NCBI GenBank assembly: GCA_020432165.1
Contig: JAGQGU010000036.1
Span: forward strand, 1 to 33,539
DNA length: 33,539 nt
Reading direction: 5' to 3'
Source of the DNA: Thermomicrobiales bacterium
Lineage (GTDB): Bacteria > Chloroflexota > Chloroflexia > Thermomicrobiales > UBA6265
Shown: piece by piece, positions 1 to 33,539 of the stretch
How positions within the stretch are numbered: position 1 is the first letter of the stretch
Layout: every line of letters starts with the position of its first letter
Notes under the pieces: model-generated
The model's database searches: none
Told to the model about the DNA's origin: nothing
The model's input: only the letters and a program-made list of their open reading frames with translations
Made by a program: the position numbers and the translations under genes

Positions 1-2
1 AA

Positions 3-467
3 GCAACTGATGCCGAAGTGGAGGAGGCAGCGCGTACCGTTGCCGGTGGAGACTGGGTCGATTCGTTGCAGGATGGTCTGCAGACGGATGTGGGCGAATA
101 CGGTCGCTCCCTTTCCATGGGACAACGACAGTTGGTCGCGCTGGCGCGCGTCCTGATTCAGGAACCAGCAATCGTCATCCTGGATGAGGCGACCGCAAGT
201 GTCGATCCGCTGACCGAGGCACAGATTCAGGAAGGTCTGGATATCGTGCTGAAGGATCGTACCAGCATCGTCATCGCCCATCGACTCAGCACCATCGAGC
301 ATGCCGATCGCATCCTTGTGCTGGATCACGGCGATGTTGTGGAAGAGGGGACGCATCGCGAGCTGCTGGCTATGGGAGGCCGATACTGCGATGTCTACAA
401 CACCTACTTCCGTCACCAGAGTCCGGATTACGTTCCGGGCGAGGGTTTTGTTGCGGTAGCCGAGTAG
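3..467 (+). CDS. ABC exporter ATP-binding domain, 3' fragment
   Basis: This is the C-terminal part of an ABC transporter nucleotide-binding domain; the gene starts before the window, so the membrane domain and Walker A are not visible. Counting from the GTG at 18, it shows the signature LSMGQRQ (about residues 32-38), Walker B IVILDEATASVD (52-63) and the switch histidine in VIAHRLSTIEHAD (H88). The ATASVD D-loop and the LST motif after the histidine are typical of fused membrane-plus-ATPase exporters of the multidrug/lipid (MdlB/MsbA-like) group, so I infer an exporter half; substrate unknown. Its last 40 bp overlap the 3' end of the convergent MFS gene. Confidence 0.9.
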   Translation, partial: ATDAEVEEAARTVAGGDWVDSLQDGLQTDVGEYGRSLSMGQRQLVALARVLIQEPAIVILDEATASVDPLTEAQIQEGLDIVLKDRTSIVIAHRLSTIEHADRILVLDHGDVVEEGTHRELLAMGGRYCDVYNTYFRHQSPDYVPGEGFVAVAE

Positions 468-1876
468 CTTGAGCGACGAAGCCGCATAACCGCCAGCAGC
501 GCCAGCGCAATGAAGATGAGCGAGAGACTCATACTGGTGCCGGCTGCTGCTGGTTGGCCACGACCGTTATCGATCATTCCGGTCAGGATGAAGCCACCGA
601 TACCGACGCCGATAGCATTGGCGAAGAGATCGAGCAACAGGAAACTGGAGCTGACGAGTCCATCCTGACCGGTTGGCGCGTACTGAAACGCCATTGCCGT
701 GGCGGTGGTAAAGCAGATACCGATACCCAATCCGGTAAGCGCCCAGGCAACCATCGCCAGTGGCCAGAAAATATCCTGTGTGACCAGGACATCTGCGACA
801 ATGGCCCCACAGCCAGCGATCATGAAGAGAACACCCAGCAGAAGTCGCTGAGGCCGACCATCGGCACCATCCTGCCGATCCCATCGTGCCTGCAATACCG
901 ATCCTAACGTCCAGGTGAGCGAACCAATCGTCAAGATCATCCCCGCCTGAGAGGAAGTGAGTTCGCCGAAGGTCTTGAGGGCATAGACCACGTAGGTTTC
1001 GGTAATGGTGAAACCACCAAATGCAAGCGACCGCACCGCGATTGCGGCCGGTAGCATGGGGCGGAGGGTGAACGTGCCCGCGGGCATGAGTCGCTGTAGT
1101 GTCGGTGCAATCAGAACAAGCCCGGCAACCACGAATGCACCGCTCACCAACACGGGGACATTGTTTACCGAGGCACCCACCAGCCTGGCGAGCTCGGTGA
1201 GATCTGGTCCAGCGAGGAAGAGCGTGGTGCCGATTGCCAATATGATTGCCAGCGGCAACCGCGTGCGACTCAGCGCTTCATTGGCGGGATCGCGGGGTAA
1301 TACCACGGTGCTGTAGGTTCTCCAGGTCAGCGCACCGCTGAGTAGCACGAGCGGTAGGAGCATGACGAAGACCCATCGCCAGTGGAAGGTGTCTGCAATG
1401 CTCCCGGCGATAAACGGACCGACAAGGCTTGGCACCACCCAGGCGGTTGAGATTGCCGCCAGCATGGCCGGACGTAGGGAATCGTCGTAACTCGCGCCAA
1501 TGATGGCGTAGACCGTACTGAAAAGCGCTCCACAGCCGAAGCCGACCAACATGCGGCCGACCAGCAGAATACCCATTGAGTCGGCAACAGAGCAGACGAT
1601 CAATCCGATAGCGAAGAGTGCCAATGCGGGATAGAAGACCATCCAGGGTGGGCGCCGATCAACTTCCCGACCACCGAGCACGGTCCCGACGATCTGCGGG
1701 ATCAGGAAGGCGTTGAAGACCCATCCATAGAGGCTTTCGCCGCCAAGATCGCTGGTGACAACTGGCGTGATGGTGGCCACTGCCAGACCCTGGAAGGCAG
1801 CGACGGTCACCGCCATGATTGAGCCGATGGTGAGGGGCAGATTCGCCCGATCCCAAATAGATACGTGTGGTGTCAT
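428..1876 (-). CDS. MFS transporter (DHA2-like multidrug efflux type)
   Basis: A 482-residue hydrophobic protein with about 12-14 predicted membrane helices. The first helix pair and the central loop have the look of drug:H+ antiporters: a GREVDRRPP loop after helix 2, VGRMLVGFGCGALFS in helix 4 and WVVPSLVGPFIAG in helix 5 (motif-C-like GP). It should act in the cytoplasmic membrane as a proton-coupled exporter; the substrate cannot be read from sequence. The ATG at 1876 has a GGAG about 11 nt upstream. It lies downstream of two other minus-strand genes and may be co-transcribed. Its stop codon lies inside the 3' end of the convergent ABC gene. Confidence 0.88.
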   Translation of the reverse strand: MTPHVSIWDRANLPLTIGSIMAVTVAAFQGLAVATITPVVTSDLGGESLYGWVFNAFLIPQIVGTVLGGREVDRRPPWMVFYPALALFAIGLIVCSVADSMGILLVGRMLVGFGCGALFSTVYAIIGASYDDSLRPAMLAAISTAWVVPSLVGPFIAGSIADTFHWRWVFVMLLPLVLLSGALTWRTYSTVVLPRDPANEALSRTRLPLAIILAIGTTLFLAGPDLTELARLVGASVNNVPVLVSGAFVVAGLVLIAPTLQRLMPAGTFTLRPMLPAAIAVRSLAFGGFTITETYVVYALKTFGELTSSQAGMILTIGSLTWTLGSVLQARWDRQDGADGRPQRLLLGVLFMIAGCGAIVADVLVTQDIFWPLAMVAWALTGLGIGICFTTATAMAFQYAPTGQDGLVSSSFLLLDLFANAIGVGIGGFILTGMIDNGRGQPAAAGTSMSLSLIFIALALLAVMRLRRSSYSATATKPSPGT

Positions 1877-1945
1877 GTTGGTAAAACTCCGGCGGCTCCG
1901 GTAGACACGGATGAGTTCCGCCGCCGGTAGAGATGATGAAATTTG

Positions 1946-2239
1946 CTAGTTGCCGTTCTCGGTCTCTGGCGCGATAAACCACTCGCACAATCTTGTCCAG
2001 GTGGAAACGGTGGGGTTAAACATTGCAGGTAGATCCTGGGTGTTGGGCCGGCAGAGGCTGCTCGTACCCGGAAGTGGGGTAGTGGTCGAATCCTCTTCAT
2101 CCAGGTTCACGAACCACGGCGCCACGATCACCGCCACCATCATCAGTACGAGCACAGCGGAGAGTATCGGCATCCACCATTGGGGTGGATCGTCCAGATC
2201 GATATAAACGCGGTTGTCGGCGGTCTTCGTCGTATCCAT
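1946..2239 (-). CDS. Small single-pass membrane protein, unknown
   Basis: A 97-residue protein that I do not recognise. It has a charged N-terminus (about 20 residues, rich in Asp), one strong membrane helix at about residues 22-44 (MPILSAVLVLMMVAVIVAPW), and a 50-residue tail with two cysteines that probably lies outside the cell. It sits 19 bp after the GNAT gene and 69 bp before the MFS gene on the same strand, so it may be part of a three-gene unit. No clear ribosome site precedes the ATG at 2239. Coding status rests on the sensible topology and the tight spacing. Confidence 0.6.
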   Translation of the reverse strand: MDTTKTADNRVYIDLDDPPQWWMPILSAVLVLMMVAVIVAPWFVNLDEEDSTTTPLPGTSSLCRPNTQDLPAMFNPTVSTWTRLCEWFIAPETENGN

Positions 2240-2258
2240 GGCGCTATTGTAACGGTCG

Positions 2259-3047
2259 TTAGTGCTCGTGTGTCATCGGTACCAGTTGCTCTTCGACAGG
2301 GATAAGATAGAGCCGCCTGCTCGTCTCCCGAAAACCCAGTCGCGCTGCGATTCTGAGACTGGGTTCGTTGTGCGCGCCGGTGCTCCAGACAGGGATCTTG
2401 CCGCGCTTCTGAACCTCGGTGGCAACGATTGCGGCGGCTGCGGTTGCCATGCCCTGGCCACGAAATTGTTCGTGGGTAGTGACTCCGATATCGACATACA
2501 GAGGGCTCCAGGCGAAGGTGTGCGCCAGGCTGACGATCTCGCCGTCGCTGACAGCCCCCGCAACGATCGGCTTGTACGCTGAGGTCTGCTGGAGCTCATC
2601 GATCATCATTGTCAGCATCGCATCGTCATCGGTCAGAAGCCTCACTTGAGGGTGCGTGGGAATATCAACAATTGGGCTATCGAGCACGTGATAGATATCC
2701 GTGACAGTCCGAAGAGAAGTGGTGTCTCGGGCGGCCGTGACGGCGCGCTCGATACCTTCTACCAGATGCAGAGGGGTACAAAACGTATCCCATTCATCCA
2801 CGTACGGTATGATGCCAGCAATATCTTCAGCGTCGAAACCGTGGATATTGGGTTCTGCGGGGAATGCATGAGCCTGAACGATCAGCCCTCTGGGTTGGCG
2901 GACATCCCCGACATACCAGGCATTGCAGGCACGCGATGTGAGCAAATGATGGCTGATCACCGTCTCGGGCGATTCGCCGATGGCGGCTGCCAATATTGGC
3001 ATATCCTCGGGAGATGCAACGTGAACACGGGCCGACGTGTATTCCAT
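2259..3047 (-). CDS. GNAT-family N-acetyltransferase
   Basis: A 262-residue protein whose C-terminal half (about residues 130-250) is a GNAT fold. The acetyl-CoA loop is visible as VTTHEQFRGQGMATAAAA, matching the R/Q-x-x-G-x-G/A pattern, followed by NEPSLRIAARLGFRET, the usual N...A...LGF motif. The N-terminal half is poorly conserved, as in the two-part GNAT proteins related to FR47. The acceptor is unknown. The ATG at 3047 lacks an obvious ribosome site. It is the first gene of a minus-strand run with the small membrane protein and the MFS transporter. Confidence 0.82.
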   Translation of the reverse strand: MEYTSARVHVASPEDMPILAAAIGESPETVISHHLLTSRACNAWYVGDVRQPRGLIVQAHAFPAEPNIHGFDAEDIAGIIPYVDEWDTFCTPLHLVEGIERAVTAARDTTSLRTVTDIYHVLDSPIVDIPTHPQVRLLTDDDAMLTMMIDELQQTSAYKPIVAGAVSDGEIVSLAHTFAWSPLYVDIGVTTHEQFRGQGMATAAAAIVATEVQKRGKIPVWSTGAHNEPSLRIAARLGFRETSRRLYLIPVEEQLVPMTHEH

Positions 3048-3169
3048 AGTGACCGAATCTTCCTGCTAGCTTCAGTGTTTGCTCAGGTACCGACGCTACT
3101 ATGGACGTAGCGTATGGCAATCGACTCAAGCATACTGTTTTGCTACACGATACGTGGAAAGGCGCCAGC

Positions 3170-3943
3170 ATGATCTACGAACTCGGGACACCGGTACACA
3201 CCAGCACACGCATTGATCGCCGCACATTTGTGGGCTCGGCTATCGCGCTCGGTCTTTTTGGATCGGTCATGGATGTTGTGGCGCAGACGGCCACACCAGC
3301 AAGTGACGCCGAAGGCGATGCTGACGCGCTGGCGATCCTGCAATCGGCAGCCGAGGCCATTCTCGAGCTGGACTCCTTCACGTTCTCTTTGGAAACAATC
3401 AACGGAAGCAGTTCGATCTTCCCCGGCGTTGAGATTAAGTCGATCAAGGGAGCTGTCCGGCGGCCGATGGATGTGCGGGCCACATTGACGGTGCATGCCC
3501 TGATTCAGACCCTAACGCTTAGTGCTGTGGCTGTCGATGGCGATCTCTATATCCAGAATCCGTTGAACGCCGGTGCCTGGGAGAATATGGGCAGTGCTCC
3601 CGAAATGGTCAATATGATCAATCCGGACTGGATTCTGCAGTTGGCACTCAGTCAGATACAGGATGCGCACATCACCAGCGTGAAGGATGAAGTGACCTTA
3701 ATCGAAGGCTATTTCGATCTGAGTAATGCCCTCCAGAATCTGGATGAAGAGTCTCAGGAGACGTTGGGGGAGTATCTCGCCCAGTCACCGGTCGATATCG
3801 CCTTCTGGATCAATTCAGACAACCTCATCACGGCGGCGGAACTCTACGGTCCAATCTTCTCGTCGGAATCAGCCGATGTTGAAAAGCGGATCGAGTTAAG
3901 CGACTTCAACGAACCCGTGAATATCGAAGTGCCTGCTTTGTAG
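3170..3943 (+). CDS. Tat-exported LppX/LprAFG-like protein
   Basis: A 257-residue exported protein. The N-terminus has a twin-arginine signal (DRRTFVG at residues 16-22, then the hydrophobic stretch SAIALGLFGSVMDVVAQ) and a TPAS linker, without a lipobox cysteine. The mature part resembles the LppX/LprA/LprF/LprG family: an FSLETINGSS strand, AVRRPMDVRATL, VDGDLYIQNPLNAGAWENM, and a final ELYGPIF...RIELSDFNEPVNIEVP pattern typical of this half-barrel fold that binds lipid-like ligands. I chose the ATG at 3170 because a GGAAAGG lies about 8 nt upstream and the Tat signal then starts near the terminus; an in-frame ATG at 3101 would place the signal too far in. Confidence 0.78.
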   Translation: MIYELGTPVHTSTRIDRRTFVGSAIALGLFGSVMDVVAQTATPASDAEGDADALAILQSAAEAILELDSFTFSLETINGSSSIFPGVEIKSIKGAVRRPMDVRATLTVHALIQTLTLSAVAVDGDLYIQNPLNAGAWENMGSAPEMVNMINPDWILQLALSQIQDAHITSVKDEVTLIEGYFDLSNALQNLDEESQETLGEYLAQSPVDIAFWINSDNLITAAELYGPIFSSESADVEKRIELSDFNEPVNIEVPAL

Positions 3944-3986
3944 TGGAGGTCCTGTAAGCCTGTGCGATATAGTGGCAGCGGAAATG

Positions 3987-4068
3987 GGTCGTTGAGAGTA
4001 GAGATAACCTATCGTCTACGACCGGATCCACCCTTCGGGGTAAGGTCATGAGGGGGTGATAGTCCCTC
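3987..4068. other. Cluster of three small hairpins in an intergenic gap
   Basis: In the 215-bp gap between the LppX-like gene and the LLM oxidoreductase there are three consecutive potential hairpins. The first pairs GGTCGT (3987-3992) with ACGACC (4018-4023) and has an inner AGAGAT/ATC(G)TCT stem. The second is ACCC-TTCG-GGGT (4030-4041), a stable UUCG-type loop. The third pairs GAGGG (4050-4054) with CCCTC (4064-4068). No open reading frame here is convincing. It may be a 3' UTR, a processed small RNA, or chance. Confidence 0.3.
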
Positions 4069-4089
4069 CACACCATTTCTGCTGAAGCC

Positions 4090-4132
4090 ATGGGTAGTGG
4101 CACCTCTCGCTGTACGGATCGACACTACCCAT
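4090..4132 (-). terminator. Inverted repeat downstream of the LLM gene
   Basis: A perfect 10-bp inverted repeat, ATGGGTAGTG (4090-4099) and CACTACCCAT (4123-4132), with a 23-nt loop, lies 26 bp past the stop of the minus-strand oxidoreductase. It has no T-tract, so its role as a terminator is only probable from position. Confidence 0.4.
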
Positions 4133-4158
4133 TCCGCAACACCGATCAGGATGTCGGC

Positions 4159-5082
4159 CTATACCTGCCGCACCTTCGGCAACACCGTACTCGCCAGTAA
4201 CTCCAGCCCCGCAATGTCGTCGAACTCGAGCCACTGCAGTACCACAGCTTCGACACCCGCCTCTGCCTTGGCCTGCAGGATCTCAACCACCTGGTTCGGT
4301 GTGCCAACCACCTCGCCCTTCTCCAGGAACTCCTCGAAGCGATCAACTTCCGGGTCGGCATTCAGTGCCGCCTGGTCCTTGCCGAAGATGATTCCGCACA
4401 TCTGTGAACGACGCACGCTTTTTGGATCGCGACCCTCAGCAATCAGTAATTCGGTAAGTTGGGCGGAGCGATCCTGGAAGACCTGCATCCCACCCTTGAG
4501 AGCGTTCCACTCGTCCGCATACTTCGCCGCCAGCGGCATTGTTCGTTGCGGACCATTCCCACCGATGATGATGTCTGGACTCTGCTTTTCCGGCCAGCGT
4601 GGCAATAGCTGGGCATCGGTGAGTTTGTAGCGCTCGCTGTTGTTGCTCACCGGCTCGTCACTGCGAGTGAGGGCAAGCACCGTCTGGAGACCATCCTCCA
4701 TGCGGTCAAAACGCTCGCTCATCGAACCTAACTCGAAACCAAAGGCATCATGCTCCTGAACCTGCCATCCGGTACCGATGCCGATCCGCAGACGACCATG
4801 TGCCAGATCGTTGATAGCCGTCGCCTGCCAGGCCAGAATCCGCGGATCCCGAAAGGAAACCGGGCTTACCAGCGTGCCCAACTCGATTCTTTCGGTGTGA
4901 TCAGCCGCCCATGTAAGACTGGTATAGGCCTCCAGTGCATCCTCGCGTACACCCGCCCGACCCATGAAATGGTCGGAGCGATAGATGCCATCGAAACCGA
5001 AATCCTCCGCGGCACGCACCAGATTCTGCCAGCGGGGCCAGTTGAGCCCCAGCGCTCCTTCGATCATCAATGAAACGAGCAT
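4159..5082 (-). CDS. LLM-class F420-dependent oxidoreductase
   Basis: A 307-residue single-domain luciferase-like monooxygenase-fold protein. The N-terminus MLVSLMIEGALGLNWPRWQNL and the following FGFDGIYRSDHF, then IELGTLVSPVSFRDPRILA, RLRIGIGTGWQ and PDIIIGGNGPQRT, match the (beta/alpha)8 flavin family. Within it, the pattern best fits the F420-dependent group that includes mycobacterial Rv1855c. It probably carries out hydride transfer with F420 or FMN; the substrate is unknown. A strong AAGGAGGAGA precedes the ATG at 5082. It is transcribed divergently from fumarase across a palindromic promoter region. Confidence 0.85.
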   Translation of the reverse strand: MLVSLMIEGALGLNWPRWQNLVRAAEDFGFDGIYRSDHFMGRAGVREDALEAYTSLTWAADHTERIELGTLVSPVSFRDPRILAWQATAINDLAHGRLRIGIGTGWQVQEHDAFGFELGSMSERFDRMEDGLQTVLALTRSDEPVSNNSERYKLTDAQLLPRWPEKQSPDIIIGGNGPQRTMPLAAKYADEWNALKGGMQVFQDRSAQLTELLIAEGRDPKSVRRSQMCGIIFGKDQAALNADPEVDRFEEFLEKGEVVGTPNQVVEILQAKAEAGVEAVVLQWLEFDDIAGLELLASTVLPKVRQV

Positions 5083-5131
5083 GTCTCCTCCTTGTCAGTA
5101 AAAACGCCATTCCTGGCAGGCATGGTACATG

Positions 5132-5170
5132 ATTGTACCCGCATAAAACGGCCCGGAGTACGGGTACAAT
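5132..5170. promoter_or_regulatory. Palindromic element between divergent LLM and fumC genes
   Basis: A perfect inverted repeat, ATTGTACCCG (5132-5141) and CGGGTACAAT (5161-5170), is separated by 19 nt in the 156-bp divergent promoter gap. Each outer half reads TACAAT outwards, a plausible -10 hexamer on its own strand, and ATGGT is repeated again just outside each arm. The symmetry suggests a shared operator or two back-to-back promoters. The regulator is unknown. Confidence 0.5.
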
Positions 5171-5238
5171 GACCATAGTGAAGGGCGGAAAGAGGTCGAG
5201 GGTGTGTCTCGGGCGATTCCGCCACAGAGGAGGCTATT

Positions 5239-6642
5239 GTGGCAGACGGTACTGGTGCCATGCGCACTGTGCGCGATTCCATGGGTGAGATGCAGGTTCC
5301 CGAAGATGCGATGTATGGCGCAACGACCGCCCGCGCAGTCGAGAATTTTCCGATCAGCGATCTGCGCTTCGGTCGGGCATTCCTGAATGCACTCGGTCTC
5401 ATTAAGGATGCGACCGCTCAGGTCAATAAGGAACTCGGACTGCTCGATCCCGCGATGGCCGACCTTATCTCCGCAGCCGCGTTGGATGTTGCCGCCGGCA
5501 TGTTTGATGATCAGTTCCCCATCGATATCTTCCAGACAGGTTCGGGCACCTCGACCAATATGAACGCGAACGAGGTTATCAGCAGCCGCGCCCGCCAGCT
5601 CCAGCCGGATGCGAATCAGCCTCATCCGAACGACCACGTCAACATGGGGCAGAGCTCAAACGATGTTATCCCGACGGCCATCAGTGTCTCTGCGTATATC
5701 GAGATTGCGGAGAAGCTAATCCCGGCGATGAAGCACCTGGAGGAGACAGTCCTCGCTCGTTCTGCCGAGTTCGATGGCATCGTGAAGACCGGGCGCACGC
5801 ATCTGATGGATGCCACACCTGTCCGCCTCAGCGATACCACGCGTGCCTGGGCTACGCAGGTAAGACTCGGCCGGGAGCGCATCGAATCCACCCTGCCGCA
5901 TCTGGCACGTCTGGCTATTGGGGGCACTGCCGTTGGTTCCGGACTCAATGCGCATCCCGAGTTTGGTGCACGCGTGGCTGCCAAGCTATCGGAGAAGACG
6001 GGTTTGCCGTTTGTGGAGACGGATGACCATTTCGAAGCACAGGCCAGCATGGGTATCGCCGCCGAGGTGAGTGGTGCACTCAAGGCAACTGCGACCGATT
6101 ACATCAAAATCGCCAATGATCTGCGCCATATGAATAGCGGACCGCTCAGCGGTCTCGGCGAGATCGTGCTCCCGGCACTCCAGCCAGGGTCCAGCATCAT
6201 GCCTGGCAAGATCAATCCGGTTATTGCGGAAGCGACCATGATGGTGTCCGCGCAGGTGATCGGAAACGATGCCACCATCAACTATTGCAGTGCCCTCGGC
6301 AACTTTGAACTGAACGTCATGCTCCCCATCCTGCAGTACAACCTCAGCCAAAGCATTGAGATCATGGCCACCATGAGCAATGTGCTTGCTGATAAGGCGA
6401 TCGCTGGCTTTATGGTGAATGTCGATCATATCAACGATCTGGTCGACAAGAATCCGATCATGGTGACTGCGCTCAATCCGATTATTGGCTACGAAACCGG
6501 TGCCAAGATCGCCAAGCGCGCCTATGCGGAGAAGCGGACCGTGAAGGATGTCGCCGCTGAAATGACCGACCTCACACCAGCTGAGCTGGACAAACTGCTC
6601 GATCCCGCCGAATTGGCTGTGCCCGGCATCAAGGGAGAATAG
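5239..6642 (+). CDS. fumC: Fumarate hydratase class II
   Basis: A 467-residue fumarase of the aspartase/fumarase superfamily, hydrating fumarate to L-malate in the TCA cycle as a cytosolic tetramer. The length is normal for the family. All landmark motifs are present: TGSGTSTNMN (100-109), GQSSNDVIPTA (137-147), GRTHLMDATP with catalytic His188, and the signature GSSIMPGKINP (317-327) carrying the catalytic serine loop. The second metal-free (class II) form is clear, with no Fe-S cysteines. The start is GTG at 5239, 5 nt after AGAGGAGG. It is monocistronic, with its own strong terminator. Confidence 0.96.
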   Translation: MADGTGAMRTVRDSMGEMQVPEDAMYGATTARAVENFPISDLRFGRAFLNALGLIKDATAQVNKELGLLDPAMADLISAAALDVAAGMFDDQFPIDIFQTGSGTSTNMNANEVISSRARQLQPDANQPHPNDHVNMGQSSNDVIPTAISVSAYIEIAEKLIPAMKHLEETVLARSAEFDGIVKTGRTHLMDATPVRLSDTTRAWATQVRLGRERIESTLPHLARLAIGGTAVGSGLNAHPEFGARVAAKLSEKTGLPFVETDDHFEAQASMGIAAEVSGALKATATDYIKIANDLRHMNSGPLSGLGEIVLPALQPGSSIMPGKINPVIAEATMMVSAQVIGNDATINYCSALGNFELNVMLPILQYNLSQSIEIMATMSNVLADKAIAGFMVNVDHINDLVDKNPIMVTALNPIIGYETGAKIAKRAYAEKRTVKDVAAEMTDLTPAELDKLLDPAELAVPGIKGE

Positions 6643-6670
6643 CCAGAACCAGCCGTCATCCTGACGCTGT

Positions 6671-6710
6671 GCCCACCCTCGGGGTTTTTGCCCCCGGGGT
6701 GGGCATTTTT
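6671..6710 (+). terminator. Rho-independent terminator after fumC
   Basis: GCCCACCC (6671-6678) pairs with GGGTGGGC (6697-6704), with an inner CGGGG/CCCCG stem, and is followed by ATTTTT. It lies 28 bp after the fumC stop and just before the 3' end of the convergent histidine kinase gene. Confidence 0.9.
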
Positions 6711-6715
6711 GCGCA

Positions 6716-8284
6716 TCACCCAAATCTCTGTGGAATCCAGACGGTAAAATTCGTACCCTGACCGGGCGTGGATGCCACATCAATCCAGCCATTGTGCGCC
6801 CGCACAATGCTGAGAGCGATACTCAGCCCCAGACCGGTCCCACCCGATGTCCTCGCCCGGTGACCCTCGGCGCGATAGAATCGCTCAAAGAGGTGTGGCA
6901 AATGTTCCGGTGCAATCCCGCAGCCGGTGTCATCAACATCAATGCGCGCGCAGGGAACCTTGTCCTGGGGATCAACATCCTCGCTAATCGTCAGGCAAAC
7001 CCGACCACCAGCAGGTGTATGCCGAATGGCGTTGTCCAGCAAGATCAGCATCACCTGTACCAAGGCATCGCCATCTCCGTGGATTAGTACTTCCTTCTCG
7101 GAGTTGAGAATAAGTTCCTGCCCATCCAGCAGCACTTCGGCGGTGCGCACCGCTTCCCTCGCCAGCAGATCGAGGCTAACAACATCGCTTTCGGTGACCT
7201 TGCGGGTAGGATCCCCATCTGTGCGGGCGAGACTGAGTAGATCCGTGACGAGTCGACTCATGCGTTCGCTCTCGCGGCTGACATCACCCAATGCCTCTGC
7301 CAAATCCTGCGGATCGATGGGGCGACCACTCGAAAGCTGCTTACGCACAACATCGACATTGCCCTTGATGCTTGTCAGCGGTGTACGGAGTTCATGACTG
7401 GCATCGGCGACAAAGCGCTGTTGTGTCTTGAACGACTGTTCGATACGGTCCAGCATGTCGTTGAAGGTATTACCCAGTTCCGCCAGCTCATCACCGGTTT
7501 GGGGCACATCCAGTCGCCGTCGTAGTGATGCCGCGGTGCGATCCTTGGCGATATCGTCTGCGCTATCGATGAACCTGTTTACCGGAGCAAGTGCCCGACC
7601 GGCCAGACTCCAACCGCCGATGCTTGCTGTGGCACCACCGATAACACCGAAGAGGATGAGCGCCTGACTGAGTTGGCTGAGCATGTGGGTGGTCCCGCTA
7701 AGGGACTCGCTGGTGAAGATGACGCCGATGACCAAATGCAAACCGGTGCGAGGATCAACGTCCTTTTCGCTCACGATCGGCAATGTGTAACCACGGATCG
7801 CATATCCATCGATCCGATACGTGTTTAGCGTTGGTTTGCTCGCCGTCCGAAAGTCATTGATATCCTCTTCCGTCGGCCAAAGATTGCTGAGATCTCCCTG
7901 ATGGTACTTGACCTCATTGTTCGTGAGATCAACTACCGTAACCGAGACTCCGCTCAACAGGATACTGCGGACATCCAGGGATGGTGATGTCTCCAGGGCA
8001 CCATCATTATCTCCGTCGTCCGCATCTGGCTCGCTAACCTGGTTCCGCACCTCAATCGCGGCCTCGCTCAGGCGTTTCTCGGCATCGGCGTCGAGCGATC
8101 GTATCAGCAACACGCGCAGACCGATGCCCAACATTGCCAATGTGATGATCAGCACCCCCGCGTACCAGGCGGTAATGCCAAAGCGCACGCTGAAAAGGAA
8201 CGGCACACGGCGCCGTAGCACGCTCTGATTTCGTTCGTCCGGTAGTTCCCGGCTGGTGACAGAGGAAGTTGGGCGCTGGTTCAC
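6716..8284 (-). CDS. Membrane sensor histidine kinase (HAMP-HisKA-HATPase)
   Basis: A 522-residue two-component sensor. Layout: membrane helix about residues 37-60, an acidic extracytoplasmic domain about 62-200 (DADDGDNDGA near 87-96), a second helix about 205-226, HAMP about 228-282, then HisKA with the phosphorylated His297 in FVADASHELRTPLTS. The ATPase follows, with N box DNAIRHTP (417-424), G1 DTGCG (452-456), F box FERFYRAEG and G2 GGTGLGL (481-487). The stimulus is unknown. It starts with GTG overlapping the regulator stop (GTGA), so the two are translationally coupled. The pairing resembles MprA/MprB and CutS-type envelope systems. Confidence 0.93.
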   Translation of the reverse strand: MNQRPTSSVTSRELPDERNQSVLRRRVPFLFSVRFGITAWYAGVLIITLAMLGIGLRVLLIRSLDADAEKRLSEAAIEVRNQVSEPDADDGDNDGALETSPSLDVRSILLSGVSVTVVDLTNNEVKYHQGDLSNLWPTEEDINDFRTASKPTLNTYRIDGYAIRGYTLPIVSEKDVDPRTGLHLVIGVIFTSESLSGTTHMLSQLSQALILFGVIGGATASIGGWSLAGRALAPVNRFIDSADDIAKDRTAASLRRRLDVPQTGDELAELGNTFNDMLDRIEQSFKTQQRFVADASHELRTPLTSIKGNVDVVRKQLSSGRPIDPQDLAEALGDVSRESERMSRLVTDLLSLARTDGDPTRKVTESDVVSLDLLAREAVRTAEVLLDGQELILNSEKEVLIHGDGDALVQVMLILLDNAIRHTPAGGRVCLTISEDVDPQDKVPCARIDVDDTGCGIAPEHLPHLFERFYRAEGHRARTSGGTGLGLSIALSIVRAHNGWIDVASTPGQGTNFTVWIPQRFG

Positions 8285-9012
8285 TGGGAGCGCAACACGT
8301 AACCGATTCCGCGCACTGTTTGCACGACGCGAGATTGATCGTTCGTTTCCAACGCGCGGCGGAGATTACCGATCACCACCTCAAGCACATTGGATTCGCC
8401 GTAGAAGTCTTCACCCCAAACACGCTGCATCAGGGTTTGGCGCGTTAGCACCTGATTCGGATGGCGCATCAGGATCACCAGGAGATCAAACTCGCGTGGA
8501 GTGAGTTCAATCACCTGATCGTCTCGACTGACGATGTGACTGGTGAGATTCACTGTGATATTTTCGAAGGTCAGCACTTCCTGATTGTTGGTGGATGTTG
8601 GGGTGGCACGCCGCAGAAGGGCGCGCACGCGTGCGACCAACTCGTCGAAATCGAAGGGCTTAATCAGATAGTCGTCGGCGCCAGCATCGAGTCCGTTGAC
8701 GCGATCGGCCACGGCGTCGCGCGCCGTTAGCATCAGAATCGGGAGTCGGGGAGTGCCTTCGGCCTCTTCCGCCGCGCGGACACGCTGGGTGATCTGAATA
8801 CCGTCGATACCCGGCAGCATCAGATCCAGCACGACCAGATCGGGTGGATTATCGCGCATCTGCAGCAACGCGTCGGTGCCATTGTCGACAACCGAGACAT
8901 CGAACCCTTCAAAGATCAGACCACGACGAACAAACCCGGAAATTGAGGGCTCATCTTCGACAATCAGGATTTGGCGGCTACGCTCGGTCGCATCGTTTTG
9001 TACTATTGCCAT
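8281..9012 (-). CDS. OmpR/PhoB-family response regulator
   Basis: A 243-residue DNA-binding response regulator. The receiver domain has the acidic pair in ILIVEDEPS, phospho-acceptor Asp63 in LVVLDLMLPGIDG, the Thr in MLTARDA and Lys118 in YLIKPFDFDEL. The C-terminal winged helix ends with the typical LRRALE...VVQTVRGIGYVLRSQ. I chose the ATG at 9012 because it places the receiver near the N-terminus. An earlier in-frame ATG exists near 9066, but the extension MWIMIRKIIRYIRG is not typical of the family, and neither start has a good ribosome site. It is upstream of and overlaps the kinase by 4 bp. Confidence 0.92.
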   Translation of the reverse strand: MAIVQNDATERSRQILIVEDEPSISGFVRRGLIFEGFDVSVVDNGTDALLQMRDNPPDLVVLDLMLPGIDGIQITQRVRAAEEAEGTPRLPILMLTARDAVADRVNGLDAGADDYLIKPFDFDELVARVRALLRRATPTSTNNQEVLTFENITVNLTSHIVSRDDQVIELTPREFDLLVILMRHPNQVLTRQTLMQRVWGEDFYGESNVLEVVIGNLRRALETNDQSRVVQTVRGIGYVLRSQ

Positions 9013-9103
9013 GGTGGAGTTGGTACCTCGAATGTACCGGATAATCTTTCGTATCATAATCCACACCGGTTATCGCCACCGCACCCGTGTTAGCTGGATA
9101 TAC

Positions 9104-9139
9104 ATAAGCGGCGAAACATCCTGGATGTCCGCCGCTTAC
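9104..9139. promoter_or_regulatory. Long hairpin in the divergent regulator/GNAT gap
   Basis: TAAGCGGCG (9105-9113) is perfectly repeated in inverted form as CGCCGCTTA (9130-9138), and an inner ACATC/GATGT stem closes a 3-nt loop. No T-tract follows on either strand. It lies about 95 bp upstream of the response regulator start and 128 bp upstream of the GNAT start, so it may be an operator, or a terminator left by a lost gene. The rest of the 254-bp gap shows nothing else clear. Confidence 0.4.
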
Positions 9140-9266
9140 GCATGGGGTGGGGAGGAGAGACGTTAGAAATGTTCATAGTTGTATTGAAAGTCCGAGTGAC
9201 CATTTCCAACTAGACTCATGATAGGTAAGCAGCCTGAATGTTCTCTGAAACGAACCTGAAAAAACC

Positions 9267-9800
9267 ATGAATTCATTCTCGGTGGAATCCATAACTGTTC
9301 CATATCGGCTGCGGGCGATTCGTGAGCTGGATCTGGAGGGGCTTCCGCAGCTCTTTCCGGAAAGCACCGTGCATGGTCGGGAATTGGCTGATCGGCGCGC
9401 CTGGTTGCGCGATGTGGAGAGTATCGCCTGGGGCAAGAATCCCCGGCTGCGACTGGTGTTGGAAGAGACATCTACCGGACGAGCGCTGGCAGGATTTACG
9501 TTTGATCGCAAGAGCGAAGCGGTAGCGATTCTTCGCTACGGATTTCGACCAACCACAGCGATGACACAGATTGCCGGATTTGTTCTGGCAAAGGAGTTCG
9601 CTTTCACCACGTTGCGGTTGATCGCACTGCGTACGGATATGGTGCAAGGACAGGACCCTCTGGCGAACATTCACGAGCAGATCGGCTATCGTCAGGCGGT
9701 GCGGCTACGAGAATGGTGGCGCGATGCCGAGGACAATGCCCTCGATCTCATCACCTATGAGGCGGTGAATCCGGACTGGGAGGCGAAGCATGGCCGATAA
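9267..9800 (+). CDS. GNAT-like N-acetyltransferase (divergent)
   Basis: A 177-residue protein with the strand and helix order of RimJ/RimL-type acetyltransferases: YRLRAIRELDLEGL at the start, RLVLEETSTGRALAGFTFDRKSEAVAILRYGF in the middle, then FVLAKEFAFTTLRLIALRTDMVQGQDPLANIHEQIGYRQAVRLREWW. The usual GxG acetyl-CoA loop is not obvious: RPTTAMTQIAGFVLA stands in its place. It may therefore be degenerate or bind its cofactor unusually. The start ATG at 9267 follows an A-rich stretch. It overlaps the next GNAT gene by 11 bp, which argues for an operon and perhaps a heterodimer. Confidence 0.65.
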   Translation: MNSFSVESITVPYRLRAIRELDLEGLPQLFPESTVHGRELADRRAWLRDVESIAWGKNPRLRLVLEETSTGRALAGFTFDRKSEAVAILRYGFRPTTAMTQIAGFVLAKEFAFTTLRLIALRTDMVQGQDPLANIHEQIGYRQAVRLREWWRDAEDNALDLITYEAVNPDWEAKHGR

Positions 9801-10347
9801 AGGCTACCAACCGGAGATGTTTGGCGAAGGCATATGGCTGCGTCCGCTGGAACCGCGGGATGCTCTGGCCATCGCACAGTCCACCGAGATTGTCGAAGAC
9901 TCTGCGCAACCGGTTCCCAATGTACCCACCAGCGAGACCGCCTACCGTAATTGGGTTGCAGCACAGGATGAATCCTCGCTTGTCTGGGTTGTTTGCCGCA
10001 CCGACGAGCAGGAGGCCATTGGCACGGCCAGCATCCGCAATATCGAAATGGGTACGCGCACCGCCGAGACCGGTATGGGCCTCTTCTACCCGGAAGATCG
10101 GGGCAAGGGGATTGGCCAGGAGGTCAAGGCGCTTGTACTCGACTTCGCGTTCGAGGTTATGGGACTGCATTGTGTGCGTTGCACGATCGATGCCCGCAAT
10201 ACTCGCAGCCGACGTTCAGTGGAGAAGAGTGGGTACGTTCTGGCCGGTTCCTACACCGCCGACATCCCTGTCGGTTTAGGCGAATATGCGGATACGCTTG
10301 TCTACCAGCTACTCGCCTCCGATTGGCGCGCGGCGAAATTAGGGTAG
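9790..10347 (+). CDS. GNAT N-acetyltransferase, RimJ/RimL type
   Basis: A 185-residue acetyltransferase with complete family features: IWLRPLEPRDALAIAQ at the N-terminus, AIGTASIRNIEMGTRTAETGMGLF, the acetyl-CoA loop PEDRGKGIGQEVKALVLDFAF, and NTRSRRSVEKSGYVLAG. The acceptor may be a protein N-terminus, an antibiotic or a small amine; it cannot be told from sequence. The ATG at 9790 lies inside the end of the preceding GNAT gene. Its stop codon falls inside the strong hairpin that separates it from the convergent small acidic gene. Confidence 0.85.
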   Translation: MADKGYQPEMFGEGIWLRPLEPRDALAIAQSTEIVEDSAQPVPNVPTSETAYRNWVAAQDESSLVWVVCRTDEQEAIGTASIRNIEMGTRTAETGMGLFYPEDRGKGIGQEVKALVLDFAFEVMGLHCVRCTIDARNTRSRRSVEKSGYVLAGSYTADIPVGLGEYADTLVYQLLASDWRAAKLG

Positions 10348-10380
10348 GCGCATCCCGAAAGGGTCTGCGCCTACCCTAAT
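10338..10380. terminator. Bidirectional hairpin spanning two convergent stop codons
   Basis: A perfect 15-bp inverted repeat, ATTAGGGTAGGCGCA (10338-10352) with TGCGCCTACCCTAAT (10366-10380), has an inner CCC-GAAA-GGG hairpin in the loop. It contains the TAG of the plus-strand GNAT gene, and its last base is the first of the minus-strand gene's stop. There is no T-tract, but the stem is very stable. Confidence 0.7.
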
Positions 10381-10706
10381 CATCCTTCCAGAATTCGTGC
10401 CAATCCCCGTGTCAATGCATCCGGGGAAGCAACCAGCGCGGCATCGAGCGCACCCGAGAGGGCCGCATCCAGATCACGTAGCGCTGCCAGCGCCTCTTCG
10501 TCGATCACCTCAATAACCGTCTCGAGGTCGCCTTCCTCATCGTCAACTGCCAGCATGGAACTGACCAGGGGATCGCCGCTAAGTACGAGCGTCCACTCAT
10601 CTCCGATGATATGTAGTTCGCCCGCGTCACTCCCGAGTTCGATATCATCAGCGGCAATCTGTTCCGCGAAGACGTGCTCCACTATCTCGCGCAGGCTCTC
10701 ACTCAT
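10380..10706 (-). CDS. Small acidic protein, unknown
   Basis: A 108-residue, strongly acidic protein that I do not recognise. It begins MSESLREIVEHVFAEQIAADD, has a beta-like central part (ELHIIGDEWTLVLSGDP), an acidic stretch (VDDEEGDLETVIEVIDEE) and an alanine/leucine-rich helical end. There are no cysteines and no membrane segments. It overlaps the upstream ureohydrolase-family gene by 8 bp, so it is likely to be translated with it and could be a partner or regulator, but nothing shows this directly. Confidence 0.65.
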   Translation of the reverse strand: MSESLREIVEHVFAEQIAADDIELGSDAGELHIIGDEWTLVLSGDPLVSSMLAVDDEEGDLETVIEVIDEEALAALRDLDAALSGALDAALVASPDALTRGLARILEG

Positions 10707-11601
10707 CGGCAGGTTCTTTCGGCTTCAGCGACCAATCCGTCAGCGATTGCTCCAGCACTGCGAGGGTCGAGTTGATCGACTTCTCTCCGCGCGAACCACC
10801 ACCCGGATTCAGACTGGTAATGCAGACAACCACCGTTGTGCCATGCTTGGTTACTTCCCGAATCATCCACGCGAGCTGACGCGGTGAGAGGCCATTCGCT
10901 TCAGGCGTCGAAGCACTCGGGACGTACTGCGGGTCGAGCACATCGAGATCGACATTCACCACGATCACATCGGTACGACTGGCGAGTCGCTCGATAGCCG
11001 CCTCAAACAGCTGGCTGCGTTGGGAGCTCTTGGCTTCGATCAGCCGCACATCCGTGCTTTTTAGCAACGTACGTTCCTTGTCGTCCAGCATGCGCACACC
11101 CGCGACCACAATGTGATCGGTGGGAAGCGTGTGGGCCAGGTTCGCATTCTCGCGCCAAATTGGTCCGGCCAGACCGGCCAGGATCGCCACCGGCATTCCG
11201 GCGAGGATACCGCTGAAGCTGGTTTCCGGTGTATTGAAATCGGCGTGAGCATCGATCCAGACAAGTCCGATCTTCGAGCCCGGCCGGGCAACCTCAACAC
11301 CGCTGATAACGCCGATGGTAGCGGTATCGTCACCCGCGATCACCAGTACGGGATCGCCATCCTCAAGTGACTCCGCCACAATGCGGGCTGTGTTCCGCCC
11401 GAGCGCACCGATATTGGCGGCAATCGGGCCGCTGACGCGTTCTTCATCCTTGAGGATGCTCTCCACAGGATCGCTTGTACTCACACCGACAGCATCGAGC
11501 CGGTTGCGCAATCCGGACCGCAGCAGCGCTTTCGGTCCGCGACCCATGCCATCCTGATACTCATCGTAGCGATACGGGACTGTGACAATATGGACAGGCA
11601 T
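10699..11601 (-). CDS. Arginase/agmatinase-family protein (ureohydrolase fold)
   Basis: A 300-residue protein of the binuclear manganese ureohydrolase family (arginase, agmatinase, formimidoylglutamase). Metal motifs seen: IDAHADFNTP (Asp117, His119, Asp121) and VDLDVLDP (Asp218, Asp220). The first metal motif, usually GGDHS, reads AGDDTATIG, so the expected histidine is Asp92; family function with an altered metal site is the safest call. The C-terminal SLNPGGGSRGEKSIN replaces the usual E-x-N-P-x-x-D. The ATG at 11601 is chosen because GGGGGAG lies 9 nt upstream; a TTG at 11619 would sit before that site. The downstream acidic gene overlaps it. Confidence 0.85.
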   Translation of the reverse strand: MPVHIVTVPYRYDEYQDGMGRGPKALLRSGLRNRLDAVGVSTSDPVESILKDEERVSGPIAANIGALGRNTARIVAESLEDGDPVLVIAGDDTATIGVISGVEVARPGSKIGLVWIDAHADFNTPETSFSGILAGMPVAILAGLAGPIWRENANLAHTLPTDHIVVAGVRMLDDKERTLLKSTDVRLIEAKSSQRSQLFEAAIERLASRTDVIVVNVDLDVLDPQYVPSASTPEANGLSPRQLAWMIREVTKHGTTVVVCITSLNPGGGSRGEKSINSTLAVLEQSLTDWSLKPKEPADE

Positions 11602-11751
11602 GGTTCGTCTCTCCCCCAAATAATCATGTCAGTGCAACTGGATACACTCTACATTCGTATAATACTTGCTGCCACTGCCGGATGAGGCATTTCCTCCCGG
11701 TTTGGCGATACAACCGGATCCAGACTCGAGACGCTGGCGATTGGACAACCT

Positions 11752-12231
11752 ATGGTGCAGTCACAACAGAATCACTATCGGTTGTTGAATGTGCCATTCA
11801 GCGCTTCGCGGAAAGAGATCGTGGCCGCCTATCGTAAAGAGATTCGGCAATGGCACCCGGATCAGTTCAAGGGAACCGACAAATCGCTGGCGGAGGAATA
11901 CTCCCGCCAACTGAACCAGGCCTACAGCATACTCAGCGATCCCCATAAGCGTGCAGAATACGATCGCTCCATCCGTGTGGAGGCGCTCCAGGCGCAAATT
12001 ATGGAGCGCTACGTCGCGGGCTCCGGTAGCTGGAATCTGGATGGCAATGGTCCGCTACCCGCGGATGCTCCTCGTCGAGCCATGACGGAGCGCGAGAAAC
12101 GGGAACGTCGCTACACCGATCGCAATGCCATGCGCAGCCTGATCATTACGTTCGCGATATTGGCACTCGCTGCGATTGCGTTGCTACTGCTCTTCGCCCT
12201 CTTTGAGAACTCGGTCGCCGCGGTTTTTTAG
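11752..12231 (+). CDS. Membrane-anchored J-domain protein
   Basis: A 159-residue DnaJ-domain protein. The J domain fills residues 7-72 (HYRLLNVPFSASRKEIVAAYR...NQAYSILSDPHKRAEYD) with the essential HPD at 35-37 (WHPDQF), so it should stimulate an Hsp70 ATPase. There is no G/F region, zinc finger or substrate-binding domain, so it is a class III (type C) J-protein. A basic stretch (REKRERRYTDRNAMRS, about 114-129) precedes one C-terminal membrane helix (about 130-151), a tail-anchor arrangement with the J domain in the cytosol. A TATAAT at 11658-11663 lies upstream, but the leader would be long. Confidence 0.88.
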   Translation: MVQSQQNHYRLLNVPFSASRKEIVAAYRKEIRQWHPDQFKGTDKSLAEEYSRQLNQAYSILSDPHKRAEYDRSIRVEALQAQIMERYVAGSGSWNLDGNGPLPADAPRRAMTEREKRERRYTDRNAMRSLIITFAILALAAIALLLLFALFENSVAAVF

Positions 12232-12236
12232 AGTGG

Positions 12237-12346
12237 GTGTTGTTATGTATGAGATCGGTAGTAGGGGAGCTTGTCTCCCCTTGGGGCAGATAAACTGCCC
12301 CGCTACCAATCCGTGCACGTGTTAGTACATCCGGAGCCGGCTCTAA
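12237..12346. repeat. Dispersed structured intergenic repeat, copy A1
   Basis: This non-coding stretch recurs, with few changes, at 33395-33518. Two hairpins lie side by side, GGGGAG/CTCCCC (12264-12269/12275-12280) and GGGGCAG/CTGCCCC (12283-12289/12295-12301), enclosed by GGTAG/CTACC (12257-12261/12303-12307), giving a three-way junction. It ends in the palindrome GAGCCGGCTC. No transposase is present, so it looks like a REP- or MITE-type element. Confidence 0.85.
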
Positions 12347-12394
12347 AGCGGATTCGCTATGTGTTGTTATGTATGAGATCGGTGGCGGGGGAGC
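12347..12394. repeat. Truncated tandem copy A2 of the dispersed repeat
   Basis: Immediately after copy A1, the sequence restarts with AGCGGATTCGCTATGTGTTG and continues through GAGATCGGTGG and GGGGGAGC, matching the first 48 or so bases of the copy at 33395. It then loses similarity where the first hairpin should close. This shows a second, 3'-truncated unit in tandem, abutting the 3' end of the rhodanese gene. Confidence 0.75.
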
Positions 12395-12421
12395 AGTGTG
12401 CTTTTACTTCTGGACCCAATC

Positions 12422-13492
12422 TCAGGTTAGGTCCGTTGGCTCCTCAGTCGGTGTTGGTTCCGGTATCACCGGGGTAACAACAGGACTGGCGGCAGGAGAG
12501 GCAATGGGCTCCGGGATCTGGAACGAATCCGTCTCGATCGGCAATGAGGCATCTTGTCCCCAGGCGGCATACCCCTCCTGATAAATGCGGACATTGTCAT
12601 AGTCCGCGATATGCAGCGCCAACCACATATTGCCGGATTGATGGGCGAAGAGACTGTAGACAATGACGTCATCGTCCGGTGAGATCCCGTTTGCTTCGAA
12701 AATCTCGCGTAGGTCCGCCGCGGATTTGAATGTGCCGTCCTCGCGCATAACATCGGCAGTGAGGATATTGATGGCACCGGGGATATGCCCCTCTCGCGTC
12801 GTGCCATTCACCGTGTCTTGCATCTGCTCACTATCACGCGTGTCGATGATTTTGGTACCGTCATTAATTGCGTTGCTGACACCCTCGGTTTTGACAAGGA
12901 ATGCGGTATCCGTGGTAGGAGTCGCCTGTATGGAGTCATCGACGGCGGGCGCCGCATCCGTAGTCAGTTCACCCCCTGCGCCAATCCAGGCGGCAAGGCC
13001 ACCGTCCAGTACCTGCACATCGGTGTATCCATTGATCTGCATCACCCAAAGCAGCCAGGTGGCACGCTCGGAACCGTTGCTGTCATAGATCACCACGTGG
13101 GCATCCTGGGGTATATGCAGATTGAGGAATCCGAAAACACCTGTACCAGATGCCAACTGGCTGATCTTGTCTGGTTCGGAGTAGTTGCTGGCGTGCGCGC
13201 TCATGGCATCTTGCCACCAGATGTGATGCGCGTTGGGAATGTGACCGAGATCGTATTGTCGCTGATCACCCAGATCAAGAATGTAGTCAACCTGATCCAG
13301 GTTCCCCAGTAGCCATTGAGCATCGACCAGGCCACTGCGTGTCTCCCCGGTGATCGCAGGTGTCGCCGAAATACCTTCAATCGGATCAGCCTCCTGATCG
13401 CGATCGATACGCACACCAATCGCACCGATGACCAGAACGGCGACAACGGCGAACGCGATCATGGCGAGGTAATTCTTGATGACAGACCGCAT
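12422..13492 (-). CDS. Membrane-anchored tandem rhodanese-like protein lacking catalytic cysteine
   Basis: A 356-residue protein with an N-terminal membrane helix (about residues 8-28), two rhodanese domains outside the membrane (about 60-175 and 200-318) and a Pro/Thr-rich tail. Both domains keep fold motifs: YDLGHIPNAHHI and VQVLDGGLAAW in the first, DTRDSEQ...EGHIPGAINI and VRIYQEGYAAWG in the second. The loop that should hold the catalytic cysteine reads VVIYDSNGSERA (about 133-144) and VIVYSLFAHQSG (about 276-287, Ser280), so neither domain has the sulfur-carrying Cys. Thiosulfate sulfurtransferase activity is therefore unlikely; a binding role is inferred. The ATG at 13492 has GGGAGAG 8 nt upstream. 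Confidence 0.87.
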   Translation of the reverse strand: MRSVIKNYLAMIAFAVVAVLVIGAIGVRIDRDQEADPIEGISATPAITGETRSGLVDAQWLLGNLDQVDYILDLGDQRQYDLGHIPNAHHIWWQDAMSAHASNYSEPDKISQLASGTGVFGFLNLHIPQDAHVVIYDSNGSERATWLLWVMQINGYTDVQVLDGGLAAWIGAGGELTTDAAPAVDDSIQATPTTDTAFLVKTEGVSNAINDGTKIIDTRDSEQMQDTVNGTTREGHIPGAINILTADVMREDGTFKSAADLREIFEANGISPDDDVIVYSLFAHQSGNMWLALHIADYDNVRIYQEGYAAWGQDASLPIETDSFQIPEPIASPAASPVVTPVIPEPTPTEEPTDLT

Positions 13493-13580
13493 GCAGCACA
13501 CTCTCCCAAGACAAGATGTTCTGGCTAATGGTACCCGACCGTGAGGCGGGGGACACAGGACTCAATACTTGCCCAGGCCA

Positions 13581-13614
13581 CAAGAAAACCCGGCTGTTCT
13601 ATGGACAGCCGGGT
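13581..13614 (-). terminator. Rho-independent terminator of the ECF/SIMPL operon
   Basis: ACCCGGCTGT (13588-13597) and ACAGCCGGGT (13605-13614) form a perfect 10-bp stem with a 7-nt loop. On the minus strand it is followed by TTTTCTTG. It lies 21 bp after the stop of the SIMPL-domain gene and separates the operon from the rhodanese gene. Confidence 0.9.
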
Positions 13615-13634
13615 GAATGCAGGGCCTCGGGCTA

Positions 13635-14423
13635 TTAGTTTGCCGGGGTGGATTCCGGCTGAATCGTGCCATTCGGCTCAATCGTCCAGGTTGTCTCCAC
13701 GCGCACGGTGATCCTGGTTGTGCCGGCGCTAACATCGACCGGATTCGATACCATGTCCGCTGCGGCAGTCATTGGGGCTGCTTCTGCGGTGTCGTAGGTC
13801 CCCCCGTCCTTGGCGGTCGGCTGCGGACTGCTGCTCTCATAGAGGCTGAACAGACCGGTAATGGTGGCATCGGAACCAAAGGCGTAGTCTTCTGCCTTCT
13901 GGCGAGCATCGGCAATTGCCAGCTTGCGTGCTTCCTGAATGTGTGGACTCGGATCGCTGACACCAAAGCTGATTGAACTGACATAGTCAGCGCCCAACGT
14001 TACGGTTTGGTCCAGCAACTCACCGACCAGATCGATATCACGCACGGTGATACTGATCGTCATGCGCACCACGTAGCTTTCGATGCTGACGAAGTTGCCA
14101 TTGCGGTCGTACTTGTTCTCTGGTGTCACCTGATAGGAGGAGGTAACAATGTCCTTCTGGTCGATACCCGCTTCCAGAAGGGCCGCGGTGATGGCATTGG
14201 CTTCGTTGGTGACTTCATCTTGTGCGGGCTTCAACGTTTCGTCACGAGCTTCCATACCGACGCTGAATGTGGCCATATCTGGCTCAACGGTAACGATACC
14301 TGTTCCTGACGTGCTGATGGTACGTTGTGGTTCATACATTTCTTGCGCGCTCACGAGTGGGGAGGCAATAAGGGTAAGGGAGGTTAGCACTGCCACAGCG
14401 GCAATGCGCAAACTGCGGATCAT
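13635..14423 (-). CDS. SIMPL-domain (DUF541) exported protein
   Basis: A 262-residue secreted protein. The signal peptide covers about residues 1-27 (MIRSLRIAAVAVL...LVSA, cleavage before QEMYE). The mature protein starts with the SIMPL-family pattern RTISTSGTGIVTVEPDMATFSVGMEARDET, followed by ALLEAGIDQKDIVTSSYQVTPENKYD, SYVVRMTISITVRDIDLVGELLDQTVTLGADYVSSISF, ARKLAIADARQKAEDYA and a final TRITVRVETTWTIE strand. Members form BP26-like periplasmic or surface ring assemblies; function is poorly defined. The ATG at 14423 has GGAG 8 nt upstream and starts the signal peptide. It is the third gene of the ECF operon, 16 bp after the anti-sigma stop. Confidence 0.88.
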   Translation of the reverse strand: MIRSLRIAAVAVLTSLTLIASPLVSAQEMYEPQRTISTSGTGIVTVEPDMATFSVGMEARDETLKPAQDEVTNEANAITAALLEAGIDQKDIVTSSYQVTPENKYDRNGNFVSIESYVVRMTISITVRDIDLVGELLDQTVTLGADYVSSISFGVSDPSPHIQEARKLAIADARQKAEDYAFGSDATITGLFSLYESSSPQPTAKDGGTYDTAEAAPMTAAADMVSNPVDVSAGTTRITVRVETTWTIEPNGTIQPESTPAN

Positions 14424-14439
14424 ATTGGTTCTCCAGTTC

Positions 14440-15111
14440 CTAGCTGACGGTGCCAGCCCGATATCGTAGAAGGATCCAACAGGCGATTGCTGCCAACGCG
14501 ACGATGCCAATGCTAACGGTCGTCAGTTCGATTGCTGTCAGGCCGCTATCCTGGACCTGCGCTGTGGTATCGACACGAGCAAGTTCTGCTTCGATCGCGC
14601 TGCTTTCGGCGGCGGCGGATTCTCCGGTTTCCCGAACCTCACCACGCGAAAGCGCTGCCGCGGATTCCTGATTCTGTGACGCATTGGTGGACGAATCGGT
14701 TTCTCCTACCAGCGCGACATCGTTCGAGGTGGTGTTTTCTTCACCGAACAGTCCACCCAGCTGTGCTCCGCCCAATGCGATGAAGACTACTGCCGCAGCA
14801 ATCGCGACAATGCGTACGACCTTCTCGGCCAGCACGATTCTGGTGCTCCGAATAGGTGTCGGCGAGGCGGGGCTACTCAAGGGAGATGGTGAGGCCACCA
14901 TCTCTTTGGTCAACGCAAAAGAACGCGGAACATCGACTTCCCCCAATGCCGCGAAGGTGTTCTTGATTGTTGTCAGCGCATCAAGTTCTTCCGTGCATGC
15001 CGAACATGCGGCCAGATGCGCCAAAATGGCCGGCATTTCTGCCGACACGATTTCCCCATCCAGATATGCGCTGAGCTCTTCTGTAGTGAGATGTTGCGTA
15101 CTCATGCTCAT
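14440..15111 (-). CDS. Zinc-finger anti-sigma factor (transmembrane)
   Basis: A 223-residue anti-sigma factor. The N-terminal anti-sigma domain contains LSAYLDGEI and the HxxxCxxC zinc motif (His32, Cys36, Cys39). A membrane helix at about 97-120 (VVRIVAIAAAVVFIALGG) is followed by an Asn/Ser/Glu-rich extracytoplasmic part and a second helix at about 192-216 near the C-terminus. It should hold the sigma factor encoded just upstream (78-bp gap) at the membrane and release it on an envelope or redox signal. The ATG at 15111 follows GGAAG at close spacing; an alternative ATG two codons on makes no difference to function. Confidence 0.88.
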   Translation of the reverse strand: MSMSTQHLTTEELSAYLDGEIVSAEMPAILAHLAACSACTEELDALTTIKNTFAALGEVDVPRSFALTKEMVASPSPLSSPASPTPIRSTRIVLAEKVVRIVAIAAAVVFIALGGAQLGGLFGEENTTSNDVALVGETDSSTNASQNQESAAALSRGEVRETGESAAAESSAIEAELARVDTTAQVQDSGLTAIELTTVSIGIVALAAIACWILLRYRAGTVS

Positions 15112-15189
15112 TCTGCTTCCGATATGTATTGAGCCTCGATATGAACGCCGTTGTTCACATCCTGCGATTCCCGGACTCCGATCCCAAAA

Positions 15190-15819
15190 TCACTCATTAG
15201 GGAGACGAACAAAGCGCTCAGCCAGTTCCATCCCTGCTGGCGTTGATTGCAGGTATTCACGCAATCGACTTCGGCCGCGTGAAATGCGCGATTTCACCGT
15301 GCCAACCGCCGTGTTCATGATGTCCGCAATCTCGTCGTAGCCGTAACCCTGAACATCGCTGAGGACGATGGCGAGTCGCTGATCCTCAGGCAGTTGCAGC
15401 AGTGCCTGTTCCAGAAATGCACTCATCTCGCCGCGCGTACTGTACTGCTCGGGATGCTCACTTACGCTCACCGTGGCCCATTCCGGCTCGGATTCGAAAG
15501 GCTGGGCATCCAGGCTGGCAGCGGGCTTACGTGCTTTCGAACGCAGCATGTCATACGTACGATTTGTGGCGATGCGCAGCAGCCACGGCCGCACGATGCC
15601 GCCGCGGAAGCTATCGATCGCGTTCCAGGCGCGAATGAATGAATCCTGTGTTGCATCCTCTGCCAGGTGCGGATCACGCAACATGCGCAGGCACGTTGAA
15701 TAGACGGCTCGTTGATGCCGTTCCACAATCAGATTGAACGCAGCGAGATCGCCGCCCTGTGCCAGCACAATGAGCCGCTGATCTTCTTCGTTTGGATCCT
15801 GCTCCGTAATCTCCGTCAT
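15190..15819 (-). CDS. ECF RNA polymerase sigma factor (RpoE/SigW-like)
   Basis: A 209-residue extracytoplasmic-function sigma factor. Region 2 (about residues 25-95) shows FNLIVERHQRAVYSTCLRML, DPHLAEDATQDSFIRAWNAIDSFRG and PWLLRIATNRTYDMLRSKAR. Region 4 (about 140-195) shows ALLQLPEDQRLAIVLSDVQGYGYDEIADIMNTAVGTVKSRISRGRSRLREYL. It directs RNA polymerase to a small regulon, probably including its own operon. I chose the ATG at 15819 because of the GTGGGGA just upstream; an ATG at 15858 would add 13 residues without a ribosome site. It is followed by its zinc-finger anti-sigma factor and the SIMPL gene. Confidence 0.92.
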   Translation of the reverse strand: MTEITEQDPNEEDQRLIVLAQGGDLAAFNLIVERHQRAVYSTCLRMLRDPHLAEDATQDSFIRAWNAIDSFRGGIVRPWLLRIATNRTYDMLRSKARKPAASLDAQPFESEPEWATVSVSEHPEQYSTRGEMSAFLEQALLQLPEDQRLAIVLSDVQGYGYDEIADIMNTAVGTVKSRISRGRSRLREYLQSTPAGMELAERFVRLPNE

Positions 15820-15900
15820 GGTCCCCACATCATGCCCCGGCTCTGAATAAGGCCTCATTCTAGATTAACATGCGATGTGTGACGATGGTTACGATACCGG

Positions 15901-15929
15901 TTGACAGCATGCCGGATATGCGGACGATA
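15901..15929 (+). promoter_or_regulatory. Candidate promoter of the M20 dipeptidase
   Basis: A consensus -35 TTGACA (15901-15906) is followed after 17 nt by ACGATA (15924-15929), a moderate -10. It lies 36 bp before the start codon at 15965 in the divergent gap with the ECF operon. Confidence 0.45.
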
Positions 15930-15964
15930 GTAATGACTGGTCGCTACACACAAGGAGTATCCTC

Positions 15965-17332
15965 ATGAGTTGGAAAGACGATCTCAAGAACCTCGAACAG
16001 GATCATATCGCCGAAATGCTGGAGCTGATCCGCATCCCCAGCGTAAGCACCTCGCCGGATCACAAGGCCGATATGCAAAAGGCTGCCGAGTTCGTGGCGG
16101 CGCGGATGCAGAAGGCGGGTGTGCCGGAGGTTCGCATCGCCCAGAGCGATGGTCATCCATCGGTCATTGGACGCTGGCATGTGAGCGATGATCAGCCAAC
16201 CATCCTTATCTATGGCCATTACGATGTTCAGCCCGCGGAGCCGCTGGAGTTGTGGACCACACCTCCGTTTGAACCAACCGTGGATGGAAACATCATCTAC
16301 GGGCGTGGCAGCTCGGATATGAAGGGCAACCTCCTCAGTGCGATTCAGGGTGTCGAAGCTTCGTCCAAGGCGAATGGCGGTCAACCACCGGTGAATGTCA
16401 GCTTCATCTTTGAGGGTGAGGAGGAGATTGGTAGCCCGCACATGATCCAGATTATTCGCGAGAATCGGGATCTCCTTGGTGCGGATGCGGTTATCTCCGC
16501 CGATGGTGGCCAATACAGTGCCGATACCCCGAGCCAGGGTGTTGCCCTCAAGGGTCTCGCTGGCCTCCAGGTAAATGTCACCACTGCGAACACGGATATG
16601 CACTCCGGTGGCTTCGGTGCCTACATGCCGAATGCGATCCAGTCGTTGATCCAACTGGCTGCAACCTTCCACAACGAAGATGGTCACGTGATGGTGGAAG
16701 GATTCTATGACCGTGTGAACGAGCTTACCGAAGCCGACAAGGCGGAGATGGCCCTGTTGCCGATCGATGTTGACAAGCAAATGGCCGATATGGCGGTTAA
16801 GGGTCTCTTCGGCGAATCCGCTTTCACCCCGCGGGAACGAAACTGGGGCCGACCAACCCTCGATTTCAATGGCATTTGGGGCGGATTCCAGGGCGATGGC
16901 GTCAAGACGGTGACTCCCGCCAAGGCACACCTGAAGATCACCTGCCGCCTGGTACCGGATCAGAACCCGGGTGAGATTCGGGAGTTGATCATCAAGCACT
17001 GTGAGAAGCATCTGCCGGCCTATGCCAGCTTCGATGTCATCCTGGCCGATGGTTCTGCCAAGCCCTATGTCGTCAACCGGGAGGATCCAGTCTACCAGGC
17101 AGTGACGGATACACTCGTTGATCTCTATGGGAAGGAGCCGGTGATCACCCGAAGTGGTGGTTCGGTACCAGCCACCGCGATCTTCCAGGATGAGCTTGGC
17201 CTGGAGACCATCACCTTGGGCTGGAGCCAGGATGGATCTCGCGCCCACGCACCCAATGAGTGGTACAGCATTCCGGACTATTTGCGCGGCCGCGAAGGCT
17301 ACGCATTGCTGCTGGACAAGCTGGTGCGATAG
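15965..17332 (+). CDS. M20-family metallodipeptidase
   Basis: A 455-residue zinc peptidase of the M20 family (CNDP/PepV/DapE relatives), hydrolysing dipeptides or N-acyl amino acids in the cytosol. The two-metal catalytic domain shows GHYDVQP (His85, catalytic Asp87), GSSDMKG (bridging Asp118) and FEGEEEIGS (general base and metal-ligand glutamates 152-154). The lid/dimerisation domain includes NTDMHSGGFGAYMPNAI. The C-terminal part restores the catalytic domain with SGGSVPATAIF and SRAHAPNEW, whose histidine is the last metal ligand. The length is typical of M20 dipeptidases. A CAAGGAG lies 7 nt before the ATG. It has its own terminator. Confidence 0.92.
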   Translation: MSWKDDLKNLEQDHIAEMLELIRIPSVSTSPDHKADMQKAAEFVAARMQKAGVPEVRIAQSDGHPSVIGRWHVSDDQPTILIYGHYDVQPAEPLELWTTPPFEPTVDGNIIYGRGSSDMKGNLLSAIQGVEASSKANGGQPPVNVSFIFEGEEEIGSPHMIQIIRENRDLLGADAVISADGGQYSADTPSQGVALKGLAGLQVNVTTANTDMHSGGFGAYMPNAIQSLIQLAATFHNEDGHVMVEGFYDRVNELTEADKAEMALLPIDVDKQMADMAVKGLFGESAFTPRERNWGRPTLDFNGIWGGFQGDGVKTVTPAKAHLKITCRLVPDQNPGEIRELIIKHCEKHLPAYASFDVILADGSAKPYVVNREDPVYQAVTDTLVDLYGKEPVITRSGGSVPATAIFQDELGLETITLGWSQDGSRAHAPNEWYSIPDYLRGREGYALLLDKLVR

Positions 17333-17358
17333 CATCGTCGAGATCGAAATCGTCAAAC

Positions 17359-17390
17359 AAGGGTGGCCGCGAGGTCACCCTTTCTCCTTT
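17359..17390 (+). terminator. Terminator after the M20 dipeptidase
   Basis: AAGGGTGGCC (17359-17368) pairs with GGTCACCCTT (17373-17382), with one G-U pair and a GCGA tetraloop, and runs into TTTCTCCTTT. It lies 26 bp past the stop codon. Confidence 0.8.
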
Positions 17391-17456
17391 GTTGATGTGT
17401 TCATATCACTGTTGCGGATTTGATACGTCAACAGCAACTGTCAGGACATTCCTGTC

Positions 17457-19232
17457 ATGCAGCAGCCACTAGACTCAGAACCAGAAAGTAGAGGTACCGT
17501 CAACATAGGCGTACCGCAACCAGATGCTATGTCTTCTTACGAGGTCTTTGGTCGAGCAATACATGATGATTCGCTAAGCCTGACAGTTGGCGAGGCGGAG
17601 TCGCCGTCGCTACGTCGGCTCGCAGTCATCGCTGCATATGAAGCAGCGCTCGCTGTGGCATCCGAGGTGCGCATCGAAACGGTGCTGCGGCGAATCGTTG
17701 ATCTCGCCCGCTCAGTTGCCTTTGCCGAGATTGCGGCTATTTCCCAGCCACAATCGATCGGGAACGCGGGCGTCCTCGTGAGTAGCTCCGATGCCGAACC
17801 CGGTGAAGCCCTGGAAGCGCTCAATCTGCACCTTGCCGCACTATTCGCCTCCATGCAGCCTATCGCCAAAGCAATCGCCGTCACCTCACTTGATACGCTT
17901 CCCGGTGTGAGTTTTACTTCGGATTCTCCTCTTGCTCACAAGGCGGCCATCCTTGCCCCAATTCGCTCGGGCGATGGTCAAATTGGCACGCTTGTCATTA
18001 TCGGTCCCACCAGTGCGTCCACATTTGCTGACGAGGATGTCGGGGCAATCGGTCTGCTTTCAGATCACGCAGCCGCTGCGGTAGATCGCGCCCGACTCTT
18101 TGATCTTGCCGAATCACGGAACGAACGTGCCCGCGCGCAGCTTCTGCAATTGCGCGAGGTGTTGGATAACCTGCCGGCAGGAGTGCTTGTGATTCAGCCC
18201 CCAGATGCCTGGATCCAGATGACCAACAATACCGGTATCGAAATGATCTATGGAGATACCGCGCACCATTCCGCGATTCCGGTTATTTACCGCGATTTTC
18301 GTTGGCAGAGTGCCGATGGCATGGATCTGCCGCGACATGCGCATCCAGGTATGCGCGCGTTGCGGGGTGAACGTGTGGAAAATCGCCAACTCATCCTGGT
18401 CAATGCCAGAGGAGAGCAGATACCGGTGCTCGTGCAGAGTGCCCCCGTGCTCACGAACGACAACGAGATCATGGGTGCCGTTGTTGTTTTTCAGGATTAT
18501 TCCCGATTGCGAGCCGCGGAGCAGATCAAGGACGATTTCCTCTCCCTCATCTCTCACGAGTTCCGCACACCGCTTACTGCTATTCATGGTGGTGCTCTGC
18601 TGCTCCAGCAGCAATGGGACGATCTGGACGAGGAGACGCGCACCGAACTGTTGGGCGATATCGGTACCGAAAGCTCCCGGCTTGATCGTATGCTTGGCAA
18701 CCTGCTCAGTGTCGCCGAAATCATGGCCGGACGTTTCCAGGGCGAAACAGAACCGATTGTGATCGAGCCGCTGGTTAAGGAATTGATCGATGCCTTCAAC
18801 GAGCGCTCGGATAACCATCGCTTCACATTGGTCATTGATGCGGGCCTGCCATTGGCCGAGGGTGATCCGGACTGGCTCAGCCAGATCATGCAGAACCTCT
18901 ATGAGAATGCGGTGAAGTACTCACCTGGCGGCGGCGAGATTCGCACCCAGGCCAGCCGTGACGGCGACTGGGTGAGCATCCGCGTCATCGATTCTGGACT
19001 CGGCATTCTGGCGGAGCATGTCCCCCACGTTTTCGAACGATTCCGTCGACCCGGTGCCGATCCGACTGTGCGCGGTATGGGTCTTGGGCTTTACCTCAGT
19101 CGCCTGTTAGTCGATGCCATGGGTGGGCGAATTCGCGCCGAATCTGATGGCCCTGGTACCGGTTCCACCTTCACTGTTGAACTACCGGTCGTACGGGAGT
19201 GGGAGCACCCCGAAGGAGAACGAGATGCGTAA
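17457..19232 (+). CDS. Soluble GAF-PAS sensor histidine kinase
   Basis: A 591-residue kinase with no membrane helix, so it senses in the cytosol. Layout: a GAF-like domain about residues 60-212 (AALAVASEVRIETVLRRIVDLARS...ILAPIRSGDGQIGTLVIIG), a linking helix, a PAS domain about 230-350 (LREVLDNLPAGVLVIQPPD...AVVVFQDYSRLRAAEQIKDDF), then HisKA with His367 in SLISHEFRTPLTAIHGG. The ATPase has N box ENAVKYSP (483-490), G1 DSGLG (512-516), FERFRRPG and G2 RGMGLGL (539-545). Ligand unknown. The ATG at 17457 has AGGA 11 nt upstream; the start is somewhat uncertain. Its end overlaps the response regulator by 8 bp. Confidence 0.9.
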   Translation: MQQPLDSEPESRGTVNIGVPQPDAMSSYEVFGRAIHDDSLSLTVGEAESPSLRRLAVIAAYEAALAVASEVRIETVLRRIVDLARSVAFAEIAAISQPQSIGNAGVLVSSSDAEPGEALEALNLHLAALFASMQPIAKAIAVTSLDTLPGVSFTSDSPLAHKAAILAPIRSGDGQIGTLVIIGPTSASTFADEDVGAIGLLSDHAAAAVDRARLFDLAESRNERARAQLLQLREVLDNLPAGVLVIQPPDAWIQMTNNTGIEMIYGDTAHHSAIPVIYRDFRWQSADGMDLPRHAHPGMRALRGERVENRQLILVNARGEQIPVLVQSAPVLTNDNEIMGAVVVFQDYSRLRAAEQIKDDFLSLISHEFRTPLTAIHGGALLLQQQWDDLDEETRTELLGDIGTESSRLDRMLGNLLSVAEIMAGRFQGETEPIVIEPLVKELIDAFNERSDNHRFTLVIDAGLPLAEGDPDWLSQIMQNLYENAVKYSPGGGEIRTQASRDGDWVSIRVIDSGLGILAEHVPHVFERFRRPGADPTVRGMGLGLYLSRLLVDAMGGRIRAESDGPGTGSTFTVELPVVREWEHPEGERDA

Positions 19233-19926
19233 ACACCTGATTCTGGTTGTCGATGACGAACCCCCGATTGTGCGTTTGGTCAAAGCGAAGCTGCGGGTCG
19301 ATGGGTATGAGGTTCTGACGGCGACCCGAGGCGGCGAGGCACTCGCAATCGTCAACCAGGAATCGCCGGATTTGGTGGTGCTGGATGTGATGATGCCGGA
19401 TATGGACGGGTTCGAAACTCTTCGTCGTATCCGCCAGCAGAGCACGGTGCCGGTGGTGATGCTAACCGCCCGCGGCAGCGATATGGACAAGCTGAAGGGG
19501 CTGCAGAGCGGCGCCGACGACTATATCACGAAGCCCTTCAATCCGGATGAGTTGGAGGCACGGATTGCTGCCATTCTGCGGCGCACCGCTGGTGTGCATC
19601 AGCCGGAATCGGAGGCGGTGCTGCACTATCCTGGCCTTGTCATTGATCTGGAACGCAAGATTGTCACCGCCGACGGCGAGGAGGTTCGCCTTAGTCGTAC
19701 GGAGTGGGATCTGCTCAGTCAGCTCGCTGGCAATGCTGGCCGCGTCATGATGCATACAGAGCTGCTCAGTCGTATTTGGGGGCCGGAATATCGCAACGAA
19801 ACCCAGTACCTGCGCACCTGGGTGAGCCGTCTTCGCGCCAAGCTAGAGCCAAAGGATGGCAGCTTCACCCTCATCACGACCTACCCCGGGATGGGCTATC
19901 GATTTGAGAGTCCCGCCACCACCTGA
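19225..19926 (+). CDS. OmpR/PhoB-family response regulator
   Basis: A 233-residue response regulator, the probable partner of the overlapping GAF-PAS kinase. The receiver has the acidic pair in LILVVDDEPP, phospho-acceptor Asp54 in LVVLDVMMPDMDG, Thr in VVMLTARGSD and the conserved Lys in DDYITKPFNPDEL. The winged-helix domain (about 130-228) contains LSRTEWDLLSQLAGNAGRVM, LSRIWGPEYRNETQYLRTWVSRLRAKLE and the closing TYPGMGYRFE, close to KdpE-type regulators. The ATG at 19225 has GGAG 7 nt upstream, inside the kinase gene. Confidence 0.93.
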   Translation: MRKHLILVVDDEPPIVRLVKAKLRVDGYEVLTATRGGEALAIVNQESPDLVVLDVMMPDMDGFETLRRIRQQSTVPVVMLTARGSDMDKLKGLQSGADDYITKPFNPDELEARIAAILRRTAGVHQPESEAVLHYPGLVIDLERKIVTADGEEVRLSRTEWDLLSQLAGNAGRVMMHTELLSRIWGPEYRNETQYLRTWVSRLRAKLEPKDGSFTLITTYPGMGYRFESPATT

Positions 19927-19997
19927 TAGTGGTGCACTTACACGCTGATAGATTGTAGACTTCTGCCAAGTGACGCGCTCAGGGGTGAGGAGTCCTT

Positions 19998-20678
19998 TTG
20001 GATTACATTTTGTTTGGTATGGGGTTTGGTGCCTCGCTCATGTTGCTTGGGTGGGCTTTGCGCACCTTCGGACCAGCGTGGAAATACGCTGATGTCAGCA
20101 GCGACGACCCTTCCAACCGGTACGTCTACAAACGATTCTGGAACCGGTTCGTGCAGGGACTCGGTGGTGTGCTGGCCATTGCCGGCTCAGCCATGGTCAT
20201 TCTCACGTTCCTCGTCATGCTGCTGAATCCCGCTGATGAAACGGGCGAGTTGTTTGCGCTCGTTGTCTGGATATCCATCGTTCTGATCATTTTCGGCTGG
20301 TGTTGGGCGTATATGAGACGATACGGCACCACCGGTATCTGGAGTCGGGAAGAAGGCTACGGTTTCCGCTCCCAATCACCCAAGGTTGCGCGTGCTGCCC
20401 GAGTGTCCCCTCGTGCTTCGGCACCTGTGGTGGAACACATTAGCGAATCGGATCCCGTCTTTGAATCGCCAGAACCAGAACTTGGAACCAGCGACGACCA
20501 ACTGATTGAGGCGATCGACGAGGTGCCTGAGTTAGAGGTCGAGGCCGCAGCTGATAGTACTGATTCTGATTACGACTTTGGCGATAGTGCCGATACCACC
20601 GTACCCAGCGAATCCGGTGGAAGAGAGCTTGCCCTGCAACGCCTGCGTGAACGCCAGGAACAGGGATCCGAAGAGTAG
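19998..20678 (+). CDS. Three-helix membrane protein with acidic cytoplasmic tail, unknown
   Basis: A 226-residue protein that I do not recognise. Membrane helices lie at about residues 4-23, 55-78 and 88-107; between the first two is a basic/aromatic loop (NRYVYKRFWNRFVQG). From about 140 to the end the protein is low-complexity and very acidic (many D, E, S, with ESDPVFESPEPELG and DSTDSDYDFGDSADTT), finishing with a helical ALQRLRERQEQ. The start is TTG at 19998 with GAGGAG 5 nt upstream; the next ATG, at 20019, would cut into helix 1. It may follow the two-component pair in one transcript (72-bp gap). Confidence 0.7.
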   Translation: MDYILFGMGFGASLMLLGWALRTFGPAWKYADVSSDDPSNRYVYKRFWNRFVQGLGGVLAIAGSAMVILTFLVMLLNPADETGELFALVVWISIVLIIFGWCWAYMRRYGTTGIWSREEGYGFRSQSPKVARAARVSPRASAPVVEHISESDPVFESPEPELGTSDDQLIEAIDEVPELEVEAAADSTDSDYDFGDSADTTVPSESGGRELALQRLRERQEQGSEE

Positions 20679-20767
20679 TGATCAACATCCCGGCTGAATC
20701 AGTACTTGCACGGTGTGATAGGGTAGGAGGTGCTTCATATGACATACTCGGAAAGGAGTCGAAGCAC

Positions 20768-21004
20768 ATGTTGGATATTCTTTGGTGGCTCATTGTTGGT
20801 GTAGCTGCTGGCTGGTTGGCTGGCGTTATTACCGGCACGAACCGCGGACTCGTAGGTGATCTCATACTCGGCCTGGTTGGTGCGTTTGTCGCCGGATTGG
20901 TGACGGATCAGATCGGTGGCAACATGATCTGGAGCATCATTGTGGCGGCGATCTTCGCTGCAATCCTGGTTGTTCTCAAGAACATGCTGCTCAAAGAGCG
21001 CTAA
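20768..21004 (+). CDS. GlsB/YeaQ/YmgE-family membrane protein
   Basis: A 78-residue, almost wholly hydrophobic protein with three membrane helices. The family pattern is clear: ILWWLIVGVAAGWLAGVITG at the start, the glycine-rich GLVGDLILGLVGAFVAGLVTDQIGG in the middle and IIVAAIFAAILVVLKNMLL at the end. Members are called transglycosylase-associated or general stress membrane proteins; the biochemical role is not established. I chose the ATG at 20768 because AGGAG lies about 10 nt upstream and the protein then starts directly with helix 1, as in the family. A terminator follows. Confidence 0.87.
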   Translation: MLDILWWLIVGVAAGWLAGVITGTNRGLVGDLILGLVGAFVAGLVTDQIGGNMIWSIIVAAIFAAILVVLKNMLLKER

Positions 21005-21028
21005 CTCCGTAGAGCGATAACACGCAGT

Positions 21029-21068
21029 GGAAGGAGGGGCAGATTGCTGGCCCTCCTTCCTTCTGTTA
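21029..21068 (+). terminator. Rho-independent terminator after the GlsB-like gene
   Basis: GGAAGGAGGG (21029-21038) pairs perfectly with CCCTCCTTCC (21051-21060) and is followed by TTCTGTTA. The remaining gap up to 21231 holds no visible gene; an ACAGGAG ribosome site ends it. Confidence 0.8.
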
Positions 21069-21231
21069 TGGGGGATAGCCAGCAATTACAGTATCGACTA
21101 CAGAAATCCACACATTCGTGACATTTAGCCATGTAGTATACGGTCGGTGCCTCATCCGATGAGGCGGACGAGGAGAGGAATATCGTGAGCTTCCCTTACG
21201 ACGTTCCAACGCACACAGGAGCGGACGACAG

Positions 21232-22020
21232 ATGTTTGGACGAGGAAAATCAGCGGCTCAGCAGTCGATTGATGCCAGCGGCGCGATTGTGGCCGCTGCG
21301 AGCGTAGTGAAAACCTACGACACTGGTTCCACTACGGTGCAGGCGCTGAAGGGAATCGATTTCTCCGTTCGCCGTGGCGAGATGGTCGGTGTTATGGGTC
21401 CTTCCGGTTGTGGCAAGACAACCCTGTTGAATTGCCTCAGCGGTCTGGACGACGTGACCGAGGGTGTGATCACCATTGAAGGCGAGAACATCGCGGAAAT
21501 GGGCGACAAGAAACGCACCAGCTATCGCGCGTTGCGCATGGGATTCATTTTTCAGGTCTACAATCTGCTCCCGGTTTTGAGTGCGGTGGAGAATGTGGAG
21601 CTGCCGCTCCTCGTGGCGAATGTCCGCCCTGGTGAGGCTCGCCGTCGTGCGGAAGAAGCATTGGAACAGGTGGGCTTGCGCGAATGGGCACACCACCGTC
21701 CGGCAGAGCTGAGCGGTGGTCAGCGTCAACGTGTGACGATCGCGCGCTCGCTGGTGAACGATCCCGCGATCGTTTGGGCCGATGAACCGACCGGTGCATT
21801 GGACTCCGCCTCCGCAAGCGATATCATGATGCTCCTTAAGCAACTGAATAAGGAACACGGACTGACTATCGTGCTGGTAACGCACGATCATGGTGTTGGG
21901 AATATGTGCGATCGCATCGTCCGCATGCGAGATGGCGAGATCGTCGGCGAGGATATTCCGCAGCCCGGCACCACCTTTGTGACTCAGAATGCTGATCTGC
22001 TTGGACAAGCTGTTCAGTAG
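21232..22020 (+). CDS. ABC transporter ATP-binding protein, MacB/LolD type
   Basis: A 262-residue ATPase of the type VII (MacB/LolD/FtsE-like) ABC group. Walker A is GPSGCGKTT (56-64), the Q loop is in [20 protein letters not shown], the signature is LSGGQRQRV (160-168), Walker B is [12 protein letters not shown] (180-191), and the switch histidine is in [10 protein letters not shown]. The N-terminus has about 20 extra residues before the usual start of the fold. It should power the FtsX-like permease encoded 32 bp downstream, driving extraction or mechanotransmission at the membrane rather than classical transport. The ATG at 21232 has ACAGGAG 10 nt upstream. Confidence 0.94.
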
Positions 22021-22052
22021 TTTTAGCACCTGACCCGAAGAGGAGGTCTATA

Positions 22053-25000
22053 GTGGAAACCTTATTTGGTGTCTCCATGAACGCCATCATGATCGTGCTG
22101 CTGGTGCTGCTGTTCCTCAGCTTGCTGGCGGTGATCTATGTGGCCATTCGCCGTCCGGTGATTTTCCGGATGGGCATGCGCAATATCCCCCGCCGGAAGA
22201 CGCAGAGTCTTCTGATTGTTGTTGGTCTCATGTTGGCCACGCTTATCAGCTCAGCCGCACTTACTGTGGGCGATACCCTCAATCATTCGGTGGGCAACGA
22301 GATCTATCACAATCTCGACACCATTGATGAAGTGGTGGTTGCCGGCGAGTATGATGCCGAGAATGTCGAACTCTCTGGCATGCTGACTGAGCATCTTCCC
22401 GGCGATGCTGTCGATCAGGTGCGCACTGCCGCAGATGGTCTCGAAGTAGACGCTGTCGGTGGATTGTTGGTAAGCACCGGACCCGCCATCTCGATTGGCG
22501 ATGCCAGCAACGTTGATGCCTCGAACCCGCAATCACTTTTCGCGAACGCCCAGGCGTCCGAGCCTACGGTGGGAATCGTCGCGGCTGAGCAGCAGACATT
22601 CACAGACTTCAGTGTCAAGGATATCGATGGCAATCCGGTGGATGTCAGTAATCTCGGCGCGGATAAGGTGTACATCAATCGGGAGCTCGCCGATAACATT
22701 GATGCCAAGGTTGGCGATACGGTCGTCTATGTTGTCGGGAACAGTTTCTACCCGGCGCAGGTTGTTGGTATTGTCGAGAACCAGTTCCTGGCGGGCTCAT
22801 ACATTCAGCCGCAGTCGGCGGGTATGATTGTCGGCCTTGATCATTTGCGCGAGATTACGGGCGTGGATGATGGTTGGAGTGCGGTTGTCGTTTCCAATAC
22901 TGGTGATAGCCGTTCCGGTCTCGATCATTCCGAAGACGTAACCACCCAACTTGATCAGCGTCTTGATGCCGCGGGCATGTCCGTCGATGACACCAAAGCG
23001 AGTCTGGTGAAGCAGGCTGACCTTATCGGTTCGCTCTTTGTGACCATGTTTATCGGCTTTGGACTCTTCAGCATCGCTGTTGGTGTCCTGCTGATCGTAC
23101 TTATCTTCACTATGCTGGCGGCGGAACGTCGTGGCGAGATGGGGATGATGCGCGCTATTGGTGGCCAGCGTCGGCAACTGGTGCAGCAGTTCCTCTCCGA
23201 AGGTGCGGGCTATACGCTACTTTCCGGCTTGATCGGTGCCGCGCTCGGTATCGGCGTTGCCTGGATCATTGCCTACGCTGCTGGCAGCCTGACGGGCGGC
23301 ATGTTCGATATCAGCCTGTATGTGCATCCGCGCTCACTGATCATTGCCTATGCGCTTGGTGTGGTTATCACCTTCGCGGCAGTTATCTTCTCCAGCTATC
23401 GCGCCAGTCGACTGAACGTGGTAGCGGCTCTACGCGATATCCCCGAGAATGCGCATTTCAGCCATAGCAAGAAGCCGCTCATCTTTGCCGCGATTGGTAT
23501 CGTGCTGGGATCATGGCTGATGTGGACGGGTCACTCGCGTCCCAGCGTTTCCCTCTTCCTTATCGGTATTACCATGGTGCCGTTTGCGCTGGCAGCTATC
23601 GTCACCTGGTTCGGCATAAGCTCTCGGCTGGTGCTGACGGTGGTGGGATTCTTCGTGCTGATCGTATGGGGCATGCCGACATCCTGGTTCAATCGCATCT
23701 TTGGCGATATGGGCGATGGTGGTATCGAACTCTTCCTGGTCAGCGGCATTTCCATGGTTGCAGCCAGCACCATGATCATCATGCAGAACATGGGTCTGCT
23801 GCTGCGATTGGTGGAGATGCTCGGAAGCCGGGTCAAGAGCTGGTTGGCGGCTGTTCGGCTGGGCGTCTCCTATCCACGCGCGAACGGTGGTCGCAGCGGA
23901 ATGACCATCGCCATGTTCTCACTCATCGTCTTCTCCATCGTGGTGATGGCGTCCGTCAACCACATCTTTATGCAGGCATTCCTCAGTGGTGATGCTATGG
24001 CAGGTCTCGATGTGCGGGTGGACATGATGAGTTCAAACTCCATCGACGATATCGATGCCGAGCTCGAAAACGCGGGCGTGAATATGGATGGCGTGAGTGC
24101 TCCTGCCCGTGTCGATATGGTTGCCGGTGATCTCTCCCAGCTCAAGGTTGTGAAAGATGGACAGACTGAGTGGCAAATGGCACCTCAGGTCAGTTCTCCG
24201 AATGCAACCTTCTACGATCTGACCCAGTTCCGCTTCGATATGCGTGCCGACGGATACGACTCCGACGAAGCTATCTGGGAGGCGATGAAGACGCAGCCGA
24301 ATCTGGTCATTCTGTCCGCAGATACCGTGACCTACTCTGACAATACCGATTCCGATCCGTTTAGCGATGGTGGTTCCAAGATAAAGGTGGAGAAGACGAG
24401 CGAGAACACGATTGCTCCGACCACTATCACCATGCGTGATGACTCCGGTGAGGAGCATGAGTTCACGGTCATTGGTGTGCTGGAGTCCGATTACTCAATG
24501 CTCTTCGGCGTCTTCCTGAGCGCTCCCACCATGGCCGAGATTCTTCCGGACGCGGCGTTTGCCTCCACGACGTACTACTTCACCGTAGACGACAGCCGTG
24601 ATCCCAACGAGGTCGCTGCTGATATGGAGAAGGCGCTGCTGCGCTACGGCGCCCAGGGAGTCGGTATCGAGAAGCAACTGGAGGAATTCCAGGCTCAGCA
24701 GAGCGGTTTCATGACCGTGCTCCAGTGGTTTATGGGTCTTGGACTCATCGTTGGTATCGCTGCGGTCGGTGTGATTGCCTATCGTGCGGTTGTGGAGCGG
24801 CGGCAGCAGATTGGTGTTCTGCGTGCGCTCGGCTTCCAGGCCAGTACCATCGGACGCGCCTTCGTCATTGAAACCGGGATCATCGTTATTCTCGGTTCGA
24901 TCGCCGGTGCCATCCTGGGATTGATCGTGAGCTACGGTTTGACGAACGACGAGGGTATGACTGGCGGCGCCAGCGTCGCCTTCTCGGTGCCGTGGGGCAC

Positions 25001-25109
25001 CCTGGGTGTAACCCTGGGCCTCGCCATCGGTATGGCGCTGTTAATGAGTTGGCTGCCAGCACGGCAGGCGAGTCGCACCCTGCCAGCCGAGGCACTCCGG
25101 TACGAATAG
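22053..25109 (+). CDS. Large FtsX/MacB-type ABC permease
   Basis: A 1018-residue permease with two FtsX-like membrane domains. A hydrophobic helix at about residues 8-30 precedes RNIPRRKTQSLLIVVGLMLATLISSAAL (helix 2), then a large extracytoplasmic MacB-like domain (about 75-320), then a helix cluster from about 325 (first FtsX domain, with AAERRGEMGMMRAIGGQRRQLVQQFL) through about 540-600, a second extracytoplasmic domain (about 650-860), and a final FtsX domain (VVERRQQIGVLRALGFQ...LPARQASRTLPAEALRYE). About ten helices in all. It is the membrane partner of the ATPase upstream; such duplicated permeases handle lipoproteins, peptides or envelope stress. GTG start at 22053 with GAGGAGG upstream. 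Confidence 0.9.
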   Translation: METLFGVSMNAIMIVLLVLLFLSLLAVIYVAIRRPVIFRMGMRNIPRRKTQSLLIVVGLMLATLISSAALTVGDTLNHSVGNEIYHNLDTIDEVVVAGEYDAENVELSGMLTEHLPGDAVDQVRTAADGLEVDAVGGLLVSTGPAISIGDASNVDASNPQSLFANAQASEPTVGIVAAEQQTFTDFSVKDIDGNPVDVSNLGADKVYINRELADNIDAKVGDTVVYVVGNSFYPAQVVGIVENQFLAGSYIQPQSAGMIVGLDHLREITGVDDGWSAVVVSNTGDSRSGLDHSEDVTTQLDQRLDAAGMSVDDTKASLVKQADLIGSLFVTMFIGFGLFSIAVGVLLIVLIFTMLAAERRGEMGMMRAIGGQRRQLVQQFLSEGAGYTLLSGLIGAALGIGVAWIIAYAAGSLTGGMFDISLYVHPRSLIIAYALGVVITFAAVIFSSYRASRLNVVAALRDIPENAHFSHSKKPLIFAAIGIVLGSWLMWTGHSRPSVSLFLIGITMVPFALAAIVTWFGISSRLVLTVVGFFVLIVWGMPTSWFNRIFGDMGDGGIELFLVSGISMVAASTMIIMQNMGLLLRLVEMLGSRVKSWLAAVRLGVSYPRANGGRSGMTIAMFSLIVFSIVVMASVNHIFMQAFLSGDAMAGLDVRVDMMSSNSIDDIDAELENAGVNMDGVSAPARVDMVAGDLSQLKVVKDGQTEWQMAPQVSSPNATFYDLTQFRFDMRADGYDSDEAIWEAMKTQPNLVILSADTVTYSDNTDSDPFSDGGSKIKVEKTSENTIAPTTITMRDDSGEEHEFTVIGVLESDYSMLFGVFLSAPTMAEILPDAAFASTTYYFTVDDSRDPNEVAADMEKALLRYGAQGVGIEKQLEEFQAQQSGFMTVLQWFMGLGLIVGIAAVGVIAYRAVVERRQQIGVLRALGFQASTIGRAFVIETGIIVILGSIAGAILGLIVSYGLTNDEGMTGGASVAFSVPWGTLGVTLGLAIGMALLMSWLPARQASRTLPAEALRYE

Positions 25110-25134
25110 ACCGGTCACTCTGTGACTTCACAGG

Positions 25135-25168
25135 AAAGCAGATGGATTCCCCGGAATCCATCTGCTTT
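25135..25168 (+). terminator. Rho-independent terminator after the ABC operon
   Basis: AAAGCAGATGGATT (25135-25148) pairs perfectly over 14 bp with AATCCATCTGCTTT (25155-25168) around a CCCCGG loop. It lies 25 bp past the permease stop and carries A and T runs at its foot, so it could act on both strands. Confidence 0.9.
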
Positions 25169-25276
25169 GTGGTATTCGGTCCACATCATACCGATCATGA
25201 AATTCCTGTACCATTGCACCAGTGTGTGAGGAACATGTGAACCTCGTTCGTTGGCCAGAGGGAGACAGGATACGGT

Positions 25277-26728
25277 ATGGGACGCAAGGTCAAAATCGTC
25301 ACGACAGTTGGCCCGGCAGTCAGCACCGTTGAGATGCTGCGCAGTCTGATGGAAGCTGGTGCCGATGTTGTGCGTGTGAATGCTGCGCACGGCTCGCCGG
25401 AAGATCGACTCGGCATTATCAACATGGTGCGGCAAGCTGCCGATAGCCTTGGACGTCACGTTCCGATTCTGCTGGATTTGCGTGGTCTCAAAATCCGCAC
25501 TGGTCCACTTCCTGAAGGCACCTTCGGGATGGAGATCAATCGTGGTGACGAGATTCGTCTCGTCCCTGGTCCGGTGGTGAGCAGTAACGATCAGATCGGT
25601 ATCAATCTCGAGCAGTTCTTGCAGGTGGTTGAGCCCGGAAGCCGTGTATTGATCAGCGATGGCTTGATTGAGCTTGTTGTTCAGAGCGTGCACGACGATC
25701 ATGCCATCGGCGTCGTCACCCGTCCGGGATCGGTACTCAGCCGTCAGGGTGTGACCCTGCCTGGTGCTCCGATTAAGGGCGGCGCCCTCACTGATGTTGA
25801 TATTGAGGACATCCGTTTCGCGGTGGATCACCAGCTTGACTACATCGGTCTCAGCTTCCTGAACGATGCTGAGGATCTCCTGCAGGCGCGTGAGATCGCC
25901 TATGGCCATGGCGATGGTACGTATTGCCCGGGCCTGGTAGCCAAGATCGAACGCCCACAGGCACTTGCGGATATTGAGAATATTGCCCGCGAAAGCGATG
26001 TGGTAATGGTCGCCCGCGGTGACCTGGGGGTGCAGTTGCCGCCGGAGCGTGTCCCGCGTGCCCAGAAAGACATCATCGCCGCCTGTAACGCCGCCGGTAC
26101 ACCAGTGATCACGGCAACCCAGATGCTGGAGAGCATGATCCAGAATCCGGTGCCAACCCGTGCGGAAACCAGCGATGTTGCCAATGCCGTTTGGGACGGT
26201 ACCGATGCCGTCATGCTCAGCGCGGAAACGGCCGTGGGTGCCTATCCTCTTGAGGCTGTCGCCGTGATGGATCGCGTGATTCGCGAGGTCGAGAATCAGG
26301 GTGTCGTCCGCTCCGTCGCGTCGCACATCGGCTACGACGATCACAGCAGTCAGAATCGACTATTTGCCGATGCCATCTCGCGTGCTGCCATCGCTTTAAC
26401 CGATCAGACACCGGTGGAGCACCTGGTGATTCTTACGCAGACAGGTTCCAGTGCGATTCGCGTGGCGAAGTATCGTCCGGAGCATGGCATTGTCGCTATC
26501 TGCGGTACGGATGCCGTTGCCCGCAAGCTCGGTGTGGTGTGGGGCGTAACCGCCATCGTCTTCGATGTGGATAACGATCCCGATCAGGCATTCCGCGAAG
26601 CTGGACTGGAGCTGGTGCGTCGCAGTTTGGCCACGGAAGGGGACTGGGCGTTGATCGTCGGATCGGTGCCGGTCTTCAAACAGGCCGGTCGTACCAACAA
26701 CCTGCATTTCCGTCAGATCGGCACCTAG
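25277..26728 (+). CDS. pyk: Pyruvate kinase (K+-independent sequence type)
   Basis: A 483-residue pyruvate kinase, transferring phosphate from phosphoenolpyruvate to ADP in glycolysis. Motifs: KIVTTVGPAVSTVEMLRSLMEAGADVVRVN, SRQGVTLPG, catalytic Lys223 and metal-ligand Glu225 in VAKIERPQ, MVARGDLG (244-251), the ITATQMLESM signature helix and the DVANAVWDGTDAVMLSAETAVG segment. The C-terminal regulatory domain is complete. Two sites differ from the classical enzyme: RVNAAHG instead of RxNxSHG, and LDLRGLKIRTG (66-76) instead of LDTKGPEIRTG, with Lys72 where K+-dependent enzymes have Glu. This matches enzymes that need no monovalent cation. It has its own terminator. Confidence 0.93.
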   Translation: MGRKVKIVTTVGPAVSTVEMLRSLMEAGADVVRVNAAHGSPEDRLGIINMVRQAADSLGRHVPILLDLRGLKIRTGPLPEGTFGMEINRGDEIRLVPGPVVSSNDQIGINLEQFLQVVEPGSRVLISDGLIELVVQSVHDDHAIGVVTRPGSVLSRQGVTLPGAPIKGGALTDVDIEDIRFAVDHQLDYIGLSFLNDAEDLLQAREIAYGHGDGTYCPGLVAKIERPQALADIENIARESDVVMVARGDLGVQLPPERVPRAQKDIIAACNAAGTPVITATQMLESMIQNPVPTRAETSDVANAVWDGTDAVMLSAETAVGAYPLEAVAVMDRVIREVENQGVVRSVASHIGYDDHSSQNRLFADAISRAAIALTDQTPVEHLVILTQTGSSAIRVAKYRPEHGIVAICGTDAVARKLGVVWGVTAIVFDVDNDPDQAFREAGLELVRRSLATEGDWALIVGSVPVFKQAGRTNNLHFRQIGT

Positions 26729-26789
26729 CGTTTCCTAACCGCCACGCATACCCGGAGATGTATTTCGGGCGAACGACATAGATTCAGTC

Positions 26790-26820
26790 ACCGGGAGTCT
26801 TATGACTCCCGGTTTGCGTT
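26790..26820 (+). terminator. Rho-independent terminator after pyk
   Basis: ACCGGGAGTC (26790-26799) and GACTCCCGGT (26804-26813) form a perfect 10-bp stem with a 4-nt TTAT loop, followed by TTGCGTT. It lies 61 bp past the pyk stop and immediately before the toxin-antitoxin promoter. Confidence 0.85.
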
Positions 26821-26823
26821 TGC

Positions 26824-26829
26824 TATACT
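26824..26829 (+). promoter_or_regulatory. Candidate -10 of the toxin-antitoxin operon
   Basis: TATACT stands 2 bp before the first GGACAT repeat and 67 bp before the antitoxin ATG. A -35 is poor; TATGAC at 26801-26806 has the right 17-bp spacing but lies inside the pyk terminator stem. Confidence 0.45.
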
Positions 26830-26831
26830 AG

Positions 26832-26875
26832 GGACATAGAGAGGACATTCGAGGGACATTCGTAGGACACATCCT
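26832..26875 (+). promoter_or_regulatory. Four 11-bp direct repeats, probable antitoxin operator
   Basis: GGACAT occurs at 26832, 26843 and 26854 and GGACAC at 26865, each exactly 11 bp from the last, so all four face the same side of the helix. They begin just after the -10 and cover the likely transcription start. An 8-bp inverted repeat (AGAGAGGA at 26838, TCCTCTCT at 26872) brackets the last three. I infer cooperative binding by the antitoxin encoded next. Confidence 0.65.
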
Positions 26876-26896
26876 CTCTCATCGAAAGGATCAGAT

Positions 26897-27274
26897 ATGT
26901 CTCAGGCAACCACTATTGCTCATCAGAAGGCGGTTCATGCCAGTTTGCAAGAGATGGCAACGACGCTCACTGAGGCACTCGGTCGAGTATTGGTGGCTGG
27001 AATTGTCGGTGTACGTAATCCCAAAACAGTCACACGCTGGGTAAACGGAGAAGTGACATCAATCAGAGATCGATACTCTGAGGAGCGGATGTTGGCTCTG
27101 TATCAGATAGTCGTGTTTATGCAGGAGTACGAAGCCGACGAAACAATTCGAGCATTCATGATTGGTATGAATCCAGTGCTGGACGATGCCTCACCTGCTA
27201 TGGAATTGCGCGAGGGGAATTTTGACAACGTCATGGGTGCCGCCAAAGTGATGATCACGGGTGGTTACGCGTGA
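26897..27274 (+). CDS. Antitoxin of a RES-type toxin-antitoxin pair (Xre/MbcA/ParS-like)
   Basis: A 125-residue protein placed directly before a RES-domain toxin, as antitoxins of this class are. The middle has a helix-turn-helix-like stretch (ALGRVLVAGIVGVRNPKTVTRWVNGEVTS), compatible with the antitoxin DNA-binding fold, and a C-terminal region that would mask the toxin (GMNPVLDDASPAMELREGNFDNVMGAAKVMITGG). The link 'GMNPxL...P' followed by a helix resembles the DUF2384/MbcA toxin-binding module. It should neutralise the toxin and repress the operon. GAAAGGA lies 6 nt before the ATG. The stop overlaps the toxin GTG by 4 bp. Confidence 0.75.
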   Translation: MSQATTIAHQKAVHASLQEMATTLTEALGRVLVAGIVGVRNPKTVTRWVNGEVTSIRDRYSEERMLALYQIVVFMQEYEADETIRAFMIGMNPVLDDASPAMELREGNFDNVMGAAKVMITGGYA

Positions 27275-27999
27275 CCGTCCTATCTGATCTGCAACAGTAT
27301 GGGATTACGCTCGATGAGGCTGTCTGGCGAGTGGTGTCCAAACGCTTCAGCCCCATGGCGGCACCACCGCGGTCATTGCAGGGTGAAAGTCGATTCGACG
27401 ACCCGCTGATCGGCACTGATGATGGTGGTAGCGGTTACTCAGTGCTCTATGCGGCCACTGAACCTAAAGCAGCTTTTCTCGAAGTCCTATATCAGTTTCG
27501 TCCAGCGATCCAGGCCGTAGCGGGATTTGCAGCGGATATGGTTCTCGATGTTGCTGAACGCGATCGCTTTCTCGATCCGGAAGGTCAGGTTATGCCCTCC
27601 TGGATGCGGCAGACCCAACTGAGTTCTGCCCAGCTTATGCCTGATGCCCCGTTGTTTGATCTCACAGACCCAGGTGCGATCCAGATGTTGCGACTCTTTT
27701 TGGCGCCATCGTTGATAGCGCTCGGGGTTGCTGATCTGGATTTTGGCGAAGTACTTGGAACCAATCGTCAACTCACGCGTGCGATTAGCAGATGGCTGTG
27801 GTCGCTTTCGGCGTCATCTGGCATTCCCTTGTTTAGTGGGATTCGATATAGAAGCAGACTCGATCCGAGTTGTTTCTGTCTTGCCCTCTTTGAGGATCGT
27901 TTCCGAGTCATCGGAGAGGTGAGCACGGAGACCATTACAACGCATTCTGCGGGATTCGCGGAGGCAGCGGAGATCTTAAGACTTCGCATTCCCGGATAG
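27271..27999 (+). CDS. RES-domain toxin (NAD+-degrading type)
   Basis: A 242-residue RES-family toxin. The fold motif is seen from residue 19 on: WRVVSKRFSP, then GESRFDDPL, SGYSVLYAATEPKAAFLEVLYQFRP. The conserved arginines (Arg20, Arg41), tyrosines and Glu71 are in the family positions. Characterised members (MbcT, and the Photorhabdus and Pseudomonas RES toxins) destroy NAD+ and stop growth. The C-terminal half (IRYRSRLDPSCFCLALFE) carries the closing Ser/Cys strand typical of RES. At 242 residues it is longer than the usual 150-190, so there may be an insertion in the middle. It starts with GTG in a GTGA overlap with the antitoxin. Confidence 0.8.
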   Translation: MTVLSDLQQYGITLDEAVWRVVSKRFSPMAAPPRSLQGESRFDDPLIGTDDGGSGYSVLYAATEPKAAFLEVLYQFRPAIQAVAGFAADMVLDVAERDRFLDPEGQVMPSWMRQTQLSSAQLMPDAPLFDLTDPGAIQMLRLFLAPSLIALGVADLDFGEVLGTNRQLTRAISRWLWSLSASSGIPLFSGIRYRSRLDPSCFCLALFEDRFRVIGEVSTETITTHSAGFAEAAEILRLRIPG

Positions 28000-28023
28000 C
28001 GATACTCTTTTCCCTCTCATCCC

Positions 28024-28047
28024 GTTACCACTTCTGAACACGGCTTT
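28024..28047 (+). promoter_or_regulatory. Weak ECF-like promoter match, module 1
   Basis: GTTAC (28024-28028) is followed after 15 nt by CTTT rather than the GCGT found at the same distance in modules 2 and 3. The -35-like half matches, the -10-like half does not. Confidence 0.25.
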
Positions 28048-28062
28048 CGCTGAGGTGATGGG

Positions 28063-28635
28063 ATGTACGCGCAGATGCCAGACAACACAGCATCGGATGA
28101 TGAGCTTACGATCATCGCTGCGGCATTGCGCGACCCGGCAGCATTTGCTCCGCTCTACGAACAACATGCCCCCGACATCTACCGCTTCTGCTACCTGAGA
28201 CTAGGCCAGCGCGAAGCCGCCGACGATCTCACCGCCAAAACCTTCATCCGCGCTATCGAGCGCTTGCATCAATACCGACCCAAATCCGGCGCGACATTTC
28301 GCAGCTGGCTCTTCGCGATCGCGCGCAACCTGCTGGCTGACGAATGGCGACGGCGTCGAGATATCCGCCTTATCCCTCCGATTGAGGATCTGACGCACGA
28401 CGACTATCCCGGACCCGAGCAACTTGCCATTCATCTTACCGAGATGGATCGATTGCGTGCCGCCTTGCAGTATCTGCCCGATCGCCAACGCGAGATCGTG
28501 GAGTTGCGCATGGTGGGATTCAACACCGATGAGATCGCCACAACGATGAATACCACTATCGCCGCCGTGAAGTCCGCCCAGGCGCGTGCCTACCGCACGC
28601 TGCGTGAACACCTCTCCGAAGGAGTCGAACCATGA
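28063..28635 (+). CDS. ECF sigma factor, module 1
   Basis: A 190-residue ECF sigma factor. Region 2 shows FAPLYEQHAPDIYRFCYLRLG, EAADDLTAKTFIRAIERLHQY and GATFRSWLFAIARNLLADEWRRRR. Region 4 shows ALQYLPDRQREIVELRMVGFNTDEIATTMNTTIAAVKSAQARAYRTLREHL. There is no C-terminal extension. Wording and residue choices match the sigma factors of modules 2 and 3, so the three are paralogs, this one the most distant. The ATG at 28063 has GAGGTGATGGG upstream; an ATG four codons later cannot be excluded. Its stop is in an ATGA overlap with the membrane partner, so the two are translationally coupled. Confidence 0.92.
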   Translation: MYAQMPDNTASDDELTIIAAALRDPAAFAPLYEQHAPDIYRFCYLRLGQREAADDLTAKTFIRAIERLHQYRPKSGATFRSWLFAIARNLLADEWRRRRDIRLIPPIEDLTHDDYPGPEQLAIHLTEMDRLRAALQYLPDRQREIVELRMVGFNTDEIATTMNTTIAAVKSAQARAYRTLREHLSEGVEP

Positions 28636-29801
28636 GGATACTCCATCGCGCCTCTCGCACTGACGAAATCGATCAGGCGCTAAACGCCCTTGTCAGTCGG
28701 CGGCCATACGACCCGGAGACTGCTTTGGTCTCCGATGTGATCGATACCCACACGCAGGCGATGTCCGCGCTGCGTTCTGATCCGGCGGCAACGGGCCCCG
28801 CTGCCGGGACATGGAATAGAGTGCTGCGCGCCAATGCGCAGCCAACAGCGAAAGGACAAGGAACAATGTCCGCAACAGCCACACTTCAGTCCCCACTACC
28901 TGGAGCAATCTCCGCACCGGCCAGGAAGCAAGCGGGAGGATTCAGCCATTTCGTGAACATCGCTGCCAGCGTTCTGGTGGTCGCGGCCATCGCGTTCAGT
29001 GGCTGGTTCGCCACTATGCATCTCCAGCCATCTGGTGACAACAGCAATGGTCTGCTTGGTATGGCGCAAGGCACACCAGGACTCGACAGTGCGACATGTG
29101 ATGTCGAGCCACTATCCGTTGATGAAGTAATGGCAATTGTGGAGAATCCATATTCTGCTTTTGATCACGACCTAATCACATCAAGAGATTGGCTCAAGGT
29201 CTGGGAGGAAAAGACAGGCTACGACCTCCTTGAGACCAACTCCCCGGCGATAGATCAGCAACTGCTTGACGGGTTTACCTATCCCGCAACTCAACCAAGT
29301 TTCGATGGTGCAGTCGATAGGGCAAATGGCTTTCTGGTTTGCGCTCAGAAAGGGACAATTGGCCAGGTGTTCGTCTATATGGATCCCAAGGAGATTCAGA
29401 GAATCGTGTTGGCGAATCATCCAGTTTATCGTAGCGAAGAACAGGTGCGCGCAACTGTAATAGAGTTGATGGAGATGCCGGGTTCAACGTTTGTTTTCCC
29501 CGGTGGTGATACTCTCCATGCTAGTAGCCTAAGTTTGGCAGTCAATCCAGAGATTGACAGTGCACTTGTTGCGCAAGGTGCCGGTGTCAGTAGATATGAT
29601 GCTACTCGGGTGATGATGTTTGGCATCATTGCTACCGATACCGATGGAACGGTTGTCTATCAGTCCGATGCCACCGGTGTTGCTTCACCAGTCGCCGGTC
29701 TCGAAAGGACTGAACGCTTCCGGCTGATTATTAAGCAGTCTTCCATTGATGGTCAGTGGTACGTTTTGGCGATTTTGCCCGATATGATCTACGTGATTTA
29801 G
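28632..29801 (+). CDS. Membrane partner of ECF sigma factor, module 1 (putative anti-sigma/sensor)
   Basis: A 389-residue single-pass protein with no family I can name. The cytoplasmic part (1-107) includes DEIDQALNAL and TWNRVLRAN (61-68), with no HxxxCxxC zinc motif. The membrane helix is about 108-128 (VNIAASVLVVAAIAFSGWF). The outside part has a TPGLDSATCDVEPLSVDEVMAIVENPY segment (Cys156), then NGFLVCAQKGTIGQVFVYMDP (Cys237), a hydrophobic VMMFGIIATDTDG strand and a final SIDGQWYVLAIL. This order resembles an NTF2/SnoaL-like fold, an inference only. From its overlap with the sigma gene and topology I infer anti-sigma function. A terminator follows. Confidence 0.8.
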   Translation: MRILHRASRTDEIDQALNALVSRRPYDPETALVSDVIDTHTQAMSALRSDPAATGPAAGTWNRVLRANAQPTAKGQGTMSATATLQSPLPGAISAPARKQAGGFSHFVNIAASVLVVAAIAFSGWFATMHLQPSGDNSNGLLGMAQGTPGLDSATCDVEPLSVDEVMAIVENPYSAFDHDLITSRDWLKVWEEKTGYDLLETNSPAIDQQLLDGFTYPATQPSFDGAVDRANGFLVCAQKGTIGQVFVYMDPKEIQRIVLANHPVYRSEEQVRATVIELMEMPGSTFVFPGGDTLHASSLSLAVNPEIDSALVAQGAGVSRYDATRVMMFGIIATDTDGTVVYQSDATGVASPVAGLERTERFRLIIKQSSIDGQWYVLAILPDMIYVI

Positions 29802-29879
29802 ACCAGCTAGATAGCGACCCTGCATACCGGGCCGATGAGATTAGCCGCCGTGCTACTGGATAGGTATGTCAAAACGAGA

Positions 29880-29907
29880 GACCGGGGCATCATTGCCCCG
29901 GTCTTTT
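29880..29907 (+). terminator. Terminator between ECF modules 1 and 2
   Basis: GACCGGGGCA (29880-29889) pairs perfectly with TGCCCCGGTC (29894-29903) around TCAT and is followed by TTTTGCGTTA. The hairpin and the next bases are nearly the same as at 31671-31699. Confidence 0.9.
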
Positions 29908-29928
29908 GCGTTAAGTCACATCGCTATT

Positions 29929-29952
29929 GTTACGTTTGTTGTGTCCACGCGT
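29929..29952 (+). promoter_or_regulatory. Candidate ECF promoter, module 2
   Basis: GTTAC (29929-29933), 15 nt, GCGT (29949-29952), then 28 nt to the ATG at 29981. Spacing and boxes are the same in module 3, although the bases between them differ, which is what selection on a bipartite ECF promoter would leave. Confidence 0.5.
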
Positions 29953-29980
29953 ATTACCTATCAAGCGGTGGAGGAGTGGT

Positions 29981-30535
29981 ATGGCGCACAACGGAATCGA
30001 TCCGTCCATGGAGGACGATGCCATTGTGCAAAGGGCGCGCAAGAACGTCGACGATTTTGCTCCGCTCTATGATCGATACGCTCTTTCCATGTACCGCTGG
30101 ATGTGCCGGGAAACCGGAGACGCCGAACTTGCTGCCGATCTCACCGCCCAGGTTTTCGTGCAGGCGCTGCAGCGCTTGCATCAGTACGATCCCCGGCGTG
30201 GGGCGACATTTCGTGCCTGGCTCTTTGCTATTGCCCGCAATCTGCTGCGTGATAGCTGGCGACGTTACAAGCCGGGGCCATTGCTCGCTGAGTTGGTCGA
30301 TCAGCGGCCCGGGCCAGAGGAACTGGCACTGCACCGAACACTGATGGACGATGTGCGCGCAGCGCTCGAGGCATTGCCGGAGAGGCAGCGAGAGACGATC
30401 GAACTCCGCCTCGCCGGACTCACCCATCGTGAGATCGCGGAGATTCAGGGCACGAGCGAAAACGCGGTAAGGATGGCGCAATCTCGAGCCATGAAAACGC
30501 TACGGGTGCTCCTGCACCAGGGAGTTAAGACATGA
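29981..30535 (+). CDS. ECF sigma factor, module 2
   Basis: A 184-residue ECF sigma factor. Region 2: FAPLYDRYALSMYRWMCRETGD, ELAADLTAQVFVQALQRLHQYDP and GATFRAWLFAIARNLLRDSWRRY. A short linker with RPGPEELALHRTLMDD. Region 4: ALEALPERQRETIELRLAGLTHREIAEIQGTSENAVRMAQSRAMKTLRVLL. It is strikingly similar to the module 3 sigma factor from the first residues (MAHNGIDPSMEDDAIV versus MNHNGVDPSREDDAIV). The ATG at 29981 is set by GGAGGAG 4 nt upstream and by the same layout in module 3. The stop is in an ATGA overlap with the next gene. Confidence 0.94.
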   Translation: MAHNGIDPSMEDDAIVQRARKNVDDFAPLYDRYALSMYRWMCRETGDAELAADLTAQVFVQALQRLHQYDPRRGATFRAWLFAIARNLLRDSWRRYKPGPLLAELVDQRPGPEELALHRTLMDDVRAALEALPERQRETIELRLAGLTHREIAEIQGTSENAVRMAQSRAMKTLRVLLHQGVKT

Positions 30536-31611
30536 CCGATACGGATGCATCCTTTGACGAACTACGAAATCTGATGAATCAGGCTCACCGCACATTCACT
30601 GGACGGGACGATGTTCCCGCTGAGATCTGGATGCGCGTGCGATCCCAAATACCCCAGAACCCACCAACGGAGATACCCCCCATGGAGACCACACTGACCC
30701 AATCCCCTGCATACAACGTGCCGCCCCGATCAACACCTGGTCGACCATCAACGATCTCTCGATACCTCAACTTCGCAGCGAGTGTTGTTATCGTTGCCGC
30801 CATTGCGTTCGGTGGCTGGTTTGCCGCCCTAAACCTGCAACCATCTCGCGACAATAGCAATGGGTTGCTTGGTCTTGCCCAAAGCACACCCGTCGCCCAA
30901 ACGTGCGATGTCGAACCGCTTACGGTTGACCAGGTGATGCAGATTGTGAAGAACCCCTGGGAGTTCGGATTTAGCCAACTGAACCCATCAACCGAGTTCT
31001 CCGGTCCGGAGTTTACTGAGGTGAGCTTGAGACCTTCTACCGCAGAGTTCGATGCGGCGACAAAGACAAAACCAGCAGAGAAGGATTTTGAAGACGCGAT
31101 AGCGGTCGCGAATTCCTATCTTGCCTGCTTACCCACTGCTTCTTGGGGACAAGTCTGGGCGTTGAGCGATCCGGTATGGGTTCAGAGTTCGATTTTGGCC
31201 CACTTCCCGGTTTTCGCGAATGAATCTGAGGTACGTGAATTTATCGAGGGGCGTATTGATGAACCGCTCTCCGTGGACCACAACCCCCTGGACGATATCT
31301 ATGCACTGGCGGATGGTCAATCGATTGTGGCGAATCCGGATATTGGTGCGGCACTGACGATCTGGCCAGGCAATACCTCGAATAGCGCGATGCTGTTTGT
31401 TGCTTTCGGTGTTCTGGTAACAAATGACGATGGCAGCATTGTGCTGGAGTCGAATGCTGAGGGTGAGTCCCTTGAGTATCAAACTGGAAGCTCCAGGCAG
31501 CGACCGACTATCGTCGTCGGGCAATCCAGCGCTGATGGCAGCTGGTACATTGCCCCGTGGTTGAGCTCATATGCGGCGCTCTGGGAGTATCAATATGCCA
31601 CTGGTGAGTGA
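30532..31611 (+). CDS. Membrane partner of ECF sigma factor, module 2 (putative anti-sigma/sensor)
   Basis: A 359-residue paralog of the module 1 and 3 partners. The cytoplasmic part (1-78) has FDELRNLMNQAHR and EIWMRVRSQI (31-40), the same W-x-R helix as in module 3. The membrane helix is about 79-99 (LNFAASVVIVAAIAFGGWFAAL). Just outside it, LQPSRDNSNGLLGLAQSTP is almost the same as in module 1. The outside domain holds TCDVEPLTVDQVMQIVKNPW (Cys125) and NSYLACLPTASWGQVWALSDP (Cys199), then FPVFANESEVREFIEG, an acidic stretch and a final SADGSWYIAPWL. No zinc motif. The inferred role is to hold the module 2 sigma factor at the membrane. A terminator follows. Confidence 0.8.
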   Translation: MTDTDASFDELRNLMNQAHRTFTGRDDVPAEIWMRVRSQIPQNPPTEIPPMETTLTQSPAYNVPPRSTPGRPSTISRYLNFAASVVIVAAIAFGGWFAALNLQPSRDNSNGLLGLAQSTPVAQTCDVEPLTVDQVMQIVKNPWEFGFSQLNPSTEFSGPEFTEVSLRPSTAEFDAATKTKPAEKDFEDAIAVANSYLACLPTASWGQVWALSDPVWVQSSILAHFPVFANESEVREFIEGRIDEPLSVDHNPLDDIYALADGQSIVANPDIGAALTIWPGNTSNSAMLFVAFGVLVTNDDGSIVLESNAEGESLEYQTGSSRQRPTIVVGQSSADGSWYIAPWLSSYAALWEYQYATGE

Positions 31612-31670
31612 CCCCACCTGGCTAACATGATCCGTAGAACCCTCACGCGTACTTCGTCGGAATTCTCAAG

Positions 31671-31699
31671 GACCGGGGCATTATCGCCCCGGTCTTTTT
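31671..31699 (+). terminator. Terminator between ECF modules 2 and 3
   Basis: GACCGGGGC (31671-31679) pairs with GCCCCGGTC (31686-31694) around a 6-nt loop and is followed by TTTTTGCGTTAGTC. It is a near copy of the hairpin at 29880-29907, so the intergenic block was duplicated together with the genes. Confidence 0.9.
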
Positions 31700-31720
31700 G
31701 CGTTAGTCCAGAATGGCACC

Positions 31721-31744
31721 GTTACTCTTTACCCACCCATGCGT
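31721..31744 (+). promoter_or_regulatory. Candidate ECF promoter, module 3
   Basis: GTTAC (31721-31725), 15 nt, GCGT (31741-31744), then 28 nt to the ATG at 31773, with GGAGGAG at 31762-31768. Box positions relative to the start are the same as in module 2. Confidence 0.5.
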
Positions 31745-31772
31745 TCTGTACTGCAGTCGGCGGAGGAGTGCG

Positions 31773-32327
31773 ATGAATCACAACGGAGTTGATCCGTCCC
31801 GGGAGGACGATGCCATTGTGATGGCCGCACGCGACGATGTCGATGCGTTTGCACCGCTCTACCAGCGATATTCAGGTCCGATCTTTCGCTGGATGTATCG
31901 GGAGACTGGTGATGTGGATATTGCCAACGACTTCACCGCTCAGGTGTTTGCGCAGGCACTCCAGAATCTGCATCGATACCAGCCACGACAGTCCTCGAGC
32001 TTTCGGAGCTGGCTCTTCACGATCGCCAGGAACCTCCTCCGCGATTCCTGGAGGCGATACCGACCAACATCGTTGCCGATGCACATGCCCGATCATCGAC
32101 CTGGGCCGGAGGAGATCGCTATTCGTCGCACCGAAATGGATGAGTTGCGAGCAGCGTTCAGTTCTCTTCCGGCGCGACAGAGGGAGATTGTGGAGCTTCG
32201 GCTTACTGGATTGAGTATGCAGGAGATTGCCGATATCCAGGGCACGAGTGTGGAAGCCGTGAGAACAGCGCAGACACGCGCGTTCAAAACCCTCCGCGCA
32301 CTCCTGACGAAGGAGGTAGCCAGGTGA
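31773..32327 (+). CDS. ECF sigma factor, module 3
   Basis: A 184-residue ECF sigma factor, the closest paralog of module 2. Region 2: FAPLYQRYSGPIFRWMYRETGD, DIANDFTAQVFAQALQNLHRYQP and SSFRSWLFTIARNLLRDSWRRY. The linker again has RPGPEEIAIRRTEMDE. Region 4: AFSSLPARQREIVELRLTGLSMQEIADIQGTSVEAVRTAQTRAFKTLRALL. The length equals that of module 2. The start ATG at 31773 is set by GGAGGAG 4 nt upstream. Its TGA overlaps the GTG of the membrane partner. Variation in the linker and helix-turn-helix (THREIAEIQGTSENAVRM versus SMQEIADIQGTSVEAVRT) suggests related but not necessarily identical promoters. Confidence 0.94.
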   Translation: MNHNGVDPSREDDAIVMAARDDVDAFAPLYQRYSGPIFRWMYRETGDVDIANDFTAQVFAQALQNLHRYQPRQSSSFRSWLFTIARNLLRDSWRRYRPTSLPMHMPDHRPGPEEIAIRRTEMDELRAAFSSLPARQREIVELRLTGLSMQEIADIQGTSVEAVRTAQTRAFKTLRALLTKEVAR

Positions 32328-33367
32328 TAGATGACGATTTGTTTCTGAACGATTTACGGTATCGAATCGAATCGGCCCATCGTGCCAATCCGGGCACATA
32401 TGAACCTGCGACCGATGTGTGGCAGCGAGCCAAATCGCAGATCGATTCCGGAAAACCCAGGAAGGACACGACCATGATTCCAGCATCAACTCTCGCCATA
32501 CCAGCGCCGCAACTCCGGAAGCCCGCTCGCAGAGAATGGGGGCACTATCGTAACATCGCTGCCATCCTCGCTTTGGTCGTCGCCCTCGTGTTGGGAGGCT
32601 GGTTCGCCAGGAACCAACTGCCACCAGAGTCGGAACCGACCTCTCGTTTCGCCGTGCTCGGATTGCAAACTGAGGGAACGGCCTGCGATGTCGAGCCACT
32701 CACCGTTGATCAGGCGATCGTGATCATGAAGAATCCATTCACCGTCATCGACCTGGTGCTCTACGACATGACTGGAATGCACGCAAAGATGTCTGGGCAA
32801 GAATACGCGGTTCCTGCGCACTCCCAAATGACTCAGCTTATGACCCATAACCCGAGAAACGATATTGATCAGGATGAATGGGCCGAGACGTTGGAGCTCG
32901 GGAATCGATATCTGGATTGCATTCAAAACGGGACTGTTGGACAGGTGCTTGCGCTCATGGATCCGTTTGTTGTTCAGGGTTACCTGCGTGACCAGTTGCC
33001 TCTCTTCATGAACGAGGAAGCCACTCGTTCATTTTTGGCCGATCTTTTGCAAGGGAGCGCCATTGAGTATGGTTGGACGGATTCGGATCAACTCGCCTTT
33101 GTCTCCGACAAGGTGCTTCAGATCAACCCCGACTTTGGATTGATTTATGCTGACTCAACGGTGCTGTCTCGCAACGGGTTCTACACAGAGGTGATTGGTG
33201 CACCTGTATTGTTCAGCCACTCAGATGGCACTGTCGCCAGCGCTCCCACCTTCGCTGGTATGCCATTTGGCATAAATGTCGAGGTGACCAGGTTCGCCCG
33301 GAATGTCTTCTTCGTGAAGTCCGCATTTGATGGTCAGTGGTATGTGTTTGGCATCTTCATTCCATGA
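32324..33367 (+). CDS. Membrane partner of ECF sigma factor, module 3 (putative anti-sigma/sensor)
   Basis: A 347-residue paralog of the module 1 and 2 partners. The cytoplasmic part (1-76) has LNDLRYRIESAHR and DVWQRAKSQI (31-40), aligned without gaps to module 2. The membrane helix is about 77-95 (RNIAAILALVVALVLGGWFA). The outside domain has ACDVEPLTVDQAIVIMKNPF (Cys121), then NRYLDCIQNGTVGQVLALMDP (Cys199), LPLFMNEEATRSFLADLL, INPDFGLIYADST and a final AFDGQWYVFGIF. No zinc motif. It starts with GTG in a GTGA overlap with the sigma gene. No module-type terminator follows; the structured dispersed repeat begins 27 bp after the stop instead. Confidence 0.8.
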   Translation: MIDDDLFLNDLRYRIESAHRANPGTYEPATDVWQRAKSQIDSGKPRKDTTMIPASTLAIPAPQLRKPARREWGHYRNIAAILALVVALVLGGWFARNQLPPESEPTSRFAVLGLQTEGTACDVEPLTVDQAIVIMKNPFTVIDLVLYDMTGMHAKMSGQEYAVPAHSQMTQLMTHNPRNDIDQDEWAETLELGNRYLDCIQNGTVGQVLALMDPFVVQGYLRDQLPLFMNEEATRSFLADLLQGSAIEYGWTDSDQLAFVSDKVLQINPDFGLIYADSTVLSRNGFYTEVIGAPVLFSHSDGTVASAPTFAGMPFGINVEVTRFARNVFFVKSAFDGQWYVFGIFIP

Positions 33368-33394
33368 CGGGTTGATGCTTTCAACCTGACCTAC

Positions 33395-33518
33395 AGCGGA
33401 TTCGCTATGTGTTGTCATGTATAAGATCGGTAGCAAGGGAGCTTGTCTCCCCTTGGGGCAGATAAACTGCCCCACTACCAGTCCATGGGTGTGTCAGTAC
33501 GTCCGGAACCGGCTCTAA
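33395..33518. repeat. Dispersed structured intergenic repeat, copy B
   Basis: A full copy of the element at 12237-12394. It starts AGCGGATTCGCTATGTGTTG, has GGTAG/CTACC (33429-33433/33475-33479) enclosing GGGAG/CTCCC and GGGGCAG/CTGCCCC (33455-33461/33467-33473), and ends CCGGAACCGGCTCTAA. Differences from copy A1 are single bases, mostly outside the stems or compensated (GGTAGC...ACTACC). It may end transcription of ECF module 3. Confidence 0.85.
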
Positions 33519-33539
33519 GCGCATAGTCAAAAGTTTTGA

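Follow-up and report, generated by a model that had tools for sequence, protein, structure and literature searches.

How several related ECF sigma factors come to lie side by side in one genome, each followed by its own membrane partner, and which parts of such pairs stay together, is the question raised by a stretch of 33,539 nt (hereafter the window) from a Thermomicrobiales bacterium. The window is the whole of contig C24 of a 3.2-Mb draft genome (G000) and ends within the array region. The original prediction had described three consecutive sigma/membrane-partner pairs on one strand, and these are present on the plus strand at 28063-33367 (modules 1-3, with sigma factors S1-S3 and partners A1-A3; Table 1). 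When contigs were scanned with sigma patterns, the sister-species MAG ACE_NR_CHLO14 (G003) emerged as the sole close relative, with array-bearing contigs C95, C93 and C37 and modules named accordingly (gC95; gC93a, gC93b, gC93c; gC37a, gC37b, gC37c); scanning of genome contigs with partner patterns gave no matches.

Table 1. Features of the array region (positions in the window)
Feature	Position	Strand	Remarks
Xre/antitoxin-like gene, first of island	26897..27274	+	48% identical syntenic copy on G003 C95
RES-domain gene (toxin-like), second of island	27271..27999	+	PF08808, E 3e-15; syntenic RES gene in G003
Putative ECF-type promoter, module 1	28001..28026	+	GATAC-N17-CGTT; similar CGATAC..CGTT before G003 module-1 sigma
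S1, ECF sigma factor	28063..28635	+	Sigma70_r2/r4_2; 78% to G003 gC95
A1, membrane partner	28632..29801	+	Cytosolic part extended at its N terminus; TM; extracytoplasmic domain begins ~29097
Terminator, modules 1/2	29880..29907	+	Array-specific hairpin
Putative autoregulated ECF promoter, module 2	29929..29953	+	GTTAC-N16-CGTA; constant spacing among module-2-type leaders
S2, ECF sigma factor	29981..30535	+	Identities in text
A2, membrane partner	30532..31611	+	AlphaFold model; identities in text
A2 cytosolic helices (two)	30547..30648	+	Predicted helices 6-21 and 30-39; presumed sigma-binding domain
A2 transmembrane helix	30757..30834	+	Predicted, residues 76-101
Breakpoint interval, A2 vs G003	30802..30855	+	Change-point, ~residues 90-108; 102 informative sites; LR 39.4; 0/2000 permutations
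A2 extracytoplasmic domain (sensor half)	30904..31608	+	Orthologue on G003 module-3 partner; NTF2-like fold, weak
Terminator, modules 2/3	31671..31698	+	Array-specific hairpin
Putative autoregulated ECF promoter, module 3	31721..31745	+	GTTAC-N16-CGTT; leader comparison
S3, ECF sigma factor	31773..32327	+	Identities in text
A3, membrane partner	32324..33367	+	Identities in text
A3 extracytoplasmic domain (sensor half)	32684..33364	+	Orthologue on G003 module-2 partner; model pLDDT 80.3, pTM 0.80
Breakpoint interval, A3 vs G003	32708..32719	+	Change-point, residues 129-132; LR 53.2; 0/2000 permutations

The modules form an island array

The three modules of the window are only part of the array, which continues with two further modules that open contig C48; five modules (M1-M3 on C24, M4-M5 on C48) thus follow an Xre/RES pair in the interval bounded by the genes for pyruvate kinase and an M16 peptidase. 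The proposed local amplification is supported; the genome has eight sigma/partner modules in total, and a multi-module array, as sought in related genomes, is found at the same locus in the sister species with ~seven modules. The order pyruvate kinase-Xre-RES-module 1 on the left, and M16 on the right, is common to both species. In a third congener (G001) pyruvate kinase adjoins M16 directly, with no Xre gene between; this is an empty site, and the array region is therefore an island. A Pfam search with the Xre-like gene returned no match. The array is known from two genomes (G000 and G003), both of them draft MAG-type assemblies whose contigs break within it, and we therefore infer the module order across the gaps; the ends of C24 and C48 have no direct overlap, and their adjacency is deduced from synteny with the sister locus.

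As originally described, near-identical terminators separate the modules (93% identity over 28 nt between the two in the window). Apart from these two positions the exact hairpin is absent from the 3.2-Mb genome, and a looser form is confined to array gaps in G000 (3/3 sites), array gaps accounting for 4/5 sites in G003. The spacing of a putative GTTAC-N16-CG promoter is fixed in all eight module-2-type leaders from the two species, one of which (M4) reads GTCAC..CC. Genome-wide the motif shows no enrichment, with 7 exact sites as compared to 21 for a reversed-pattern control; thus only the array sites are credible as promoters, and a wider regulon defined by this motif was rejected.

BldN-like sigma factors and partners lacking a zinc finger

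ECF sigma factors retain sigma70 regions 2 and 4, lack regions 1 and 3 and are ~180-200 aa long. S1-S3 (184-190 aa) match both PF04542 and PF08281 above cut-off and are accordingly ECF sigma factors. S2 and S3 are very similar (63%) and S1 is more distant (46-50% to the rest of the array), in agreement with the original prediction; the nearest paralogue of S3 is S5 on C48 (66-67%), above S2. The closest PDB structure is that of sigmaBldN (6dxo), and the array sigmas are BldN-like, with scores of 99.5-105.8 bits that fall under the 206-bit cut-off of the BldN-family equivalog TIGR02952.

Each sigma gene overlaps its partner gene by 4 bp (ATGA, ATGA and GTGA in modules 1, 2 and 3). The partners are single-pass proteins, A2 having one predicted TM helix (residues 76-101) and the others aligning with A2. 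Class I zinc-binding anti-sigma factors have HxxxCxxC in the cytosolic domain and match zf-HC2. The cytosolic parts of A1-A3 contain no Cys, hence no HxxxCxxC, and have no zf-HC2 match in Pfam, in contrast to the classical pair at 14440-15858 on the minus strand of the window, where zf-HC2 is matched at 14440-15111. In searches of Pfam, NCBIfam and PDB sequences no curated family or PDB chain matched the partners, nor did any described anti-sigma family; the original prediction, which turned on their falling outside the described families, therefore stands on this point. DUF5667 (PF18915) was rejected as the partner family, since a search of G000 and G003 at E<=0.1 gave no hit and the array members have none, as was SigI/RsgI membership, since the sigmas are ECF and RsgI_N is absent among the Pfam matches. 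RsbN is absent from the fold matches, in a search that barely tests small helical parts. The proposed co-encoded sigma/anti-sigma anatomy and the absence of a zinc finger are supported; however, non-zinc anti-sigma factors are an already known kind, exemplified by RsbN-sigmaBldN (class ASDIII) and CnrY (class II) (PMC8103513, PMC7406223). We infer that A1-A3 would be anti-sigma factors that bind their cognate sigmas.

In the NTF2-like fold, a curved antiparallel sheet has helices packed against it. Structural models of A2 and A3 suggest that the outside halves of the partners are probably NTF2-like: matches are almost all NTF2/SnoaL/cystatin-like, the call resting on Z 4-7 overall (best Z 5.5 for the A2 sensor and 7.1 for that of A3) and a best Foldseek E of only ~0.05.

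Modules 2 and 3 have exchanged sensors

Comparison of modules 2 and 3 with those of the sister species shows that the two halves of each partner have different histories. The sigma factors pair S2 with gC93b (89%) and S3 with gC93c (79%), and the cytosolic parts of the partners follow them (A2-gC93b 57%, A3-gC93c 46%). The sensors pair crosswise, A3 with gC93b (69%) and A2 with gC93c (54%); other sensor pairs in the array are 19-33% identical (background ~25%), except for the orthologues A5-gC37c (59%). In phylogenetic trees the conflicting core and sensor pairings are supported at 91-100 and the opposite pairings are rejected (AU p<=6e-6). The breakpoints (Table 1) lie in the stretch from the TM helix to a conserved CDVEPLT motif. 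Between the two species, modules 2 and 3 have thus reciprocally exchanged sensor domains, each keeping its own sigma core.

This is the one proven exchange. Modules 5 and 8 retained their sensors, the orthology of module 4 and gC37b is ambiguous, and the A1 sensor is only 29% identical to that of syntenic gC95 (clade support 76/82) and may have been replaced or merely be fast-evolving. Amino-acid identity of the TM segment is raised between paralogues (A1-A2 61%, gC93c-gC37b 72%); third codon positions show no clear rise, and frequent within-genome gene conversion of this segment is therefore not claimed. The earlier reading of the window did not include sensor exchange.

Alternative explanations

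The odd pairing could be an assembly or binning error superimposed on intact modules that duplicated in tandem and diverged without exchange of parts, as might be suspected of two fragmented genomes with contig ends inside the array. However, inside the partner genes the modules share no exact DNA stretch longer than 10-11 nt in either genome, far below the usual assembly k-mer, which argues against an assembler misjoin; the swap is internal to both C24 and C93, with modules in the same order and with matching leaders, and the trees are in strong conflict, making this account highly improbable. Hidden paralogy, in which an ancestor had extra S2/S3 core copies bearing other sensors and the two species later lost different ones, without modules 2 and 3 ever swapping parts directly in these lineages, deserves more weight and is nonetheless unlikely. 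Duplications do occur, since G003 carries additional sensors (gC93a, gC37a) and, where C95 ends, another S2-like leader that is 79% identical to that of gC93b; yet earlier core/sensor recombination would still be required, and losses would have to be coordinated to leave a reciprocal pattern in the same pair of positions.

That the partners match no described anti-sigma family would also suit membrane-anchored accessory proteins that share the sigma operons and are not anti-sigma factors. This is very unlikely given the overlapping start and stop codons of each module in the window, the repeated duplication of sigma and partner together, the TM topology of the partners, and the covariation of sigma identity with the cytosolic half (Mantel r=0.67, p=0.0002), whereas the outside half hardly follows (r=0.28).

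Comparison with known systems

RsbN-sigmaBldN of Streptomyces likewise combines a membrane-anchored non-zinc anti-sigma factor with an ECF sigma, the closest of solved structure, but is a single pair and no array with exchanged sensors (PMC8103513, PMC7406223). RsbN-type class III domains have three helices, of which helices 1 and 2 lie on sigma4 and helix 3 lies on the sigma2 of a different molecule (PMC7406223). A2 has two predicted cytosolic helices, and A1 has an extra N-terminal stretch. The class I pair in the window shares the operon layout and single TM; the array partners differ in having no HxxxCxxC and, in A2, two predicted helices as compared to the four-helix ASDI. Clostridium thermocellum has eight to nine paralogous SigI/RsgI pairs per genome (PMC4711584, PMC12203970, PMC6056542), in which a short anti-sigma part inside the cell is likewise joined by one TM to outside sensors of various kinds, and RsgI9 bears an NTF2-like domain (7sjy) that is also among the structural matches of the A3 sensor. 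However, SigI is not ECF and its sensors are mostly carbohydrate-binding domains, whereas the sensors described here belong to a single diverged family within a single array, and named modules have exchanged theirs. ECF41/ECF56 also tie a SnoaL/NTF2-like domain to ECF sigma control, but as an intracellular fusion to the sigma (PMC3426412, PMC7730460), whereas in the array the domain is extracytoplasmic and belongs to the partner. A literature search of partial coverage yielded no account of such exchange between anti-sigma paralogues.

Proposed mechanism and implications

The reading that we consider likely is an autoregulated island array in which the sigma/anti-sigma cores are conserved and the sensors, probably NTF2-like, are interchangeable; the window modules are its left part, and the organism is an uncultured Thermomicrobiales bacterium. 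Each module would be an autoregulated unit in which a BldN-like ECF sigma is translationally coupled to its single-pass partner, whose short cytosolic helices would hold the sigma while the outside domain senses a signal; the signal would release the sigma to transcribe its own module and further targets. Such parallel modules may, as originally suggested, distinguish several related envelope signals. A module would thus have two separable halves, the sigma with the cytosolic anti-sigma part and the extracytoplasmic sensor, which homologous recombination could re-join by way of two conserved stretches of DNA, the TM/CDVEPLT junction and the terminator/leader. Two ordinary crossovers would be enough: TM x TM excision of sensor2-terminator-S3-N3, and re-insertion at the terminator/leader repeat. 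A bolder proposal, which we regard as doubtful, is a sensor-shuffling locus in which these two alternating repeats re-assort sensors among cores at such a rate that the pairings vary from strain to strain or within a population; if true, it would be the ECF analogue of the antigen or specificity shuffling that recombination drives elsewhere.

Sensors have been traded and switches kept, so that the wiring of signal to response is re-pluggable by recombination. Evolution has here run its own test of how modular ECF signalling is, cutting at the membrane helix and plugging a sensor into another sigma core; the exchange suggests that the cytosolic half must stay matched to its sigma while the outside half may be swapped, and the parent and chimera pairs are ready-made for asking whether any sensor drives any core.

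ECF sigma/partner modules and their distribution

The final 5.5 kb of the window, the complete contig C24 of a 3.2-Mb genome in 105 contigs, contains three pairs of an ECF sigma factor (S1–S3, all matching sigma70 regions 2 and 4) and a membrane partner (A1–A3), at the positions and with the gene overlaps (ATGA, ATGA and GTGA) of the original prediction. The proposed contrast with a classical pair in the same window is real: that pair has a zf-HC2 match, whereas A1–A3 match no Pfam or NCBIfam family at a useful score. The tandem set of three holds for the window, but the count is higher genome-wide, a partner profile search finding eight copies (three here, and two, two and one on contigs C48, C83 and C87). 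The modules on C83 (two in tandem) and C87 are more distant and lie outside the array; that of C87 sits between MurJ-like and LepA-like genes and is syntenic and unswapped in G003, a sister-species MAG (Thermomicrobiales bacterium ACE_NR_CHLO14, JAMLHR) that carries nine partner copies, some of them truncated where a contig stops. Of 61 genomes in the order, only the window genome and G003 have strong relatives in number; G010, G018 and G019 have one distant copy each, and others show just weak partial matches. Two BldN-like sigma genes flank a distant partner of the window type in G010, all on one strand.

Coordinates of features in the window, on C48 and in other DNA stretches compared (L-numbers)
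Feature	Location	Position	Strand
Classical pair with zf-HC2	window	14440-15858	
End of G001 homology (pyruvate kinase stop codon)	window	26727	
Xre-like/RES-domain pair	window	26897-27999	
GCGTTAAGTCACA-like stretch	window; matching gaps in L009, L013, L033, L035	29908-29923	
Restart of G001 homology	C48	3573	
Three more-distant modules	L010; L011	2744-6272; 3694-5432	
Extra 389-aa ORF	L033 (G003)	4101-5270	-
BldN-like sigma genes and distant partner	L038 (G010)	1579-4466	

Flanks, terminators and leaders of the array

Genes for pyruvate kinase (79% identical between the two species), an Xre-like protein (48%) and a RES protein (29%) lie 5' of module 1 in each of them, and an M16 peptidase gene (85%) follows the last module. 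Because these flanks are common to both, the window and C48 most likely form one locus, which would then hold at least five modules; the G003 array has about seven (gC95, gC93a–c and gC37a–c, named by contig). In a third congener, G001, the pyruvate kinase and M16 genes are adjacent, and homology stops at the pyruvate kinase stop codon and restarts just past that of module 5; the array with its Xre/RES pair is thus either an inserted segment of at least 10.4 kb or one that G001 has cleanly lost. The fast-diverging, toxin-antitoxin-like Xre/RES pair accompanies the array in the window genome as well as in G003, and is missing at the empty site. The extra ORF of G003, with no Pfam family and a weak TAT signal, lies between the last module and a small ORF at the right edge of the island.

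The near-identical terminators predicted between modules were recovered as hairpins in both intermodule gaps, 93% identical over 28 nt. The exact hairpin occurs in these two gaps only across the whole genome; a looser form has three sites, all in array gaps or at the start of C48 just 5' of module 4 (where the module pair has the same terminator and leader upstream), five in G003 (four in array gaps) and none in two other congeners. The leaders of the eight module-2-type units, drawn from both species, form a gapless alignment that runs from GTTAC through N16 to CG, a putative ECF-like promoter upstream of each sigma gene, and the module 1 leader reads GATAC-N17-CGTT; we infer that the array modules are autoregulated. 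Most gaps carry a conserved GCGTTAAGTCACA-like stretch immediately 3' of the terminator T-run and 5' of the putative promoter, a candidate upstream element or recombination site.

Exchange of sensors between modules 2 and 3

The partners were divided at the TM helix and the conserved CDVEPLT motif, and identities compared part by part. By sigma factor and cytosolic half, A2 pairs with gC93b and A3 with gC93c; the outside halves are reversed (A3–gC93b 69%, A2–gC93c 54%; unrelated array pairs 19–33%), and site patterns switch cleanly between the pairings. Maximum-likelihood trees were built for the sigma factor alone, for sigma joined to the cytosolic half and TM, and for the outside half; they support the conflicting pairs at 91–100, and AU tests reject the opposite pairings (p<=6e-6). 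The change points fall between the TM helix end and the motif (about residues 90–108 in A2, 129–132 in A3), with a strength equalled in 0 of 2000 permutations. The swapped pairing is very unlikely to originate from the assembler, since the longest exact DNA common to the partner genes of modules 2 and 3 is 10–11 nt in either genome. The exchange could have proceeded by two single crossovers at repeats, the first excising sensor2-terminator-S3-N3 between TM segments and the second re-inserting that stretch at a terminator/leader.

Modules 5 and 8 retain their sensors (59% and 44%). Module 1 and its sister counterpart share 78% identity in sigma, 48% in the cytosolic half and only 29% in the sensor, which may have been replaced or may evolve fast. 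Over ten array modules, the identity between sigmas correlates with that between cytosolic halves (Mantel r=0.67, p=0.0002), but scarcely with that between sensors (r=0.28, p=0.047).

Partner architecture and relation to known systems

The AlphaFold model of A2 (20-row alignment; mean pLDDT 69.9) has cytosolic helices at residues 6–21 and 30–39, a long linker, a TM helix (76–101) and a folded outside domain; that of A3 modelled alone reaches pLDDT 80.3 and pTM 0.80. Structural neighbours of both outside domains are nearly all NTF2/SnoaL/cystatin-like at Z of just 4–7, and include the anti-sigma factor RsgI9 of C. thermocellum. Two outside-domain cysteines (A2 residues 125 and 199) show little or no variation and possibly form a disulphide. 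Sigma release by regulated proteolysis is possible, as the genome encodes Peptidase_M50 site-2 protease homologues.

The solved structure nearest to the window sigmas is that of sigmaBldN bound to RsbN (6dxo, E 1.9e-27), yet they score well below the BldN family cut-off. The missing zinc finger has precedents in the zinc-free anti-sigma factors of class III (RsbN) and class II (CnrY) (PMC8103513, PMC7406223), and in way of working the SigI/RsgI sets of clostridia are closest to the array modules (PMC6056542, PMC12203970). The novelty lies in the demonstrated exchange of sensors between adjoining ECF modules, within a genus-restricted island.

Follow-up and report, generated by a model that had tools for sequence, protein, structure and literature searches.

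The window, by which we mean the whole 33,539-nt stretch analyzed here, is the complete contig C24 of a 3.2-Mb draft genome of a Thermomicrobiales bacterium (G000). It carries three successive cassettes, each consisting of an ECF sigma factor gene and a candidate membrane anti-sigma factor gene that overlaps it by 4 nt (Table 1); cassettes 4 and 5 of the same genome lie at the start of contig C48. A close relative, the Thermomicrobiales MAG ACE_NR_CHLO14 (JAMLHR01; G003), is also a draft, and the tool's grouping puts it in one genus with G000. It contains counterparts B1 (contig C95), B2 and B3 (C93), and B4 and B5 (C37); where the two species are compared, cassettes 2 and 3 of G000 are called A2 and A3.

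Table 1. Features of cassettes 1 to 3 within the window
Feature	Position	Strand	Remark
Candidate -35 box GATAC, cassette 1	28001..28005	+	
Candidate -10 box CGTT, cassette 1	28023..28026	+	17 nt after GATAC; overlaps GTTAC at 28024
ECF sigma factor, cassette 1	28063..28635	+	Sister clade, different recognition helix
Membrane anti-sigma candidate, cassette 1	28632..29801	+	
Terminator-like hairpin before cassette 2	29879..29904	+	11 bp, loop of 4, then TTTT
-35 box GTTAC, cassette 2	29929..29933	+	
-10 core CGT, cassette 2	29950..29952	+	GCGT = 29949-29952, first base varying between species
17 nt after -10 core, cassette 2	29953..29969	+	Cassette-specific; 17/17 identical to orthologue B2
GGAGGAG ribosome-binding site, cassette 2	29970..29976	+	
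ECF sigma factor, cassette 2	29981..30535	+	Sigma70_r2 + Sigma70_r4_2; ATG at 29981
Membrane anti-sigma candidate, cassette 2	30532..31611	+	Extracellular part ~30838-31608, groups with G003 cassette 3
Terminator-like hairpin before cassette 3	31668..31697	+	
-35 box GTTAC, cassette 3	31721..31725	+	
-10 core CGT, cassette 3	31742..31744	+	GCGT from 31741
17 nt after -10 core, cassette 3	31745..31761	+	16/17 identical to orthologue B3
GGAGGAG ribosome-binding site, cassette 3	31762..31768	+	
ECF sigma factor, cassette 3	31773..32327	+	ATG at 31773
Membrane anti-sigma candidate, cassette 3	32324..33367	+	Extracellular part ~32621-33364, groups with G003 cassette 2

Composition of the cassette array

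The array is preceded by a pyruvate kinase gene (identified by Pfam in the window and read by eye at the start of C95) and followed by genes for a 62-aa protein and a peptidase-like protein, both read by eye. Since these flanks agree, C24 and C48 are very likely parts of a single array, separated by a gap. G003 has in addition two partial anti-sigma genes (L053 1-739, L054 1-545) and, where a contig ends (L055, G003:C95, 1-57), one more promoter that is almost the same as the B2 promoter, so that it probably has more cassettes and its array is partly unassembled. In a search of 32 genomes of the family, the clade of sigma factors 2 and 3 was confined to G000 and G003, its eight members scoring 330-355 bits and all other matches at most 215. 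The window holds another ECF sigma gene (15190-15858, minus strand), which has no upstream GNNAC-N16/17-CGT.

Proteins P0001-P0003 match Sigma70_r2 and Sigma70_r4_2 above the Pfam cut-offs, and thus consist of regions 2 and 4 alone, as ECF sigma factors do. The 184-aa sigma factors of cassettes 2 and 3 stop right after region 4, with no fused C-terminal regulatory domain. Their best NCBIfam profile is BldN (TIGR02952), with 99.5 and 104 bits against a family cut-off of 206.45 bits, and the best PDB match is 6dxo, which we take to be the BldN-RsbN complex. The anti-sigma candidates P0005 and P0006 have no Pfam match, and the anti-sigma profile NF052375 gave E-values from 4e-05 to 0.012 in 6 of the 8 proteins scanned, far below its cut-off. 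For the extracellular domain, an NTF2/cystatin-like fold is a candidate: the AlphaFold model had a mean pLDDT of 58, the best Foldseek match had E 0.38, and VIA reached a best Z of 5.8 with several NTF2- or cystatin-like rows. No dN/dS value exceeded 1 (one pair had no usable dS), and therefore there is no sign of diversifying selection.

Strong hairpins occur between the cassettes, with z-scores of -7.8, -5.3 and -5.2 for three stretches; a fourth, taken from the beginning of C48 but misplaced, gave 0.24.

Probable promoter boxes and their distribution

The original prediction described GTTAC-N15-GCGT-N28-ATG, together with GGAGGAG, upstream of sigma genes 2 and 3. This arrangement is exact, and all coordinates agree with our own (Table 1). 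The strict pattern has two matches in the window versus a mean of 0.20 in 100 dinucleotide shuffles, two being reached in 2 of the 100. GTTAC-N15-GCGT-N28-start is also exact at cassettes 5 (on C48, with GTG as the start), B4 and B5. At B2 the second box is TCGT and the ATG lies one codon later, at B3 it is ACGT, and the boxes of G000 cassette 4 are degenerate (GTCAC-N15-GCCT-N28-ATG). Because the base before CGT varies, we take GTTAC-N16-CGT as the invariant core. It is present in 7 of 8 array promoters, where it forms a bipartite motif upstream of the sigma gene itself, with a spacing of 16 +/- 1 and a CGT -10 box.

Among the paralogues of G000, identity was 0.90 in the -35 box and 0.88 in the -10 box versus a chance-like 0.31 in the 15-nt spacer; the corresponding values for G003 were 1.00, 0.79 and 0.36. 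We scored all 595 placements of a 5-nt block and a 4-nt block between -70 and -28 in six promoters, with B2 and B3 omitted as near-copies of their orthologues. The best pair was GTTAC/GCGT, and its score of 52/54 was reached by 0 of 100,000 random column sets.

A broader form of the motif is found across the order. Among 49 other ECF genes, 26 have GNNAC-N16/17-CGT upstream (N16 in 10, N17 in 16), versus a mean of 5.18 and a maximum of 13 in resampled sequences and a single occurrence on the reverse strand, while spacings of 11-15 and 18-22 were seen at 1-5 of the 49 genes, which is the background level. The remaining 23 genes had no motif in the searched stretch. The full set comprised 57 protein-found loci (the 8 of the array and 49 others, these from relatives in the genus, family and order), excluding genes with less than 160 nt upstream or alignments shorter than 120 aa; the background was first-order Markov resampling, and orthologues and paralogues were retained among the 49. 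The middle bases are AT with N17 in module 1, B1 and one C83 sigma gene, and CC with N17 in another C83 sigma gene, C87 and the G003 relative of C87; TA, TG, CG and AC were also seen. The result is a readable rule, GNNAC-N16/17-CGT with middle bases that differ by sigma clade, and it extends ECF promoter logic to a little-studied order of Chloroflexota.

This clade dependence also changes the picture for module 1 (cassette 1), whose description as keeping only the GTTAC half is wrong. Its GTTAC at 28024 sits 39 rather than 52 nt before the ATG and is not conserved, the orthologue B1 having GTTCC; it also shares bases with the CGTT of a stronger candidate. As the middle box bases differ by clade, with AT-N17 in both module 1 and B1, we assign GATAC-N17-CGTT as the candidate promoter. 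The mean identity of region 4.2 is 75% within cassettes 2-5 versus 49% to module 1, and box type tracks the region-4.2 helix; cassette 4, with its diverged boxes, has a diverged helix too. The gene pair directly before module 1 has a toxin-antitoxin-like layout: a small gene without a Pfam match is overlapped by the RES-domain gene (PF08808) downstream of it (26897-27274 and 27271-27999). The -35 box of module 1 falls just past the stop codon of the RES-domain gene.

The boxes had further been proposed as a search pattern for a regulon, and the genome scan did not support this. In G000, GTTACN15GCGT had 14 matches versus 50 for the reversed-pattern control, and GTTACN16CGT had 45 versus 186, both fewer than the control. 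We placed the 45 core matches of G000 one by one against genes, using calls from a home-made hexamer scorer. Only the array promoters of cassettes 2, 3 and 5 have promoter geometry (28 nt before the gene). Of the others, 39 are in predicted genes or ORFs, and 3 either lie between genes or overlap a start; the L079 match (1187-1210 of the locus), inside an ORF or at its end, was counted as coding. The nearest non-array matches are in L085 (128 nt before a signal peptidase gene), L172 (gene 217 nt downstream) and L176 (overlapping a start), and their spacers do not recur in the G003 list of 50 matches. With the strict and relaxed patterns, nothing convincing with promoter geometry was found outside the array in G000 and G003. 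A longer pattern allowing up to 3 mismatches had 85 matches versus 111 for its control; the array members have 0, 1, 1 and 3 mismatches, and C104:48866 has 1. The L085 motif (1501-1524), before the signal peptidase gene (PF10502), is a lone possible target outside the array.

Conservation between species and exchanged sensor domains

Between orthologous promoters, conservation begins sharply at GTTAC. The -35 box is 5/5 identical in all three orthologue pairs (cassettes 2, 3 and 5, in this order hereafter), while the 50 nt upstream of it, compared without gaps, are identical at 25, 16 and 10 positions. Spacer identity is 10/15, 15/15 and 5/15. The 17 nt after CGT, a stretch chosen post hoc with the data already seen, are identical at 17/17, 16/17 and 16/17 positions, whereas between cassettes 2, 3 and 5 (six paralogue pairs) the same 17 nt agree at only 6-9 positions; this kind of stretch was also noted at L045 1922-1938. 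Identity at the 4-fold sites of the sigma genes is 0.48, 0.55 and 0.51. This rate is exceeded by the 32 non-box bases in cassette 2 (P 1.9e-05) and cassette 3 (P 1.1e-07), and not in cassette 5 (P 0.076). The statement that the bases between the boxes are mostly different stands for the spacer as compared between cassettes (31%); the bases outside the boxes are nevertheless not free, the 17 nt after CGT being conserved between the species.

A second feature emerged from the anti-sigma candidates. Between G000 and G003, cassettes 2 and 3 have swapped their extracellular domains (L053, G003:C93), whereas the promoter, the sigma factor and the cytoplasmic part have stayed together. Sigma identity is 89% for A2-B2 and 79% for A3-B3, and the cytoplasmic anti-sigma parts of the same pairs share 59% and 48%. 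In the extracellular part, A2-B3 share 53% and A3-B2 65%, versus 23% and 28% for the same-number pairs; the B3 protein is cut short at a contig end (257 residues). The switch point is just past the membrane segment. The trees agree with these identities, with support of 100/100 for {A2,B2} and 88/92 for {A3,B3} in the sigma tree and of 100/99 for both {A2,B3} and {A3,B2} in the extracellular tree. For groups defined once the identities had been seen, AU tests reject {A2,B2} (2.9e-52) and {A3,B3} (7.6e-47) for the extracellular part and {A2,B3} (9.5e-11) and {A3,B2} (2.4e-4) for sigma. Cassettes 5 and B5 pair consistently (sigma 78%, extracellular part 59%), and the extracellular parts of cassettes 1 and B1 pair weakly (31%). 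The promoter is therefore co-inherited with the sigma factor and the cytoplasmic anti-sigma domain and not with the sensor, as a sigma-read promoter predicts.

We also considered an assembly chimera as the source of the exchange. Exact matches shared by cassettes 2 and 3 reach no more than 19 nt in G000 and 13 nt in G003, and such short matches make a chimera unlikely, though both genomes are drafts.

Candidate promoter function and its alternatives

The proposal of a bipartite ECF promoter with strict spacing is supported, as the arrangement is constrained among paralogues and across two species and is part of the order-wide pattern. Judged from sequence comparison, the GTTAC-N16-CGT sites are very probably the ECF promoters of their own operons. 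They are most likely autoregulated, as motifs of this sort are usually interpreted to be, and this agrees with the pairing of box type and sigma clade; the pairing is not independent evidence, since both follow phylogeny.

Our main reading, to which we give a probability of about 0.85, is that each cassette is a sigma/anti-sigma operon, insulated by hairpins and driven with feedback from its own predicted ECF promoter, GTTAC-N16-CGT. In it we infer the sigma dependence, the autoregulation, the start site and the signal. The extracellular domain of the anti-sigma factor would respond to a signal and the sigma factor would be released; region 4 would read GTTAC and region 2 CGT, and RNA polymerase would start a few bases downstream of CGT. 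More sigma and more anti-sigma factor would then be made, combining positive and negative feedback. Sister clades would follow the same design with another -35 core, as in module 1. The search turned up no target beyond the array, which is unusual for a sigma factor and counts against this reading, as do the TAC in place of the usual AAC in the -35 box, the degenerate boxes of cassette 4 and the 23 of 49 other ECF genes that lack the motif; targets with looser boxes may exist outside the array.

The predicted array promoters are of the same kind as known autoregulated ECF promoters. Published spacings agree, with CGTAACN16CGTTGA for sigma-BldN (PMC2375139), TGTCACA-n16-CGTC for ECF41 (PMC3426412) and a rigid spacer required by SigH (PMC6411747). 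The AAC signature of the -35 box given in PMC3426412 and PMC8103513 is not seen in GTTAC, which has TAC, a core close to that of BldN. The Streptomyces sigma-BldN/RsbN system has the same -35/-10 spacing, one different base in the GTNAC core and a membrane-anchored anti-sigma factor like the array candidates (PMC8103513); BldN acts on bldM (PMC2375139), whereas the array motif was found with promoter geometry at its own operons only. ECF41 likewise has bipartite, strictly spaced promoters and neighboring genes as the sole reported targets (PMC3426412); it differs from the array in its -35 box and its fused C-terminal regulatory domain.

Sibling sigma factors could cross-activate one another's promoters. 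In the strongest form, which we rate slightly short of even odds, the sigma factors of cassettes 2-5 would all read all GTTAC-N16-CGT promoters, so that several sensors feed one output rather than separate circuits. The identical boxes of cassettes 2, 3, 5, B4 and B5 and the similarity of region 4.2 within cassettes 2-5 favor such an OR-gate. However, the stretch of 17 nt after CGT varies from cassette to cassette while being kept between species, and the region-2 loop ahead of the conserved FRxW motif also varies by cassette; both hint at promoter discrimination. One reading is that region 2 may use the 17-nt stretch for cassette-specific discrimination; in SigH, the specificity loop touches a flipped -10 base (PMC6411747).

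It is improbable that the boxes serve another factor, such as the housekeeping sigma factor or a DNA-binding regulator. The conservation of the 17 nt could reflect a second regulator, but no sigma-70-like promoter was found on the plus strand of 27900-33539 (5 were found, all on the minus strand, with 3.5 expected by shuffling), and the motif is enriched before ECF genes generally, solely at the 16/17 spacing. Constraint at the RNA level, to which the cassette-by-cassette conservation of the leader segment might point, is very unlikely, as the folding of four leaders was not stronger than that of shuffled sequences (z 0.2 to 1.0) and the -35 box is upstream of any likely start. Least plausible of all is a functionless relic of recent duplication: the cassettes are paralogous and the terminator, promoter and ribosome-binding site were duplicated together, but the spacers have diverged far more than the boxes, and orthologous promoters exceed 4-fold-site identity in cassettes 2 and 3 (P 0.076 in cassette 5).

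The surprising parts of the array are the conserved cassette-specific tag and the sensor exchange. We tentatively suggest, while thinking it rather likelier wrong than right, a sensor-shuffling platform in which promoter, sigma factor and cytoplasmic anti-sigma part form a fixed chassis, the tag after the -10 core keeps promoters orthogonal, recombination near the membrane segment moves sensors, and the only detectable target is the platform itself. If true, the same pair of sensors would be wired to opposite sigma factors in the two species. The exchange amounts to a natural rewiring experiment, with the same two sensor domains on exchanged sigma factors, and lets one ask whether sensor identity can be separated from promoter specificity, and also whether the bases that directly follow the -10 core keep apart paralogous cassettes whose boxes are identical.

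A limited literature search found no report of ECF arrays in Thermomicrobiales or of sensor exchange between sigma cassettes. The SigI/RsgI systems of Clostridium thermocellum (PMC10575876) resemble the array in having several paralogous sigma/anti-sigma pairs per genome, exocellular sensor parts and paralogue-specific promoters; they differ in that SigI is not a two-domain ECF sigma factor, the promoters have an A-tract and CGWA, and the sensors are of other kinds.
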